Shown here: positions 1 through 64,000 of the stretch, piece by piece
Position numbering within the stretch: position 1 is the first letter of the stretch
How the letters are laid out: the number at the start of each line of letters is the position of its first letter
DNA from: Microbulbifer sp. HZ11
GTDB taxonomy: Bacteria > Pseudomonadota > Gammaproteobacteria > Pseudomonadales > Cellvibrionaceae
Reading direction: 5' to 3'
NCBI RefSeq assembly: GCF_000708675.1
Contig: NZ_JELR01000001.1
Span: 1,116,001-1,180,000 of the forward strand
DNA: 64,000 nt
Translations under genes and position numbers: made by a program
Notes under the pieces: generated by a model
Database searches by the model: none
The model's input: only the letters and a program-made list of their open reading frames with translations
What the model was told of the DNA's origin: nothing

Positions 1-136
1 GCAGATCGAGGAGGAAGTTGGTAAACCCGTACACCGCTTCGGTGGTATAGCCTGAGCGGCTTTCCCAGTTTGGCGGCAACGCGAAGTAGTAGCGGAAGAT
101 ATAGACGGAGGCATCCACCAGGTAGATCTGCTTCAC
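1..136 (-). CDS. 5'-3' exonuclease family protein (partial, N-terminus only)
   Basis: Only the first 45 codons lie in the window; the gene runs off the left edge. Reading from a GTG at 136, the protein begins KQIYLVDASVYIFRYYFAL, which matches the N-terminus of the PIN-like 5'-3' exonuclease/flap endonuclease family (DNA polymerase I 5' nuclease domain, Xni/ExoIX), including the early metal-binding aspartate in LVDAS. The GTG start overlaps the TGA of the upstream epmC gene in a GTGA motif, so the two are probably translationally coupled. Family assignment is fairly secure. Whether it is Xni itself or another stand-alone exonuclease cannot be told from this fragment. Confidence 0.7.
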   Translation of the reverse strand, partial: MKQIYLVDASVYIFRYYFALPPNWESRSGYTTEAVYGFTNFLLDL

Positions 137-669
137 CGGAGGTCCTCCAGCCGGTAGGACCCTGGCTGCAAGGGGTCCGGCTGCCGGAAAGCCGCTGCCA
201 GGGACTGCGCAAACAGGCGCGCGCGCGCATTCAAACCCACCAAACAGTTGCGCTGCACCTGTTGCCAGATGTCATGCCTGAAGGAATCACTGGGGCCCAG
301 CCCCGCATCCAGATTATCGGCACTGACCCGGAAGCTCATGCCGCAGGCTCGCGAGAAAATCCACTCCAGGGCCTGGGGCTTGACCTCCACACGCTCGAAT
401 TCGATCTGCTGCGCTTCACTACGCCCGTCCGGAGCATACCAGTAGCCGTAATCAGGAAGCTGCCGGCGCTGCTCACCGGCCACACACCAGTGAGCGGCCT
501 CGTGCAAAGCACTGGCGGGATAATCGTAGGAGAACTCGATCCGATGGCACTCCCCCGGGGCCGTCGCCGGACGGTAAAAGGGTTCGGTATGGCCTCCAAC
601 CAGGCACGTATTCAACGCTTGCGGCGCCGCGAAGCAGTCATTAAATACCCTGACTATCCGTTCAGTCAC
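133..669 (-). CDS. epmC: Elongation factor P hydroxylase EpmC
   Basis: EpmC hydroxylates the beta-lysyl-lysine of elongation factor P, the last step of EF-P modification in gammaproteobacteria. The motif ALHEAAHWCVAG and the following GYWYAPDGR and VEVKPQALEW blocks match the family closely, and the histidines of the first motif would bind the metal. I place the start at a GTG (669) just before VTERIVRVFNDCF because this gives 178 residues and aligns with the E. coli protein. The frame stays open to a TTG at 762, so a longer 209-residue form is possible. No strong ribosome-binding site decides between them. The gene overlaps the start of the exonuclease gene by 4 bases. Confidence 0.88.
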   Translation of the reverse strand: MTERIVRVFNDCFAAPQALNTCLVGGHTEPFYRPATAPGECHRIEFSYDYPASALHEAAHWCVAGEQRRQLPDYGYWYAPDGRSEAQQIEFERVEVKPQALEWIFSRACGMSFRVSADNLDAGLGPSDSFRHDIWQQVQRNCLVGLNARARLFAQSLAAAFRQPDPLQPGSYRLEDLR

Positions 670-762
670 GGTTGACTCAGGCGTAGGGGGCTCGTCCCTC
701 TGCACTGGGTCAGAGTGGTACGAAACTTGCCTTTTTGGTAAAGCTGAGGCTGTATCTGGCAA

Positions 763-1221
763 AACGTGTGGTCACTGTCGTGTTAAATCACAGGCGGCAC
801 GCCCGGTTGGCGCGGACTATAGCAGTGCCGACGGGGGGATCAAGGCCGGCGGCCGGGAGCCCCGGCCACCCGAGCTCAAGAGCGGACACCGGGTCCGCAA
901 CCACAACTTACCCGCTCAGCTAATTAGAGGAGGTACTTAGAGGCAAAGAACCCCATTCCGCTGGTTGTATTTATGCGGAACAGAATATACCTTTGAATAT
1001 GGGGATACCGGAAACCTGCTGCTGCTCATTGCCATCCGTTGCGAGCGCTCTGGGTAGTTGTTTTCGGTTGCGGTACCGGCTTCCCAGGGAGGCAAAAAAG
1101 TTGCTCCCGGAGTCTGGATTTGGCGATGGCCGACAGGCCTTCGCACAGTATCTCTACGCCGGTTGCTTCTCAGAAGTACAAGACCTTCCGCCCTACTACC
1201 GGCCCTGCAAGGAGGTGCTCT
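763..1221. other. Intergenic region, about 460 bases, no gene supported
   Basis: Between epmC and the hypothetical gene starting at 1222. The reading frames here are short, and the forward frame that extends the downstream gene to 1039 has no ribosome-binding site at its upstream starts. The region presumably contains promoters for both divergent genes, but I could not assign convincing -35/-10 pairs. The only clear signal is the AAGGAGGT ribosome-binding site at its right end. Confidence 0.5.
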
Positions 1222-1908
1222 ATGACCGACCACAGTACTAACAACGTGGTTGACCTCTTCACCGGCAAGCCTATCGAGACTTCAGAGAACCTGCGGTTTA
1301 TCCGTCTGTCTCCGGAGCTGGATGGCTTGGAAATGCTCTACTCCAACAGTTCCAGTGGAACAGATCTCTACAGTCTGAAAATCCTTTGCTGGGGGCTTCG
1401 TGCCAACGGTGAGGTAGTCGGGCTGGTTCCCTGGTTGAACTCCATCGTCGCCTGCCCGGATATTCAGGACCCTCTGGATGGACGGTTTGAAGGCTATTAC
1501 GACTCTGGCATCGAGGAAATTTTCCACGAGCCACCCATCCATAAAATCGTCGAGCTGGAGACTGCGGCGGAATACTTCGAGTACGAAAGCAATCAGGCAG
1601 ATGAAGTGGTTCAGGAGATCCCCGACACCATTGGTACCCATGCGGTGTTTATGGATGCGGATAAGGAGAATCTGACCCTTACGGAAGTCGTGAGCTGGCG
1701 CCTATTTGCCAGCGGAGAGATCCACGGCATGCTGATTGACCACAATAGTGTGGAGACTACACCGGTGCTCCCCGGGGACGATTGTCTGTACCCCGCTCAG
1801 GAGTCGGAGTGTTTCCGTTACTTCTTCCAACACCACATCGCCAACAAGATCAAATCCGAGGACCCTGAGGCCCTGGCTGCGATCGCGGCGCTTGTCACTT
1901 CGCCCTAA
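1222..1908 (+). CDS. Hypothetical protein, acidic, 228 aa
   Basis: I do not recognise this protein. The start at 1222 is set by a near-perfect AAGGAGGT ribosome-binding site 6 bases upstream; an upstream in-frame extension to 1039 lacks one. The sequence is strongly acidic, has no signal peptide or membrane segment, and contains two similar halves: both carry a stretch of the type (L)xxWxLxAxGExxGxxx (CWGLRANGEVVGLVPW and SWRLFASGEIHGMLID), followed by an acidic loop and an aromatic-rich tail. This suggests an internally duplicated cytoplasmic domain. It is monocistronic and followed by a good terminator. Function unknown. Confidence 0.75.
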   Translation: MTDHSTNNVVDLFTGKPIETSENLRFIRLSPELDGLEMLYSNSSSGTDLYSLKILCWGLRANGEVVGLVPWLNSIVACPDIQDPLDGRFEGYYDSGIEEIFHEPPIHKIVELETAAEYFEYESNQADEVVQEIPDTIGTHAVFMDADKENLTLTEVVSWRLFASGEIHGMLIDHNSVETTPVLPGDDCLYPAQESECFRYFFQHHIANKIKSEDPEALAAIAALVTSP

Positions 1909-1933
1909 CTTACTTCCCTCTCATACATGTAAA

Positions 1934-1963
1934 ACAAGGGCGGCCAGTGGTCGCCCTTGTTAT
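1934..1963 (+). terminator. Rho-independent terminator after the 1222-1908 gene
   Basis: A perfect 9-bp stem (ACAAGGGCG paired with CGCCCTTGT) with a short loop lies 25 bases after the stop codon. The T-run is weak (TTATTTC). Confidence 0.7.
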
Positions 1964-2000
1964 TTCAGGATTCTTTCGTTCCATTGTGGCGGCCAATCAC

Positions 2001-2153
2001 CGGGTATAGGTTTTCAAAATCGCAGCGAAGTACCCACTGCGTGGGACCGGCTACCAATCATAGATTGGTGTCGTTCGGCTACGCGCGAAGCAGTGCTTCG
2101 CAAACGCTTGCCTCACCCATATATGCTCCGACGGTTTTGAAAACCTATACCCG
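2001..2153. repeat. 153-bp inverted-repeat element with perfect 19-bp ends
   Basis: The ends are perfect 19-bp inverted repeats: the left starts CGGGTATAGG and the right ends CCTATACCCG. They extend to 22 bp with one mismatch. Inside are two further hairpins, ACCAATC/GATTGGT at 2053-2069 and GCGAAG/CTTCGC at 2085-2101. It has no coding capacity. It lies between the terminator of the 1222 gene and the convergent end of tusA. I see no clear target duplication. The form is that of a small mobile or structured repeat (MITE/REP-like). Confidence 0.7.
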
Positions 2154-2184
2154 ATGCTCGGCCTTCGCTTCTGGCTACTGTGAG

Positions 2185-2469
2185 TCAGTCGGCTTTTTTG
2201 ATCCAGTAGACAAACTCATCATTTTCCTCGGCGTGCTTCACAAGCTCATAACCCAGAAACTGGCAGAACTTGGGCACATCCCGCTGGGTGGAGGGGTCGG
2301 TGGCAAACATCTGCAGCACTTCGCCGGCGGCAACTTTGCGCACGGCGGTGTGGAGCATCATGACGGGTTCCGGGCACAGAAGGCCGCGGGCATCGAGGGT
2401 GTGGTGTGACTTCATAGAGCTATTGTCGGGGATTTGCACGGGCGCGTCATCTGGTATGGTAGAACTCAT
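2185..2469 (-). CDS. tusA: Sulfurtransferase TusA
   Basis: TusA relays persulfide sulfur from IscS to TusBCD for 2-thiolation of tRNA wobble uridine, and to other sulfur acceptors. The motif LDARGLLCPEPVMML holds the conserved CPxP cysteine that carries the persulfide. The end FVYWIKKAD matches the family's C-terminus. From the ATG at 2469 it has 94 residues, about a dozen more than E. coli TusA; an internal ATG before KSHHTLDARG would give 76 residues. An upstream ATG at 2514 is also open. None has a strong ribosome-binding site. It is divergent from the ABM-domain gene. Confidence 0.9.
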   Translation of the reverse strand: MSSTIPDDAPVQIPDNSSMKSHHTLDARGLLCPEPVMMLHTAVRKVAAGEVLQMFATDPSTQRDVPKFCQFLGYELVKHAEENDEFVYWIKKAD

Positions 2470-2576
2470 TGGTTTCGTCTTGGCAGTCTCGACGGGAAGA
2501 GCGACCATTGGCACCCAAGACTAAACTGCGTACACCGAGACAACCAATCCAGAGCCAGCAGGATTCAAACGCAGAA

Positions 2577-2909
2577 ATGATTTATGTATTGATTGAGCGA
2601 GAAATCGCCGAAGACCTGGAAACCACCTACGAAGACGCGGCACGCAAGCTGCTGACTAATGCCTATCAGACCACCGGATTCGTGGATGGGCACACCTACA
2701 CCGAGCTGGGTAACCCCCTGCGCCGATTTACCCTCTCCCGCTGGAAGTCGGTGCTGCACTGGCAGCAGTGGTACGACAGCGAGGAGCGGCGGGATCAGAT
2801 GGCGCAACTGGCTCCAATGATGGCCAGCGAGGAGCGGATTACCATCCTTGAAGATGCAGCCATTGGCGCATCTGGTCAGCAGCCGTCTGCCAGTGTTGTG
2901 TCTGGGTAA
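2577..2909 (+). CDS. ABM-domain (antibiotic biosynthesis monooxygenase-like) protein
   Basis: A 110-residue protein beginning MIYVLIEREIAEDLETTY. The beta-strand start, the ferredoxin-like size and a central segment ending WYDSEERRDQM resemble the ABM superfamily, whose members range from monooxygenases to heme-degrading proteins. No specific catalytic residues can be assigned. The ATG at 2577 is chosen because the domain begins there; in-frame sequence continues upstream to about 2469, overlapping the start of tusA on the other strand. Its last 71 bases overlap the 3' end of the convergent hydrolase gene, an unusually long tail-to-tail overlap. Confidence 0.7.
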   Translation: MIYVLIEREIAEDLETTYEDAARKLLTNAYQTTGFVDGHTYTELGNPLRRFTLSRWKSVLHWQQWYDSEERRDQMAQLAPMMASEERITILEDAAIGASGQQPSASVVSG

Positions 2910-3495
2910 AGCCGCTTGCCTTGCGTGGCTTGAAGTCGTGATCACCATCTTCGAGCCAATGCAGGCCGATACCGGAGCCCAACGGATACTCCGCCACTTC
3001 GTCCCGGCTGCCGAGCTTATCCCGGCTGCCCTGAATAATCACAAGCGGGCAGGTCATCGGGCGCAGGTGGTCGGTCCGCAATTTTTCCGGTTTCCCCGGG
3101 GGGTGAAATGGGTAACCCAGGCATACGGCGCCGGCAATCGCGCCCTTTTCGACATTTTTCTGCGCCAGCATGCTCGCCACGCGTCCACCCATGGATTTTC
3201 CACCAATAACCAGGGGCACCCCCGGAAACTCGGCATTCGCCCGGTCTATCTGCTCCTGAAAAAATGCCTGTAATACGTCCATTTTGTTGGGAGGCCGCCG
3301 TTTACCGGTGAGTCGACGTTCTGACATATACGGGAATTCGAAGCGAATAACACCCACTCCCCGCTGTACAAGCAATCCAGCCATAGCCTGCATAAAATCA
3401 CTGTCCATCGGTGCCCCGGCACCGTGGGCGAACAGGAACCAGGTGCAGGGAGTGGACTCAGGTCGATCGACCAGCCAATCGGCAGGCGCGGCCAT
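2839..3495 (-). CDS. Alpha/beta hydrolase, KANL3/Tex30 (dienelactone hydrolase-like) family
   Basis: A 218-residue cytoplasmic hydrolase. LFAHGAGAPMDSDFM matches the oxyanion loop of the family. GGKSMGGR holds the nucleophilic serine (GxSxG), an aspartate follows in IQGSRDKLG, and the histidine is in DGDHDFKPRK, completing the triad. The substrate is unknown. Its ATG overlaps the stop codon of yheU (TGATG), so the two genes are probably co-translated. The 3' end overlaps the convergent ABM gene. Confidence 0.85.
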   Translation of the reverse strand: MAAPADWLVDRPESTPCTWFLFAHGAGAPMDSDFMQAMAGLLVQRGVGVIRFEFPYMSERRLTGKRRPPNKMDVLQAFFQEQIDRANAEFPGVPLVIGGKSMGGRVASMLAQKNVEKGAIAGAVCLGYPFHPPGKPEKLRTDHLRPMTCPLVIIQGSRDKLGSRDEVAEYPLGSGIGLHWLEDGDHDFKPRKASGFTQTQHWQTAADQMRQWLHLQGW

Positions 3496-3725
3496 CAGTA
3501 GCCTCCGTCCTTTGGAAGGTCTTCCGCCAGAATCAGGTTAATGGACTCTTCCCCCGGCTCGAACCAGATCACCACGGTTTTGTTGTCCAGCTGGCGGCGC
3601 AGGTTCGCAACCTTGTCGGTCAGGCTCACCTCCCGCTCTCCGTAATCGGTGCCGTCGCGAGTTGCGTATTCCTCCAGCAGATTCTGCAGGGTGTCCGGGT
3701 CCAGTTGTTTGTAGGGAATAATCAT
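3495..3725 (-). CDS. yheU: YheU family protein (UPF0270)
   Basis: A 76-residue protein of the YheU family. MIIPYKQLDPDTLQNLLEE followed by RDGTDYGE and KVANLRRQL match E. coli YheU throughout. The function is not established. In E. coli yheU also follows a hydrolase gene (yheT), so the hydrolase neighbour here, though of a different subfamily, is notable. The stop codon overlaps the start of the hydrolase. Confidence 0.9.
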   Translation of the reverse strand: MIIPYKQLDPDTLQNLLEEYATRDGTDYGEREVSLTDKVANLRRQLDNKTVVIWFEPGEESINLILAEDLPKDGGY

Positions 3726-3772
3726 GGTTTGCGATTCAATAAATACACGGATATTGATGGATGGCTCGACAA

Positions 3773-3807
3773 CAAAAAAATGCCCCGAGCGTTCCGGCTC
3801 GGGGCAT
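3773..3807 (-). terminator. Rho-independent terminator of the exported methyltransferase gene
   Basis: On the minus strand a perfect 10-bp stem (TGCCCCGAGC/GCTCGGGGCA) is followed by an uninterrupted T-run of at least seven. It is about 70 bases beyond the stop codon at 3876. Confidence 0.88.
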
Positions 3808-3875
3808 CTTATCGTAACGCCTGTATCAGGATCGAATCAGACTGTCGCAAGGAACCTATATCAACTATCCGATAT

Positions 3876-4682
3876 TCACGACTTCGGCTTGCGGAACCGC
3901 AAGGTCATGCGATCACTCTCACCAATGGCCTGGTATTTATCCTTATCCTCGTCACCGAGGCGCAGTGACGGTGGCAAGGTCCAGACACCCTTGGGGTGGT
4001 CCGCAGAGTCTTTGGGGTTGGCATTCACTTCGCTCGCTTCTTCCAGTACAAAACCGGCCTTGGTCGCCAGCTCAACCACGTAGTCCTGGGTCATATAACC
4101 GCTGGTTTTCATGGCGTCGCGCTCGGTACCCGGCTTGGCCCGATGCTCCACGACACCCAGTACACCACCCGGTTTCAGGGCTTTATAGAAGGATTTGAAA
4201 GCGGCGGCTTCGTTGTCACCACGCATCCAGTTATGCACATTGCGGAAGGTCAACACCGCGTCGGCGGAGCCCGCCGGGGCGATCTCGGTGTCTTTACCCG
4301 GCGCAAATTCGGTCAGCACGATATGACCGTGGGTATCTTTCTCCTCCGCCAGCCACTTTTCAAAGTTCTCACGGGAGCGCTTGAAGTAACCCACATCGGT
4401 ATCTTTGGGGAAGTGAGCCGCGTAGAGCTTGCCCTCATCGCTCAGTAGCGGGGACAGAATCTCCGTGTACCAACCACCGCCCGGCCAGATTTCCACCACG
4501 GTCATATCGGGCTTGATCTGGAAAAACTCGAGGGTTTCCGCGGGATGGCGGTACTGGTCACGCTGGGTGTACTTTTCCGTGCGCTTTTCGTTGGCGACAG
4601 CGTCTTTGATGGGATCGGCCTGTACGGTACCTGCGATAGTCATGGCACAGGCCATACCGGCGAGCCAGTGAGTCAGTTTCAT
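3876..4682 (-). CDS. Exported SAM-dependent methyltransferase-like protein
   Basis: A 268-residue protein of the predicted periplasmic methyltransferase group (COG4798-like). The N-terminus KLTHWLAGMACAMTIAGT, ending near VQA-DP, is a typical Sec signal peptide. The mature part has a class I Rossmann fold: VVEIWPGGGWYTE is the SAM-binding glycine-rich loop and AVLTFRNVHNW the following strand. Because SAM is normally cytoplasmic, the activity of an exported member is unclear. The ATG at 4682 has GGGAG upstream. It is monocistronic, with its own terminator. Confidence 0.82.
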   Translation of the reverse strand: MKLTHWLAGMACAMTIAGTVQADPIKDAVANEKRTEKYTQRDQYRHPAETLEFFQIKPDMTVVEIWPGGGWYTEILSPLLSDEGKLYAAHFPKDTDVGYFKRSRENFEKWLAEEKDTHGHIVLTEFAPGKDTEIAPAGSADAVLTFRNVHNWMRGDNEAAAFKSFYKALKPGGVLGVVEHRAKPGTERDAMKTSGYMTQDYVVELATKAGFVLEEASEVNANPKDSADHPKGVWTLPPSLRLGDEDKDKYQAIGESDRMTLRFRKPKS

Positions 4683-4809
4683 CAAGAATCTCCCAAGTGA
4701 TTCAGGTGGTTGGAATTATTTTCTGTACTCACGGATTCAACACGTTGACCGCCGCCATGTAAAGGCTACTGAGTGGCATTCTCGGCTAGTTGAGGCCTAT
4801 TCACGTTTT

Positions 4810-4839
4810 TTGCCCACTGGGGCTCTCACTGGCTACAAT
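4810..4839 (+). promoter_or_regulatory. Sigma-70 promoter of the ACT-domain gene
   Basis: TTGCCC (4810-4815) and TACAAT (4834-4839) are separated by 18 bases and lie 38 bases before the ATG at 4877. Confidence 0.55.
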
Positions 4840-4876
4840 TCACCAAATTGTTATCTGTGCCAGGAAGGATGTCCCT

Positions 4877-5407
4877 ATGCAACAGCACCTCGTCATTTCG
4901 ATCATCAGCGACGATAAACCCGGTGTGGTGGAGATGCTCTCCTCTGCGGTGGCGGAGAATGGTGGCAATTGGGAAGACAGCCGGATGGCGCACTTTGCCG
5001 GTAAGTTCGCGGGCATCCTGCGAGTGAGTGTGACGGCGGATGACTGCGCGCGCCTGCGGGAGGCCCTGCAGAATCTGGCGGGTGACGATTTCAAACTGCA
5101 GATTGAGGATGCTCTGGCGGTGGCGGCGGATACTCGTCAGACGTTGCAGTTGAAGTTGGTGGGTAGTGATCGACCGGGGATTGTGAAGGAGATTTCCCGT
5201 GCCCTGGCGGCACGCAAGATCAATATGGAGACACTGGATACCCGTTATGGCAGTACGCCGTGGAGTGGTGAGCCGCTGTTCTCTGCGGAGTGCACGATCA
5301 GTGTGGCGGAGGATGTGAGTATCGATGGCCTGCACGATGAACTCGATGAGATCGCCGATGAGCTGGGTGTCGAGATAGACTGCGAAGAGACTTCCTCCGC
5401 GTTATAA
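4877..5407 (+). CDS. GcvR-like tandem ACT-domain regulator
   Basis: A 176-residue protein made of two ACT domains, roughly residues 3-75 and 90-165. Each begins with a ligand-binding type signature (ISDDKPGVVEMLS and GSDRPGIVKEIS). This is the arrangement of the glycine cleavage repressor GcvR, which acts by binding GcvA rather than DNA. The start at 4877 is supported by AGGAAGGA about 8 bases upstream. No gcv genes are nearby, so the regulatory target is an inference. Confidence 0.82.
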   Translation: MQQHLVISIISDDKPGVVEMLSSAVAENGGNWEDSRMAHFAGKFAGILRVSVTADDCARLREALQNLAGDDFKLQIEDALAVAADTRQTLQLKLVGSDRPGIVKEISRALAARKINMETLDTRYGSTPWSGEPLFSAECTISVAEDVSIDGLHDELDEIADELGVEIDCEETSSAL

Positions 5408-5484
5408 TCCGCGCCTAATTGTTGGACCGTGGCCAATTCAGACCTCTAGCCTCTGGGTTCTTAAGCTGCTTCTGGGCGGTGCCG

Positions 5485-5597
5485 GTATCGGGTACTGCCT
5501 TTCGAGACACAAGCTAGGCGCCCCCCGGTAACCCATCCCTGGGGGCTCTGCACCGCCATCCTTGGCGGTGAAGGTCTCGCAAGGCAGTACCCGACAC
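5485..5597. repeat. 113-bp inverted-repeat element (same core as the 32311 element)
   Basis: Two 24-bp arms (5485-5508 and 5574-5597) form an inverted repeat with two mismatches. The centre contains CATCCCTGGGGGCTCTGCAC, then CGCC and a CCTTGGCGG hairpin, and this core also occurs in the element at 32311-32504. It lies between the ACT-domain gene and trmL, 55 bases before trmL. It has no coding capacity. Confidence 0.75.
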
Positions 5598-5651
5598 CTT
5601 CACGTTAACCGCCTGTAGTTCAGCCGCAGCTACTACTACCCCATTGCATAC

Positions 5652-6116
5652 ATGTTCAAAATCGTCCTCTACCAACCAGAAATTGCCCCAAACACCGGCA
5701 ATATCATCCGCCTGTGCGCCAATACCGGCGCCGAGCTGCACCTGATCGAACCCCTGGGGTTTGCGATGGATGACAAGCGTCTGCGCCGTGCGGGGCTGGA
5801 TTACGCCGAGTACAGCCGTGTGGTGCGCCACCGGGATTGGGCGGCATTTGTGGAGGCGGAGCAGCCGAAGCGGGTATTAGCGCTGTCCACCAAGGGCAGC
5901 AAGCCGCACTCGGAGGTTGCATTTGAGGTGGATGATGCGATTGTCTTTGGGCCGGAGACGCGCGGTCTACCGGCGGAGTTTCTGGCAATGACGGGGCCGG
6001 AGAATACGCTGCGTATTCCCATGTGCCCCAACAGCCGCAGTATTAATCTGTCCAACGCGGCAGCCATCGTTATTTATGAGGCCTGGCGTCAGCTGGGCTA
6101 TGTGAACGCTCAGTAG
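5652..6116 (+). CDS. trmL: tRNA (cytidine(34)/uridine(34)-2'-O)-methyltransferase TrmL
   Basis: A 154-residue SPOUT methyltransferase, the full length of TrmL, which 2'-O-methylates the wobble base of tRNA-Leu isoacceptors. The N-terminal [21 protein letters not shown], the central FGPETRGLP and the C-terminal trefoil-knot segment [19 protein letters not shown] all match the family. It begins a likely operon with fldB (3-base gap) and mnmC, two of whose members modify the tRNA wobble base. Confidence 0.95.
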
Positions 6117-6119
6117 ATT

Positions 6120-6710
6120 ATGCAAACAACAGACAGTTCCCACGATACGTCCCTGGCCCCAATCGGGCTGTTTTACGGTTCCAGCACCTGTTACACGGAG
6201 ATGGCGGCGGAGAAGATTCGCGATCGCATCGGTGAGGAGTGGATCGATCTGCACAATGTGGCAACGGACGATGTGGCGCTGATGCAGGAGTACGATTTTC
6301 TGATTCTCGGTATTCCGACCTGGGACTACGGCGAGTTGCAGGAGGATTGGGAGAATTGCTGGGATCAACTGGCGACGCTCGATCTGAGCGGCAAAAAGGT
6401 GGCCTGTTACGGACTTGGCGATCAGGAGGGGTATCCGCAGTGGTATCAGGATGCACTCGGTTATCTGCACGCACAGGTCGTCGCTGTGGGGGCCAAGGCG
6501 GTAGGTTACTGGTCTGCAGATGGCTATGACTTTGAGGAGTCCAAGGGATTGACGCCGGATGGCAGTCAGTTTGTGGGGCTGGCACTGGATGAAGAGAACG
6601 AGTTTGATCGCACCGATGAGCGTCTGGACCAGTGGTGTGCTCAGGTTATGCGCGAGTTTGGCCTAGAGAGTGGCCTAGAGAGTGGTCTAGAGAGCGGGCT
6701 AGATGCTTGA
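6120..6710 (+). CDS. fldB: Flavodoxin (FldB type) with a repeated C-terminal tail
   Basis: A long-chain flavodoxin of 196 residues. [18 protein letters not shown] is the FMN phosphate-binding loop, [14 protein letters not shown] the first flavin-flanking loop and [15 protein letters not shown] the second, with the long-chain insertion following. The C-terminus [17 protein letters not shown] comes from a 12-base tandem repeat (GAGAGTGGCCTA-type, 6661-6696) and is not a normal part of flavodoxins. It lies directly after trmL and 15 bases before mnmC, so co-transcription is likely. Confidence 0.92.
6661..6700 (+). repeat. 12-base tandem repeat in the 3' end of fldB
   Basis: Three copies of a unit close to GGCCTAGAGAGT plus a decayed fourth. 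The unit is a multiple of three, so expansion adds GLES tetrapeptides without a frameshift. Confidence 0.85.
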
Positions 6711-6725
6711 TGTGACATCTGCGAT

Positions 6726-8765
6726 ATGAGCAGCCAAGATCAGCGTTCTGTTTGCCACGCACAATTGGCGTGGCGCGATAACGGCCAACCGGTTTCCAGT
6801 GCCTTCGACGATATCTATTTTTCCACCGCCTCGGGACTGGAAGAAACCCGCCATGTTTTTCTCACGCAGAATTACTTGCGCGAGCGCTGGGCGGCACTAT
6901 CGGATGATGCTGTATTTACCATCGGCGAAACCGGCTTCGGTACCGGACTGAATTTTCTCGCAGCCTGGCAGCTTTGGAGAGATACCGCCCCCGCCTCCGC
7001 GCATCTGCACTTTGTCAGCGTGGAGAAGTACCCCCTGCACCCCCGGGATCTGGCGCGGGCACTGGCCATGTGGCCGGAACTGACACCGCTCAGCGCTCAT
7101 CTGATCGCCAATTACCCCGCCCAGCTCGCACCCGGTGCGCACCGCATTGTGTTCCCGGGCAATGTGCATTTGACCCTCGTCATTGGTGAGGCCAGCCGCG
7201 GGTTTGAGTCGCTGGCCCTGGAAGACGCTGACCGGGACCGACAGATGAACGCCTGGTTTCTGGATGGCTTTGCACCATCAAAGAATCCAGAGATGTGGAG
7301 CGAAGCGCTGTTCAAATCCATCGCGGTACTGAGTGCCGGGGGCGCGACATTTGCCACTTTCACCTGTGCCGGGATTGTGAAGCGCGGTTTAAAGTCCGTG
7401 GGCTTTGCGCTGGAAAAGGTGCCGGGGTTTGGACGCAAACGGGAAATGTTGCGGGGCCATTTTGCCACCGGAGACGAAGCCGGTGGCAAAGGTATCTATT
7501 CTGCCACTCCCTGGCACCTACCCCCCTCTCTGGCAGGCAAGCCAGAACGCATTGCCGTGATCGGTGCCGGCATCGCCGGCGCCACCACAGCACGAGCGCT
7601 GGCGGCAAGGGGTTTTCAGGTTACGGTTTTCGAAGAGGGCAGCAACCCGGGCAGCGGCGCCTCGGGAAACGATCAGGGTATTCTGTACGCAAAGCTCTCC
7701 CCCAAGCCCGGCCCCAACGGCGATTTCAATCTCCAGGCCCTGCAGTTTGCCCAGCGCTTCTATCCGAATACCTGCCCTCAGGCGGCACACTTTGACGGCC
7801 TGTTACAACTGGCACAAACGGAAAAAGAGCAGCAGTTACAGCAGCAGATTTGCCAGCAACTGGATTTGGACGGCAGCAGCCTGCTGGCACAACCGGTGAC
7901 CGCAGAGCAAGCCTCGGAACTCGCCGGCGTAGCGCTGGATTTCCCAGGGTTGTATTTTCCAAGGGCTGGATGGCTGCAACCCAAGCTGGTCTGCAGCAAC
8001 CTGTTACAGCATGACCGCATTCACGTCCGCTTCAATACCCGTGTCATCAAGGCTCAATTCCAGGCAGATCAATGGCAATTGCAGCTGGACAGCGAAAATC
8101 AGCCGCAGTGTTTTGATGCCCTGATTCTCTGTATCGCCAACGCTAATCGCCAGTTTCCGCAAAGTGCTCCCCTGCCCCTACAACCGATCCGCGGCCAGGT
8201 CTCTTTTGCGAAGGCAACACCCGCCACAGAAAAGTTGAAGATCGCTCTGTGTGGCGAAGGGTATATTGCGCCGACGACAATTGCGGAGGGCACACAACGG
8301 GCCGAATACCACAGCTTCGGCGCCACCTTCAAACTCAAGCAGACGGAAACGGACGTTCGCGAAGTGGAACACCGGGAAAATATGGAAACCCTCGGCACAC
8401 TACTTCCGGAATTTGAGAAAGCGTTTGACGGGCAGCCCCTGGAGGGTCGCGCAGCTCTGCGCGCTGCCACGCTGGATTACCTGCCGATGGCAGGGCCGGT
8501 GGCACAGTGGGATGCACTGGAAAGTACCTACTCTGCCCTCAGAAAAAATCGCAAGCAGCTGATTCCTGAGCGCACACCGTACCAACGCAACCTGTACGTG
8601 CTTACCGGGCTGGGTTCCCGGGGCTTTACCTATGCGCCGCTGGCGGCAGAGATACTGGCCGCATGGATCAATAATGAAGTGATGCCGGTATCGGTAGACC
8701 TGGTGAAGGCGCTGCACCCGATGCGTTTCGCGATTCGCGCTCTGGGTAAAAACAAGCCGATCTGA
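6726..8765 (+). CDS. mnmC: Bifunctional tRNA mnm5s2U34 biosynthesis protein MnmC
   Basis: MnmC completes mnm5(s2)U34 formation in tRNA. Its FAD domain removes the carboxymethyl group and its methyltransferase domain adds methyl from SAM. At 679 residues it is full length. The N-terminal methyltransferase covers about residues 1-245 (GETGFGTGLNFLAAW is the SAM loop, WFLDGFAPSKNPEMW the conserved second motif). The FAD domain begins near 275 with IAVIGAGIAGATTARAL and has the downstream GSGASGNDQG and LTGLGSRGFTYAPLAAE motifs. It is probably co-transcribed with trmL and fldB. The stop is 7 bases from the end of the convergent DUF502 gene. Confidence 0.96.
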   Translation: MSSQDQRSVCHAQLAWRDNGQPVSSAFDDIYFSTASGLEETRHVFLTQNYLRERWAALSDDAVFTIGETGFGTGLNFLAAWQLWRDTAPASAHLHFVSVEKYPLHPRDLARALAMWPELTPLSAHLIANYPAQLAPGAHRIVFPGNVHLTLVIGEASRGFESLALEDADRDRQMNAWFLDGFAPSKNPEMWSEALFKSIAVLSAGGATFATFTCAGIVKRGLKSVGFALEKVPGFGRKREMLRGHFATGDEAGGKGIYSATPWHLPPSLAGKPERIAVIGAGIAGATTARALAARGFQVTVFEEGSNPGSGASGNDQGILYAKLSPKPGPNGDFNLQALQFAQRFYPNTCPQAAHFDGLLQLAQTEKEQQLQQQICQQLDLDGSSLLAQPVTAEQASELAGVALDFPGLYFPRAGWLQPKLVCSNLLQHDRIHVRFNTRVIKAQFQADQWQLQLDSENQPQCFDALILCIANANRQFPQSAPLPLQPIRGQVSFAKATPATEKLKIALCGEGYIAPTTIAEGTQRAEYHSFGATFKLKQTETDVREVEHRENMETLGTLLPEFEKAFDGQPLEGRAALRAATLDYLPMAGPVAQWDALESTYSALRKNRKQLIPERTPYQRNLYVLTGLGSRGFTYAPLAAEILAAWINNEVMPVSVDLVKALHPMRFAIRALGKNKPI

Positions 8766-8771
8766 GGTTCC

Positions 8772-9401
8772 CTAGGCTTTCTCTTCCAGGGCCGGGGCAG
8801 CGAGCAGCTGGCCGCTTCCTGAACCACAGGCGACGATCGATTTCATGGCTGCTTCCACCGTCACATGGGGCAGGATGTCAACACACTCGGGGGGCAGGTG
8901 ATACACAAATCCCGATGTCGGCACCGGCGCGGTGGGTACATAGACGGTGAAGTGGCCATCGGCGTGGGTGGATGTCACGATTGCGGTTACCGACAAAGGG
9001 TTGTCCGCACCGTGAATCCGGGCCCGCGCCACCGGCCCCGACAGCACGCCCTCGGTACCTCCGCCACCAATAAACTGCAGCACCAGTTCCTTGATAGTGT
9101 TGTAACCGGGTGCCAATTTACCCAGCCAGTGATCCAGGTGACGGTGCACCCAGCGCCCCACACTGGTTTTCACTAACAGTCCAATGAGAAAGCAGAGCCC
9201 CAGAATCACCGCTATCACGATCAGGCGGGCAAAGTTATCCTTGAACTCTGTATGTGCCTGCATCCACTCCGTGGCCGGTGCCACCAATGCACTGATCTGC
9301 CCAAACAGCCACTGGAACAGCAGGAAAAAAATGGCGATTGGCAATACAACAGCCAGGCCACCTAACAGGGTCAGCGTAATAAATGTTTTAATTCTGGTCA
9401 T
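8772..9401 (-). CDS. DUF502 family inner-membrane protein
   Basis: A 209-residue protein of the DUF502/COG2928 family. Two transmembrane segments are visible, TLLGGLAVVLPIAIFFLLF near the N-terminus and LIVIAVILGLCFLIGLLV around residues 60-78. A soluble domain follows with the family motifs PGYNTIKE and TVYVPTAPVPTSGFV. The function is unknown. I choose the ATG at 9401 (MTRIKTFITL); an upstream in-frame extension to 9455 is unlikely because it is polar and basic. It is convergent with mnmC and divergent from the cyclotransferase gene. Confidence 0.88.
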   Translation of the reverse strand: MTRIKTFITLTLLGGLAVVLPIAIFFLLFQWLFGQISALVAPATEWMQAHTEFKDNFARLIVIAVILGLCFLIGLLVKTSVGRWVHRHLDHWLGKLAPGYNTIKELVLQFIGGGGTEGVLSGPVARARIHGADNPLSVTAIVTSTHADGHFTVYVPTAPVPTSGFVYHLPPECVDILPHVTVEAAMKSIVACGSGSGQLLAAPALEEKA

Positions 9402-9479
9402 CTTGGTTCTAATAGCTGCACGAATTGTTATGGAACGCCGGTACTCCACCGGCAATTACCGGGAAGTCCGAATCAGACC

Positions 9480-10283
9480 ATGAAAGCCGCCCTCACCGCT
9501 CTGCTCTTGCTCACACTGTGTGCTTCCGCTGCAGCCACCCCCTATCCTCGGCTGGTGGAGCATCAGCTACTCGAGAGCAAGTCACGCCCCGCGGACCACT
9601 TCACCCAGGGCCTGTATTTTGACGGCGAACGCTGGTTGGAAAGCAGCGGCCTCTACGGCCGATCCTGGCTCGCGGAGTATACCGATCCCGGCGGCAATCC
9701 CGTAAGGCGCAAATGGCTGGCAAGCGATCGTTTTGCCGAAGGCCTCGCGGTTTTCAATAATTACCTGTATCTGCTCACCTACCGTGCCGGTGAACTGCAG
9801 ATCTACGACCGCGCCAATTTTCAACTGGTACACCTGCTGCATTATTCTGGGGAAGGTTGGGGACTCACCAGCGACGGCGAGTCACTGATCATGAGCAACG
9901 GCAGCGACACACTCAGTTTCCGTACGCCCGATGGCTTCCGGGTGACCCGCCGGTTGAAAGTGACCGGCGGCGGGGAAGATTGGTCGCGACTCAACGAACT
10001 GGAGTACGCAAACGGATTGATCTGGGCGAATATCTGGCAGGACACCCGGATTATCGCTATCGACCCGGGCTCCGGGGAAGTTCAGGGATGGGTGGACCTG
10101 AAAGCGTTGCAGGATGACAGCGTGCCCGGGCGGCGGCATGTGGACGCCGTAGCCAATGGTATCGCATGGGATAGAGCGCGCAACGGGCTGTGGGTAACGG
10201 GAAAGTTGTGGCCCAAGCTTTATCTTATTCGCCCCGACGGGCTTGGATTTGACCGGGAAAGCCAGGACGCCCCCGAAAATTGA
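9480..10283 (+). CDS. Exported glutaminyl-peptide cyclotransferase (plant/bacterial type)
   Basis: A 267-residue protein with a Sec signal peptide (KAALTALLLLTLCASAAA). The mature part matches the beta-propeller glutamine cyclotransferase family, which forms N-terminal pyroglutamate. FTQGLYFDGERWLESSGLYG, EGWGLTSDGESLIMSNGSD and LNELEYANGLIWANIW are signature blocks. Natural substrates in bacteria are unknown. It is divergent from the DUF502 gene. Confidence 0.9.
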   Translation: MKAALTALLLLTLCASAAATPYPRLVEHQLLESKSRPADHFTQGLYFDGERWLESSGLYGRSWLAEYTDPGGNPVRRKWLASDRFAEGLAVFNNYLYLLTYRAGELQIYDRANFQLVHLLHYSGEGWGLTSDGESLIMSNGSDTLSFRTPDGFRVTRRLKVTGGGEDWSRLNELEYANGLIWANIWQDTRIIAIDPGSGEVQGWVDLKALQDDSVPGRRHVDAVANGIAWDRARNGLWVTGKLWPKLYLIRPDGLGFDRESQDAPEN

Positions 10284-10310
10284 AGGTAGATTATCCGCCC
10301 TCGGAATCCG

Positions 10311-10775
10311 TCAGTTCCGGTAGTAATCAATCACCGTCAGAAGTCCTCCGGGACGAAGCATCTCAAGGGCCGGGCCACGGACCTGCAGGCGGTATCCGCG
10401 CTGCCGGCGCTCCAGGGTCACACCATCCGCACCGCGACCGCCGTCGAACAGCATTGCGTGGTCACCATTGGCGGCACGCCACTGAACCCCTTCCACATTT
10501 CGCATCCCCGGCAATTCGATAGTCACCGCCTGCAGATCGCCGGGTAGCTCGCGCATTTCCATACGCGCAATGCCCGAAGACGTCGCGAGAGAGTAATTGA
10601 GCTGGTGTGCGGGGGCCGGCTTCCAGCCGAGATGGGTATCTGCCACTGCGGATTGGGCAAGACTGCGCGGATTGATCGGCTCCGGGGCCGAGCTTACGCA
10701 ACCGGCCAGGCCAATCAGTAAGGCAGTAACGCAAGTACAGGAAACTGTTTTAGACGTCGTTGTCGATGCGCGCAT
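10311..10775 (-). CDS. Hypothetical lipoprotein, 154 aa
   Basis: The ATG at 10775 is followed by a signal sequence ending in a lipobox (ALLIGLAGC, cysteine about residue 24), so the product should be a lipid-anchored protein. The mature part is short and mostly beta, ending LRPGGLLTVIDYYRN. I do not recognise a domain. The frame is open upstream to 10964 over the start of recQ, but the lipobox fixes the start. It is convergent with the cyclotransferase gene and divergent from recQ. Confidence 0.75.
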   Translation of the reverse strand: MRASTTTSKTVSCTCVTALLIGLAGCVSSAPEPINPRSLAQSAVADTHLGWKPAPAHQLNYSLATSSGIARMEMRELPGDLQAVTIELPGMRNVEGVQWRAANGDHAMLFDGGRGADGVTLERRQRGYRLQVRGPALEMLRPGGLLTVIDYYRN

Positions 10776-10939
10776 AGCATTATCCCTGTCTATGTCAGCG
10801 GTGCACGGATTATAGTTCAAGTTCGCATTAATTGAAGGATTCGCGCGCCATACTGGTGGCAGGGCGCGCCATTTTTTAGGGGTGCCCGGTGGCCGAAGCT
10901 GTTCGCCTCTGACAAGATTCAGGCGGTATACTGCCGCCC

Positions 10940-12793
10940 ATGAATGACACTGCCCCCCCTGCACCTCCCTCGCCTCGTTACATCTTGGAGCACACCTTCG
11001 GCTACACCGAGTTCCGCGGTGACCAACAAGCCATTATCGAAACCCTGGTGGATGGGCAGGATGCTCTGGTCCTGATGCCAACCGGCGGCGGAAAATCACT
11101 GTGTTACCAGATCCCCGCCCTGGCGCGCCCTGGCTGCGGGGTAGTGATCTCCCCCCTGATCGCCCTGATGCAAGACCAGGTCGAGGCACTTACTGCGGTG
11201 GGGGTAGCAGCGGCCTTCCTGAATTCATCCCTGGACTATCAGCAGGCGCAGGCTCTGGAAGCGCAACTGTTACGCGGCGAGCTGGACCTGCTCTATCTGG
11301 CGCCAGAACGCCTGCTGCAGCCGCGAACCCTGGATCTGCTGGGCCAGGCCCGCATTTCGTTATTCGCCATCGACGAAGCGCACTGCGTCAGCCAGTGGGG
11401 GCACGACTTTCGTGCCGACTACTTGCAGCTTTCCTGTCTGCATGAGCGTTTTCCCACCGTACCGCGGGTGGCGCTGACGGCCACTGCGGACCAGCGCACA
11501 CAAAAAGAGATTGCCCGGCGCCTGGACCTGGAAAACGCCCGCCATTTTGTCAGCAGTTTTGACCGACCAAATATCCAGTATCGAATCGCGGCCAAGAACA
11601 ACCCCAAGCGTCAACTGCTGCAGTTTCTCAATGAAGAGCATCAGGGCAACGCCGGGGTGATCTACTGCCTGTCTCGCAACAAGGTAGAAGCCACTGCGAG
11701 CTGGCTGCAACAACAGGGTTTTAACGCGCTGCCCTATCATGCGGGCCTCTCCGCCGAGGTGCGGGCGGATCACCAGCGCCGCTTTCTGCGTGAGGAGGGC
11801 GTCATCGTGGTCGCCACGATCGCCTTTGGAATGGGTATCGACAAGCCGGATGTCCGCTTTGTCGCTCACCTGGACCTTCCCAAAAGTATCGAGGCTTACT
11901 ATCAGGAAACCGGCCGAGCTGGCCGCGATGGGGAGCCGGCATCGGCACTGCTGCTTTACGGTCTCGAAGACGTGGTAAAACTGAGCCAGATGGCGAGCAC
12001 CTCGGAAGGCAGTGAAGAACACAAGCGCCAGGAGCGTCAGCGACTGGATGCCATGCTGGGTCTGTGCGAAATCACCAGCTGCCGGCGCCGCGCCCTGTTG
12101 CGGTACTTCAATGAGGCACTATCGGAGGATTGCGGCAATTGCGATACCTGCCTGACGCCGCCCGTCACCTGGGATGCCAGCGAAGCGACCCGCAAGCTGA
12201 TGTCATGTATTTACCGCACTGGTCAACGTTTCGGCGCGGCCCATGTGATTGATGTACTACGGGGTGCCGATACAGAAAAAATTCGACAGTTTCATCACAA
12301 TCAGGTTTCCACTTACGGTATCGGCGCCGACCTCAGTGCCAATGAGTGGCGCGCAGTGGCGCGACAACTGGTTGTACGCGGCTACCTTCGGGTCAATCCA
12401 GAGGCGTTCAATGCCCTGCAACTCACCGAGCTATGCCGCCCGGTACTGCGCGGAGAAGAATCTGTGCAACTTCGCACCCTGCCCAAAGCCGCCAAGCACT
12501 CCGGTGCTCCGGAGCGCGGCCGCGCGCGCGCGGCGGTGGAAATCTCGCAAGAGGATCAACCTCTGTGGGATGCCCTGCGCGACCTGCGTAAATCCATCGC
12601 CGAGGAGCTGGGTGTACCACCTTACGTGGTATTCCACGATGCCACCCTGCGGGAGATGCTTAGCGCCCGGCCGCGCAATGCGCAGGAAATGCTCGCGGTT
12701 TCCGGCATTGGCGACAGCAAACTGGCGCGATTCGGTGACCCCTTTCTCAAGCTGTTGTCAGAATTTGATACGGTCACCGAAGCTGACACTTAA
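10940..12793 (+). CDS. recQ: ATP-dependent DNA helicase RecQ
   Basis: A full-length RecQ of 617 residues, acting in recombination repair and the RecF pathway. Visible are the N-terminal motif 0 ([14 protein letters not shown]), Walker A ([12 protein letters not shown], about residue 50), DEAH ([16 protein letters not shown]), motif VI ([10 protein letters not shown]), the zinc-binding cysteines (CRRR..CGNCDTC, residues 375-400), the RQC winged helix and a C-terminal HRDC domain ([20 protein letters not shown]). It appears monocistronic. Confidence 0.98.
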
Positions 12794-12894
12794 TAACCTG
12801 TCCGTGTGCGGGCATATCGGGAATGATTTGCGGCCAAGCTGAATAACAACCAATAAAGGGTCCCGAGGGATCGCTGTTGAGGTGTCGACTCGAA

Positions 12895-14247
12895 ATGAAA
12901 AAAATAATTCTGAGCCTCCTTGTCGTCATCGCGGCTTTAATTCTTGCACTCGCGCTTCTAGCGCCCCGGCTACTGGGGTTTTCCATAGCCGAGCTGGGTA
13001 ATGCCGTGCGGGTTTCTACCGGCATGGGGGCAAAGCTCGCCTGTTCCGGGCGCTATCTCTCCGGCTTTGACCACACGCGCAACCTCAATGACCTGGCATC
13101 CTATTCTCCAGCAAACCGGTTACTGGACCTGCATTACGACGATCAGGCTGGGCGGGTTACCGCGACCCTGATGGGAATGGGCGAAACCAGTGCGACCTTT
13201 CGCCCCGGTCTCGGCTGCACACTGGATATCGGCGATACGAGCGCACTGGACGGGGTGACGGTAGCTTCGGTAGTTGCGTCCCAGGCACCCTGGCCCCACG
13301 GAAACTCCGCCCCCGATATCATCCCTTCACTGCAGGAGACGCTGGACGACATTCTCCGGCAGGACAACAGCGCAGGGCTCAATACCCGCGCCCTGGTTGT
13401 GATACAGGATGGAAAGCTGGTTGCAGAATCCTACGGTGAAAAGATTACCCCACAGACACCACTGCTCGGTTGGTCCATGGGTAAGAGCCTTACAGCGATA
13501 CTGGTTGCCCGGTCGCAGGCCGTGCAGCCGGAGATAGACATATCCTCGCCGTTGTTCCCACATTGGCAGGACGAACGCCGCCGGATAAGCCTGGAAAACC
13601 TGCTACAGATGACTTCCGGGCTGGCTTTCGATGAAACCTACGCTCCCGGCAGCGATGCCACTAAAATGCTGTTCGGCGCCCACAGTGCATCGGATATTGC
13701 CATGCAAAGCCCGCTGGCACACCCACCGGGGGAGTATTTTTCCTATTCATCCGGCACTACCAATCTTCTTGCTCGCTGGGTATATGACCAGCTGGGCGCG
13801 CGTCCCCAGACAAATGTGGATTTCTTTCAGCAACAGATTCTCACCCCCCTGGCCATGAGCAACACCACCTTTGAGGTGGATGCCAGTGGCGTATTTGTGG
13901 GGAGTTCCTACATTTATGCCTCCGCCCGAGACTGGGCGCGCCTTGGTTTACTGATGCTGAATGGTGGAGACTGGAACGACGCTCCTCTGCTGCCCGAGGG
14001 CTGGGTCTCTGCGGCCAGCCAGCCCAATACCAGCACAAACGAACCACGCTATGGGTACCAGTTCTGGTTGAATGGCGGAGGTGAAACCCTGCGATTCCCA
14101 GAACTGCCCGAAGACAGCTACTTCATGCTGGGCAACCGCGAGCAGGCGGTAATGATTTCACCGTCCACCAGAACCGTGGTGGTTCGCCTCGGCTGGACCC
14201 GTGGCGACTACCCTACCGGCAAGAACTTCGCGCGACTGCTGCCCTGA
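12895..14247 (+). CDS. Serine hydrolase of the beta-lactamase (class C-like) family
   Basis: A 450-residue protein starting at MKKIILSLLVVIAALILAL, a signal peptide or membrane anchor, so the enzyme should act in the periplasm. The nucleophile motif SxxK is in GWSMGKSLTAIL (about residue 200), and FSYSSGTTNLLARW supplies the tyrosine of the second motif. Relatives include esterases and 6-aminohexanoate-oligomer hydrolases rather than true beta-lactamases, so the substrate is unknown. An alternative ATG at 12877 adds six residues. Confidence 0.82.
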   Translation: MKKIILSLLVVIAALILALALLAPRLLGFSIAELGNAVRVSTGMGAKLACSGRYLSGFDHTRNLNDLASYSPANRLLDLHYDDQAGRVTATLMGMGETSATFRPGLGCTLDIGDTSALDGVTVASVVASQAPWPHGNSAPDIIPSLQETLDDILRQDNSAGLNTRALVVIQDGKLVAESYGEKITPQTPLLGWSMGKSLTAILVARSQAVQPEIDISSPLFPHWQDERRRISLENLLQMTSGLAFDETYAPGSDATKMLFGAHSASDIAMQSPLAHPPGEYFSYSSGTTNLLARWVYDQLGARPQTNVDFFQQQILTPLAMSNTTFEVDASGVFVGSSYIYASARDWARLGLLMLNGGDWNDAPLLPEGWVSAASQPNTSTNEPRYGYQFWLNGGGETLRFPELPEDSYFMLGNREQAVMISPSTRTVVVRLGWTRGDYPTGKNFARLLP

Positions 14248-14483
14248 GTAAATACCCGTCGCGCAATATCCCATGAATACCACGGCACCGCCGGCGCCAG
14301 CCCCTGCCAGCCCCAGAAAGAACCCCGGTGTCCGCGCTGCTCATCCCCCAACCACACGCAGACCCGGTTTAGCGCTGCAAGCGACGGCCAATGTCGTTAC
14401 AATCGGCCCCCAAATTTCAGCGCCGCAAACGCCCCCGGTCGCGCAGCCGGGTGAACGGCCATTCAGTAACATCAAGGAAACCC

Positions 14484-15473
14484 ATGATTCTTGCCTCGCT
14501 CGCCATTATTGCCGGATTTCTGCTGCTGATGTGGAGTGCCGATCGATTCGTCGATGGTGCTGCCGCCACTGCCAAGCACGCGGGAATGCCGCCACTGCTG
14601 ATCGGCATGGTGATTGTGGGCTTTGGTACCTCAGCACCAGAAATGGTGGTATCTGCAATGGCGGCGCTGGACGGCAGCCCGGGCCTGGCACTGGGCAATG
14701 CCTACGGCTCCAATATTGCCAATACCGGTTTGATCCTCGGTGCCACAGCGCTGTTTATTCCGCTTACCGTCAACAGCAAAATCATCCACAAGGAACTGCC
14801 CCTGCTGTTGATCATTACCTGTCTTACCGCGGCATTCTTCTGGAATGGGACCCTGAGCCGAGCCGAGGGGCTGATACTGCTGGCAGGCTTTTTCGGCGTG
14901 ATTGGCTGGTCGATTTATTCCGCAATCAAGGGAAAAGGCGACCTGATCGAAAGTGGCATGCAAGACAATCTGGAAGAGCACGACATGCCGCTGGGCAAGG
15001 CGATCTTCTGGGTGATAGCGGGCCTGATCCTGCTGATCATCAGCTCCCGCATGCTGGTATGGGGGGCCGTGACAATCGCACATCAGCTGGGCGTCAGTGA
15101 CCTGATCATCGGACTGACGATTGTTGCACTGGGGACCTCATTGCCGGAACTGGCGGCAACGCTGGTTGCGGCAAAAAAGGGGCAACACGATATTGCCATT
15201 GGCAACGTGGTGGGCTCCAACATGTTTAACCTGTTGGCAGTGGTGGGCATTGCCGGAACCATTGCCCCCATGCCCGATGTGCCCCATGAACTTATCACCC
15301 GCGACTGGCCGATGGTGATGGGGCTGACCATCGCACTGTTTGTGTTTGGCTACGGGTTCGGCAAACGACAGGGGCGTATCAATCGGTTCGAGGGCGGCGC
15401 CCTGCTGACGGCCTATGTTGCCTACACCGCCTACCTGATCTATGAAATCACCAGTACCGCAGCGGCAACCTGA
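14484..15473 (+). CDS. Calcium/sodium (CaCA) antiporter, YrbG family
   Basis: A 329-residue integral membrane exchanger with about ten transmembrane segments in two inverted halves. Each half carries the ion-binding alpha repeat: GFGTSAPEMVVSAMAAL (near residue 45) and ALGTSLPELAATLVAA (near residue 215), with matching GNAYGSNIANTG and GNVVGSNMFNLLAV. The start at 14484 has AAGGAA upstream; the open frame back to 14391 is basic and non-membrane, so it is excluded. Confidence 0.93.
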   Translation: MILASLAIIAGFLLLMWSADRFVDGAAATAKHAGMPPLLIGMVIVGFGTSAPEMVVSAMAALDGSPGLALGNAYGSNIANTGLILGATALFIPLTVNSKIIHKELPLLLIITCLTAAFFWNGTLSRAEGLILLAGFFGVIGWSIYSAIKGKGDLIESGMQDNLEEHDMPLGKAIFWVIAGLILLIISSRMLVWGAVTIAHQLGVSDLIIGLTIVALGTSLPELAATLVAAKKGQHDIAIGNVVGSNMFNLLAVVGIAGTIAPMPDVPHELITRDWPMVMGLTIALFVFGYGFGKRQGRINRFEGGALLTAYVAYTAYLIYEITSTAAAT

Positions 15474-15488
15474 CGTGATTGAATCACG

Positions 15489-15812
15489 CTAGCGGCGTTC
15501 AAGGCGCCGCACCCGTGCGCGGAGCTGTTCAATCTCATCCAACAGCTCCAATGCCAATGCCGCGCCCGCGTGATTTACCCCAAGATCCCGCTCCAGCCGG
15601 TACACCCGGCGCACCCGGCGGACACAGATACCACTAAATCGCAAGCCTGTACCTTCCTCCCGCGCATCAATAACCCCCTGCTCGACCATCGCCAGCACCT
15701 GCTCTGCACTCAGGTTGCAGGCGCGACACAGCTCTCGCAGAGTAAGTATGCTGTGCTCATCCAGCACTTCCGCAAGAATGTCTTCTGACTGATTACCCGA
15801 TGGCATGGTCAT
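15489..15812 (-). CDS. cbpM: Chaperone modulatory protein CbpM
   Basis: A 107-residue MerR-like helical protein that inhibits the J-domain of Cbp[28 protein letters not shown] is the helix-turn-helix-like part and the tail [21 protein letters not shown] a short coiled coil. Its ATG overlaps the cbpA stop codon (ATGA), and a GAGGAGGT site lies just upstream. This is the usual cbpA-cbpM order. Confidence 0.9.
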
Positions 15813-16786
15813 GCACCTCCTCGGCTATCTGAACGGCGGGGATCAAACTGGAAATGATCGCGAAACTGACGATAGGCCTCGCACTCTTCCTCACTGTGGG
15901 CGGGCGGCGTGACGATATCCAGAACCACGAATAAATCTCCCGGTTCTTTCGCCGGGAGGCCCTTGCCCTTCAGGCGCAATTTACTGCCACTTTTACTATT
16001 TGGCGGCACGGTAAGATTGAGCGCCCCGTCCGGTGTCGTCACAGGTACTTTTGCGCCTAACGCTGCCTCCCAGGGAGCCACCGGCAGTTCCATATACACT
16101 GTTTTACCCTCCACACTAAATCGGGAGTGGGGGTTGAAAACAATTTCGAGATAAAGATCGCCGGCTTTACCATTGCCAATACCCGGCTGCCCCTGACCCG
16201 CAAGGCGCATTTGCTGACCTTCGGTAACCCCCTTGGGAATGGTGACGTTAAGCATGCGCTCTTTTACCACCGGGCGGCCGTCCGCACCCAACTCAGAGTG
16301 CTTGAGCGTAATCTGCCGCTTGCTGCCCCGATAGCTATCTTCGATATCAATGGCGATACGCGCGTGAGTATTTTCTCCCTGGGCATGGAATGCCTGACCT
16401 CCCCGGCTGAATCCGCCCCCCTGAAAACCACTTTGCCGAAAGCCGCCCCGCCCAAACAGGCTCTCAAAAAAGTCGCTGAAGGCTTCCGGGTCCGCTTCGG
16501 TATAGCCTCCCCCGCGAAACTCAAATCCCTGATCCCAGTCAGGCGGCGGATTAAAATCTTCACCGCTATTCCAGTTTTTTCCGAGTTGGTCGTATGCGGC
16601 ACGCTTTTCCGGGTCTTTCAACACTTCGTAGGCTTCATTCACTTCCTTGAAGCGATCTTCCGCATCATCCTCTTTACTCACATCCGGATGGAATTTACGC
16701 GCCAGCTTGCGATAGGACTTTTTGATTTCATCCTGTGATGCTGTGCGCTCTACACCCAGAATTTGATAGTAGTCGCGATACTCCAT
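15809..16786 (-). CDS. cbpA: Curved-DNA-binding co-chaperone CbpA
   Basis: A 325-residue DnaJ-like co-chaperone. The J domain (residues 5-70) has the HPD motif in [13 protein letters not shown] Gly/Phe-rich linker follows ([20 protein letters not shown]), then the C-terminal substrate-binding repeats without the DnaJ zinc finger, which is typical of CbpA. It is co-translated with its modulator cbpM. Confidence 0.94.
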
Positions 16787-16821
16787 GGACGATTGCCATT
16801 TCTCGATGATGATCGATGAAT

Positions 16822-16850
16822 GAAAAAAGGCACCCGAAGGTGCCCTTTTC
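16822..16850 (-). terminator. Terminator of the OmpW-family gene
   Basis: Stem GGCACC/GGTGCC, extended by an A/T flank, followed on the minus strand by six Ts. It lies about 45 bases past the stop at 16892. The flanks are A-rich and T-rich, so it may work in both directions. Confidence 0.78.
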
Positions 16851-16891
16851 CGTTCTTCCTTGAACGCTACTCGCTAAATCACAATAAGTGA

Positions 16892-17653
16892 TCAGAAGGA
16901 GTAACCAACACCCAGGTTGAATACCCAGGGGCTGTAATCTACGTCGTCGGATACGCTCAGGCGCGGATTACGCGGCAGAGTGGTATCGGTGTAGTAGGTG
17001 GTCAGATCGGTGTCGGCGTCGATGTACAGTACCGCGGCATTTACCAGGAAGGCGCTGTCACGGCCAAAGCGGAAGTCCACACCCAGCTGACCAGCAATAC
17101 CCCAGGAGTGACCCAGGCCGTAATCCACATCGCGGATGCCCAGATCCGGTTCCCAGTTGTTGATATCGTCGCGGAATTCACCGCGCAGATGCTCATCACT
17201 GAAATCGGTGTAGTTCACACCAATGCCGATGTAGGGCTGGCCCATGCAGTCGCGGCTCAGCGGATACCAGTTCAGGAACGCATTCGCATAGCTGGCATCG
17301 AAGCTGCCTACGCGGTAGCGGTCAGTGTGGTAAGTGATATCGCCGTAGCGAATATCTTCAATGTCCAGATCGTGCTGGGTTGAACCGATATACATCAGTT
17401 CTACACCCCAATGCTCGACCGGCAGCCACGCACCGGAAATATTCCAGGTGGTGTCGGAATCGACATCAAACTTTGCAGTGCTGTAGCGATCGCTCAGACG
17501 GAACTGATCGTCATCGTCGTTAGGATCTACCCAGCTGGCACCAACACGTACAATAAAATCTCCATCGCTCAACCAATCAGCAGAAGCCTGCTGGGCATTA
17601 ACCAAAGCAGCTACAGCGATTGCAAGCGGTGTCAGAACGCGTGTCATTTTCAT
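16892..17653 (-). CDS. OmpW-family outer-membrane protein
   Basis: A 253-residue outer-membrane beta-barrel protein. The signal peptide is KMTRVLTPLAIAVAALVNAQQASA. FIVRVGASWVDPNDDD is the typical first OmpW strand and loop, GVELMYIGSTQHD and YIGIGVNYTDF the central strands, and the chain ends WVFNLGVGYSF with the terminal aromatic residue required for barrel assembly. OmpW proteins are small hydrophobic channels. The start is the ATG at 17653, with GGAG 6 bases upstream. Confidence 0.9.
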   Translation of the reverse strand: MKMTRVLTPLAIAVAALVNAQQASADWLSDGDFIVRVGASWVDPNDDDDQFRLSDRYSTAKFDVDSDTTWNISGAWLPVEHWGVELMYIGSTQHDLDIEDIRYGDITYHTDRYRVGSFDASYANAFLNWYPLSRDCMGQPYIGIGVNYTDFSDEHLRGEFRDDINNWEPDLGIRDVDYGLGHSWGIAGQLGVDFRFGRDSAFLVNAAVLYIDADTDLTTYYTDTTLPRNPRLSVSDDVDYSPWVFNLGVGYSF

Positions 17654-18067
17654 TGAGAACTCCATCGTATTCGGCAAATTAAACAGCAATTAACCCAATC
17701 ACTTGTCAGTCTAGACACGCCTGTGAGTGGCTGTAGAAAAAACAACCGAAAAAAATCTTCACTTGTGGAACTTTTGCGCGATTCCGTCGCCACCTTCATC
17801 AATAAACCAAAGTGATACGCCAGGCGGAAGACGTAACCCGAAAGAAGACACAAATGCGCAGGAGGGAAATGGCGACAAAAAAGAAATTTTCGCCGCCAGA
17901 CGGGAGGAAAAAGAGGCGGTATGCGCCAACTGTTTCAGAAAAGCAATGGGCGCTGCAGGGAAATAGGAAATTTTCCGTCAGTCATTCAGGCGACATTCAG
18001 GTCCCACAAACAGAAAAATCGCAAGCGTAAAGAAGTGTTGAGAAAGCAAAAATTGGCGGGGAAATCT
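17654..18067. other. Intergenic region of about 410 bases, A-rich, one possible small gene
   Basis: Between the OmpW gene and bolA. The plus strand is purine-rich. It must hold the OmpW promoter, but I could not place clear boxes. The only coding candidate is the short frame at 17869-18030, listed separately. Confidence 0.4.
17869..18030 (+). CDS. Possible small basic protein, 53 aa
   Basis: An ATG preceded by a strong AGGAGGGA ribosome-binding site opens a 53-codon frame (ATKKKFSPPDGRKKRRYAP...) rich in lysine and arginine and ending KSQA. No family is recognised. The evidence is the ribosome-binding site and the otherwise empty intergenic position; the A-rich composition could make lysine codons by chance. 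Confidence 0.3.
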   Translation: MATKKKFSPPDGRKKRRYAPTVSEKQWALQGNRKFSVSHSGDIQVPQTEKSQA

Positions 18068-18373
18068 TTATTTTTTTCCGCCACCAAGACACTGAGGGCT
18101 GTCCGGAGCCTGTCCTTGCCACTCCTCTCCGGTGTAAAGATGCAGGGCCAGCGCGTGAATGGGGCCCGCCATTTCTTCGGCCAGTACGCCGTATACTTTC
18201 TGGTGCCGCTGCACTTTTCGCAGCCCCTTCAGCGCCTCACTGACCAGCACAACACGGAAGTGCATTTCAGAACCTTCCGGCACATTGTGCATATGGCTTT
18301 CACACTGCACTTCGATATGGGATGGTTCAAAGGCTGCCGTCAGCTTTTCCTGAATCTGCTGCGCAAGAGACAT
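18068..18373 (-). CDS. bolA: BolA family protein
   Basis: A 101-residue BolA-type protein, which binds [2Fe-2S] clusters with monothiol glutaredoxins and affects morphology and stress response. HIEVQCESHMHNVPEGSEMHF and the conserved histidine in KVQRHQKVYGVLAEEM match the family. The ATG at 18373 has GAGGAGCAGG upstream, which rules out the frame's earlier start at 18394. It follows djlA on the same strand after 43 bases. Confidence 0.92.
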   Translation of the reverse strand: MSLAQQIQEKLTAAFEPSHIEVQCESHMHNVPEGSEMHFRVVLVSEALKGLRKVQRHQKVYGVLAEEMAGPIHALALHLYTGEEWQGQAPDSPQCLGGGKK

Positions 18374-18416
18374 ACCTGCTCCTCTATCCAACACTCACTA
18401 ACTCTCAAGATATGAA

Positions 18417-19208
18417 TCAGGCCTGATTTACTTCGGCCTGGCGCTTGCGTGCTGCAACAATCGTATCGTAAGCCACTGTCACGCTTTTCATCTGATCTTC
18501 CGCATGGCGCATGAATTCTTCCGGCAGCCCTTTGGAGGCAATCTTGTCCGGGTGAAATTCCGCCGCCTTCCGACGGTAAGCCAGCTTCAGCTCGCGATCA
18601 CTCGCGTCCGGGCTGCATTCCAGTATGTCGTAATGTGCCTTGAGGCTGTCACCGCTGGCCGCAGGCCCAGCACCATGCCCGAACTCATTGAACATGGCCG
18701 TAAATATGGAGGCGTGTAAGCCAAGCTCTTCAGGAATCCGTCGCAGGATCTGCTCTTCCGCCGGATGTAGCTCTCCGTCGGCAAACGCTACGGCAAAAAG
18801 CAGGCGGTAAACCATTTCCCGCATGGCCTGATTGCGGATCAGCTGACGGTACTGGCGTGCGTAGTCGTAGATCGAATACTGATCCGATTTGGCATTCTGA
18901 AATATCTTGATCGCCTGTTGGCGGTCCTCCGCATTCAGGCGCAGATTGTTGTTGATGAAGTCGTCGATCAATTGAACTTCGGCTTTGGAAACCTGGCCGT
19001 CCGCCTTGGCCATTTTCGCCAGCATCGAAAACAGAGCAACGATAAATACCGTCTGAGCGCCTTCGCGGTTAAGCGGGATACCGGCTTCACTGAGCTTTTT
19101 CAGGCCGGAGCCAAAAGAACTCCCCACCCAGGCCCCCAGGGCCGCACCGATAGGACCGCCAAACATCATGCCAATACCGGCACCGATACCCGCTCCCAAC
19201 CAGGACAT
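18417..19208 (-). CDS. djlA: Co-chaperone DjlA
   Basis: A 263-residue membrane-anchored J-domain protein. The N-terminus is a glycine-rich transmembrane segment (GAGIGAGIGMMFGGPIGAALG). Residues 50-160 form a TerB-like helical domain (LAKMAKADGQVSKAEVQLI), and the C-terminal J domain carries HPD in AAEFHPDKIASKG. It stimulates DnaK. A good GGAAGGAG site precedes the ATG. Confidence 0.95.
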   Translation of the reverse strand: MSWLGAGIGAGIGMMFGGPIGAALGAWVGSSFGSGLKKLSEAGIPLNREGAQTVFIVALFSMLAKMAKADGQVSKAEVQLIDDFINNNLRLNAEDRQQAIKIFQNAKSDQYSIYDYARQYRQLIRNQAMREMVYRLLFAVAFADGELHPAEEQILRRIPEELGLHASIFTAMFNEFGHGAGPAASGDSLKAHYDILECSPDASDRELKLAYRRKAAEFHPDKIASKGLPEEFMRHAEDQMKSVTVAYDTIVAARKRQAEVNQA

Positions 19209-19378
19209 AACTTCTCCTTCCCGACACCTGCACTGGCGCCACTGACCGTAAAAACGGCGGCCATCTTACCACGGGGGGCGCTGCGCCCCTATTTTGCGCC
19301 AGCAAACAGGAACTGATCGGTCACGGAAGTTCATTCAGCCATAAAAAAACCGCTCTGGACACACTCGGTCCGACCACA

Positions 19379-20692
19379 TCAGCCGGTCATGGCGCGCACC
19401 ATGGTGATCATCACACCTGCCGCCACTGCGGAACCGATTACACCGGCCACATTTGGCCCCATGGCGTGCATCAACAGGAAATTGTGCGGATTTGCCTCCA
19501 GGCCCAGTTTATTGGATACACGCGCCGCCATAGGCACCGCTGAAACACCGGCAGAACCGATCAGAGGATTGACCTTGTTCTTACTCACGGTATTCATGAG
19601 CTTCGCCATCAGAACACCCGCCGCGGTGCCAATGGCAAAAGCAACGATACCCAGCGCAAGGATACCGAGGGTTTTCGGGTCAAGGAATTTGTCCGCCGCC
19701 AGTTTGGAACCCACAGAGAGCCCCAGAAAAATGGTGGTGATATTGATGAGCGCATTCTGTGCCGTATCCGACAATCGGGAAACCACTCCGCACTCACGCA
19801 TCAGATTACCAAAGCAGAACATACCCAACAGCGGTGCTGCATCCGGCAGGAAAAGCGCTACCAGGATCAGTAGCACCAGCGGGAAAACGATTTTCTCGCG
19901 CTTGCTCACATGCCGCAGTTGCACCATTTCAATTCGACGCTCCTGCTCCGTGGTCAGGGCACGCATAATGGGAGGCTGAATCAGGGGTACCAGCGCCATA
20001 TAGGAATAGGCGGCTACCGCAATCGCACCCAGCAGGTCAGGTGCCAGCAGACTGGAAACGTAAATTGCCGTCGGGCCGTCCGCACCACCGATGATGCCGA
20101 TAGCGGCCGCGTCAGCGATAGAGAAATCCATAATGCCAGCGGCGGACATGGCCACCGCGCCCAGTACCGTTGCGAAGATACCAAACTGCGCCGCGGCACC
20201 CAGAAACAAGGTGCGAGGATTGGCCAACAGAGGACCGAAATCGGTCATGGCACCAACGCCCATAAAGATCACCAGTGGCGCTACACCGGAGGCAATGGCA
20301 ACGTTATAGAAGTTGTACAACATGCCATTGGAGAAACCCGCATCCGCAGCGATCTGGGAGGCTCGCTCTGCGGCAGCGGCCGGTGCGCTTTCCAGAGCGG
20401 CCTTGAGGCTTTCGATGGATTCCGAGGCACCAAGGCCGAGCGCCTGTGACAGCTGCGCCAGAACACCCGCATCACCGGAGGCAATCGCAGCTTCTACCGC
20501 AGGTAGTGCCAGGTTTGCCCCAGGGATATTTGCCAGAATACCGCCGAAACCGATCGGTACCAGCAACAGCGGCTCAAAGTTTTTGCGAATGGCCAGGAAC
20601 AGCAGACCAAGGCACACCACAATCATGGAGAACTGGCCGATGGTCATCTGGTTGGCGCCGGATGAAAGCCAGAGGTTCGTTAAATTTTCCAC
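19379..20692 (-). CDS. oadB: Oxaloacetate decarboxylase beta subunit (Na+ pump)
   Basis: A 437-residue membrane subunit that couples decarboxylation of the carboxybiotin group to sodium export. The many hydrophobic segments and the conserved blocks [33 protein letters not shown] and [14 protein letters not shown] with the ion-binding aspartates and serines are diagnostic. It starts with a GTG at 20692, 11 bases after oadA. Between residues 75 and 115 there is an alanine-rich insertion, as in other marine gammaproteobacteria. Confidence 0.95.
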
Positions 20693-20703
20693 AGTGGCCC
20701 CCG

Positions 20704-22524
20704 TTACGCGATGGTTAGCAGGCTATCGCCCACCGCCACAGAGTCACCTTCTTTAATGGTGACACCGGTTACGCTACCGGCGCGGGGGGCACTGACGGCC
20801 GTTTCCATTTTCATGGCTTCCAGAATCACGATGTTCTGGCCTTCCGCGACCTGGTCACCGGGTTTTACCAGCACCTTGAAGATATTACCTGCCAACGGCG
20901 CTTTTACCGGCTCGCCTGAGCCCTCAGCGGGTGAAGAGCCCTCAGCGGGTGATGAACCCGCAGAGCCGACCGGGGCTGCGCCACCCACTTTCACCATACC
21001 GGTGACATCGCCGCCGTCAGCCACGGTGACGGTATAACTTTCGCCTTCCACGGAAACCGTGTACACCGATTCGCCTTGGTCATTTTTGACTTCGCTGGAC
21101 TCATTGCCAGTGGGTACCGGTTCGAAGGCAGAGGCATCGCCGCGGTTCTTGAGGAATTTCAGACCGATCTGCGGGAAAAGTGCGTAAGTCAGCACATCGT
21201 CGATCTCACCATCGCCATCGGTCAGTGCAATATCGTCTTCTGCAGATTTCTGCTTTAACTCTGCAGCCAGCTTGTCCAGCTCCGGGGCAATCAGATCCGC
21301 CGGGCGACAGGTTACCGGTTCACCACCGTCGAGCACTTTGTCCTGCAGCTCTTTATTCACTTCCGCCGGGGTCGCGCCATACTCACCTTTCAATACTGCG
21401 GCGGTTTCTTTGGAAATGGACTTGTACCGCTCGCCCGTCAATACGTTAAGCACGGACTGAGTACCCACGATCTGCGAAGTCGGCGTGACCAGCGGGATGT
21501 AACCGAGATCTTTGCGCACGCGGGGAATCTCTTCCAGTACCTCGTCCAGACGATCGCCGGCGCCCTGCTCGCGCAGCTGATTTTCCATGTTGGTCAACAT
21601 ACCACCGGGCACCTGCGCTACCAGAATACGGGAGTCCACGCCGCGCAGGGAGCCTTCGAATTTCGCGTACTTTTTGCGGACCTCACGGAAGTAAGCCGCG
21701 ATTTCTTCCAACAGATTGATGTCCAGACCGGTATCACGATCGGTGCCTTCGAGGATCGCCACAACTGCCTCGGTGGGGCTGTGTCCATAGGTCATGGACA
21801 TGGAAGATATTGCGGTATCGATATTATCGATACCGGCTTCCACACACTTCAGTGCGGTGGCCGTCGAAAGGCCCGTAGTGGCGTGGCACTGCATATGGAT
21901 GGGAATATCCACGGCCGCTTTCAGCTTGGAGACCAGCTCGTAGCCTTCGTAGGGGCGCAGCAGGCCGGCCATATCTTTAATGGCAATGGAGTCCGCCCCC
22001 ATATCTTCAATCTGGCGTCCCAGATCAACCCACATGTCCATGTTGTGCACAGGGCTCACGGTATAAGAGATGGTGCCTTGTGCATGCTTACCCTGCTTCT
22101 TCACCGCCGCCAGTGCAGTCTTCAGGTTTCGCATATCGTTCATGGCATCGAACACGCGGAAAACATCCACGCCGTTGGTGGCCGCTCGCTCGACAAATTT
22201 TTCCACCACGTCATCCGCATAGTGGCGGTAGCCCAAAATATTCTGACCGCGGAACAACATCTGCTGCGGAGTATTGGGCATGGCCTTTTTCAGTTCACGA
22301 ATGCGCTCCCAGGGGTCCTCACCCAAATAACGGATACAGGCATCAAAGGTGGCGCCACCCCAGGATTCGAGAGACCAGAAACCGACCTTATCCAGCTTTT
22401 CCGCAATGGGTAGCATGTCGTCCAACCGCAAGCGGGTGGCGAACAGGGACTGGTGGGCGTCACGCAGAACTACGTCGGTAATTCCGAGCGGGGATTTTTT
22501 AACTAAAGAGTTAACCTCAGTCAT
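20704..22524 (-). CDS. oadA: Oxaloacetate decarboxylase alpha subunit
   Basis: A 606-residue cytoplasmic subunit. The carboxyltransferase TIM barrel begins [17 protein letters not shown] and includes the metal-binding MQCHATTG. The C-terminal biotinyl domain has the lipoylation-type motif [12 protein letters not shown], where the lysine carries biotin. Between them is an Ala/Pro/Ser-rich flexible linker partly built from an 18-base tandem repeat (20921-20956). The enzyme converts oxaloacetate to pyruvate while OadB exports Na+. Confidence 0.96.
20921..20956. repeat. 18-base tandem repeat in the oadA linker
   Basis: Two copies of CCCTCAGCGGGTGAAGAG (the second differs in two bases) encode SSPAEG twice in the swinging-arm linker of OadA, keeping the frame. 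Confidence 0.8.
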
Positions 22525-22649
22525 AGGTGGTCTCTCTTCAAAATTGATCTTGGCAAATGAAAATTGGTGTTGCTTTTATCCGCGAGTCCACGCGAGCAGT
22601 GATTCCGCGCGGCAAGCCGGCACACAGCTCCGGCGCAACGTTTCGCAAA

Positions 22650-22898
22650 TTATTTGCGACGGTTACGGTGCTGCTCGATAGCAGCCTGGATAATTTTGCG
22701 CAGGCGTTGATCGCCGGCGGGGGATTGGGGGGCGGACGCCGGAGAAGGCGCGGCAACGGGTTCGGGCTCGGGGAAGAAGCGCGTCATGACACGGGACATG
22801 ACCGTGGTACAGATCACCAACAGCAGCAGAAATGTAAATACGATTCCCATGCCGAACAGTGTGATGTCCAGTCCTTGCTGCAGTAGTGCGTCTTGCAC
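22650..22898 (-). CDS. oadG: Oxaloacetate decarboxylase gamma subunit
   Basis: An 82-residue protein with one N-terminal membrane helix (GMGIVFTFLLLLVICTTVM), a Pro/Ala-rich middle and a basic tail, the usual layout of OadG, which assembles the alpha and beta subunits. It starts with GTG and is the first gene of oadGAB. The gap to oadA is 125 bases. Confidence 0.9.
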   Translation of the reverse strand: MQDALLQQGLDITLFGMGIVFTFLLLLVICTTVMSRVMTRFFPEPEPVAAPSPASAPQSPAGDQRLRKIIQAAIEQHRNRRK

Positions 22899-23308
22899 GG
22901 TAACCCCCTCGCTTCGTTGCTTTTATTACTCTGGTTATTGCTCTGGTTGTATAGCGGACTCAGGTAGTGTCCTGGCCTAGCGATACCAGTCTTATTGTGC
23001 AGATCTCCGCAACCTGCATTCGAGCGGGCGATATTATCAGTAAAAGAACCTTTCAAAATCAAACACTTATTAGTTACAGAAGCAACCAAGAACCGCGACA
23101 AAACCCTCTATTTCGACCAATTTGCCTGCCAGATTCGACCAGTTAGCCCCGCAGGTCCGCCCCGGCGTCGCCTGTTGGGCCCGCCACCTGTGACTCTCCA
23201 GCTAGCGCCTGCGGCACTGCGCAATATCTAACCAGGCAGAAGGTTTTCTCGTACAATGCGTGCGCTTAGCCAATTCCAAGTTGTACGCACGGACCATTTT
23301 TGCCATCC
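22899..23308. other. Divergent intergenic region between oadG and dusC
   Basis: About 410 bases without a supported gene. A TACAAT hexamer at 23252-23257 is a plausible -10 for dusC, though no good -35 is visible. Promoters for the oadGAB operon must also lie here. Confidence 0.4.
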
Positions 23309-24325
23309 ATGAACACAGAATCAGCTCAAACCAAGACGCCCTTGATCTATCAGGCCCCTATGGAAGGCGTGATCGACCACCATGTCCGTGCCCTGCTGTC
23401 AAAGATTGGGGGCGTGGATGTGTGTGTCACAGAGTTTGTGCGCGTAACCCATACCAAACTGCCACGGCGCGTATTTACCCGCCTGTGCCCGGAGCTGAAC
23501 CAGGGGGCAGTAACGCCAACGGGCACACCAGTGAAATTGCAGCTGCTGGGGGGCAATCCCACCGCGATGGCATTCAACGCGATCCGTGCGGTAGAAGCGG
23601 GCGCAACCGCAATCGATCTCAACTTCGGGTGCCCGGCCAAACAGGTGAACAACAGTGATGGCGGTGCCTGCCTGTTGAAATCACCATCGCGGGTGGAAGC
23701 GGTTGTGGCCGCAGTGCGCCAGGCGGTGCCCCCAGAGATCCCGGTATCGGCGAAAATCCGCCTGGGGTTCGAAGACCGCAGTGCCTATATGGACAACGCC
23801 CGCGCGGCGGAAGCCGGAGGTGCGTCGGAACTGGCCGTACACGCCCGCTCGAAAGTCGATGGCTATCGGCCACCGGCCTATTGGGAGTACATCGGTGAAA
23901 TTCGCCAGGCCCTGGACATTCCCGTGATAGCGAATGGCGATTTGTGGACGCTGGCAGACTTCCAGCGCTGCCGCGAGGTTACCGGCTGTGACGCTTATAT
24001 GTTTGGCCGCAGCCTGTTGGCGCGCCCGGACATCGGCCTGCAGATTCGGGCGCTCTGCGCCGGAGACAAGGTGACGCCCCTCACCTGGCCCGAGGTCGCC
24101 AGTATCCTCTATGAGTACTACACCACCACCAAGGATATCTATCCCGCCAAATACCTGGGTAATCGGGTCAAGCAGTGGCTGGCCTATCTGAAGCTGAGCT
24201 TTCCGCAGGCGCAGGTGTTCTTTGAGCAGATCAAACGCCACCGGGATCCGGAGATTCTGGAGTGGGCATTTGCTCAGCATCTAGACCAATCCGGGACGGA
24301 ATTACAGGATCAACTGGCTTCGTAA
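23309..24325 (+). CDS. dusC: tRNA-dihydrouridine(16) synthase DusC
   Basis: A 338-residue flavoenzyme reducing U16 of tRNA to dihydrouridine. LIYQAPMEGVIDHHVRALL is the N-terminal FMN strand, DLNFGCPAKQVNNSDGGACLL carries the catalytic cysteine, and IPVIANGDLWT matches the DusC subgroup rather than DusA or DusB. The ATG at 23309 is preferred to the in-frame TTG three codons upstream. Confidence 0.94.
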   Translation: MNTESAQTKTPLIYQAPMEGVIDHHVRALLSKIGGVDVCVTEFVRVTHTKLPRRVFTRLCPELNQGAVTPTGTPVKLQLLGGNPTAMAFNAIRAVEAGATAIDLNFGCPAKQVNNSDGGACLLKSPSRVEAVVAAVRQAVPPEIPVSAKIRLGFEDRSAYMDNARAAEAGGASELAVHARSKVDGYRPPAYWEYIGEIRQALDIPVIANGDLWTLADFQRCREVTGCDAYMFGRSLLARPDIGLQIRALCAGDKVTPLTWPEVASILYEYYTTTKDIYPAKYLGNRVKQWLAYLKLSFPQAQVFFEQIKRHRDPEILEWAFAQHLDQSGTELQDQLAS

Positions 24326-24474
24326 GAAAAATCCCAAAAAACTGCTTGCATTGGTACAGAAGGCACGGCAGAATGCGCGCCCTATCGAGCTGAAGCAAAG
24401 GTTTCGGCCAGCAGCAAAAGCTCGGTAACTTGCGGATTTTTAAAGAGTTTTTAAAAAATCTTTTTAAAAAAATG

Positions 24475-24503
24475 TTGACGAAGCCAAGGCAAGTCACTAT
24501 AGT
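24475..24503 (+). promoter_or_regulatory. Sigma-70 promoter of tRNA-Arg
   Basis: TTGACG (24475-24480) and TATAGT (24498-24503) with an optimal 17-base spacer, 16 bases before the tRNA. The A/T tract just upstream (24441-24472) resembles an UP element. Confidence 0.85.
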
Positions 24504-24519
24504 TCGCAACCACAACGAC

Positions 24520-24596
24520 GCGCTCGTAGCTCAGCTGGATAGAGTACCTGGCTACGAACCAGGCGGTCGGAGGTTCGAATCCTCCCGAGCGCGCCA
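24520..24596 (+). tRNA. tRNA-Arg (anticodon ACG)
   Basis: A complete 77-base cloverleaf with encoded CCA. The acceptor stem is GCGCTCG/CGAGCGC. The anticodon arm CCTGG-CTACGAA-CCAGG gives anticodon ACG, and the T-arm is GGAGG-TTCGAAT-CCTCC. The sequence follows the E. coli tRNA-Arg(ACG) pattern; A34 would be deaminated to inosine. It is a single gene with its own promoter and terminator. Confidence 0.98.
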
Positions 24597-24603
24597 TACA
24601 AGA

Positions 24604-24636
24604 GGCCCTGAACTCGCAAGAGTTCGGGGCTTTTTC
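24604..24636 (+). terminator. Terminator of tRNA-Arg
   Basis: Stem GCCCTGAACTC/GAGTTCGGGGC with a GCAA tetraloop and a T5 tract, beginning a few bases after the CCA end. Confidence 0.9.
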
Positions 24637-24768
24637 TTTTCCGCTCTCTGCTCCCCGGCTCAATTTTTCCAAATTTGACGCACCCGTCAGCTATCCTTAG
24701 TCAGGAACCGGAAAATAAAACCTTTTCCGCCAGACGTAATCTGATAAAGAAATGCCCCGTCATGGCCC

Positions 24769-24843
24769 AATGCTGTTCACCTCACAAAACTGAGAGCGAA
24801 GGTGGCGATACCGCCACAGAATTACTCAAGTGAACAACATTGC
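24769..24843. repeat. Short inverted-repeat element related to the ends of the 32311 element
   Basis: The left end AATGCTGTTCAC and right end GTGAACAACATT form an imperfect inverted repeat. On the minus strand the sequence runs close to the first 40 bases of the 32311-32504 element (the block ending AATTCTGTGGCGG), but the CCCTGGGGGC core is missing. It lies 43 bases before the ppnN start, so it may affect that gene's leader. Confidence 0.65.
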
Positions 24844-24886
24844 GGAATATGTCAGGCATCACACAACAAGTATTACTGGGGGTTGT

Positions 24887-26269
24887 ATGACCACAGAACT
24901 TATCGAGCTCGTCGATGCACGGGTTTCCCCAACGGGCCAGTTCGATATCCTCTCCAAGTATGAGATCCACAAGCTCACCGACACCAGTCGCGGGCCGCAA
25001 AACACCATCTTCCGCAACTGCGCGCTCGCCGTTCTGAATTGCGGTAACTATATGGACGATGGCAAGGAGCTACTGGAAAAATTTTCCGACTTCGATATCT
25101 CCGTCATCCCTACCGAGCGCTCTGTCAAACTCAAGGTCTGCAATGCACCGGCCACCGCTTTTGTAGACGGGCGTATGATCCAAGGTATTGCTGAACATCT
25201 GTTCGCGGTGTTGCGGGACATCATTTACGTCAGAAGTGAGATTACCGGCGACCCTCGCTACGATCTGGTCTCAGCTCAGGGTGTGACAGACGCGGTATTT
25301 CATATCCTGAGAAACGCCGGCACTTTTGATCGTACCCGTGCCCCCCGCCTTGTGGTCTGCTGGGGCGGCCACTCAATTTCCAGAGAGGAGTACGACTACA
25401 CCAAAAAGGTGGGCTATGAACTGGCACTACGCAGCCTGGATATCTGCACTGGCTGCGGCCCGGGCGCCATGAAAGGCCCCATGAAAGGCGCCACCATCGG
25501 CCACGCAAAGCAGCGCGATGCGCACGGTCAGTACCTGGGCATCACCGAGCCTGGAATTATTGCCGCAGAGGCACCCAACCCGATCGTCAATCAGCTGGTG
25601 ATCATGCCGGACATTGAGAAGCGCCTGGAAGCATTTGTGCGCACCGGTCACGGGATCGTTGTATTCCCCGGTGGCGCCGGAACTGCGGAAGAGATTCTGT
25701 ACCTGCTTGGCATCCTGCTGCATCAGGACAATAAGGAGCAGCCCTTCCCGGTTATTTTCACTGGGCCCGCCAGCGCTGCGGAATACTTTGAACAGATTGA
25801 CCGGTTCATTGGCGAGACACTTGGAGACGAAGCGCAGTCACGTTACCAGATCATTATCGACGACCCGCAGGAGGTAGGCCGCCAGATGTCTGCGGGTATC
25901 CTGAAGGTGCGCCAGTACCGCAAGGACACCGGAGACGCGTACTACTACAACTGGAAGCTGAAGGTCTCCACCGAGTTTCAACGTCCGTTTGTTCCCAGCC
26001 ATGAAAACATGCGCGCGCTCGCACTGCACAACAACCAGGAGCCTTACCTACTGGCGGCAAATTTACGCCGGGCCTTTTCCGGTATTGTTTCCGGAAATGT
26101 GAAGGATGAAGGTATTCGCAATGTGGAGAAAAACGGCCCCTACGAACTGCGTGGAGATCCGGCATTAATGCGCAGTATGGATACGCTGCTGAACTCCTTT
26201 GTGAAACAGCAGCGGATGAAATTACCAGGAAAAGCGTATACGCCCTGCTACACCATCGCCACAAACTAA
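24887..26269 (+). CDS. ppnN: Pyrimidine/purine nucleotide 5'-monophosphate nucleosidase PpnN
   Basis: A 460-residue enzyme that splits nucleoside monophosphates into base and ribose 5-phosphate; in E. coli it is controlled by (p)ppGpp. SPTGQFDILSKYEI, VVCWGGHSIS, CTGCGPGAMKGPMKGA, the lysine decarboxylase/LOG-type PGGAGTAEE motif and the C-terminal RRAFSGIVSGNVKDEGIR match YgdH/PpnN along the whole length. I start at 24887 because the earlier in-frame start lies in the repeat-derived leader. It is convergent with the antiporter gene. Confidence 0.95.
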   Translation: MTTELIELVDARVSPTGQFDILSKYEIHKLTDTSRGPQNTIFRNCALAVLNCGNYMDDGKELLEKFSDFDISVIPTERSVKLKVCNAPATAFVDGRMIQGIAEHLFAVLRDIIYVRSEITGDPRYDLVSAQGVTDAVFHILRNAGTFDRTRAPRLVVCWGGHSISREEYDYTKKVGYELALRSLDICTGCGPGAMKGPMKGATIGHAKQRDAHGQYLGITEPGIIAAEAPNPIVNQLVIMPDIEKRLEAFVRTGHGIVVFPGGAGTAEEILYLLGILLHQDNKEQPFPVIFTGPASAAEYFEQIDRFIGETLGDEAQSRYQIIIDDPQEVGRQMSAGILKVRQYRKDTGDAYYYNWKLKVSTEFQRPFVPSHENMRALALHNNQEPYLLAANLRRAFSGIVSGNVKDEGIRNVEKNGPYELRGDPALMRSMDTLLNSFVKQQRMKLPGKAYTPCYTIATN

Positions 26270-26299
26270 CGACGGATTTTATCAAGCTCCGCCACCGCT

Positions 26300-28150
26300 T
26301 CAGGTGGCGGCCTCTACACCGCGCTCCGTGGTCGGCGACACCGCTTCCGCCTCCTCCTCGGGTGCGATCAGACTGACAATCTGCCAGTCCTCCTTAATCT
26401 CAAATTCATGCCCAATTGTGCAGATGTGGATCTTCCCCTGGGGATCTACCGCATACAGCGGGGTAGCGCGATTGCCGTAAGTTTTCCCATAGTCTTCCAG
26501 GGTAAACTCTTCGCTGAGCCGCGTTGTGCGTATGGTCGCGCCCCTTGCGGTGAGGCTCGCCAGGCGCCCGTAAGTGGCGTTTTCGGAAAACAGGATCAGC
26601 TTCCGTGCGTACTCTTCCGATACCTGATGGCTGGCCCTTCCGGCCTGAGAGCCCGGGTTCAGACCAAACACCGCGTCATCTCCCAGCATGTGCTCAAAGT
26701 GATAAGTCACCAGCGGATTGAGCTGTTTGTATGGCGACAGGACCAGCACCTTGCCAACCGTGGATATATCCATGGTCAGACTGGCGTGTTCGGAAATGGG
26801 ATTACCATAATAGGTGGGGATATTGTCCATACGCGCCTCACTGATGCTATCCCAGTTGGTATCCGCGATCCGCACCGGTACCTCTTTCTGCATCAAGTCT
26901 TTCGCCAGCATCCGGGCGAATTTGCCTCCACCGAAAATCAGGAACCCATTGGGGTATGGCGCACGTACCCCCAGAAGCCTGGCAATAGGTTTAGACGTCA
27001 GACTCTGAACAACCACGGTGGTGATAATCAGGAGGAACACCATGGGTACCAGCAACTCGGATTTCGGCAGCCCGAAGGACTCCATTTTCAGTGCGAAGAG
27101 CGCAGACACTGCGGCGGCAACAATGCCGCGGGGAGCAATCCAGCTCAAAAGCGTCAGCTCCCGCCAGTTCAGACCCGAGCCCGGCGCCGACAGAAAAACC
27201 GAGAGGGGGCGGGCAACGTACATAATTGCGGCAAGTACCAACACAGCCCCCCATCCAAGTTGCGCCAGAGTGAACAATTCCACCCTGGCTGCCAACAGAA
27301 TAAACAGTGCCGAAATCAGCAGCACGCTGAGGGTTTCCTTGAATTCCAGGATGTCGTCGACGTCGAGGCCCTTCATGTTTGCCATCCAGATCCCCATTAC
27401 CGTCACTGTCAGCAGCCCGGACTCATGAGCCATAAGGTCGGATGCAGCATAGGCGCCGAGCATCAGGGTCAGCACGGCGGTATTGCGCAGATAATGTGGT
27501 ACCCAGTTGTTGCGCAGCAAAGTACCGAGAAAATGGCCCATCAGGGAACCGAGGCCAAACCCGATCACCACCACTTTCAACAGCAGAATCAGTGAGTGCT
27601 CAAACGGATTCTGGGTGGCAACAATATATTCGTAAACAAGTACCGCAAGGAGCGCGCCGATGGGATCAATCACGATGCCTTCCCAGCGCAGGATATTGGA
27701 GATTCGGGTGTTGGGTCGCACGGTGCGCAACATAGGTACGATTACCGTCGGCCCGGTAACCGTGACGATGGCACCAAACAGCGCCGCCAGCTGCATGGGC
27801 ATGCCGAGCACATAGTAAGCAACCGGAGTGGCCACCAGCCAAGTGACCAGTGCCCCCAGAGTACACAGGTTGCGCACCATGGTACCGTGGCCGGCAAGGT
27901 CTGAAAGTTTCAGGGTAAGCGCACCCTCAAACAAAATGATCGCTACCGCCAGAGATACCAGTGGAAATAAAAGATCTCCGAACAAGGCGTCCGGGTCCAA
28001 GGCTCCGGTGACCGGCCCCAACGCCAGTCCCGCCAGTAGAAGCGGAAGAATCGCCGGCAGCTTCAACATATACGCGAGGTACTGACAGGCGATCGAAACG
28101 ATGCCCACCAGCACCAGCATGGCCATAGGGTTTGAAAGAATCTGTTCCAT
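26300..28150 (-). CDS. CPA1-family cation/proton antiporter with a C-terminal TrkA-N domain
   Basis: A 616-residue protein. Residues 1-400 hold about a dozen membrane segments of the NhaP type, including the ion-binding LRWEGIVIDPIGALLAV (EGxxxDP). A Rossmann nucleotide-binding domain follows (FLIFGGGKFARMLAKDLMQ, about residues 405-520), resembling TrkA-N/RCK domains that gate transport by NAD(H) or similar ligands, and then a short C-terminal domain. Na+/H+ or K+/H+ exchange is likely; the sequence does not show which. Confidence 0.9.
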   Translation of the reverse strand: MEQILSNPMAMLVLVGIVSIACQYLAYMLKLPAILPLLLAGLALGPVTGALDPDALFGDLLFPLVSLAVAIILFEGALTLKLSDLAGHGTMVRNLCTLGALVTWLVATPVAYYVLGMPMQLAALFGAIVTVTGPTVIVPMLRTVRPNTRISNILRWEGIVIDPIGALLAVLVYEYIVATQNPFEHSLILLLKVVVIGFGLGSLMGHFLGTLLRNNWVPHYLRNTAVLTLMLGAYAASDLMAHESGLLTVTVMGIWMANMKGLDVDDILEFKETLSVLLISALFILLAARVELFTLAQLGWGAVLVLAAIMYVARPLSVFLSAPGSGLNWRELTLLSWIAPRGIVAAAVSALFALKMESFGLPKSELLVPMVFLLIITTVVVQSLTSKPIARLLGVRAPYPNGFLIFGGGKFARMLAKDLMQKEVPVRIADTNWDSISEARMDNIPTYYGNPISEHASLTMDISTVGKVLVLSPYKQLNPLVTYHFEHMLGDDAVFGLNPGSQAGRASHQVSEEYARKLILFSENATYGRLASLTARGATIRTTRLSEEFTLEDYGKTYGNRATPLYAVDPQGKIHICTIGHEFEIKEDWQIVSLIAPEEEAEAVSPTTERGVEAAT

Positions 28151-28225
28151 AGAAAAGCATTTGCCAAAATCCGATTACTGGCCGTTACCCTACCATATGG
28201 AACCACTCACCCATCACGGCAATTT

Positions 28226-29287
28226 TTACGCAGAGAACCCCTCCAGCACAATCTTGCCTACAGAGCTGTTACTTTCAACCTGCTTGTGCGCGCGGATCAG
28301 ATTTTCTGCGTTAATGGCTCCGTAGTGCTCGCCCTGCGTTGACCGAATTATCCCTTTGTCGATCAGCTGTGACAGCGCGGCTAACAGGTCGTGTTGCTTC
28401 TGCATATCCGCAGTACTGAACATGGAGCGGGTATACATGAACTCCCAGTGAAGCGAGATCGACTTGGTCTTCAGCTTGAGAACATCCAGCCCCTCCTGCG
28501 GGTCATCAATCAGCGCCAGCTTGCCCTGTGGTGCCAGCACCTCTACCAGCTGATCAAAGTGCTCGCCGGTATGGGTGAGACTGACCACGTGGGTCACGCC
28601 GTCGAGCCCCAGTGCCTGTAACTGCGGCAGCATGGGTTGGTGATGATTGATCACATGGTCCGCCCCCAGATCCATCACCCAGCTTCGGCTTTTTTCCCGC
28701 GAAGCGGTGCCAATGACAGTTGCCCCCGTCAGCTTCTTGGCCAGCTGGATCAGGATTGAGCCAACGCCACCTGCCGCGCCAACGATCAGTATCCGGGCAG
28801 CCTCACCGGTGTCGGTAAAACCCTGTGCATACGGTTTCACGTCGGCGGGCAGTTGCGCGACAAACCCCAGGCGGTCAAACAGCAATTCCCAGGCGGTGAT
28901 CGCAGTAAGCGGCATGGCTGCAGCCTGAGTATCGGAGAGCGACGCCGGCTTTATCCCGACAATCCGCTCATCCACCAGCTGGTACTCTGCGTTAGATCCC
29001 TGGCGCCTCAGGTCCCCCGCGTACCAGACCGAGTCACCGACCTCAAACAGAGAGACCTCGTCTCCCGCAGCCACCACCTCTCCCACAGCGTCCCACCCCA
29101 AGACCTTGTGTTCAGCTTTATCAGGGGCGACAGACACGCGGATTTTCGTATCTACCGGATTTACCGAGATGGCGCGTACCTTCACTAAGAGATCCCGCCC
29201 GGTGGCGTGTGGCATCGGCAGGTTCACATCGGCAAGGGCACCAGGCGCGTTGATATCAAGGGGCTGGGTATAGGCAACGGCTTTCAT
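28226..29287 (-). CDS. Zinc-type alcohol dehydrogenase-like (quinone oxidoreductase) protein
   Basis: A 353-residue medium-chain reductase. MKAVAYTQPLDIN sets the start at 29287. The GroES-like domain contains ISVNPVDTKIR, and the NADPH fold has VGAAGGVGSILIQLAKKL. The zinc ligands of classical alcohol dehydrogenases are not evident, so it resembles NADPH:quinone reductases of the zinc-binding alcohol dehydrogenase family. A LysR gene is divergent 126 bases away and probably controls it. Confidence 0.85.
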   Translation of the reverse strand: MKAVAYTQPLDINAPGALADVNLPMPHATGRDLLVKVRAISVNPVDTKIRVSVAPDKAEHKVLGWDAVGEVVAAGDEVSLFEVGDSVWYAGDLRRQGSNAEYQLVDERIVGIKPASLSDTQAAAMPLTAITAWELLFDRLGFVAQLPADVKPYAQGFTDTGEAARILIVGAAGGVGSILIQLAKKLTGATVIGTASREKSRSWVMDLGADHVINHHQPMLPQLQALGLDGVTHVVSLTHTGEHFDQLVEVLAPQGKLALIDDPQEGLDVLKLKTKSISLHWEFMYTRSMFSTADMQKQHDLLAALSQLIDKGIIRSTQGEHYGAINAENLIRAHKQVESNSSVGKIVLEGFSA

Positions 29288-29413
29288 AAAGTTGACCCTC
29301 GGTTGTATCCCCATGGTATGGAGACGAATATAGGTTGACCCGGGTATTGTCGCCATGGGATTACATGCTATAAACAGATCAATACAACAAACATATTCAA
29401 AATATTTTTGATA

Positions 29414-30322
29414 ATGAATACCGACGATCTACAACTGTTTGTGCATACGGCTGATATCGGCAGCATTACCCGCGCGGCCCAGCAAATGGACCTAACTCCT
29501 GCCGCTGCCAGCGCCGCACTCAAGAGGCTGGAAAAGCAGCTCCAGGCGCAGCTGTTCATCCGCTCTACCCGCCAGCTGCGGATTACCGAGGAAGGCGAAC
29601 GGTTTCTGATGTACTGCCGAAAAGCGTTGACGGTGCTGGAAGAAGGACGCGCGGCCCTGGGGAACAGTGGTGGGAAGATCGCCGGTGAGCTGCGTCTGTC
29701 CGCCCCATCGGATCTGGGGCGTAATATCCTGCTGGGCTGGCTGGATGAGGTCATGAGCCTGCATCCGGAGCTCAGCATCAGCCTGACGCTGGGAGACTCT
29801 TTATCCGACTTTTATCTGGACCGGGTGGACCTGGCGATCCGCTATGGCAATCTCGCCGACTCCTCGCGTATCGCCTTTAAACTGGCAACAACAGAGCGCG
29901 TACTCTGTGCCTCCCCGGACTATATTGCTCGATTTGGCGCCCCGGAGAACGCCCAGGCACTGCTGCAACACAACTGCCTGTTATTCCAGCTAAGCGGTCG
30001 CGTCAATGATATCTGGGAGCTGGTTCCCGCCAAAGGCTCCGAACATAAAGCGGAAAAAATTCGAGTCACCAGCAATCGCACCACCAATGACGCTGATGTA
30101 GTTCGCCGCTGGACCATCGCCGGCAAGGGTATTTCATTCAAAGCCAGACTGGATATGTCCAATGAACTGCGCAACGGTACACTGGTGCGCGTCCTGCCAG
30201 AGCTTCAGTCGCACCCGATCGAGCTCAACCTGGTGTGCCCTTCACGCAGACAGGTCACCCCGGCGGTGCTGCTGTTGCGGGATTTTCTGCGGCAAAAATT
30301 CGCACAACAGCTGGCGCAGTAA
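29414..30322 (+). CDS. LysR-family transcriptional regulator
   Basis: A 302-residue LysR protein. The winged helix-turn-helix is MNTDDLQLFVHTADIGSITRAAQQMDLTPAAASAALKRLE, written here only to mark residues 1-40, and the effector domain begins ELRLSAPSDLGRNILL. The effector domain resembles the large CrgA/DsdC-like group that regulates adjacent oxidoreductases. The ATG at 29414 is preferred to a TTG two codons upstream. It is divergent from the quinone oxidoreductase gene and convergent with dgoK. Confidence 0.9.
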   Translation: MNTDDLQLFVHTADIGSITRAAQQMDLTPAAASAALKRLEKQLQAQLFIRSTRQLRITEEGERFLMYCRKALTVLEEGRAALGNSGGKIAGELRLSAPSDLGRNILLGWLDEVMSLHPELSISLTLGDSLSDFYLDRVDLAIRYGNLADSSRIAFKLATTERVLCASPDYIARFGAPENAQALLQHNCLLFQLSGRVNDIWELVPAKGSEHKAEKIRVTSNRTTNDADVVRRWTIAGKGISFKARLDMSNELRNGTLVRVLPELQSHPIELNLVCPSRRQVTPAVLLLRDFLRQKFAQQLAQ

Positions 30323-30361
30323 CTACGACCCTTGGCCGCTACCTCAGCCGCCCCTCTGTAC

Positions 30362-31261
30362 TCAAAGCCCGTGCTCCCGGGCAATGGCATGCAAACCAAG
30401 TGCGGCGAAGGTATCACCGGAATAATGCCTGTACGGAAGCCTGAAATACTCCATAGCCTTGCCATAAGGTACAGCCAGAGAATCACCACAGATCAGATGG
30501 ATGCGCTCTCCCCGTCGCAGTTTCCCACTCACGGCCGCAACCTCGCTGCCGATCAGAAGCCCAGAGAGATAAGAAGCACTGGCGCTTACTGGCTGCAACC
30601 CCAGCACGGATCGACTGCGGGCATTAAACAGTTGATGGATCAGCCCGGACTCTTGAGCACTGGCGGCCAGCCCGGCAACGAAAGCCGCGGAGGAAAACTG
30701 CTGCTTGTCTTGTACCAGTACACTGTGCTCGGTCAGTAGCGCGTACAATTCGCCAGTAAAGGCGGTACTGAAGCTACAGATCTCACCACCTTCCACCTGC
30801 ACCCACTTGCTATGGGTACCGGGCAGGCAAAGCGTGCTTTGTGCCTGCTCCTGCTCACTCGCCTGAGTCAGCCAGCCGATTACCTGCGTTTCTTCGCCGC
30901 GCATCACCTCCGCGGTACCAAGGTCGGTAACGCACTTCACGCCCGGGACACACCAGGCGGTGAGGTGAGTATCCGGGACCTTTACCAAATCCCGGCCGAG
31001 TGACCTGCGGGACGCAGGGCAGGCCACGTAAGGCGCCTCATACCAACCAATACCGGAGCCCACCATTCCGCACAGCAACAGCGGCAGGTCATCGCTGCCC
31101 ATCGCCAGTATCTGAGCCTTCAGATAGGCTTCCATCTCCGGCTGCGGTACGCTTTTCACCCCGCGGTTCGAACTGATCTGGCCGACAATTTTTCCGGCCC
31201 CATCCACACGCATCAGCCGGAAACTACTGGTCCCCCAGTCACACACCAGCACCTCATTCAT
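30362..31261 (-). CDS. dgoK: 2-dehydro-3-deoxygalactonokinase
   Basis: A 299-residue sugar-acid kinase phosphorylating 2-keto-3-deoxygalactonate at C6. VCDWGTSSFRLMRVD is the phosphate-1 motif, LCGMVGSGIGWYEAPYV and LCLPGTHSKWVQVE are DgoK signatures, and FAALGLHAIA closes the chain. With DgoA at 46166 and the dehydratase at 42336 it forms the D-galactonate pathway. In the alternative L-AHG route it could also act on 2-keto-3-deoxygluconate; this is inference. It is divergent from the gntR gene across a region carrying the TTGTTAACAA palindrome. Confidence 0.93.
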   Translation of the reverse strand: MNEVLVCDWGTSSFRLMRVDGAGKIVGQISSNRGVKSVPQPEMEAYLKAQILAMGSDDLPLLLCGMVGSGIGWYEAPYVACPASRRSLGRDLVKVPDTHLTAWCVPGVKCVTDLGTAEVMRGEETQVIGWLTQASEQEQAQSTLCLPGTHSKWVQVEGGEICSFSTAFTGELYALLTEHSVLVQDKQQFSSAAFVAGLAASAQESGLIHQLFNARSRSVLGLQPVSASASYLSGLLIGSEVAAVSGKLRRGERIHLICGDSLAVPYGKAMEYFRLPYRHYSGDTFAALGLHAIAREHGL

Positions 31262-31664
31262 TAGCGTACCCTCGGCTATCCATTTGATATATCTATTGGT
31301 TGACTGTTGACCATTGACGGATAATCCACATGGAACTGCCCTAGCACCACGGATTCTGGTTCTGTCCCGCCATTCTGGTTTGGGATTTAACCAGCATTAT
31401 TGTCCATTGTTAACAATTTGATGGCGATTTTTTTACCGGCCTGCGGTACTATCCGTGTAACGGGAACCTGTTGTAGATTTGTTACAAGTTCCAGCGGCAT
31501 CCACCCATGTCCCGGTGCCGCCGGCTGCCGCCGCCGGGAGCGCAACATGAGATGTGATTTGCGCGAAAGGCGGCGTACAGGGTAGGCAGCTGTATCCGAG
31601 AACCTAAGTCACGGTAGGAGGGGCGACTCCCCTGCCTCAAGATAAATGGTGAGCAGAATCCATC
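31262..31664. other. Divergent regulatory region dgoK / gntR
   Basis: About 400 bases without a gene. It holds the operator-like palindrome at 31406-31417 and, at 31299-31314, a direct repeat of GTTGAC (GGTTGACTGTTGACC). TACTAT at 31447-31452 is a possible -10 for the gntR gene. The long leader before the gntR ATG is otherwise featureless. Confidence 0.5.
31406..31417. promoter_or_regulatory. Operator-like palindrome ATTGTTAACAAT (site 1)
   Basis: A perfect 12-bp palindrome in the dgoK-gntR divergent region, 248 bases before the gntR ATG and 145 before dgoK. The same TTGTTAACAA core recurs upstream of three other gene groups of the agarose locus. Binding by the adjacent GntR protein is inferred. 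Confidence 0.65.
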
Positions 31665-32273
31665 ATGCGTGAAGCCACAAAGATTATTCCGGTACGCGAG
31701 CAGATTGCGGACCAATTACGCTCCGACATTATTTCCGGAGAACTCGCCCCCACAACCAAGCTGAACGAGCAGCAACTCGCCAATCGCTTTGGGGTGTCCC
31801 GCGGTCCGGTGCGCGACGTACTCTTGCAGCTCACCAAAGAAGGCCTGCTGGTTGCCAAGAACAACTGCGGGGTATCGGTAAACAGCGTGCTGGATCCGTC
31901 CATGCAGGAGCTGATGATTGACATTCGCCGCCGCATCGAGGTGTTCGCCATTTCCCAGCTGAAAGGCAAGCTGACCGAGATGGACTTTGCCGAACTGGAA
32001 GACATTCTGGTGCGCCTGCAGGACGCCTTCGACGCGCAGGAATTTAACGAGGTCACCAAGGCGGATATCGATTTCCACCGTTACCTGGTACACGCTGCCG
32101 GCGGCGACGAACTGACCAACCTCTGGTACCCCATCGTGCTGCGCATGCGTATGAACTACAAGCGTATCTCCAAGCCGAAAGACTGTGTGGACGAGCACCG
32201 CGCGATACTGGATGCCCTCAAGGCCAACAAGATCAACGTGGCCACGACTGCACTGCGTGCGAACATCAAGTAA
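31665..32273 (+). CDS. GntR-family regulator with FCD domain (candidate regulator of the agarose locus)
   Basis: A 202-residue regulator. Residues 8-75 form the GntR winged helix (REQIADQLRSDIISGELAP, then LANRFGVSRGPVRDVLLQL), and residues 90-200 form an FCD ligand domain with the metal-binding pattern DIDFHRYLVHAAG and DEHRAILDAL. FCD regulators commonly sense sugar acids. It is slightly short for the family because the C-terminus ends soon after the last FCD helix. Its position in the agarose locus and the recurring TTGTTAACAA palindrome suggest it represses the locus until a keto-deoxy sugar acid or related intermediate binds. Confidence 0.88.
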   Translation: MREATKIIPVREQIADQLRSDIISGELAPTTKLNEQQLANRFGVSRGPVRDVLLQLTKEGLLVAKNNCGVSVNSVLDPSMQELMIDIRRRIEVFAISQLKGKLTEMDFAELEDILVRLQDAFDAQEFNEVTKADIDFHRYLVHAAGGDELTNLWYPIVLRMRMNYKRISKPKDCVDEHRAILDALKANKINVATTALRANIK

Positions 32274-32291
32274 TCCGTATACCGAATTCTT

Positions 32292-32525
32292 TAAGCCCGA
32301 CCAAGTGCCGTAATGCTGTTCACTTAAGTAATTCTGTGGCGGCGCCGCTACCGGGTGCGGTCTTGTGAGACACGCCGTAAACCCATCCCTGGGGGCTCTG
32401 CACCGCCATCCCTGGGGGCTCTGCACCGCCATCCCTGGCGGTGAAGGTCTCACAAGACCGCACCCGGTATCTTCGCCTTCAGCTACGTTAAGTGAACAGC
32501 ATTAGGCCAAGTGCCGGGCTTTTTT
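32292..32525 (+). terminator. Terminator of the gntR gene, split by a repeat element
   Basis: The left half-stem AAGCCCG (32293-32299) and right half-stem CGGGCTT plus T-run (32515-32525) would form an ordinary hairpin with loop ACCAAGTGC if the element at 32311-32506 were removed. The loop sequence CCAAGTGCCG is present on both sides of the element. Confidence 0.65.
32311..32504. repeat. 194-bp inverted-repeat element inserted in a terminator loop
   Basis: Perfect 17-bp terminal inverted repeats (TAATGCTGTTCACTTAA and its complement) enclose a second, internal 22-bp inverted repeat (32350-32371 and 32447-32468). Its centre is a 23-base unit beginning CATCCCTGGGGGC, present twice in tandem (32384-32429) and partly a third time. 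Flanking CCAAGTGCCG direct repeats (32301-32310, 32507-32516) look like a target duplication. It has no coding capacity. Confidence 0.85.
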
Positions 32526-32564
32526 GCGCCTGAAACCTCGCAATAGACAGAAAAACTCGACAGG

Positions 32565-32592
32565 TAAAAAAAGCGGGGACATTAGTCCCCGC
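32565..32592 (-). terminator. Terminator of the aldehyde dehydrogenase gene / agarose operon
   Basis: Stem GCGGGGAC/GTCCCCGC with a 4-base loop, followed on the minus strand by a T7 tract. It lies 47 bases after the stop at 32639 and would end the operon that starts with the cycloisomerase. Confidence 0.88.
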
Positions 32593-32638
32593 AAAGATGT
32601 TCATCCTGATGAGATGAAAGGAAGCCTCCGGAAGTCGC

Positions 32639-34093
32639 TCACACTTCCGATAAGTAAACGGTTTTCTTGTCCACGTACTGCTCAAGTCCGTAGCGACCAT
32701 CCTCGCCACCAATGCCGGATAGTTTCCAACCGTTGTGGAAACCCTGATGCTGCTCGCCAATACCGCGGTTCACATACACCTCTCCCACTTCCATTTCCGC
32801 AATGGACTGGTGGATATAGCGCAGGTTTTCGGTAAACAGGTAGGCAGAGAGGCCGTACTCGCTGTCGTTGGTGTAGGCGATAGCCTGATCGATACTGGAG
32901 ATCTTCACGATCGGTAGAATCGGACCGAAGGTTTCCTCGTGCACCAGAATGTTGTCCTGCTGAACATTGGTGAGCACGGTCGGCTCGTACCAGTTGCCCC
33001 CTTCGAAGCCAGCAACTTGCGCGGGCTTGCCGCCAGTTAGTAGCTCCGCCCCCTGGGCGATACTTTTCTGCACCAGCTCGTGGATATGCTCGATTTCACG
33101 GGCATTTACTTTGGGCCCCATCTGCGAGGATTCATCCAGCGGGTTACCCACTTTCAACGCCTTCACCTTGGGCAGGAACCTGGCCATAAATGCGTCGTAT
33201 ACCTTCTCGTGTACGTACAGGCGCTCCGCACAGGTACACACCTGGCCGCAGTTGGCATAGCGGGTCCACAGTGCGGCTTCCGCAGCCTTATCCAGATCTG
33301 CATCTTCCATCACGATAAATGGCGCCTTACCACCCAGTTCCAGCATGACCGGAATCATGTGTTTGCCACTGGCCTGGTGAATAATCTGGCCGGCGCGAGT
33401 GCTGCCGGTCATGGTGATCATCGCGGTCAGCGGGCTTTCGCACAGGGCCTGGCCAACAATGGAGCCTTCACCGTTGACGATATTCAGCACGCCTGCGGGA
33501 ATACCCACTTCGTTGGCAATGCGACCCAACTCCATGGTGGTGAGCGGTGTTTCCTGAGTTGGCTTGATGACAATGCTATTGCCGGTCACCAACGCCGGGC
33601 CGATCTTGCGCCCAGCCAGAGCCAGCGGGAAGTTCCACGCGGTAATCGCCACAACAACGCCGCGAGGTACCTTGTGGATGTAGATTTTTTCGTCTGTATT
33701 ATCAGAGGGCAGGATATCGCCCTCCAGCGTCAGCGCGTTGTCGCAGGCGTACTCAATAAACGTTGCGGTCGCGTTGACTTCATCGCGGGCCACACCAATC
33801 AGCTTGCCCTGCTCTTTTACCAGCAGCTCTGCCAGACCTTCGGTCTCGGCACGAATCGCCGCGGCAAACTTGCGCAACAGCGCCGCGCGATCACGAGCGG
33901 TGCACTTCGCCCAGGCCTTCTGTGCCTGCTTGGCATTGGCCAGCGCCGCTTCCGCATCTTCCGCACAGCCTTTGGGAATATTCCCCAGCACCTCACCGGT
34001 GCTCGGGTTCAGCACTTCAATAACGCCATCGGCCCTGGAGGCAATGTATTCGCCGTTAACGAAGTTCACGTTGTTTTTAATTGCAATTGCCAT
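32639..34093 (-). CDS. AldA-like aldehyde dehydrogenase, candidate 3,6-anhydro-L-galactose dehydrogenase
   Basis: A 484-residue NAD(P)-dependent aldehyde dehydrogenase. The catalytic cysteine is in [14 protein letters not shown] (about residue 283), [11 protein letters not shown] holds the general-base glutamate, and [22 protein letters not shown] is the C-terminal AldA-type signature. Overall it is closest to lactaldehyde dehydrogenase AldA. Its place at the end of a cycloisomerase - Zn-dehydrogenase - SDR operon suggests oxidation of 3,6-anhydro-L-galactose to its acid, the first step of the known pathway. It begins 4 bases after the SDR stop, with GGAG upstream. Confidence 0.88.
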
Positions 34094-34096
34094 GGG

Positions 34097-34861
34097 TTAT
34101 CTCCCCATCCAGCCACCGTCCACCAGTAGGACGCTGCCGTTCATATAGTTAGAAGCTTCGGAAGCCAGGAATACCACCGGGCCTTTAAAGTCTTCCGGCT
34201 CTCCCCAGCGGCCCTGGGGAATACGCGCGAGAATACTCGCCGCACGCTCGCTGTCTTCGCGCAGGGCCTGGGTGTTATCGGTCGCGATATAACCCGGTGC
34301 GATGGCATTCACGTTCACGCCTTTGGACGCCCACTCATTGGACAGCGCCATGGTGATCTGGCCGATAGCCCCTTTACTGGCGGCGTATCCCGGTACGGTA
34401 ATGCCGCCCTGGAACGTGAGCAGGGACGCGGTGAAGATAATCTTTCCGGAACCCTGCGCCACCATTTCCTTGCCGATTTCGCGGCTCAGAATAAACTGGG
34501 CATTCAGATTGACTTCGATCACCTTGTCCCACAGGTCATCCCCGTGTTCCGCCGCCGGTGCACGCAGAATCGTACCGGCGTTGTTCACCAGAATATCGAT
34601 CCGGGCGTGTTCACTTTTTACCTTGTCGATAAAACCGTACAGAGAACTGCGATCGGAAAAATCGCACTGGTAAGGGAAAAATTGCTGACCTGCCGCGGAT
34701 ACTTCCCGGCCTACGTCAGATTCATTCAGATCCAGATTGGCCGATACACCGATGACGTCGGCACCTGCTTCCGCCAGGGCCACCGCCATGGCTTTGCCGA
34801 TGCCTCGGTTACAGCCGGTAACCAGGGCTTTTTTGCCGGCGAGGCTGAATTGTTGCAACAT
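34097..34861 (-). CDS. KduD-like short-chain dehydrogenase, candidate diketo-deoxy-sugar-acid reductase
   Basis: A 254-residue SDR. TGCNRGIGKAMA is the NAD(P)-binding loop, NNAGTILRAPAAEH the central motif, and YAASKG the catalytic YxxxK. The sequence resembles KduD (2-dehydro-3-deoxy-D-gluconate 5-dehydrogenase). In the published L-AHG pathway a dehydrogenase and a reductase invert C5 through a 2,5-diketo-3-deoxy acid to give 2-keto-3-deoxygluconate; this gene and the neighbouring zinc dehydrogenase fit that pair. The assignment to the reductase step is inference. Confidence 0.88.
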   Translation of the reverse strand: MLQQFSLAGKKALVTGCNRGIGKAMAVALAEAGADVIGVSANLDLNESDVGREVSAAGQQFFPYQCDFSDRSSLYGFIDKVKSEHARIDILVNNAGTILRAPAAEHGDDLWDKVIEVNLNAQFILSREIGKEMVAQGSGKIIFTASLLTFQGGITVPGYAASKGAIGQITMALSNEWASKGVNVNAIAPGYIATDNTQALREDSERAASILARIPQGRWGEPEDFKGPVVFLASEASNYMNGSVLLVDGGWMGR

Positions 34862-34900
34862 CGTTTTACTCTCTAAATTCTTTAATTGGCGAATCGCGGC

Positions 34901-35932
34901 TCAGTCTTCCGCGCCGCAGGCGACCAGCGCTTTCATGCCGGATGGGTTGCCATCCATGGACGCAAAGGCACTGCCGATATCGTTCAGCTGCGCCACCTTG
35001 CTGATGAAAGGCACCAGATCGATTTTTCCACTGGCAACCATAGCGATGGCCTGCTCAAAATCCTGCGCTTCATAAACGCGGGCACCAACCAGCTCCAGCT
35101 CGCGCCAAAAAAACTTGAACAAATCCAGTTGCGGCTTCTGGGAATGAATCGCCACCATACAGATGCGACCGCGCACCGCCGCGATCTCGGTCATGGCATC
35201 CACCGCCGGCTGCACCCCGGAAACCTCAAACACCACATCGGCACCTTTGCCGCGGGTCCAGTCTTCTACAGCCGCCTTCAAGTCCTGCTCAATTGGGTTC
35301 ACCGCCAGGGCACCGGTTTTTTCCGCAAAGGCGCGACGCTCGGGGCTCGGCTCCGAGATCATTACCTCGGCGCCAATACCGAGCGCGACCTGGGCAACCA
35401 GCTGACCGATTGGGCCACCGCCGAGAATCACGGCTTTCTCGCCAGCCTTAAGACGCGCGCGGGCAATATCGTGACAGGCCACGGCCAAGGGTTCGATCAA
35501 TGCGCCCTGCTTCAGGGACACATTTTCCGGCAGCTTGTGCAGAGTGCGGGCTTTCACATTCCAGTAGCTCTGAAATGCCCCCACAGAATCGATGCCCATA
35601 AATTTCAGGTTGTGGCAGATATGGCTGTGGCCGTTATCGCAGGCCGGGCAATCGCCGCAGTAATCCAGCGGGCGCACCACGACACGCTCGCCCACGGTAT
35701 AGCCTTTTACATTTTCACCAACTGCATCCACCACACCCGACATTTCGTGGCCTACAACCTGCGGCGGCTGCACACGCTGATCCATCACACCATGGTAGAT
35801 ATGCATATCGGTGCCGCAGATCCCCACGTAACCCACCTTCAGGCGCACCTCATCCGCAGCGGGTGCCTCACAGCGCCCCTCGACAACTTCAAAGGATTTG
35901 TTACCAACATACTGAGCAGCTTGAGCTTGCAT
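34901..35932 (-). CDS. Zinc-dependent medium-chain dehydrogenase, candidate 2-keto-3-deoxy-L-galactonate 5-dehydrogenase
   Basis: A 343-residue zinc alcohol/sorbitol dehydrogenase-type enzyme. GICGTDMHIYHG and GHEMSG supply the catalytic zinc ligands, CGDCPACDNGHSHIC the structural zinc cysteines, and ILGGGPIGQLVAQVAL the NAD-binding fold. It resembles L-threonine and sugar-acid dehydrogenases such as LgoD. The start at 35932 is chosen because AGGTG lies 6 bases upstream; GTG and ATG codons up to 35941 are alternatives. It follows the cycloisomerase after 12 bases. Confidence 0.87.
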   Translation of the reverse strand: MQAQAAQYVGNKSFEVVEGRCEAPAADEVRLKVGYVGICGTDMHIYHGVMDQRVQPPQVVGHEMSGVVDAVGENVKGYTVGERVVVRPLDYCGDCPACDNGHSHICHNLKFMGIDSVGAFQSYWNVKARTLHKLPENVSLKQGALIEPLAVACHDIARARLKAGEKAVILGGGPIGQLVAQVALGIGAEVMISEPSPERRAFAEKTGALAVNPIEQDLKAAVEDWTRGKGADVVFEVSGVQPAVDAMTEIAAVRGRICMVAIHSQKPQLDLFKFFWRELELVGARVYEAQDFEQAIAMVASGKIDLVPFISKVAQLNDIGSAFASMDGNPSGMKALVACGAED

Positions 35933-35944
35933 GAACATCACCTG

Positions 35945-37084
35945 TTAAGATTGCTTGACCAGATGCGGTCGCAGCAGAGTTTCATCAAAGGTCACCCCGG
36001 TGCCCGGCTCGTTGGAGGCAACGGCGCGGCCGTTTTCCAGCACGATCGGACGGGTGGTGTATTCGTCGATAGGGAAGGAATGGACTTCCAGATAGCCCGC
36101 ATGGGGCTGGCTCGCCATCAGGGATACATGCAGCTCGTGCATACCGTGGCTGCACACTGGCAGGTTGTGTGCGTAGGCCAGCTCTGCCACTTTCAGCCAG
36201 CCGGTAATACCGCCGATATTGGAAGCGTCCGGCTGCAAGAAACCGAGTTTGGCCTGCGCAATGGCATAGGTGAACTCGTGCACTGTGTGCAGGTTTTCGC
36301 CCATGGCCAGTGGAATATTGATGGCATCAGCAATACGGCCGTAACCCAGATAATCGTCGGGAATGGTGGGCTCTTCGAACCAGGTAATATCGCAGTGATC
36401 AATGGCGCGACCAAAGCGCACCGCCTGTTCGATGGTCATGGAGTAGTTGGCGTCCACCATAAAGGTGACATCGTCACCGATCAGCTTTCGCACCGCTTCC
36501 ACGCGCGCCACGTCTTCCCGATAGTCTTCCTTACCCACCTTGATCTTCACGGCATTAAAGCCGCGGGCCAGGTAGCTGGAAATGTTGTCCAGCAATTTGG
36601 GCTCGGAGAAATTCAGGTCGATACCGCCGGCATAACACTTGCTGGAATTGCCGGCACCACCAGCCACCTTCCACAGGGGCAGGCCCAGACGTTTGCACCG
36701 GAGATCCCACAGAGCAATATCCACCGCAGACAGCGCAAAGCTCAGCAGGCCACCGCGGCCCACATAATGCAGATGGGTTTGAATTCCCTCCCAGATGGCA
36801 AAGATATCCGACGCATCGCGACCTTCCAGCAGCGGCTGAATATCGTCCTGTAACAGGGAGTAGATGGCGCGACCACCGCGACCACCGGTGTAGGTATAGC
36901 CAACGCCTTCCAGTCCATCCTGACAGCGCACGCGGAACACCAGCACCTCAAAATGAGTGTGGTCACCGTGGCGCGCATCGGTGAGCACTTCCGCCAGAGG
37001 AACCTGGTAATACTCAACCTTGGTGGCGGCGATGGTGCTCGAAGACAGCAGCTCTGTAGCCTGCTCTTGTACTTCCATCAACAT
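35945..37084 (-). CDS. Enolase-superfamily protein, candidate 3,6-anhydro-L-galactonate cycloisomerase
   Basis: A 379-residue member of the mandelate racemase subgroup. The base lysine is in [10 protein letters not shown] (about residue 180), metal ligands in VDANYS, FEEPT and GENLHT, and the histidine in [10 protein letters not shown] (about residue 315). It is not a canonical galactonate dehydratase, and its place with an aldehyde dehydrogenase in an agarose locus matches the cycloisomerase that opens 3,6-anhydro-L-galactonate to 2-keto-3-deoxygalactonate. It is the first gene of the operon running to 32639. The start at 37084 is chosen by domain length; 37120 is also open. Confidence 0.85.
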
Positions 37085-37158
37085 GGAGGAACCCCAAAAT
37101 CCGTGATTTTTTATAAGCACAACGTTTATTCACTGATTAGACTTCAATCAATGGAACC

Positions 37159-37186
37159 ATTGTATATTGTTAACAATTAACATCAA
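37159..37186 (-). promoter_or_regulatory. Promoter of the anhydrogalactose operon with the operator between -35 and -10
   Basis: On the minus strand TTGATG (37186-37181) and TACAAT (37164-37159) are 16 bases apart. The palindrome ATTGTTAACAAT (37166-37177) fills the spacer, an ideal position for repression. The -35 box overlaps the stop codon of the upstream GH50 gene. Confidence 0.65.
37166..37177. promoter_or_regulatory. Operator-like palindrome ATTGTTAACAAT (site 2)
   Basis: A perfect 12-bp palindrome identical to site 1. It is 82 bases before the cycloisomerase ATG and lies within the core promoter. Confidence 0.7.
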
Positions 37187-39492
37187 TCATTTTTTTGCCC
37201 GTAGCGGCGCGAATACAGCTCCCGGTTCAGAGCCTGGGCCGCAGCTACCAGCGGCCCATAGGGCTCGTCCGCTACGGTGACAAAGCCGACGTTGTAGTTT
37301 TCCCCATCCCAGGCGCGGCCGGAGGCTGGTGAATCGATGTACTGGAACCACTGGGCACCCACAAACCAGGGGTTGTCGATGATGGTGTGCATATAGCCGC
37401 GGAACATTTCGCCGCGCTCTTGCTGGCTCTCTGCGGATACCAGGCCCGCGTGGAAGCTGCCGGAGTCCGTCGCACCCATATGGAATTCACCGATGATGGA
37501 GGGCTTGTCGATTTCCGCGAGGAATTCCCAGTTATCTGCCGCCAGCCCCTCGGTGTAGAGGTTGTAGCTCACCACATCCACATGGGCAGCAGCCCCGCGC
37601 ACCACCTCTGGTGTCATTCCCCAATCCGCAAAGCGGGCGCCGAGAAAAAGGTGGTCAGGCATAACATCGGCCAGCTCGCGCTGCACCACGGAGAAGAATC
37701 GGGCAGAAAGGGATTCCAGCAGCAGAGAGAAGTCCTCCCGCAACTGCCCCTCAATTTTGGGTTCACCGCCAGCTCCTTGAGAGAGCGAAAAGCCTGCGGC
37801 AAACGCTTCCCAGGAAGGAATAGACCGGGAAGGAATAGAGGAGAACCAGGCGCGAGACAGCCCCTCCACACTGGAGTATTTGTTTTTCAGGATTTCGACA
37901 AACGCGGCCTTGGCGGGGCTCTCTGCGGCGTCACGCGTCAGAGTATGAATAATCAGGCCGTAGTGACCGGCGTCGGTTTTGGTGTTGCCCCAGCTCAGTT
38001 CGTTTTCAATGTACACGCCCATACACCAGGGATCGCCCCGCACTTCGGCAGCGACCTGTGTCACGGTGCGTTTTACGGAATTGACAAACTCCGGATCGAA
38101 CGGATCATGCAGTGGCCCCCAGTAATCGTTGCCACTGCTGACGCGCTTGTGCTCGCCGCGAATCCAACCATTGGCCACATAAGCAACCTTACGGTTGTCG
38201 TATAGCGATGGATCGGCCCAGTTACCCAGGGTAGTAAATCCCCAGTTCAACTGGCGGTCAACGGTTACCTCACGCCAGCGCTGCAGATAATCCGGTCCAT
38301 ATTTCCGCTGCAGATTTGCCCGATAAAAACTGTATCCCTGCCCTTTCTCTACCGGCCCCATATGCACCACGGGACGATAAAAATAGTGGGCAGCGAGCGG
38401 ATCGTCTTTTTCCGGCAACCACTGAAACAGGTCCCGGCGCAGCTCTGATGCTATTGTCTCTCCCCGCCCTGTGTCCGGATCCGCAAAATCCACACCGGTC
38501 ATGGTGACGGTGTTGTCCATACGCATATTGTCGACGCCAGTGGCGAAAAACAGGTAACCCTCCGGGTCAATCAGCGCCCACTGCCCATCGATTTTTTGGG
38601 TCCGAAAATAGCCGGTGGATTCATAGCGCGGCCCCTCCGCCCAGCCACCAAAACGGGAACGATCCGGAAAGTTCGAAGACTCAGAAAATGCTTCTGCCTC
38701 ACGCTGCGCACTTGCACGTAGCTCGTCATCGCTATGAATCTTTTCCGGGTAGTCCTGAGGTGCATACTGCCCGTACCGATCGAAGATTTTCTGCAGCTTT
38801 TGCGGCTGGAAATCGCCGTTGGATGTCAGCGCGATATCCTCAAACACCAGGGCCCGGTCACTGAGGATACTCTTCATATTGAGCTCGATGCGGCGAATAT
38901 TCGCCAGATCCAGCGACTTGCTGCCCCACATCCAGGTCATTGCCGTCGCCGCGTTGTCGTAGAGTGCCGGCGCATCCCGCATACCGGTATCCAGGGCAAG
39001 TGCCGGGCCATTCAGATCGAAATAATAAGTACCGGTCCCGCCTGCGGGCACATTGAACGAGCGCGTACCATAAGTCTCGTCATCGTAGACCGACACAAAC
39101 AACTGCGCCGAGTGGTCCCCGGGATTGGTTACTTTCAGGGACAGACCGATATTCTCCCCGGCACCACTCCAGTCCCAGCCAGAATCCGGGGCAAGGTCCA
39201 GTCGCGGCTCATAGGTGTTTTTGTAGAAAACCGCGTGCAACGGGGAGATTCCGGTGTCCACCGGCAGTCGGGAAAGCGACACTCCGTGCCCTTCCACACC
39301 TGCGGGAATCCCACGGCCACCAGTCAATAAAGCCGGCGGGTATTCGTGCTCGTTGCCCGGACCCGCAACTACTGCGCCTTCATCGCCTGGCTGACCGCAG
39401 GCAGACAGCAGCACAGGAGCCACGGAAAGCCACAGTATTCCGAAACGAAGTTGCTTCAACACACATTGAACTGAGGACAAAGAGATCGACAT
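37183..39492 (-). CDS. GH50 beta-agarase, lipoprotein (first copy)
   Basis: A 769-residue GH50 enzyme; family members mainly release neoagarobiose from agarose or oligosaccharides in exo fashion. The N-terminus ends in a lipobox (PVLLSAC, cysteine about residue 32), so it is anchored to a membrane. After a carbohydrate-binding-like beta domain (residues 90-230) comes the TIM barrel: the acid/base glutamate is in YIENELSWG (about 497) and the nucleophile in IIGEFHMG (about 667). The ATG at 39492 is used; the frame has a TTG 6 codons earlier. An operator-like palindrome lies 49 bases upstream. It is clearly paralogous to the second copy. Confidence 0.93.
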   Translation of the reverse strand: MSISLSSVQCVLKQLRFGILWLSVAPVLLSACGQPGDEGAVVAGPGNEHEYPPALLTGGRGIPAGVEGHGVSLSRLPVDTGISPLHAVFYKNTYEPRLDLAPDSGWDWSGAGENIGLSLKVTNPGDHSAQLFVSVYDDETYGTRSFNVPAGGTGTYYFDLNGPALALDTGMRDAPALYDNAATAMTWMWGSKSLDLANIRRIELNMKSILSDRALVFEDIALTSNGDFQPQKLQKIFDRYGQYAPQDYPEKIHSDDELRASAQREAEAFSESSNFPDRSRFGGWAEGPRYESTGYFRTQKIDGQWALIDPEGYLFFATGVDNMRMDNTVTMTGVDFADPDTGRGETIASELRRDLFQWLPEKDDPLAAHYFYRPVVHMGPVEKGQGYSFYRANLQRKYGPDYLQRWREVTVDRQLNWGFTTLGNWADPSLYDNRKVAYVANGWIRGEHKRVSSGNDYWGPLHDPFDPEFVNSVKRTVTQVAAEVRGDPWCMGVYIENELSWGNTKTDAGHYGLIIHTLTRDAAESPAKAAFVEILKNKYSSVEGLSRAWFSSIPSRSIPSWEAFAAGFSLSQGAGGEPKIEGQLREDFSLLLESLSARFFSVVQRELADVMPDHLFLGARFADWGMTPEVVRGAAAHVDVVSYNLYTEGLAADNWEFLAEIDKPSIIGEFHMGATDSGSFHAGLVSAESQQERGEMFRGYMHTIIDNPWFVGAQWFQYIDSPASGRAWDGENYNVGFVTVADEPYGPLVAAAQALNRELYSRRYGQKND

Positions 39493-39525
39493 TGAGCTAA
39501 CCGGGACCAAAAGATCGTTATTCTA

Positions 39526-39552
39526 TTTTATTAACAATATTTTGTTAACAAT
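39526..39552. promoter_or_regulatory. Operator-like palindrome TTGTTAACAA (site 3) with an adjacent half-site
   Basis: The core TTGTTAACAA is at 39542-39551. A second, imperfect copy (ATTAACAAT) lies directly beside it at 39530-39538, making a tandem arrangement not seen at the other sites. It is 49 bases before the first GH50 gene. Confidence 0.65.
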
Positions 39553-39620
39553 CTACAGTCATCCAGGCTCAATGTAAACGTTTCTATGTCCCTTGAGGGA
39601 CTTAAACCCTTGTTTTACCG

Positions 39621-39660
39621 ATAAAAAAAGCGCGATGCCCTCTCGGACACCGCGCTTTTC
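39621..39660 (-). terminator. Terminator of the second GH50 gene
   Basis: Stem AAAAGCGCG/CGCGCTTTT with a 16-base loop that can pair further, followed on the minus strand by Ts. It is about 200 bases past the stop at 39858; the element at 39716-39828 lies between. Confidence 0.8.
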
Positions 39661-39715
39661 TCCGTCGCCCTGTTTTTGGCGCAGGTACGTTTGAACTACC
39701 TATCTATTCAAGCAG

Positions 39716-39828
39716 GCGTCGATGCCGGGTAGGGCTTTCCAGGACCTTCCGCGAGAGAGACCCGTGGAAGAGCCCCCATGGATGGGTTCACGGCGTGTCC
39801 TGGGAAGCCCTACCCGGCAGCGTCGCCG
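39716..39828. repeat. Inverted-repeat element between a GH50 gene and its terminator
   Basis: Arms of 23 bases (39723-39745 and 39797-39819) pair with one mismatch; a weaker match extends outward to about 113 bp in total. The centre holds ACCCGTGGAAGAGCCCCCAT, then GGATGG and a second small hairpin. The core type (GGGGGCTCT.. on the other strand) resembles that of the 5485 and 32311 elements, but the arms differ. Confidence 0.75.
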
Positions 39829-39857
39829 CCACCGAACTTTCTACAGCGCTCGAAAAA

Positions 39858-42281
39858 TCACTCGACAGGCTTCACATCGCCAAAGCGGCGCTCGTACAGA
39901 TCCTCATGGACTTCCTTGGCCGCCTTGACCAGCTCCACGTAGGGAACATCCGCTACCGACACAAACCCATTCGCGTAGTTCTCGCCGTCATAGGCGCGGC
40001 CAGTAATTGGGGAGTCCATGTACTGGAACATATGCACACCCACAAACCAGGGGTTGTCGATAAACGAGTGCATATAGTTCTTGAACATACGGCCGCGGTC
40101 TTTCTGGTCCGCAGAGATTACGATCCCCGGGTGGAAGTGGCCCTGATCGTCCGAGCCGAAGCTGAACTCACCAATCAGGCTCGGCTTGTCGATCTCTGCC
40201 AGGAACTCCCACTTGGATGGCACCAGCCCCTCCTCGTAGAGGTTATAGCTGATGATATCCACGTTCTTGCCCGCCGCCTTCACAATCTCCGGAGGCATAC
40301 CCCAGCTTGGCAGACGGGAGCCGAGATACAGGTGATTCGGCATCACCGACTTCATCGCCTTGCGAATAGTGCCGAAGTACTGATTGCCGTATTCAAACAG
40401 CAGAGTCGCGTAATCTTCGCGCTGCGCATCGGTCGTGAGGCTCGAGTCCATGCCCTTCTCAAAGGCTTCCCAGGACTTCACCTCTTTGTTCCAGGCCTTA
40501 TTCAAGGCTTCTATGGTGCCGTACTTCTCTCGCAATACCTTGGTGAAGGCACCCTTGGCTGGGGTGTCTGCTGCATCCCGTGTCAGCGTATTGATCACGA
40601 TACCGTAGTGAAGTTCGTCGCTTTCCAGTCGACCAAAACTCTGCTCGTTGTCAAAAAACACCCCCATACACCAGGGACTGTTTTCAACCTGCTCGCTGAC
40701 CGACTTTGCCGCCACTACCGAGCGCTGATAGAAACGAGGGTCGTAGGGATCAGGTACCGGATGCCAGAAATCGAAACCGCTACTGAGAGTACCGAACTCA
40801 CCAATAATGTCCGCGAAAGCGACATACGGAATCCGCTCCTGCTCATAAAAGGGTTCCGCGGCCCAGTTGCCCAACGAAGTGAACCCCCAGTCCAGCATGC
40901 GGTCGACAGTGACCTTCTGCCAAGTATCCAGATAGGATTCCGGATATGTCTCGCCATAGCGACGCTCCAGGTTGGCACTGTAGAAACTGAACGTCTCACC
41001 GTGCTTGAGCGGCCCCGATTGTGTCTCACGCCGGTAGCCGTAGTGATTCCCCAGTTCATCATCATAACCGGGCAGCCAGTTAAACATTTTCGCGCGGGTT
41101 TCCGATACCAGCGTACGGGTCGCCCAGGCTGCCTTATCTACTCGGTTCAGGGGCTGATCGTCTTCCGCAATCACCTCGTCGGCGCTGCGCTTCGGGATCA
41201 ATTTCTGGTCGTAATCGTAACCGGTGATGGTGGAAGAATTGGACAGACGGATGATGTCGATACCGGTGGAGAAATACAGATATCCTTCCGGGTCGACGAT
41301 AGCCCACTTACCGTTGAATTTCTCGGTGCGGAAATAGCCGGTGGCTTCCAATTGGGGGCCACTCTTCCAGCCACTGAATTTGGAGCGGTCGGCGTTGGGT
41401 TTACCAGACAGGCTGGCCAGCTCTTCCTCAACCACTTTTTTCAGTTCTTCATCGGAGTGGATCTTGCCTTCATAATCCACCTTGGCGTTCTGACCATATT
41501 TGTCCAGCAGCCCGGTAAGGAAGTTTTCATCCATCGGAGGATTGGCCCGCAGACGCAGGTTATCAATGGTGTACTGGCGATCGCTCAGGCTGCCATCGGT
41601 GCCGAAGGAAATCTGGGTAATGCCAGACAGATCCAGCAGTTTTTTACCCCAGAAGGAGTGCAGCATAATGTCATCAGACTGCCAGGTGGGCGGGTTGGAA
41701 CGCAGGCCAGAGGCGAAGTTGAATTCATTCTGGGCGGCAGCCTCAGGGTCTTCCTGATCGTGTCCGTGCAATTTCGCGTAGTAAGTACGCGACAGACCAT
41801 CCGCCGGCACTACCAGGCCGCGAGTATAGAAATCACCATTTTTATCGCCCATGGTGACATCGATCTGCACCGACTCTTCACCGTGGTTGGCCACATCAAA
41901 GGCAAGGTTAAAATCGGAATATTCGCTCCAATCCCAAGCCTCCGCCGGCTGAATGATCAAGCCGGCACTATTGTTATTTGCAAGATTGAGTTTGACCTGC
42001 AGCGCTTTACCGCCAGCACCGTCATCCACCAGATTGGCGGTGCCGTTATTGACCTGAACAGACGCAGGAATACCGCCCTGATCGAAGCCTTCCAGCAAGA
42101 AATCCTGAGCCAGCAGATTGGAATCGGACGCGGCGGCAACACTCGCCGCAGTCTCGTCGGCTTTCGGCTTAATACCCTTCTGCTCGCCGGAGCAGGCCGC
42201 CAGACCACCTAGGGTGGTGGCAGTGATCGCGAGGCTCAGCGCAGAGCGCATTAGGAGTTTGGAAAATCGCTTGGTGTCCAT
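39858..42281 (-). CDS. GH50 beta-agarase, lipoprotein (second copy)
   Basis: An 807-residue GH50 enzyme. The signal ends with a lipobox (LGGLAAC, cysteine about residue 30), followed by a low-complexity Ala/Ser linker, a beta-sandwich domain (residues 60-240) and the catalytic barrel with acid/base glutamate in FFDNEQSFG (about 547) and nucleophile in LIGEFSFG (about 704). It is the last gene of the operon that begins with the MFS transporter; the dehydratase ends 55 bases upstream. It shares many blocks with the first copy (SPWCMGV/DPWCMGV, YNLY.EGL, DNPWFVG.), so the two are an old duplication. Confidence 0.94.
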   Translation of the reverse strand: MDTKRFSKLLMRSALSLAITATTLGGLAACSGEQKGIKPKADETAASVAAASDSNLLAQDFLLEGFDQGGIPASVQVNNGTANLVDDGAGGKALQVKLNLANNNSAGLIIQPAEAWDWSEYSDFNLAFDVANHGEESVQIDVTMGDKNGDFYTRGLVVPADGLSRTYYAKLHGHDQEDPEAAAQNEFNFASGLRSNPPTWQSDDIMLHSFWGKKLLDLSGITQISFGTDGSLSDRQYTIDNLRLRANPPMDENFLTGLLDKYGQNAKVDYEGKIHSDEELKKVVEEELASLSGKPNADRSKFSGWKSGPQLEATGYFRTEKFNGKWAIVDPEGYLYFSTGIDIIRLSNSSTITGYDYDQKLIPKRSADEVIAEDDQPLNRVDKAAWATRTLVSETRAKMFNWLPGYDDELGNHYGYRRETQSGPLKHGETFSFYSANLERRYGETYPESYLDTWQKVTVDRMLDWGFTSLGNWAAEPFYEQERIPYVAFADIIGEFGTLSSGFDFWHPVPDPYDPRFYQRSVVAAKSVSEQVENSPWCMGVFFDNEQSFGRLESDELHYGIVINTLTRDAADTPAKGAFTKVLREKYGTIEALNKAWNKEVKSWEAFEKGMDSSLTTDAQREDYATLLFEYGNQYFGTIRKAMKSVMPNHLYLGSRLPSWGMPPEIVKAAGKNVDIISYNLYEEGLVPSKWEFLAEIDKPSLIGEFSFGSDDQGHFHPGIVISADQKDRGRMFKNYMHSFIDNPWFVGVHMFQYMDSPITGRAYDGENYANGFVSVADVPYVELVKAAKEVHEDLYERRFGDVKPVE

Positions 42282-42335
42282 CGTAGTACTCGTTTTAATT
42301 ATTGGTTGCCTGACGCAAATACTTGAAAGAATTTA

Positions 42336-43490
42336 TTACCAGTTGGTGTAACTGCCGTCTGGCTTGTACAGCCGCGGGGCTTCCCAGAATTTGAACGACT
42401 GCTCGGCAATCATTTCCTCATGCACATCAATACCGATGCCCGGCGCATCGCCCACCGGATATACCCGATTCACTTCTTTCGGGCGGTTGATGAAATATTT
42501 ATCGTGATCGGTTTTGTTGCTGTCGTAGGGCGCTATCTCACACCAGGAAAGATTCGGCACCGCCGCACACATCTGAATGGTCGCAGCGGTACACACCGGA
42601 CCCAGCGGGTCGTGGGGCATAATGTCGATGTAGTGGCTTTCCGCCATGGCCGCCACTTTCATCGCCTCGGTCAAACCACCCACGTTACACACGTCGATGC
42701 GGGCAAAGTTGGTGAGGTCGTTTTCGATATAGGGCATAAAGTCCCACTTGCTGGCGAACTCCTCACCGATGGCAAAGGGCACATTCACCAGTTTGCGCAG
42801 CCCCTGGTACGCGGTAACCGATTGATCGCGGATTGGCTCTTCGAGAAAATCGAGCACACCCTCACCCAGTTTCTGGCAAAAGCTGGCCGCTTCCGCGACA
42901 GTAAAACGGTGGTGATAGTCGATACCCAGCACCAACTCATCCCCCAGCTCCTGACGGATTTCCTTCAGACTGCCGGCTGCGGCAGCAATGGATTTGCGCA
43001 CGTCAAAAGTGGTGGGTTTGGTGGGCGAACCGTGTTCGCCGGTGGTTGCCCGGATCACTTCCCAGCCCTGCTCGCGCAGCGCGCGAAAGTCGTCCAGCAG
43101 CGCCTGCCCCATGGGTTTGGTGGAGGTAACGAACAGCGGAATCTCATTGCGCTGCTTGCCGCCAAGTAATTGATAGGTCGGCACGTTCAGCGCCTTACCG
43201 GCGATATCCCACAGGGCGATGTCGATAGCAGAAATGGCTGCGGTAAGCACCCGACCACCCTCGAAATACTGGCTGCGATACATCTCTTGCCACAGGGCAC
43301 CAATGTTGCGTGCATCGCGGCCAATCAAAAATTCTCGGAAATGTTTTACCGCACCGGCCACCGCCAGCTCGCGACTGGATAAGCCGGACTCCCCCCAGCC
43401 ATAGATTCCCTCATCGGTTTCCACCTTTACCAAACACAGATTGCGGTGCCCAACCCAGGCCGGATATACCTTGATGTCGCTAATCTTCAT
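42336..43490 (-). CDS. Enolase-superfamily dehydratase, candidate D-galactonate dehydratase
   Basis: A 384-residue protein of the galactonate/mannonate dehydratase-like group. LGIDYHHRF, DFLEEPIRDQ and FAIGEEFAS carry the metal ligands and IMPHDPLGPV the catalytic histidine; ISAIDIALWDIAGK is the superfamily block. Together with DgoK and DgoA it would convert galactonate to 2-keto-3-deoxygalactonate. Canonical DgoD signatures are close but not identical, so related sugar acids remain possible. It lies 13 bases after the SDR gene. Confidence 0.88.
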   Translation of the reverse strand: MKISDIKVYPAWVGHRNLCLVKVETDEGIYGWGESGLSSRELAVAGAVKHFREFLIGRDARNIGALWQEMYRSQYFEGGRVLTAAISAIDIALWDIAGKALNVPTYQLLGGKQRNEIPLFVTSTKPMGQALLDDFRALREQGWEVIRATTGEHGSPTKPTTFDVRKSIAAAAGSLKEIRQELGDELVLGIDYHHRFTVAEAASFCQKLGEGVLDFLEEPIRDQSVTAYQGLRKLVNVPFAIGEEFASKWDFMPYIENDLTNFARIDVCNVGGLTEAMKVAAMAESHYIDIMPHDPLGPVCTAATIQMCAAVPNLSWCEIAPYDSNKTDHDKYFINRPKEVNRVYPVGDAPGIGIDVHEEMIAEQSFKFWEAPRLYKPDGSYTNW

Positions 43491-43503
43491 ACTCGCATTC
43501 CGC

Positions 43504-44277
43504 TCATTTCAGATCGTCGGTGGGGCAGAGGCTAGCACTGAGGCCGTGGTCTGCGGTGATATTGGAGCCGGTCATGGCACCGGAACAGGGCGACAGCAGG
43601 AAGGCGGCGATATGGCCAACCTCCTCAACGGTGTTGTATTTGTTGTCCGCATGCATCTGGTCAAAAGACGCTGCCAGTGCCGGGTTTTCATCGGCGACTT
43701 TCGCCACCGCTTCGGTCTTGGTCAGCCCCGGACACAGGCTATTCACGCGAACGCCCTTTTTGCCCAGGCTCCAGGCCATGGCGCGGGTCATGGCAACAAT
43801 CGCACCCTTGGTAGCAGCATACATTTCGTAGCCCGCCACGCTGGCACCGGCGTGATTGGAAGCGATATTCACAATCGTCGCACCGGGCTGCATACGGCGC
43901 GCCGCCGCCTGACACAACAGGAATACCGAGCGCTGGTTCACTTCCCAAAGGCAGTCCAGCTTGTCCAGATCAAAGTCAAGAAAGTCCCCCTCGATGGTGA
44001 CACCCGCGTTATTCACCAGGCCATCGATGCGCCCGAACCTTTCGAAGACCTCGTCGATAAAGGGCGTGATGGCGGAAGCATCCCCCACATTCAGCGGAAA
44101 ATAGGCGCTGTCAAAACCGCGGTCGCGCAAGGTTTCCACCCGGTTACTCGCATCATTGATATCCGCCAGCACCACCCTGGCACCCGCCTCGGCACACACC
44201 TGTGCAATTCCCCAACCGATGCCCGCAGCGGCACCGGTGACGATAACAACCTTCTGATCCAGCAAGGCTTTAGACAT
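43504..44277 (-). CDS. Short-chain dehydrogenase, candidate D-galactose 1-dehydrogenase
   Basis: A 257-residue SDR. TGAAAGIGWGIAQV binds the nucleotide, NNAGVTIEGDFL follows, and YAATKG is the catalytic motif. SDR-type sugar dehydrogenases oxidise aldoses at C1, and the place between the MFS sugar transporter and a galactonate-type dehydratase makes galactose oxidation the simplest reading. No lactonase gene is present in the window; the lactone might open spontaneously. The substrate is inferred. Confidence 0.85.
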   Translation of the reverse strand: MSKALLDQKVVIVTGAAAGIGWGIAQVCAEAGARVVLADINDASNRVETLRDRGFDSAYFPLNVGDASAITPFIDEVFERFGRIDGLVNNAGVTIEGDFLDFDLDKLDCLWEVNQRSVFLLCQAAARRMQPGATIVNIASNHAGASVAGYEMYAATKGAIVAMTRAMAWSLGKKGVRVNSLCPGLTKTEAVAKVADENPALAASFDQMHADNKYNTVEEVGHIAAFLLSPCSGAMTGSNITADHGLSASLCPTDDLK

Positions 44278-44319
44278 GAAGACTTCTCACTTTCTTGAAC
44301 GGTCCACCGGTGCGCGCGC

Positions 44320-45885
44320 TCAGGCGCGCACCATGGCCGCTTCGATTTCTTCGATGGATTTGTTTTTGGTTTCCGGCAGCAGGCGGAACAGCAAAGCAAG
44401 GCTCACGCTGATACAGGCGGCGTAGAACAGGAAGATTTCCGTCGCGCCCATATTGTTCAATTGCCAGGGGAAAAACTGCTGCACGAAGTAGCTGACGGTA
44501 CTCACAATCAGTGCAAAGAATGGAATCGCCACACCGCGAACATGAGTGGGGAAAATTTCCGAGAAGAGCACCCACATCACCGGCCCGATGGACAGGTTAA
44601 ACGCGGCGATAAAACACATGATGCCCATTAATACCAACTTGGCGTCGATCTGAATAGCCTGCTGGATCAGCGCACCCTCATTGGCCCGCGCGGTCGCTTC
44701 GCCGAGCGTCTGATACATGGCCTGTTTGAAGGCCACATCGCTCTCAAAAGCAGTACCCACCAGGGCCTGCAAGCCTGACACATCAATATTCGCATCCGCC
44801 AGCGCCTGCAGCGAAGCCGCGCTCAACTCATAGCTGGCCTGACTGAACGCCCAGCTGCACAGAAACAGACTGACACCGCCCCACGCAAGGCCGAACAGCA
44901 CCAGCGGGCGGCGCCCAAGACGATCAATCAGCAGCAGCGCCAGAATCGTAAACATCACGCTCACTACGCCGACGATCACCGCCTGCATAAAGGCGGCATT
45001 GGTGCCGATACCCACCTGCTCAAAAACGGTGGGTGCGTAGAACATGATGGCGTTGATACCAGTAATCGGCTGAGCGATGGCGATCACCAGGCCAACCCAG
45101 AAGGCGGTGCGCAGGCGCGGCTTGAAAATCTCCGCCACCTGCTGGCGGAAGCTGCCGGTGGGTGCGGCCGCAGCACTCTCCTGAATTTCCTGAATCTGCG
45201 GTTCGATATGTCCAGCGGGGATCAATTTGCCCATCACGGCGCGAGCCTCATCCAGGCGCCCTTTCAGCACCAGCCAGCGCGGGCTCTCGGGAATAGCCAG
45301 CAACATCAACAGCCAGATCAGCGCTGGGATCACCTCCACTCCAAGCATCCAACGCCAGGTGTACTGATCGATCCCAAGCGCGCTTACCCAGGCGGCGTCC
45401 GCGTTGGACGCCTGCAGAATCAGGTAGTTGGCAAAGTACGCCGCCGACAGCCCCACTACGGTCGTGATCTGGTTCATGGAGACCAACTTGCCGCGCATAT
45501 TGGCCGGGGCGATCTCGCCGATATACATGGAGGCGAGAGACAGGGAGGTAAATGCAAGGCCACCGAGGAAGCGTGCCGCCACCAGCATTTCAAAATTGGG
45601 GGCGAGCACCGAGCCAATGGCAGAAAGAAGATAAAGAGCGGCGATAATCAGCAGCGCCGATTTACGGCCCCAGGCGTCACAAATGCGCCCGGTGACCATC
45701 AAGGCAAAAATCACCCCGAAACCGGGCGCACTGACCACGGTCCCAACCTGCAAGTCGGACAGGGTAAATTCGGCCGTAATAAAGCGTACGGTGCCGGAGA
45801 TCAGCGCCGCATCCAGTCCAAAGATGAACCCGCCAAATGCCACGATCGCGGCAAATTTGAAGGCGGTCAATTGGAATCCTCTCAT
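44320..45885 (-). CDS. Sugar-porter family MFS transporter
   Basis: A 521-residue, 12-helix sugar/H+ symporter of the XylE/GalP type. The family signatures GRICDAWGRKSALL, PESPRWLVLKGR, QPITGINAIMFYAPTVF, IDRLGRRPL and the terminal PETKNKSIEEIE are all present. A large loop between helices 9 and 10 (about residues 355-420) contains inserted sequence found in marine members. The start at 45885 has AGAGGG upstream, and the frame's earlier extension to 46017 is rejected. As first gene of the operon it would import galactose and perhaps anhydrogalactose. Confidence 0.92.
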   Translation of the reverse strand: MRGFQLTAFKFAAIVAFGGFIFGLDAALISGTVRFITAEFTLSDLQVGTVVSAPGFGVIFALMVTGRICDAWGRKSALLIIAALYLLSAIGSVLAPNFEMLVAARFLGGLAFTSLSLASMYIGEIAPANMRGKLVSMNQITTVVGLSAAYFANYLILQASNADAAWVSALGIDQYTWRWMLGVEVIPALIWLLMLLAIPESPRWLVLKGRLDEARAVMGKLIPAGHIEPQIQEIQESAAAAPTGSFRQQVAEIFKPRLRTAFWVGLVIAIAQPITGINAIMFYAPTVFEQVGIGTNAAFMQAVIVGVVSVMFTILALLLIDRLGRRPLVLFGLAWGGVSLFLCSWAFSQASYELSAASLQALADANIDVSGLQALVGTAFESDVAFKQAMYQTLGEATARANEGALIQQAIQIDAKLVLMGIMCFIAAFNLSIGPVMWVLFSEIFPTHVRGVAIPFFALIVSTVSYFVQQFFPWQLNNMGATEIFLFYAACISVSLALLFRLLPETKNKSIEEIEAAMVRA

Positions 45886-46024
45886 CGGATAACCCTCTTT
45901 ATTGTTATGGGTACTCCGACCGCTGATACCTGCCACCCTCTTCAGGGCGTTAGCGTCAAGTATCTTCTGGTTGCACGGTCGGCCACCACTTGATGTTGGC
46001 CCATCATACAACCCCAATCCATTT

Positions 46025-46035
46025 TTGTTAACAAT
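46025..46035. promoter_or_regulatory. Operator-like palindrome TTGTTAACAA (site 4)
   Basis: The core TTGTTAACAA (46025-46034) lies between the divergent MFS operon and dgoA, about 140 and 130 bases from the two start codons. A TATACT hexamer at 46066-46071 is a candidate -10 for dgoA. Confidence 0.65.
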
Positions 46036-46165
46036 TAACTATATACAAATATTCCTGAATCCCTTTATACTGCATCCATCCTGTCCCGTCACTGGGAATA
46101 GATCGTTAAAAAAGACCAGCAAGAAAAATCACAGGAACCTAATAGGAAACCAACAGGAAACTACG

Positions 46166-46825
46166 ATGCTGAGCCAGCAGTTCCACCAGGCTCTGGAAGC
46201 CTGCCCTCTTATCGCCATTATCCGCGGCGTTACCCCGGACGAAATCGATATGGTTGCCAATACCCTGCTGGAAGCCGGTGTACGCGCTATCGAGATCCCA
46301 CTGAATTCACCGGTAGAGCCCCTTAAGAGCATCGAGCGGCTGGCCCAGATCATGGACGAATTCGGCGAATCCACCATCTGTGGCGCCGGTACCGTACTCA
46401 CATCGGAACAGGTCCAAAGTGTACAAAATGCAGGCGGAAAGATCATTGTTTCGCCAAATTGCGACCCGGAAATCATTCGGGCCACTATCGACCGGGATCT
46501 GATCTCTGTTCCTGGCTGCCTCACCCCGACCGAAGCCTTCAGCGCACTCAAGGCCGGTGCCCGGGTGTTGAAAATGTTCCCGGTGGCGGACTTCCCGGCC
46601 CAGTACCTGCAATCCCTGGGTGCGGTGGTCCCGAAAGATATCCTCACCCTGGCGGTGGGCGGCATCACCGATACCAATATGGAAGAGTACTGGAAAGCCG
46701 GTGCCCGCGGATTCGGCCTCGGCTCCAATATTTACGCCGCCGGCGACAATGCCAGCCAGATCGCGGACAAAGCGCGGATCATGGTGGACGCGGCCAACCG
46801 CGCCAAAGCACTAGGGAACCTCTGA
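46166..46825 (+). CDS. dgoA: 2-dehydro-3-deoxy-6-phosphogalactonate aldolase
   Basis: A 219-residue class I aldolase splitting KDPGal into pyruvate and glyceraldehyde 3-phosphate. PLIAIIRGVTPDE, AIEIPLNSP (catalytic glutamate), GAGTVL, SVPGCLTPTEAF, the Schiff-base lysine in ARVLKMFP (about residue 135) and LAVGGIT match DgoA; the EIPLNSP block distinguishes it from Eda. The ATG at 46166 has CAGGAAA upstream. The last codons and the TGA stop (after GNL) are supplied by the inserted element at 46815; without it the frame would read ALGA and stop. The catalytic parts are intact. Confidence 0.95.
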   Translation: MLSQQFHQALEACPLIAIIRGVTPDEIDMVANTLLEAGVRAIEIPLNSPVEPLKSIERLAQIMDEFGESTICGAGTVLTSEQVQSVQNAGGKIIVSPNCDPEIIRATIDRDLISVPGCLTPTEAFSALKAGARVLKMFPVADFPAQYLQSLGAVVPKDILTLAVGGITDTNMEEYWKAGARGFGLGSNIYAAGDNASQIADKARIMVDAANRAKALGNL

Positions 46826-47075
46826 TCAAGTCCGTGATGCCTCAGGCTTTCAGAGCGGTTCACAATCAAGGCGTGGCTTCGCAGGAATGTCTAGACCTTT
46901 CAAGAAGTCACAACGCAGAGTGTGGATCGCTCTGAAAGCCCCGCAGGGCGCGACCTGAAGACAGCATCTGCTGCGTTGCAGCTCTTGTAAAGGGCCAGCC
47001 ATTCACTGCAAGCTGCGCCTAACAGCTACTGCCTTCAGGTCACGCTGAGGCATTACGGACTTGATCAGAGGTTCC
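46815..47075. mobile_element. IS5-type MITE flanked by CTAG duplications
   Basis: A 261-bp element with 31-bp terminal inverted repeats (one mismatch) starting GGAACCTCTGATCAAG, similar in pattern to IS5-group ends. It is flanked on both sides by CTAG (46811-46814 and 47076-47079), the usual IS5-group target duplication. Inside are two more inverted-repeat pairs (GCTTTCAGAGCG near 46846 with its complement near 46927; GACCTGAAG near 46950 with CTTCAGGTC near 47033). It has no transposase. It sits exactly on the 3' end of dgoA. Confidence 0.85.
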
Positions 47076-47206
47076 CTAGGCGCCTGAACAATTTCTCTCT
47101 TACACCGGAGACTCTCCCTGTGATGGAATCCGGTGCACCTTGTCAGTTGCGATTGACTCTTCGTGACCTTTGTTCGTGCCGCAACACGAACATTTCTCTC
47201 GCTTCA

Positions 47207-47232
47207 ACGCCCCTTTTCAGGGGCGTTTTTTT
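47207..47232 (+). terminator. Terminator downstream of dgoA, displaced by the MITE
   Basis: Stem ACGCCCC/GGGGCGT with a 6-base loop and a T7 tract on the plus strand. A smaller hairpin GTTCGTG/CACGAAC precedes it (47173-47191). The MITE pushed it 265 bases further from dgoA. Confidence 0.85.
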
Positions 47233-47259
47233 ATCTCTTGTATTTACTCACCACCCCGC

Positions 47260-48114
47260 TCAGAGACCAAGCGACGCACTGACCCGCGCTGCAGATTCCC
47301 GCACTGCCCGCACCAGTTCTTCCCGCTCCAGCTTTTTACCTACTACCGACGTCAGGCTGGATACCGCCAGTGCGGCAATGGTCGCCCCATCCGGCTGCCC
47401 CACCAATGCAGCGCAATCGGTCACGCCATCGGTCAATTCACTGGTCCGGAGTTCAAACCCCTGATCGCGCACCGACAGCAAAGACCGCTCCACCTCCGCA
47501 GCGCCATCCATATCGGGCCCTCTTTTCTGGAGCTCTTTGTCGAGAAGGCCCGCGCGGCGCCCGGCCTCGCAGTTTGCCAGCAGCACCCGTCCGGAAACGG
47601 TCTGCAGCAACGGGAAAAGCGTACCCTCATTGAACGACAGGGAAACCGGCCCGGGGCTCTGCACCTGCAGCACCACCATCAGCTGCCCCTGGTGGATCAC
47701 ACTCAGGTGACAGGATTGGCCCAGACGCGCCGCCAGCGCCTCCATCTCCGGCTGCGCCGCAAAGCGCAATTGCGATACTGGCGACAGGGTACGGGTCAGC
47801 TCCAGCAGCTTGAGAGACACCCGATATTTGCCAGACACTTCATCCCGCAGCAAGTAACCCCGGGACTCCAGGCCAACCAGCACCCGGAAGATCTCACTAT
47901 TGGTGCGCCCGATACCCTGGGCAATATCCGACTGGGACAGCGGCAGCGATTCGGCGGCGAGAAATTCCAGTATTTCCAGCGCCTTGTCCAGCGCGGGCAC
48001 CGCGTATTTATTCGCGCCATTGCCATTCTTCTGGCCGCCGACCTTTTCGCTCACTTTCTCGGGCACCACTTCCCCCTGACCCATCGAGTTTATCGGTTTG
48101 TTATACCCGCGCAT
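47260..48114 (-). CDS. IclR-family transcriptional regulator
   Basis: A 284-residue IclR protein. The winged helix is residues 38-100 (ALDKALEILEFLAAE, LSQSDIAQGIGRTNSEIFRVL), and the IclR effector domain follows (LRFAAQPEMEALAARLGQSCHLSV, GRVLLANCEAGRR). It is divergent from the 48292-54214 operon across a 177-base AT-rich region, so it most likely controls that operon in response to its substrate. The first 37 residues are a disordered extension; an internal start is possible. Confidence 0.9.
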   Translation of the reverse strand: MRGYNKPINSMGQGEVVPEKVSEKVGGQKNGNGANKYAVPALDKALEILEFLAAESLPLSQSDIAQGIGRTNSEIFRVLVGLESRGYLLRDEVSGKYRVSLKLLELTRTLSPVSQLRFAAQPEMEALAARLGQSCHLSVIHQGQLMVVLQVQSPGPVSLSFNEGTLFPLLQTVSGRVLLANCEAGRRAGLLDKELQKRGPDMDGAAEVERSLLSVRDQGFELRTSELTDGVTDCAALVGQPDGATIAALAVSSLTSVVGKKLEREELVRAVRESAARVSASLGL

Positions 48115-48291
48115 TTAAGCACAGGTTGACACCACCAAAAAACGATTTTTATACTTGAATAACAATTTTAAATATAAAAACCCAATCCTGATGAGCCGCC
48201 AACCTGCGGGTGCCCCCAATCCCGGACCAGCACCCGCGCCTCGCACAGCGAGACACTCCAGAGACACTATGGAGAAAATCGAGAGAAAACT
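48115..48291. promoter_or_regulatory. AT-rich divergent control region between iclR and the CoA-transferase operon
   Basis: The segment 48140-48180 is strongly A/T (ATACTTGAATAACAATTTTA) in contrast to the flanks and is the likely site of both promoters and the IclR operator. The TTGAATAACAA there is similar to, but not the same as, the TTGTTAACAA palindrome. Confidence 0.45.
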
Positions 48292-49491
48292 ATGAGCAGC
48301 TCCGACAACGACCAACAGAAGCAAGGCACCCCGAAGCAGCAGACGGCGGAACCCATCGTCCTGCGTGGCATGACCTGGAACCATACCCGTGGCTTTACCC
48401 CCATGGTGGCGGCAGCCCAGCGCTTTGAAGAACTGAACCCCAATGTCACCATCCAGTGGGACAAGCGTTCACTGCAGGCCTTTGCCGACCACCCCATCGA
48501 CGACCTCGCCAGCCGCTACGACCTGCTGGTGATCGATCACCCCTGGACCGGTTTTGCCGCACGGGAAAAGGTCATCCTGCCCCTGGACGAGCACCTGCCC
48601 GCCGCCTTCCTCAAAGACCAGGAAGATAACGCCGTGGGACACTCCCACACCTCCTATCACTACGATGGCCAGCAGTGGGCCCTGGACGCCGCCACCCCGG
48701 TAGCGTCATTGCGCGCGGATCTGCTAGAAAAAAAGGGACTGGAAGAACCCCAAACCTGGGAAGATCTGATGGCACTGGCGGAAAAAGGCCTGGTGGCGGT
48801 GCCCAGTATTCCCCAAGACACCCTGATGAACTTCTACATGCTGTGCTCCGCCATGGGTGAAGATCCCTGTGTGGGCGAAGAAGAAGTGGTGAGCAAAGCG
48901 GTGGGGATCGAAGCCCTGGGCATGCTGAAGGCGCTGTCCGACAACCTGGATCGCCGCTGCTTCGACTGGAACCCCATCAAGGTGTACGAGGCCATGACCC
49001 GCAGTGACGACTTCGCCTACTGCCCCTTCGCCTACGGCTACGCCAATTACGCGCAGCCCGGCTATGCCCGCAAACTGCTGGAATTCCGCGATACCGTGAC
49101 TGCAGGCCCCAAAGGCGAACACCTGAAAACTACCCTGGGCGGCACCGGCCTCGCCATCTCCGCGCACACCAAGCACGCGGAAGTGGCCGCACAATTTGTG
49201 GAGTTTGCCGGTAACCCGGAACTGCAGGCCTCTTTCTATATCCAGTACGGTGGACAGCCAGGGCACCGCAAAGCCTGGACCAGTGAGTCAGCCAATCACC
49301 TGACCAACAACTACTTCACCAACACCCTGCCCACCCTGGACCGCGCCTTCCTGCGTCCACGCTACCATGGGCATATGTTTTTTCAGGACAACTCCGGCGC
49401 GCCCATTCGCAACTACCTGATGCACGGTGGCGACGCCAATACATTGCTCGATCACCTCAACGAGCTGTACGTAAAGTCCCGCCAAAACTGA
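48292..49491 (+). CDS. Extracellular solute-binding-protein-like protein without signal peptide
   Basis: A 399-residue protein with the fold of family 1 ABC sugar-binding proteins (AAAQRFEELNPNVTIQWDKRSLQAF, TPVASLRADLLEKKG, PQTWEDLMALAEKG, TTLGGTGLAISAHTKHAE). The N-terminus is polar and Gln/Thr-rich (SSSDNDQQKQGTPKQQT), with no Sec, Tat or lipobox signal, so it should remain in the cytoplasm. No permease or ATPase gene is nearby. It is the first gene of an operon with two CaiB/BaiF CoA-transferases; I recall similar signal-less proteins beginning with a MTWxHxRG block next to such genes in other proteobacteria. The role is unknown: a ligand-holding subunit or sensor are possibilities. Confidence 0.8.
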   Translation: MSSSDNDQQKQGTPKQQTAEPIVLRGMTWNHTRGFTPMVAAAQRFEELNPNVTIQWDKRSLQAFADHPIDDLASRYDLLVIDHPWTGFAAREKVILPLDEHLPAAFLKDQEDNAVGHSHTSYHYDGQQWALDAATPVASLRADLLEKKGLEEPQTWEDLMALAEKGLVAVPSIPQDTLMNFYMLCSAMGEDPCVGEEEVVSKAVGIEALGMLKALSDNLDRRCFDWNPIKVYEAMTRSDDFAYCPFAYGYANYAQPGYARKLLEFRDTVTAGPKGEHLKTTLGGTGLAISAHTKHAEVAAQFVEFAGNPELQASFYIQYGGQPGHRKAWTSESANHLTNNYFTNTLPTLDRAFLRPRYHGHMFFQDNSGAPIRNYLMHGGDANTLLDHLNELYVKSRQN

Positions 49492-49506
49492 CAACCACTG
49501 AAACCT

Positions 49507-50706
49507 ATGATGCAACCGTTAAAAGGCATAACCGTTCTCGAATTCAGCCAGTACCTGGCAGGCCCCTACGCGGGCCTGCGCCTGGCCGATCTGGGCGCGC
49601 GCGTGATAAAGGTAGAGCGCCCCGGCAGCGGTGACGCCTGCCGCAGGCTCGCCACCAAAGACCTGTGGGTGGATGGCGACAGCCTGCTGTTCCACACCAT
49701 TAACCGCAATAAAGAATCATTTTGTGCGGACCTGAAAAACCCGCACGACCTGAATACGGTACGCGAACTGATCGCGCAGACGGATGTGATGACCCATAAC
49801 TTCCGCCCCGGTGTGATGGAAAAAATTGGCCTCGACTATCCCAGTGTCAAAGCCCTCAATGCGCAGATTATTTACGGAGAAGTCTCCGGTTACGGCAACG
49901 AAGGCCCCTGGGTCCACAAACCCGGGCAGGACTTGCTGGCACAGGCGGTTTCCGGCGTGGGCTGGCTCTCCGGTAATCACAGTGACGGCCCGGTACCCCT
50001 AGGCCTCGCCATTGCTGATATGCTGTGCGGAACGCATCTCGCCCAGGGCATTCTCGCCGCCCTGGTGCGCCGGAAAAAACTCGGCATCGGCGCAAAAGTG
50101 CAGACGAGCCTGCTGGAGTCCATGGTGGATTTTCAGTTCGAAGGTCTCACCACCTACCTGAACAACGGCCGCCAGCTACCCAGCCGTAGCGAGATTGCCA
50201 ATGCCCACGCATTTCTCGGCGCGCCCTACGGTATCTATCAAACCAGCGACCACTGGATTGCCATTTCCATGGGGCCACTCGGGCCGCTGGCCGAAGCACT
50301 GCAGTGCACAGCCCTGAATAAAAGTGACAGTGAAACCTTCAGCCAGCGGGACGCGATTAAAGCCGTACTGGCAGAACACCTGCGCACCCAATCCACCGAC
50401 CATTGGATGACACGCCTGAATGCCGCCGGTATCTGGGCGTCGGAAGTGGTGGATTATGACCAGCTGCTCCACCACCCCGCCTTCAAGGCCGTAGCCATGG
50501 AGCTGCAGGTTTCCCGCCCCGCCTCCTCGGCTGACCACAGCTCATCTGAGAAAAGTACAGTTACCGTAAACACCACCCGTTGCCCACTGCGGATCAACGG
50601 CCAGCGCTTTACCAGTGCTAAAGCCGCCCCACGCCTGGGTGAAGATACCGATCATATTCGCAACAGCTTGCTAGAAAGTTCAAATCAGCGGGAGGCTGCA
50701 CAATGA
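49507..50706 (+). CDS. CaiB/BaiF CoA-transferase family protein (first copy)
   Basis: A 399-residue class III CoA-transferase. [34 protein letters not shown] is the family's N-terminal block (residues 10-43), the acyl-carrying aspartate is in LAIADMLCG (about residue 169), and [18 protein letters not shown] matches the ligand loop. Such enzymes move CoA between carboxylic acids. The C-terminal third has a Ser-rich stretch. It begins 15 bases after the solute-binding-like gene and overlaps the second copy by 4 bases. Confidence 0.9.
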
Positions 50707-51857
50707 GCCAGTTCCAAAAACCGCTCGCCGGTATGCTGGTACTCGACTTCTCCCAGTTTCTGTCCGGTCCTTCTGCGGCTTTGCGCCTGGCGGACCTGGG
50801 TGCACGAGTAATCAAAATCGAGCGCCCGGAGCGCGGCGAAGACGGCCGTAACCTGTACCTTTCCGACTGCGTGCTGGAGGGGGAATCTACCCTGTTCCAC
50901 GCCATCAACCGCGACAAGGAAAGTTACTGTGTCGACCTGAAAGATCCGACCGAGCGCGAAGAGCTCAACACGTTGATCCGCAAAGCGGACATCCTGATCG
51001 CCAATTTCCGTCCCGGCGTCATGCAGCGACTGGAACTCGACTACAACCATGTAAAAGCCATCAACCCACGCATTATTTACGGTGAAATTACCGGCTACGG
51101 CGACACCGGCCCCTGGGCCGAACGTCCCGGACAGGATTTGCTGCTGCAGGCGCTCTCCGGCCTCACCTGGCTGTCCGGCAGCCGCGACGATGGCCCGGTA
51201 GCCATGGGTGTACCGGTTGCAGATATTTTTACCGGCGCGCAGCTGGTGCAGGGCATTCTCGCCGCCGCTTTTGCCCGCGAATTTACTGAAAAAGGCAGCC
51301 TGGTACAGATCAGCATGCTCGAAGCCATGCTGGATTTTCAGTTCGAGCCACTCACCATCGCCTTACAGGACCCGCAACAAACCATCGAGCGCGCCGTCGT
51401 CAATGGCGCCCATGCACTGGTGGCCGGCGCCTACGGTTTCTACCAGACCAACAACGGCTACATCGCGCTCTCCATGGGCCGCGTGGAAGACCTTGCGCGA
51501 CTGCTCGACTGCCCCGCACTACTGCCCTACTGCGACCCGACCCTCGCCTTTACCGAGCGGGATGCCATCAAGCAGATTCTTGCAGATCACCTCCCCTCCC
51601 AGACAACCGCGCACTGGCTCTCGCTACTGGAACCGGCGGATATCTGGTGTGCGGAGGTACTCGACTGGAATCAACTGTTGGCACACGACGGTTTCAAAAC
51701 CCTCGACATGCTGCAATCCCTGCCCATGTCTGGTGGCAGCCGGTTGACCACCAGCCGCTGCCCCATTCGCATCGACGATCAATTCCTGTGGGGAAGCCAT
51801 CCAGCGCCGAAACTGGGACAACACCAGCGCGCCATCAATAACGAAATCAAAAAATGA
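50703..51857 (+). CDS. CaiB/BaiF CoA-transferase family protein (second copy)
   Basis: A 384-residue paralogue of the preceding gene, sharing the same blocks ([39 protein letters not shown]) and a conserved aspartate in VPVADIFTG (about residue 173). The ATGA overlap suggests coupled synthesis, which fits a heterodimer; class III CoA-transferases form interlocked dimers. It could equally be a second enzyme with another specificity. Confidence 0.9.
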
Positions 51858-51889
51858 GAGATGAGAAGTGAAAATGAGAGGAACCGGTC

Positions 51890-52684
51890 ATGAATGAGCG
51901 CCATTCGCAATCGAATGTTTCGCTATCAAAGTCTACCCCCGGGGTGGCCCATATTACTTTACAGCTAGCGCCAGCGAATGCCTATCACGAGTCATTCCTG
52001 CGGGAAATCGGCATTGTCATTCGCACCCTGGAACAGGACGACAGCGTACGCGTGGTGGTGATCAACAGCGCGCTGCCGAAATTTTTCTGTGCCGGCGCCG
52101 ATATCAAAGTGTTTGAAAGCAACAGCGTACAGCAAAACCTCGCCCTGGTCGCCGCAGCACGGGAGAACGCCAACGCCATTGAGAACAGCAGCAAGATTTA
52201 TATTGCCGAAGTCGCCGGCCACTGCCTCGGAGGCGGCCTGGAAATTGCCATGGCCTGCGATTTTATTTTCGCGGCAGAAGGCAACTACCGCTTCGGCCTG
52301 CCGGAAATCAAATTGGGGCTGATCCCCGGCAATGGCGGCACCCAGCGTCTGGTCCGCCGGATCGGCCGCCGCGCCGCCATGGAGATCCTGCTTACCGGGG
52401 ACACCTTCGGGCTCGCCCAGGCCCAGGAGCTGGGTTTGCTGGACGGAGTTTACAGCGCGGAATCCCTGGCTGCCGGCACCGCCGAGTTTGCCGAAGAAAT
52501 CGCCCGCGGTCCCGGCCGCGCCATCGCGGCCACCAAGCGTGCACTGCGTGAAGGCAGTTCCCTGCCGCTGGATCGCGGCCTCGCTCTGGAGGCGGAGCTG
52601 GCAGATTCTCTCTATGAAACCGCAGATGCGGTGGAGGGACTGAAAGCCTTCGTTGAAAAACGCGTACCAGTATTTAATCAGTAG
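51890..52684 (+). CDS. Enoyl-CoA hydratase/isomerase family protein
   Basis: A 264-residue crotonase. The oxyanion-hole segment FFCAGADIKVFE and GHCLGGGLEIAMACD, and LPEIKLGLIPGNGGTQRL, contain both glutamates used by true enoyl-CoA hydratases. It probably hydrates the CoA ester formed by the CoA-transferases. GAGAGGAA precedes the ATG at 51890. Confidence 0.92.
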   Translation: MNERHSQSNVSLSKSTPGVAHITLQLAPANAYHESFLREIGIVIRTLEQDDSVRVVVINSALPKFFCAGADIKVFESNSVQQNLALVAAARENANAIENSSKIYIAEVAGHCLGGGLEIAMACDFIFAAEGNYRFGLPEIKLGLIPGNGGTQRLVRRIGRRAAMEILLTGDTFGLAQAQELGLLDGVYSAESLAAGTAEFAEEIARGPGRAIAATKRALREGSSLPLDRGLALEAELADSLYETADAVEGLKAFVEKRVPVFNQ

Positions 52685-52750
52685 CGTCCGACCGGTAGCA
52701 CCAAACCAACAGACTCGACCGAACAACAAACAAAAAATGCGACGGAGAAG

Positions 52751-54214
52751 ATGATGAGTACACAGATAGCGGAAACCGCCCAACAACATTACCAGTGTTA
52801 TATCGACGGTGAATGGGTCGACAGTGATAGTAAGCTCCCGGTGGAAAATCCCGCGAACGGCAAAGTATTTGCCAGTGTCCCGGACTGCACCCTGGCACAG
52901 GCTGACACCGCCCTCGCCTCCTCGCAGGCGGCACTGCAGAGCTGGAAAATGCTCCCCGCCATCGAGCGCGGCCGCCACCTGTTCAACCTGATTGAAGCCC
53001 TCAAACCCAAGCGCGACCTGTTTGCCAAACTGCTGGTACTGGAACAGGGCAAAACCCTGGCCGAGGCCTACGGCGAGTTCGACGATACGCTGAACTACCT
53101 CACCTATTCCGCCGAAGCGGCACGCCGTATCGAGGGCAACATCTTCCCCTCAGACAATGCCGGCGAACAGCTGTGGATTCAGAAGGTCCCCTACGGTGTG
53201 ACCGTCGGCCTGTGTGCATTTAACTACCCACTGGCCCTGATCGGCCGCAAGGTAGGCCCGGCACTGGTCACCGGCAACACCATGATCGTAAAACCCCACG
53301 AGGCCACCCCGGTGACCGCCATGGAATTTGCCAAAGCGGTGGAAGAAGCGGGAATCCCCAAGGGGGTGATCAACATCATCAGCGGCAGCGGAATCGCCGT
53401 GGGCGAGCACCTGGTAAAAAGCCCCATTACCCAACTGGTCACCCTCACCGGCAGCATCCGTGCGGGCCAGGCCATCTGCCGCGCAGTTGCGGAGAACGTC
53501 ACCGCAGTCTCTCTGGAACTGGGGGGCAAGGCCTCGTTTATCGTGCTCGACGATGCGGACATCGACAAGGCCGTGGATGCGGTGGTCATCTCCCGCTACG
53601 CCAACTGCGGGCAGGTATGTATCTGTGCCGAGCTGGTGCTGGTGCACGAAAAGGTCGCGGATGAATTCACCCGCAAGGTACTGGAAAATGTAAAAGCGCT
53701 AACAGTAGGCAACCCCATGGACAACCCCAGCATGGGCCCATCGGTCACTGCCCAGGGTCTGGACCGCGTGGACTCCATCGTGCAGGAAACCATCAATGCC
53801 GGCGCCACCCTCGCCTGCGGCGGTGCCCGCCCGGAAGGCGCAGAGTTTGAACACGGCAACTGGTACCAGCCTACTGTACTCACCGACGTGACCGCGGATA
53901 TGGCCGCTGCGCGGGAAGAAATCTTCGGCCCGGTACTGCCCATCGTCAAAATTAAATCCTTTGATGAAGCGGTAGAAATCACCAACCGCCGCAACGATGG
54001 CCTCAGCTGCTACCTGTGGAGCAACGATTACCGGGTAATTATGGACGGCATCAGCCGCCTGGAAGTAGGCACCGTATTCGTAAACAAACAGATCGTCGGC
54101 TATATCCAGGGCTACCACTCCGGCCACAAGCGCAGCGGTATTGGTGGTGAGGACGGCATCTACGGTATCGAAGGCTACCTTCAAAAACGCGCGGTATACT
54201 TAAATTACAATTAA
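52751..54214 (+). CDS. AldA-like aldehyde dehydrogenase (second)
   Basis: A 487-residue aldehyde dehydrogenase with the catalytic cysteine in [14 protein letters not shown] (about residue 291), [11 protein letters not shown] with the general base, and the AldA-type C-terminus [19 protein letters not shown]. It is the last gene of the operon and would oxidise an aldehyde to the acid that the CoA-transferases then use. An ATG one codon later is better spaced from GGAG. It resembles the 32639 gene product but is not part of the same operon. Confidence 0.9.
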
Positions 54215-54299
54215 CCTATATACACAAATGACCCACGGCCCCAGAGCTCAGCGGTCAGGAGAATTCCTGATCGCGATTGTAAAGCCCACCTGAGCACTG

Positions 54300-56201
54300 C
54301 TAAGGAAATGCGAGCAGGGACACCTTGGTGGTGCCGGCCGGCTCAACGATTTGCGTTACTGTTTCCCCGTTGGTCCAGGTCGCACTCAATTGCCTGGGCT
54401 CTGAACAGCCTGCCAGGCCGAAATAGACATATCGGTTGTAACCACGCTCGTAGCCGGCGTTGCCAATACCAACCCGCCGGGTTTGCGTTTGACCACACGC
54501 GCTTAATTGCAGGATGCCATCGAGCGGGGTGAAGTCAGGTGATTTACCTTCGCCCAGATCGATGACAAGAGACTCTCCAACCTTCTCGGTCTCATTTCTG
54601 AACAGGTGCCACTGGCCGTGCTCGTTGGCATACAGCAAGTCCTGTTTTCCGTCCCGATCAAAGTCCAGGGCAACACCACCGAGGCCCCAGGAGCCTAGGT
54701 CGTTTGAGACCACTTGATGGTTGTGCGCTATCTCGAAGGTTCCGTTGCCCTTGTTGCGGTAAATACTGGATTGAGTGGGGGTTACCAGGTTGCCGCGCTG
54801 TACGAAGAACAGGTCCAAGTAGCCGTCGTTATCAAAATCCGCGACTACCGCACCGGTGCTGTTAGACGGAGCATCCAGGCCGGCCTGCGCAGTAACATCC
54901 ACGAATGTGCCATCGCGATTTTCCAGAAGTACGTTGCTCAGTGCATCTTTGTGTCTATTGCTTTGCGGGCTCGGGTTCTCTGCCAACCCCTTTACCACAC
55001 CGGCGGTAGGAGACCAGATTTTGCCTCCGATTCGCCAGTTACTATTGCCGATATAACCGGCGTGTAACCCCTGCTCCTGCTGGTGATCGGGCCAGCCAAG
55101 GGAATCGCTATTAATCAGATCAAGTGTTTTACCACTGTGGGTTTCACCGGGAAATTTGTATTGATAGGCAGATTCACCGATGTAGATCTGACGGTGCGGC
55201 CAGGGGCTCTGGTAATTGACCAACTTTAGAACGTCACCTGCCGCCAGATCGAACTCGAAAGTATCGCGGCGCACATAGAATCCCCAGGTTCCGGTTTCTT
55301 CATCGTAAAAGGTTTCACCGCTTTCAAAGGGATTTGCCCGGCTCAAAACGATATCGAAGTCGCCGTCGTTATCGAAGTCGATTTCTACTGCACTGGTAAC
55401 ATCCCGATAATTAGCCGGTAGCCACTGTTTCGTCACTTCTTCAAAGTCAAAATCGCCCTGGCCGCGATGCAATGAGATGGGGCCATGGCCATACAGTAGA
55501 AGATCCTGCTGACCATCGCCGTCGATATCGGTAATCAGGGTTCGCTGCCCATCGCCATGCACCCTGGCATTCAGGCGGCCGGCTAACTCAAGGGTGCCAT
55601 TGTGTGTATTGCGATACAGGTAGTTTTCGCTCTCACCGCGTTTTTCTTTGGAAGGAAACGCAAAGTTCAATAGGTCCGCCGCGCCGTCGTGGTCCAGGTC
55701 GGTGAATTGCACAGTGCGACCGCGCATATGTATCAGCGGTTCGGGGAAATCTTCTAGGCGTTCAAAGTTACGCTCGTCATCCACCCGGTAAATGACCGAG
55801 TTGCGTGCATTCGAGCCAGAGCCGCCACCGCGGGATACGATGATTTCCAACGCGCCGTCCTGGTCAAAATCGGCGACCGATACACCGTGAGAGTCTCCCA
55901 TCAGGAGATCATAGGGCTGTCCAAAATTTCCGGCGTTATTCCAGAGTATCCGCACACCGAAGCCATGATCATTCAGAATCAGATCTGGCCAACTATCTTG
56001 ATCGAGATCCGCCACGGCCGGAGCACCCCACTTCCGCTGGTTTTTCTGCTCGCCAAAATAGCCAGTTTTTACCGCTGCAAACCGTATGCCGTCATTAACT
56101 GGTACGGCTCCAGCCGTGCGGTGCTCACAGCCCAACAGGCTAACGGAGGAAATTGCAACCAGCATCGCAGCCAGACACATCTTTGGAACCATTGGACTCA
56201 T
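54300..56201 (-). CDS. FG-GAP/VCBS repeat lipoprotein
   Basis: A 633-residue exported protein with lipobox SVSLLGC (cysteine about residue 25). It contains at least seven calcium-binding repeats of the form DxDxDGxxDLxx (VADLDQDSWPDLIL, VADFDQDGALEIIV, FTDLDHDGAADLL, ITDIDGDGQQDLLL, VADFDNDGYLDLFF, ALDFDRDGKQDLLY), implying a beta-propeller. The C-terminus GIGNAGYERGYNRYVYFGLAG resembles the ASPIC/UnbV domain. Such proteins often lie in polysaccharide loci and may bind substrate at the cell surface. It lies 82 bases downstream of the sulfatase on the same strand. Confidence 0.88.
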   Translation of the reverse strand: MSPMVPKMCLAAMLVAISSVSLLGCEHRTAGAVPVNDGIRFAAVKTGYFGEQKNQRKWGAPAVADLDQDSWPDLILNDHGFGVRILWNNAGNFGQPYDLLMGDSHGVSVADFDQDGALEIIVSRGGGSGSNARNSVIYRVDDERNFERLEDFPEPLIHMRGRTVQFTDLDHDGAADLLNFAFPSKEKRGESENYLYRNTHNGTLELAGRLNARVHGDGQRTLITDIDGDGQQDLLLYGHGPISLHRGQGDFDFEEVTKQWLPANYRDVTSAVEIDFDNDGDFDIVLSRANPFESGETFYDEETGTWGFYVRRDTFEFDLAAGDVLKLVNYQSPWPHRQIYIGESAYQYKFPGETHSGKTLDLINSDSLGWPDHQQEQGLHAGYIGNSNWRIGGKIWSPTAGVVKGLAENPSPQSNRHKDALSNVLLENRDGTFVDVTAQAGLDAPSNSTGAVVADFDNDGYLDLFFVQRGNLVTPTQSSIYRNKGNGTFEIAHNHQVVSNDLGSWGLGGVALDFDRDGKQDLLYANEHGQWHLFRNETEKVGESLVIDLGEGKSPDFTPLDGILQLSACGQTQTRRVGIGNAGYERGYNRYVYFGLAGCSEPRQLSATWTNGETVTQIVEPAGTTKVSLLAFP

Positions 56202-56282
56202 AGTAGGAAGCCTAAAAAATCGGCCACCGAAAGTACTTGGGCGGCCGAGAAAACTGATGATTTACAGATAATTTCTGAAAGT

Positions 56283-57725
56283 TCAATCCGTGGAAAAGGT
56301 TTTATCAAACCGTGGCATACCGTGTTGACGCCACAGGGCGCCTTCTTTGTGGATATGGAACCAGCCGGGCTGTGCGTTATCCCATGACCACACCTCCATC
56401 TCGCGCACCATGTCACGCAGCATCAGTGGGTGCTTGTCGGCAAGATCACGTGTTTCTTCTTTGTCCTGTTCGATATTGAACAGCTTCCACGGAGTGTTCT
56501 CCCCCACCTTGACCGCCTTCCACTCATTGCGGCGCACTGCGGCATCGCTATAGCTGCCGCGGTGGCGCAGGGCAAAAATTAGCTCATCCTTGTGCGGCGC
56601 CTCGCCGGATTTCAGGAACGGGACCAGGTTTTTTCCATCGAGCTTATTTCCCGGTTCAAGCTCCGCACCGGCTAAACTTGCGAAGGTCGGGAACAGGTCC
56701 AATGCTTTGACCGGGTGTTCAAAGCGCGAACCCGCTTTGATCTGTTTCGGCCAGTGCATCACCATTGGCGTGCGGAATCCACCCTCAAATACACTGCCCT
56801 TCCCCTCTCTCAGCGGATCGTTGTTGGCACCATATCTTTTATCACCGCCGTTATCGCTAAAGAAAACGATCAGGGTGTTGTCCAGCTGCCCGGTACTCTT
56901 GAGTGTGTCCACCAGCTCGCCAACACCGCGATCCATGGCGTACACCATGCCGGCGTAGGTCCTGCGATCTTTGTCCTTGATATCGGGAAACTTCGCCATA
57001 TCTTCCTGCTTGGCTTGCAGTGGTGAATGGGGCGCGTTGTAGGCCAGGTACAGGAAAAACGGCTTGCCGGTTTCTGCGGCTTTGCGCACAAAATTGACGC
57101 CCTCGCGGGAAAGGGCATCGGTGATGTATTCGTTCTCTTCTACTTCCTTGCCATTATGTTCAAGCGGTCTGATGTAGGGATCAATATTGGTGAGTCCCTG
57201 TGCTTTCTGATTGGCATATAGTTTTTTGAACAGCTCGGGGAAGTAGTTGTGCCCCCCACCCAGAAAGCCGTAAAACTCGTCAAAGCCGCGTCGATTGGGA
57301 TGGTATTCCGGCGCCTCTCCCAGGTGCCATTTGCCCACTGCCCCGGTGAAGTAGCCATTTTCCTGTAACACTTTGCTGACGAACTTATCTTCCGTAGGAA
57401 TCCCCACAAAAGAACCGCGGACTGGTAAATTGAACTGAGAGCCGATCTTGTGGGGATAGCGGCCGGTCATCAGTGCCGCCCGGCTTGGCCCGCAAAATGG
57501 GTGTGCGGTATAGGCCTCATTGAAGGTCATGCCCTCGCTGGCAAGTTTGTCCAGATTCGGTGTAACAATGTCTTTCGAGCCATTAAAGCCAACATCTGCG
57601 TAACCCAGATCATCTGCAAGAACTACCACAATGTTGGGTTTGTCGATCTTCTCTGCGGTAGCCGCAAAAGCACCACCTGCCGCCAGACTCAATAGCGTTA
57701 CCGCCAGTGTTCTCAACACATCCAT
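56283..57725 (-). CDS. Type I sulfatase (arylsulfatase A-like), exported
   Basis: A 480-residue sulfatase of the S1 type with a Sec signal (LAVTLLSLAAGGAFA). The formylglycine motif is HPFCGPSRAALMTGRYP (cysteine about residue 78), of the CxPSR kind modified by FGE. NIVVVLADDLGYADVG supplies the metal aspartates and VGKWHLGEAPEYHP the catalytic lysine and histidine. It would remove sulfate esters from an algal polysaccharide; which one is not visible. No sulfatase-maturating enzyme is encoded in the window. Confidence 0.93.
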   Translation of the reverse strand: MDVLRTLAVTLLSLAAGGAFAATAEKIDKPNIVVVLADDLGYADVGFNGSKDIVTPNLDKLASEGMTFNEAYTAHPFCGPSRAALMTGRYPHKIGSQFNLPVRGSFVGIPTEDKFVSKVLQENGYFTGAVGKWHLGEAPEYHPNRRGFDEFYGFLGGGHNYFPELFKKLYANQKAQGLTNIDPYIRPLEHNGKEVEENEYITDALSREGVNFVRKAAETGKPFFLYLAYNAPHSPLQAKQEDMAKFPDIKDKDRRTYAGMVYAMDRGVGELVDTLKSTGQLDNTLIVFFSDNGGDKRYGANNDPLREGKGSVFEGGFRTPMVMHWPKQIKAGSRFEHPVKALDLFPTFASLAGAELEPGNKLDGKNLVPFLKSGEAPHKDELIFALRHRGSYSDAAVRRNEWKAVKVGENTPWKLFNIEQDKEETRDLADKHPLMLRDMVREMEVWSWDNAQPGWFHIHKEGALWRQHGMPRFDKTFSTD

Positions 57726-57752
57726 ACTTCTCTCGCTTCTATTTCCCGAATT

Positions 57753-59297
57753 TTATTTGAGGAGATCTTTCATCTGTAAATCAAACCGGGACAGTACCGG
57801 GTCTTCTGTCCTTTCCAGCTCTTCACGCATCAGACGCGCCATATGTACCAGCTGGTCGCGGTACTTCGGCTTGTCGAACAGGTTGTTTATTTCAATCGGG
57901 TCTTTGCGCAGGTCATAGAGTTCGTCGCGGGCATCACCGGGGTTCCACACGAATTTCATATCCGGCGTACGCAGCGCGCGAATGCCGAACCAGCCGCCGT
58001 TGTACCACTCGTATGCGTAGAGCACGGTGTCCTTGCGTCCCTTGTCGGCAACGTCACCCTTGTCCATCAATGCACGCAAGGAGCGCCCGTCCTGAACGCC
58101 GTCTTCCGGCAACCGCATGAGCTCTGCCAGGGTCGGGGTAATATCCAGCATGGAGACCTGACGGGTGACGGATTTCGGTTGCACTTTGGGACTGCGAATC
58201 ATCAGCGGCATACGCATCAGTTCGTCGTAGGCGTAGGGGCCTTTGTCATACAAGCCGTGCTCGCCGAGCATGCTGCCCTGGTCACCAACAAACACGATAT
58301 GCAGATTTTCGTAAAGGCCGGTTTGTTTTGCGGTTTCGAGGATTTCACCCACTGCGCGGTCGATCATCGCCATGGCGCCGTAGTAGTAAGCGCGCATTTT
58401 CAGCCACTCCCCATCACTCAGGTGACTGACGTCGTGCCAGGGCCAGAACGGTTCGTCCTGGGACATGGGTTTGTTCACCCGTTTGCTCAGGTGGTTGGCC
58501 GGTAGTGTCAGGGTTTCAGGAGCGAACATACTGGCGTAAGGCTCCGGTACACGGTACGGCGGGTGCGGCTGATCGAAGCTGATTACCCCGAAAAAGGGCC
58601 GTTTTTCTTTGGCCGCTTTGCGCAGCAGGTCCTGGCCCGCTTTTACTTTTTTGTAAGTGCTGGTGTCTTGGTAGGTTCCAGGCAGAGTCTGGAAGTACTC
58701 GACCTTCTCACCATTGAAATAGTCCGCTTTTTCGCCTTCCGGTGCATTGGCTGCGGCCTTGTATCTGGCAATATTTTTCTGGATACCATAAGGCGTCAGC
58801 TGGCGCATACTACGGGACCAGTCCGCTTCCTTGATTTCTGCGGTGTAGTCTGCACCACGCAGGCGAACCCCCTGCGGGCCCAGGTGCCATTTGCCCACGT
58901 AACCGACGAAGTAGCCAGCTTCCTTGGCGCGGGCAATCAGGCCACCTTCGGACAGGTCAAGCTCAGAGAGACGGGAGTGATACAGGCCGACGTTATCGTC
59001 CAGCCCGGTTCTGTGTCCCCAACGGCCGGTAAACATAGCGGCACGGGAGGGAGAGCACAGTCCGGTGGTGGTCATGGCATTGTCAAAGCGCACGCTTTGC
59101 TCGGCGAGGGAATCGATATTCGGCGTAGATACAGGACCATCGCGGTAGGAGAAGGTATCGAACCGCATGTCGTCGAACATCAGGATCAATACGTTTTCAC
59201 GGTCACGCCTGGCTGATCCCGCTTCCGAGGGAGTTGCGACTGCGGAGGTTGCGCCCGCGAGTACACAGGCGAACACCCCTGCTAGCAATTTATTCAT
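57753..59297 (-). CDS. Type I sulfatase, exported (second)
   Basis: A 514-residue sulfatase. The signal peptide is KLLAGVFACVLAGATSAVA, so I use the ATG at 59297; the frame continues to 59354. The maturation motif is TTTGLCSPSRAAMFTGRW (cysteine about residue 81), the metal site begins LILMFDDMRFDTF, and VGKWHLGPQGVRLRG is the lysine/histidine block. The two sulfatases differ in the rest of the chain, so they likely act on different sulfate positions. The first sulfatase gene follows after 27 bases, so the two probably form one operon with the FG-GAP gene. Confidence 0.93.
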   Translation of the reverse strand: MNKLLAGVFACVLAGATSAVATPSEAGSARRDRENVLILMFDDMRFDTFSYRDGPVSTPNIDSLAEQSVRFDNAMTTTGLCSPSRAAMFTGRWGHRTGLDDNVGLYHSRLSELDLSEGGLIARAKEAGYFVGYVGKWHLGPQGVRLRGADYTAEIKEADWSRSMRQLTPYGIQKNIARYKAAANAPEGEKADYFNGEKVEYFQTLPGTYQDTSTYKKVKAGQDLLRKAAKEKRPFFGVISFDQPHPPYRVPEPYASMFAPETLTLPANHLSKRVNKPMSQDEPFWPWHDVSHLSDGEWLKMRAYYYGAMAMIDRAVGEILETAKQTGLYENLHIVFVGDQGSMLGEHGLYDKGPYAYDELMRMPLMIRSPKVQPKSVTRQVSMLDITPTLAELMRLPEDGVQDGRSLRALMDKGDVADKGRKDTVLYAYEWYNGGWFGIRALRTPDMKFVWNPGDARDELYDLRKDPIEINNLFDKPKYRDQLVHMARLMREELERTEDPVLSRFDLQMKDLLK

Positions 59298-59587
59298 TAA
59301 GTCCACCCGAACTTTATTTTTATCAACAGCGGGGTTTCTCAGGTCTTTGCACATAAGAGCTGAAAGTCACGCTTGAACATCCAAGATAGAAATAATATAA
59401 ACATATGATGTTTTCGTGCAAGTGGTTCTTGCCTTGCTGCGGTCGGCCTACAGCGTCACTTCGACGGATTCGGGCAGGCAATAACCGTGTGCCGTGTTAG
59501 GGTAAAGTGGTGCGGCTGACTCGGCGCCCTCAGCAGGGCTACGCTATACACCGCTGATTTCAGAATAAAAACCGCGGATTACTCACC

Positions 59588-60688
59588 ATGCATGACCTCC
59601 ATGAGGCACCTGCAAACCACCTGAGCACACTGCTGGACCTCTGGTTTACTAACCGGGACAGCCGTGGCTGGGTACTGGGCACCGTGTATCGGACTCGCGG
59701 GCCCAGTTACCGCAAGGCGGGCTCAATGATGTTATGTGACGACCTTGGCCGGCATTACGGGCTGCTCAGCGGCGGCTGTCTGGAATCTGACATTCAAAGG
59801 CATGCGCTGAAGGCGCTGCGCACCGGAAAGGCGGCCACCATCCGCTACGATGGCAGCGATGAGGACGATGTGGCCTTCCAGCTGGGCATCGGCTGCGGGG
59901 GCGAAGTCGAAATACTGCTGCAGCCTATTACCGCGGAGAACAACTACCTGCAGCTGGCGGAACTGAGAAACCAGCTAAAGCAAAGACAGGCGGTGGTTTT
60001 CCGCCAGCAGATCCCTGTAAATGGTGAAACCTGTACCGAACTGCAACCACTCCACAGCAAGGCTGAGAAGTCAGGTTTTCCGTCACAACGGCCGATTCTG
60101 GCGGAAAAGGACGGCACCCTTTGGCTGAACACCCCCCTATTCCCCGCTCCGCACGTGCTGATCGTGGGCGGAGGCATTGACGCCCGGCCAATGGCACAGC
60201 AGTTCAACGCCCAGGGCTGGCAGGTCAGTCTGTGCGATCCGCGTCCGGCCAATGCACGACCCGCCTATTTTCCCAATTGTATAAGCTACCGCTGCCACCC
60301 CGACGCGCTGCCGGAAACGCTGGATCTCACCAGCATCGACGCAGCCGTGGCGATGAGCCACAACCTGAACCTGGATGCCGCCGCCATACGTCTGCTGCAC
60401 CAGTACCCACTGCGCTACCTGGGGCTGCTTGGTCCAATCAGCCGCCGGGATCGCGTACTGGCGCAAAGCGGACTCTCTTCTGAAAAACAGCAAAAGCTGA
60501 TTCGGGGCGTATTGCGTGCCCCCATTGGCCTGGATCTGGGGGGAGAATTACCAGAAAGTATTGCCTTGGCGACCTGCGCGGAAATTCACAGCGTGCTGCA
60601 CGGTAAATCCGCGGCAGCACTCAGCACCCCATCAACACAGACTCGCCAGGACATGAGCTCAATCCCCTCACTGCAGGAGTGGTCATGA
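59588..60688 (+). CDS. XdhC/CoxI-family molybdenum enzyme maturation factor
   Basis: A 366-residue protein of the XdhC type, which binds the molybdenum cofactor, helps its sulfuration and hands it to hydroxylases. GTVYRTRGPSYRKAGSMML, GLLSGGCLESDIQ and GIGCGGEVEILLQPI form the first domain. VLIVGGGIDARPMAQQF begins the Rossmann domain, with MSHNLNLDAAAIRLL and YLGLLGPISRRDRVL. It starts the cluster and overlaps mocA by 4 bases (ATGA). Confidence 0.9.
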   Translation: MHDLHEAPANHLSTLLDLWFTNRDSRGWVLGTVYRTRGPSYRKAGSMMLCDDLGRHYGLLSGGCLESDIQRHALKALRTGKAATIRYDGSDEDDVAFQLGIGCGGEVEILLQPITAENNYLQLAELRNQLKQRQAVVFRQQIPVNGETCTELQPLHSKAEKSGFPSQRPILAEKDGTLWLNTPLFPAPHVLIVGGGIDARPMAQQFNAQGWQVSLCDPRPANARPAYFPNCISYRCHPDALPETLDLTSIDAAVAMSHNLNLDAAAIRLLHQYPLRYLGLLGPISRRDRVLAQSGLSSEKQQKLIRGVLRAPIGLDLGGELPESIALATCAEIHSVLHGKSAAALSTPSTQTRQDMSSIPSLQEWS

Positions 60689-61356
60689 GCAGTGCGCGCC
60701 ACGAATTGACCACCGTCATTCTCGCCGCAGGCGCCGCACAGCGGTTTGGTGACTGCAAGCACCTGCTAGTGCAGGGAGGAAAGTCGCTGCTACAGCACAG
60801 GGTGGACGCGGTGCTCGAGGCCGGGCTCAGTAACCCATTGATTGTCACCGGCGCCTGGCACAATGCCATCGAACAGATGCACCCCCACCTAAACCTTAAA
60901 CACCACCATAACTGGCACCAGGGCCTTGGCTCGAGTATTGCTTTCGCCATGGGCTGTGTGCCGGAAAACGCCCGCGCAGTATTGCTGCTGCTCGGGGATC
61001 AGGTTGCAGTAAGCAATGAAGAGATTGCGCAATTGCACCGGCGGTGGCGGCAGCAGACAGATAAGGTGGTCTGCGCGCATTACCAGCATGCGCCGGGTGT
61101 ACCGGCAGTTTTCCCTCGCAGTCTGTTTCCGGCGTTGCGTGAACTCGACGGTGACAGAGGGGCGAAGGCACTGCTCGAAGCGAACGCCAACTCACTGCAC
61201 ACCATCCCCATGCCCAGCGCGGCTATCGATATTGATACACCTGAAGACTGGCAGCGCTGGCAAAACACCCAACATGAATTAACGGAACCCCTGACCGGGC
61301 ATCAGACCGAACCTCAGACGCGCCCTGAAAATAGTGGAGACGCATTATGGAATTAA
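60685..61356 (+). CDS. Molybdenum cofactor cytidylyltransferase-like protein (MocA family)
   Basis: A 223-residue nucleotidyltransferase. [19 protein letters not shown] is the nucleotide-binding loop (LAAGxxxRxGxxK), [12 protein letters not shown] the metal site, and [17 protein letters not shown] and [12 protein letters not shown] the substrate region. MocA makes MCD, the cofactor of xanthine-oxidase family enzymes, which fits the two following subunits. The ATG at 60685 has GGAG upstream. It overlaps the 2Fe-2S gene by 10 bases. Confidence 0.9.
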
Positions 61357-61823
61357 CCATCAACGGAAAAATTCACCAGGTGGACGTGGACGAGGATATG
61401 CCTCTGCTCTGGGCACTGCGCGATGAGCTGAAACTGACCGGCACCAAGTTCGGCTGTGGGGCAGGTCTGTGCGGCGCCTGCACGATTCATATCAATGGCA
61501 ACCCCGCGCGCGCCTGCCTGACACCGGTATCCGCCGCCAAAGGGGCAACTATTACTACCATAGAAGGCCTGAGCGAAGCCGGGAATCACCCTCTGCAACA
61601 GGCATGGATCAAGCACAATGTTCCCCAGTGTGGCTACTGCCAGAGTGGCCAGCTGATGTCTGCGGCAGCGCTGCTCGCCAATAATCCGAACCCAACGGAA
61701 CAGGAAATCGACAGCGCCATGAGCGGCAACCTGTGCCGCTGCGGCACCTACCCGCGCATCAAAACCGCGATTAAAGACGCGGCACTCGCGTATCCGGCGA
61801 AAGGGAGCAACACCAATGCGTAA
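61347..61823 (+). CDS. 2Fe-2S subunit of a molybdenum hydroxylase (isoquinoline 1-oxidoreductase alpha type)
   Basis: A 158-residue electron-transfer subunit. The plant-type ferredoxin cluster is bound by [21 protein letters not shown] (residues 37-57), and the second cluster by the cysteines in [11 protein letters not shown] and [11 protein letters not shown]. It lacks a signal and would be exported with the large subunit. It overlaps the start of the large subunit gene by 8 bases. Confidence 0.94.
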
Positions 61824-64000
61824 ACAGGACTCTCGTATTTCTGTAGTCAGCCGCCGCAAATTCCTGCAACTGGCGGGTATTGGCAGCGGCGGCCTGATTC
61901 TGGGAAGCGGATTTACTGGCGCGCAGCCGGTATGGGCGGATGCCGACAATGCCAGCGATAGCGAACACACCCTCAATCTGTTTGTCAGCATTGCCCCGGA
62001 CGATACCGTATCCATCGTCTGCCACCGCTCGGAAATGGGCCAGGGTATCCGTACCGGCCTGCCACAGATTGTGGCGGACGAAATGGAAGCGGACTGGGAA
62101 AAAGTCAACGTAATCCAAGGGCTCGCCGATAAACGCTACGGCAGCCAGAACACCGACGGCTCGCGCAGTATCCGCAACTTCTACCACACCATGCGCACCA
62201 TGGGCGCCAGCGCTCGCCATATGTTGGAGGCCGCCGCCGCACAGCTGTGGACTGTCCCCGTCGCCAGCTGTCAGGCACTACAGCACCGGGTCCACCATAA
62301 AGACAGCGGGCGCTCCATCCGCTTTGGTGAGCTGGCGGAACTGGCCGCCTCACAACCGGTGCCAGAAGCCAGTGCGCTGAAACTGAAAAGCAGTGAAGAC
62401 TTCAACTACATCGGCAAACCGGTCGCTACCTATGACACGCCGGATATGGTTGTCGGCAAGGGCCAATACGGGCAGGACATCCAACTGGAAAATATGCTGA
62501 TTGCCAGCATCGAACGGGCTCCGGTTCTCGGCAGCACCGTCGCCAGTGTGAAACAGGATAAAGCCCGCGCGGTAAAAGATGTGGTCGCGATTGAGACCAT
62601 GGATGGTGGGCAGCTGCCACCACTGTTTCACCCACTCGCCGGTGTCGCGGTGCTGGCAACCAATACCTGGGCCGCGCTGAAAGGCCGCAAAGCGCTGGAA
62701 ATCACCTGGAGCGACAGCCCACATTCCGACCACAACAGCACGGAGTATATCGACACTCTCAAGCAACGCGTGGCCAAACCGGGTAAAACCGTGACTGCCT
62801 ACGGCGATACGGACACTGAGCTGGCGAAATCCGAACGACACCACAGCGCGACCTACTCGGTCCCGTACCTGACCCACGCCGCCATGGAGCCCCCTAGCGC
62901 CACCGCTGTGGTTGGCGAAAACAGCTGTGAAATCTGGGCCTGCACCCAAACGCCGCAATCCGCCCAGCAGAATGTAGCCAAAGCGCTCGGGCTGAAGCCG
63001 GAGCAGGTGAAGGTAAACGTCACCCTGCTCGGCGGCGGTTTCGGGCGCAAGTCCAAACCGGACTTTGCGGTTGAAGCCGCGGTACTCGCCCGCAAAATGC
63101 AGCGCCCGGTCAAAGTGGTGTGGAGCCGCGAAGACGACATCCGTCACAGCTATTACCACGCTGCCAGCGCCGCCTACTTTGAAGCGGGCCTGAACAGCGA
63201 CGGACTGGTTTCCGCGTGGCGCCAGCGCACCGCTTTCCCATCCATCAGCGGCACTTTTTCCGCAGGTGTCGATCACCCCTCTGCCGGTGAACTGAGCCTC
63301 GGTTTTGCCGACCTGGCCTTCGACATCCCCAATCGCACCTGCGAAACCGCCGTGGCCGAATACCATACCCGCATCGGCTGGATGCGCTCAGTCGCCAATA
63401 TCCAGAACGCGTTTGGGATTTGCAGCTTCGCCGATGAACTGGCACACCTGTCAGGCCAGACCCCAGATGCCTTTTTGTTGGAGCTGATCGGCAAGGACCG
63501 ATATGTCAATCCAAATCAGGAAGACTTCAAATACGGCAACTACGGCGCGCAGCTGAAAGACAGCCCGGTTGACACTGCTCGCCTGAAACGGGTGGTAAAA
63601 GAGACCGCAGCCAAAGCGGACTTTTCGCTCAACAATGGCAAGGGTGAAGGCTGGGGCATTGCGGTGCACCGCAGCTTCCTCTCCTACGTCGGCATTGCCA
63701 CACGGGTAGAGGTACAGGGCGATAAACTCAGGGTTGCGGAAATGCACTGCGTTGCCGACGTGGGCCTCGCGGTGAACCCGGATCGCGTCAATGCACAGAT
63801 GGAAGGCGCGATGATCTTTGGCCTGAGCCTGGCACTGATGGGGGAAGTCACCATGGAAAATGGTGCCGTGAAAAACAGCAACTTCCACGATTACCCATTA
63901 TTGCGCATGCAGCAGTGCCCGGCGTTACATGTACACCTGCTCACCTCCGATCAACCGCCCGCGGGGGTCGGTGAACCGGGGGTACCGCCGGTGGCTCCGA
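61816..64000 (+). CDS. Molybdopterin-binding large subunit, isoquinoline 1-oxidoreductase beta type (partial)
   Basis: The first 728 codons are present; the gene runs off the right edge. A twin-arginine signal ([19 protein letters not shown]) marks it for folded export, so the enzyme is periplasmic. [22 protein letters not shown] and [18 protein letters not shown] are large-subunit signatures, and the final [15 protein letters not shown] reaches the conserved catalytic-glutamate loop. Only a short C-terminus is missing. Enzymes of this group oxidise N-heterocycles or aldehydes; the substrate is unknown, but with the sulfatases nearby an aldehyde is possible. Confidence 0.93.

Follow-up and report, generated by a model that had tools for sequence, protein, structure and literature searches.

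The window, a 64-kb stretch of DNA, contains a five-gene operon in the order SBP1-CT1-CT2-ECH-ALDH and, divergent from it, a gene for an IclR-family regulator (Table 1). The coordinates, strands and frames that a sequence-only reading had given these genes were all correct. That reading had also described two paralogous class III CoA-transferases (CTs) whose genes overlap by 4 bases (ATGA), a description borne out by full-length matches of both products to PF02515 (profile positions 1 to 366 of 366); CT2 is 48% identical to CT1. The crotonase said to carry both catalytic glutamates does so in the predicted product, as GGGLEIAMACD and FGLPEIKLG, which we take to be the glutamate motifs, are readable in ECH; the closest solved relatives of this protein are 2ppy and 5zai. 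CoA-transferase and crotonase genes occur together in one operon, within which no priming CoA ligase was found.

Table 1. Genes of the operon and related sugar-acid genes in the window
Feature	Coordinates	Strand	Evidence or remark
Likely canonical L-3,6-anhydrogalactose dehydrogenase	32639..34093	-	3k2w, 767.5 bits; 6j75, 636.9 bits
3,6-Anhydro-L-galactonate cycloisomerase (ACI)	35945..37120	-	5xd7, 522.3 bits; same agar locus
IclR-family regulator	47260..48114	-	Pfam IclR_C, 73.9 bits; HTH_IclR, 42.8 bits
SBP1, MBP-like solute-binding protein without signal peptide	48292..49491	+	SBP_bac_8, SBP_bac_1
CT1, class III CoA-transferase	49507..50706	+	PF02515, 311.9 bits; Asp171, His234
CT2, class III CoA-transferase, CT1 paralogue	50703..51857	+	PF02515, 311.1 bits
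ECH, crotonase-fold enoyl-CoA hydratase	51890..52684	+	ECH_1, 202.8 bits
ALDH, aldehyde dehydrogenase	52751..54214	+	Aldedh, 499.9 bits

Export signal and importer partners of SBP1

SBP1 is present as a single copy in its genome (E ≤ 0.01), scores above the Pfam cut-offs for SBP_bac_8 (60.4 bits; cut-off, 27) and SBP_bac_1 (52.9 bits), and has a sequence profile that matches the MBP-like fold of 1eu8, Lin1841 (5ysb) and SmoF (7nbz). In 10 of 12 regions, relatives of SBP1 are annotated as extracellular or ABC solute-binding proteins, the other two carrying no annotation of the gene. These scores and annotations would favor a conventional binding protein of an ABC importer, with a signal peptide or permease that had been overlooked, an explanation that we regard as very improbable in view of the absence of a signal peptide from the relatives examined and of the permease and transporter inventories below.

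The sequence-only reading had noted the lack of an export signal on the SBP1 product, and no hidden start with a signal peptide came to light. No hydrophobic stretch was found in frame upstream of the SBP1 start. In a survey of N termini, in which a motif pattern matched 110 of 117 loci and a hydropathy value was obtained for 108, the median hydropathy was -0.04, and only two values, both 1.79, exceeded 1.6. As a control, ten exported-looking SBPs from the same loci gave 1.93 to 2.39 over their first 45 residues, a stretch slightly different from the one used in the survey. The two 1.79 values belong to L010 and L025, which share identical N-terminal text and have a doubtful upstream start. 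With a looser pattern, which missed L021 and L022 and yielded 111 distinct SBP1 sequences, 63 of the 111 had at most 22 open codons ahead of the first conserved motif. Because the upstream frame lacks a hydrophobic segment, N-terminal hydropathy is low and many of the open frames are short, a hidden signal peptide was rejected. A cytosolic location is well supported by these sequence features. SBP1 belongs to a discrete family predicted to lack signal peptides.

An absence of permease genes near SBP1 had also been claimed, and Pfam searches detected neither BPD_transp_1 nor BPD_transp_2 in the 64-kb window; among the genes annotated there, a sugar MFS protein (44320-46017) is the closest transporter. 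In the whole genome, 12 BPD_transp_1 matches form seven clusters, each with its own binding-protein gene, and the one SBP_bac_8 domain outside SBP1 shares a 770-residue frame with its permease domain. Since every BPD_transp_1 set owns a binding protein, none is left for SBP1, and an orphan ABC importer was rejected for permeases of this family; the partner check covered the BPD_transp_1 sets of a genome that also has three BPD_transp_2 matches. Of 80 related loci, 52 have a RhaT- or MFS-type secondary transporter within the stretch covered, and three (L020, L026 and L083) have ABC genes. An ABC importer is encoded in some alphaproteobacterial SBP1 loci; ten SBPs from these appear to be exported, and the importers in the regions examined each come with an SBP gene in addition to SBP1. 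SBP1 therefore has the domain of an importer binding protein but neither the export signal nor, at the BPD_transp_1 level, a cognate permease, and the extracellular or ABC label appears to be wrong for its family.

Gene pairing of SBP1 with class III CoA-transferases

The sequence-only reading had named the lack of a conserved association with CaiB/BaiF genes as grounds for refutation; the association proved strong in both search directions. A class III CT is present, with the nearest one on the same strand, in all 117 fetched SBP1 loci, a redundant set in which L001 comes from the window itself and the pairs L010/L025 and L020/L120 each stand for one locus. The gap to the nearest CT is at most 60 nt in 95 loci and at most 200 nt in 105 (median, 1 nt), and the two genes overlap in 57 of the 117, as judged from estimated start positions; the CT lies downstream of SBP1 in 102 loci and upstream in 15. 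In the reverse direction, 398 genomes of the phylum were searched with CT1 (E ≤ 1e-80; up to four candidates scored per genome); 16 of them had matches, 21 in total, and all 21 adjoin SBP1 or a CT that does. In a set of 200 genomes, with up to nine candidates scored in each, the next-best CTs reached 254 and 235 bits versus at least 345 bits for the linked ones, and no SBP1 was found within the 18-kb stretches around them.

The remainder of the operon is more fluid. ECH, MaoC, ALDH and Gfo/Idh genes vary between loci while the SBP1-CT pair is constant: among 80 loci, 32 have ECH without SBP2, 43 have SBP2 without ECH, one has both and four have neither, with an ECH cluster in 33 in total. The pairing extends over Gamma-, Alpha- and Betaproteobacteria, Bacteroidota and one Bryobacteraceae metagenome-assembled genome, and SBP1 relatives were present in at least 581 stretches of one genome collection; none was found in viruses or phages. 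We conclude that near-obligate gene pairing of SBP1 with CT in the core family is well supported. Operons of polysaccharide loci travel as blocks, so SBP1 might be only a coincidental neighbour carried in a catabolic cassette; however, a pairing that is two-way and survives gene-order reversal, replacement of partner genes and wide phylogenetic spread makes this hardly credible.

Some divergent relatives do not adjoin a CT. In L137 to L139 the nearest CT is ~6.4 kb away; in L128, ECH sits between the SBP1 relative and the CT; and the Jannaschia locus L169 has its CT in the divergent operon. Wide gaps separate the pair in L066 (574 nt) and L084 (268 nt). No SBP1-CT gene fusion, which could have served as proof of contact, was found among the 117 loci, and the longest SBP1 frames of the genome search (571 and 551 codons) could not accommodate both proteins. 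One entry listed under a CoA transferase (H98) merely overlaps the end of that gene, is itself unannotated and is not a fusion.

The transferases themselves are also inherited as a pair. CT1 and CT2 are, by sequence, class III CoA-transferases with predicted transfer activity; all 199 CT sequences retain the catalytic Asp, and 170 of them the His. They form two clades fixed by gene position (77 first and 77 second; supports, 0.998 and 0.674). In six Hymenobacter loci, CT1 and CT2 are fused in one open frame, which would speak for the two subunits binding to each other.

Sugar-acid context and possible function of SBP1

The neighbours of SBP1 are sugar-acid genes: agar and anhydrogalactose genes in the window, and fuconate or mannonate genes elsewhere. 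The operon ALDH is nearest to L-3,6-anhydrogalactose dehydrogenases (closest solved structures, 3k2w at 458.7 bits and 6j75 at 457.5 bits) and is probably a paralogue of that group; it is not favored as the canonical enzyme, since the other ALDH in the window scores higher against the same structures (Table 1). Among 48 genomes of the genus, SBP1 is found in nine and ACI in 11; all nine SBP1 genomes have ACI, at 8.3 to 11.4 kb edge to edge. Two members (G028 and G031) have ACI without SBP1, which means that the anhydrogalactose pathway can do without the operon. Enolase-superfamily and altronate-type dehydratases are also present in alphaproteobacterial loci, which implies that CoA chemistry is unnecessary there for ordinary sugar-acid dehydration; a CoA-dependent replacement of an ordinary sugar-acid dehydratase is accordingly weakened by the dehydratases of the type C loci.

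Within SBP1, conservation points to the ligand-binding cleft. Identity to the window sequence is 57 to 84% in 51 relatives, with dozens of invariant residues. A comparison with just MBP by hhalign was not significant, so a multiple alignment, in which identity to MBP is very low, was used to map 17 positions that we take to be MBP ligand contacts. Near these contacts lie 42% of 52 positions conserved at ≥95%, compared with 14% of 294, a clustering reached by none of 369 circular shifts (three of 369 when ten contacts were used instead). Conserved SBP1 residues thus cluster at the MBP sugar-contact loops.

Three functional readings can be weighed against these data. The one that we favor, in which our confidence is evenly balanced, is that SBP1 binds a ligand in the cytosol as the partner of a CT1/CT2 heteromer, a CoA-transferase that activates a sugar-derived acid. 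SBP1 could instead be an enzyme in its own right, such as a lactonase, epimerase or lyase acting on a sugar acid or CoA ester, that works beside the CT and is not part of it. PBP-fold enzymes exist, the invariant residues give SBP1 an enzyme-like conservation, and the L137 relative lies directly behind the gene for the mannonate dehydratase UxuA, its immediate neighbour, and some 6 kb from the CT. However, the core family is tied to one CT subfamily and not to a reaction, and no known catalytic motif was recognised in SBP1; we therefore consider an enzymatic role rather unlikely. Similarly low is the probability of a sensor role, in which SBP1 would respond to the sugar acid in the cytosol by turning on the CT or the IclR regulator without handing over a substrate. 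Conservation centred on ligand loops, the tight gene pairing and an IclR-like gene somewhere in 42 of the 80 loci of the genome-contig set would suit a sensor, but IclR-family regulators usually bind effectors themselves, and no such gene was seen within the stretch covered in the other 38.

According to the partner reading, an MBP-like fold would have moved into the cytoplasm and become dedicated to the CT1/CT2 heteromer, in an operon that in this genome is part of the agar locus. ALDH would oxidise a sugar released from agar, its aldehyde free or masked, to an acid; the SBP1 cleft would bind the sugar acid and present it to, or close over, the CT1/CT2 active site; and the transferases would use the conserved Asp to form the CoA thioester. 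Elimination or hydration next to the thioester could then follow, carried out by the crotonase or, in other loci, by a MaoC hydratase, and the transferase would move CoA from the product onto fresh substrate, in the manner of CaiB and CaiD acting on carnitine. We infer the SBP1-CT contact, the ligand, the acid, the direction of the hydratase, the CoA cycle and the reaction. The sequence-only reading had proposed that a binding fold was recruited into the cytoplasm, perhaps to hold a substrate or CoA acceptor. Recruitment of a sugar-binding fold beside the CT pair is well supported, given that there is no hidden signal, no spare BPD_transp_1 importer in the genome and a two-way CaiB/BaiF association; the holding role fits the conservation pattern and may be so.

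A broader proposal, which we put forward as doubtful, is that a widespread and undescribed class of cytosolic binding-protein/CoA-transferase complexes carries sugar-derived acids as CoA thioesters, with the SBP subunit conferring specificity for sugar acids and the crotonase or MaoC protein removing a group that ordinary dehydratases cannot. Candidates for this group are the O-methyl and anhydro ethers found on agar, fucose or rhamnose-type sugars; a CoA route serving such a modified sugar would account for the standard dehydratases beside the operon.

Comparison with known systems

Literature searches found no published description of an SBP1-CoA-transferase partnership. Joint inheritance of the two across many distant lineages suggests a hitherto undescribed partnership of enzymes that degrade unusual sugars. 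Should SBP1 prove to be a CoA-transferase subunit, a maltose-binding fold would, unusually, have been recruited for enzyme chemistry in the cytosol, and a route by which sugar acids are processed as CoA thioesters would be indicated.

Bug/TctC binding-protein genes also lie near CaiB/BaiF genes, in Burkholderiales, yet these proteins have signal peptides and belong to a different family from SBP1.

The operon resembles the CaiB/CaiD carnitine system in combining a class III CoA-transferase with a crotonase; there, CoA is passed between product and substrate, and the system acts on a hydroxy acid (PMC2131755). The carnitine system has one CT, the CoA ligase CaiC and no known binding-protein partner, its suggested accessory protein CaiE being of a different kind, whereas the operon described here has two CTs and no ligase. 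Heteromeric class III CTs are a second parallel: the benzylsuccinate-type enzyme is α2β2, succinyl-CoA:L-malate CT is (αβ)6, and phenyllactate CoA-transferase occurs in complex with a partner enzyme (PMC5592240). A paralogous CT pair is likewise kept together here, with predicted contact between its members, but an SBP-fold partner is not described in the accessible portion of that source, and here both paralogues have the catalytic Asp. Succinyl-CoA:mesaconate CT, which works with the MaoC-type mesaconyl-CoA hydratase (PMC5592240), recalls the type B and C loci, which pair a class III CT with a MaoC-type hydratase; its substrate, however, is a dicarboxylic acid, and no SBP is known to accompany it.

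The closest solved relative of CT1 is YfdE (4hl6), with whose Asp173 Asp171 of CT1 aligns and whose His233 position is mostly kept; YfdE, an acetyl-CoA:oxalate CoA-transferase, is a one-gene dimer without an SBP partner, as opposed to the two CTs found here. Finally, the structural relatives 1eu8, 5ysb and 7nbz serve importers by name, whereas SBP1 carries no signal for export and has a CoA-transferase as its gene partner.

The operon and the location of SBP1

Re-reading the coordinates from the window confirmed the placement of the six genes, and Pfam gave them the identities proposed in the sequence-only reading: an IclR regulator, a SBP_bac_8/SBP_bac_1 solute-binding protein (SBP1), two full-length CoA_transf_3 proteins (CT1 and CT2) whose genes overlap by 4 bases, a crotonase (ECH), and an aldehyde dehydrogenase (ALDH). 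NCBIfam returned zero models for SBP1 at E 0.001, and for the other operon genes none scored above its own cutoff among the matches listed (the best 25 of 73 for ECH and the best 25 of 45 for ALDH). The genome carries one copy of SBP1 (at E 0.01). This copy has two residues fewer at one point, reading WALDAATP vs WALALDAATP or similar in 11/11 other relatives checked; the gap would be consistent with loss of one 6-base tandem repeat unit, either real or an assembly slip.

SBP1 had also been described as lacking an export signal, a claim upheld by the upstream frame, N-terminal hydropathy, and the open codons across relatives. No hydrophobic segment was found in frame upstream of the SBP1 ATG. 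A search for the conserved N-terminal motif, (I/M)TW(N/D/S)H, matched 110 of 117 loci, in which the nearest ATG is mostly 8 to 12 residues ahead (an ATG 2 residues ahead is the Met of the motif itself). In these loci, N-terminal hydropathy exceeded 1.6 in only two rows, which share identical text from a doubtful upstream start; as a comparison, ten exported-looking SBPs from the same loci scored 1.93 to 2.39. A looser pattern, which missed only two loci (L021 and L022), yielded 111 distinct sequences, 63 of which lack room for a signal peptide, since no more than 22 open codons precede the motif. The SBP1-family HMM gave 418 to 625 bits to five members, all in its training set, vs at most 22 bits to exported SBPs and to SBP2, a second SBP family; this separation marks SBP1 as a discrete family.

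No BPD_transp_1 permease set is left over for SBP1 in its own genome, where the 12 matches group in seven clusters, each with a binding-protein family by Pfam (SBP_bac_5, SBP_bac_11 twice, NMT1_2, PBP_like_2 twice, and SBP_bac_8 in frame with the permease). Three BPD_transp_2 matches all lie far from the window.

Coordinates of the operon, agar-locus genes, and features of related loci
Feature	Location	Remark
IclR gene	47260-48114 (-)	divergent
SBP1	48292-49491 (+)
Two-residue gap in SBP1	~48677-48690
CT1	49507-50706 (+)
CT2	50703-51857 (+)
ECH	51890-52684 (+)
ALDH	52751-54214 (+)
L-3,6-Anhydrogalactose (AHG)-dehydrogenase-like ALDH	32639-34093
3,6-Anhydro-L-galactonate cycloisomerase (ACI)	35945-37120	522.3 bits to 5xd7
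KDPG-aldolase-like ORF	45902-46825	by eye
FG-GAP-like protein and two sulfatase-like proteins	54300-59354	behind operon, opposite strand; by eye
Other SBP_bac_8 domain, fused to permease domain	L177:1854-4166	own genome, contig C4; one 770-residue open frame
CT1-CT2 fusion	L038:11345-13723	also L040, L046, L048, L051, L062
SBP2 example	L013:11436-12668	45 further loci
RuBisCO-like protein and SBD_N/NBD_C kinase	L085:17598-20236	also L070, L078, L079, L082
Mannonate dehydratase, immediately followed by divergent SBP1 relative	L137:9426-11902	also L138, L139; UxuA scanned in L137 only
Caspase-like (Peptidase_C14) protein close to LacZ-type gene	L064:3438-4934	Flammeovirga; also L063, L065

Association of SBP1 with CoA-transferases

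A profile scan of genomes with nine aligned SBP1s gave at least 581 confirmed stretches, from which 80 loci were retained; 17 earlier loci and 20 further stretches complete a 117-locus set that is partly redundant (L001 is the window's own locus, and L010/L025 and L020/L120 duplicate a locus). The CaiB/BaiF-type CT seen beside SBP1 in the window proved to be conserved across this set: a CT is present in 117/117 loci (at 1e-20), and the nearest one always lies on SBP1's strand, within 60 nt in 95 loci and within 200 nt in 105. The 12 loci outside this count include six Hymenobacter loci with CT1 and CT2 in a single frame; in the remaining six, the gap is 574 nt (L066), 268 nt (L084), occupied by ECH (L128), or ~6.4 kb (L137 to L139).

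The pairing was also recovered starting from CT1. With up to four candidates scored per genome, 18 of 398 genomes of Pseudomonadota contained SBP1 at 1e-40, and CT1 gave 21 matches in 16 of the same genomes at 1e-80, all 21 of which, by coordinates, adjoin SBP1 or a CT that itself adjoins SBP1. Among the matches listed for 200 genomes (1e-40, up to nine scored), the next-best CTs reached 254 and 235 bits vs at least 345 for SBP1-linked CTs, and SBP1 was absent from the 18-kb surroundings of both; lower down, the 208-bit CTs are those of the divergent SBP1 loci L138 and L139. The titles and opening abstract lines listed for open-license PMC papers gave no account of a CoA-transferase being paired with a cytosolic SBP, which is weak evidence of absence.

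Locus architectures and sugar-acid context

Type A loci (SBP1-CT1-CT2 with ECH and ALDH) occur in the window, other Gammaproteobacteria, Hirschia, and marine Bacteroidota; type B loci (SBP1-CT1-CT2-SBP2-Gfo/Idh-MaoC with a RhaT- or FucP-like symporter) occur in Bacteroidota; and type C loci in Alphaproteobacteria have a MaoC-CT-SBP1 or SBP1-CT core with a variable complement of amidohydrolase, L-rhamnose mutarotase, Gfo/Idh, MR_MLE, and ABC importer genes. ECH without SBP2 was found in 32/80 loci, SBP2 without ECH in 43, both in 1, and neither in 4. Divergent SBP1 relatives also stand beside CT and ECH in Variovorax and another Sinorhizobium operon, and ~6 kb upstream of SDR, CT, and ECH genes in L137 to L139; in Jannaschia, the CT is in an operon divergent from the SBP1 relative.

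SBP2, which likewise has no signal peptide (12-mer hydropathy of at most 1.42 in the first 45 residues), is found in 46 loci, mostly behind CT2, and the type B operons bearing it each encode two cytosolic SBPs and two CTs. The RuBisCO-like protein and kinase behind the type B core, mostly in Mucilaginibacter, are accompanied by an Asp/Glu racemase-like protein in 4/5 loci, a set that recalls apionate-type pathways. P450-like genes (L035, L052) and ferredoxin/ferredoxin-reductase-like genes near the operons of L035, L047, L052, L055, and L059, labeled by eye, resemble the 6-O-methylgalactose demethylase set.

The window carries an agar locus, whose utilization genes at 32639-46825 also include two Agarase_CBM proteins, a KDGal kinase just upstream, SDRs, and a sugar MFS transporter. 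Excerpts of a published agarolytic pathway take 6J75 and 5XD7 as the AHG dehydrogenase and ACI references (PMC10163077). The ALDH of the operon is paralogous to the AHG-dehydrogenase group and more distant from it than the ALDH of the agar genes. Among 48 Microbulbifer genomes, SBP1 occurs in 9 and ACI in 11, and all nine are within the eleven; the two genes lie 8.3 to 11.4 kb apart, edge to edge, in these nine genomes of related, and hence nonindependent, species. Given this setting and co-occurrence, the operon in the window seems to play an accessory part in agar use. FG-GAP/UnbV-ASPIC and sulfatase-like clusters are present in 8/97 and 4/97 loci, respectively. Neighbors in other loci include GH2 genes, a fucosidase, L-fuconate dehydratase, UxuA, and a cluster that looks GH78-like from its sequence. 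Sugar acids are the common theme across SBP1 loci.

Ligand site, CoA-transferase pair, and proposed mechanism

SBP1 was aligned with E. coli MBP, and a position was counted as near-contact if it lay two residues or fewer from any of 17 maltose contacts (presumed, apart from those in the article cited at the end of this paragraph). Conservation of at least 95% was seen at 42% of 52 near-contact positions vs 14% of 294 others, a contrast reached by 0/369 circular shifts, with only 6/17 contact positions proper at that level; a ten-contact version gave 39% of 36 vs 16% of 310, reached by 3/369 shifts. Such conservation near the MBP contact loops points to one ligand type that SBP1 relatives would share. 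Since Arg33, Lys58, Arg59, and His83 are invariant, we infer from charge that this ligand is probably anionic. In MBP, excerpts of one article identify Tyr155 and Trp340 as the residues that stack on the sugar and name Lys15, Asp65, and Glu111 in connection with domain closure (PMC3080849).

CT1 and CT2 are 48% identical, and the CT tree contains two clades fixed by position, with 77 first and 77 second CTs (supports of 0.998 and 0.674; 17 CTs occurring singly were left out of the assignment). The catalytic Asp, equivalent to the covalent site Asp173 in excerpts on YfdE (PMC3720670), is kept in 199/199 CT sequences, and His is found at the YfdE His233 position in 170/199. In the six Hymenobacter fusions, an open frame of 792 to 835 residues contains the CT1 half first, close behind SBP1, then a linker with no stop and CT2, a hint that CT1 and CT2 may form a heteromer.

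By analogy, CaiB/CaiD-like chemistry would fit the operon best; as outlined in excerpts of PMC2131755, CoA is loaded onto an acid, a step occurs beside the thioester, and CoA is handed on. Here, an acid would be produced, CoA would be placed on it, elimination or hydration would take place adjacent to the thioester, and CoA would be transferred onward, with SBP1 as the putative binder of the sugar acid. The candidate roles of SBP1 are substrate delivery, shielding of the active site, sensing, and catalysis, of which we favor the first two, with SBP1 acting as a subunit. Excerpts of the literature searched held no precedent for an SBP-fold partner of a class III CoA-transferase. A further CT partner as such does have precedent, since excerpts of PMC5592240 describe class III CoA-transferases that are heteromeric and one that forms a complex with a partner enzyme.
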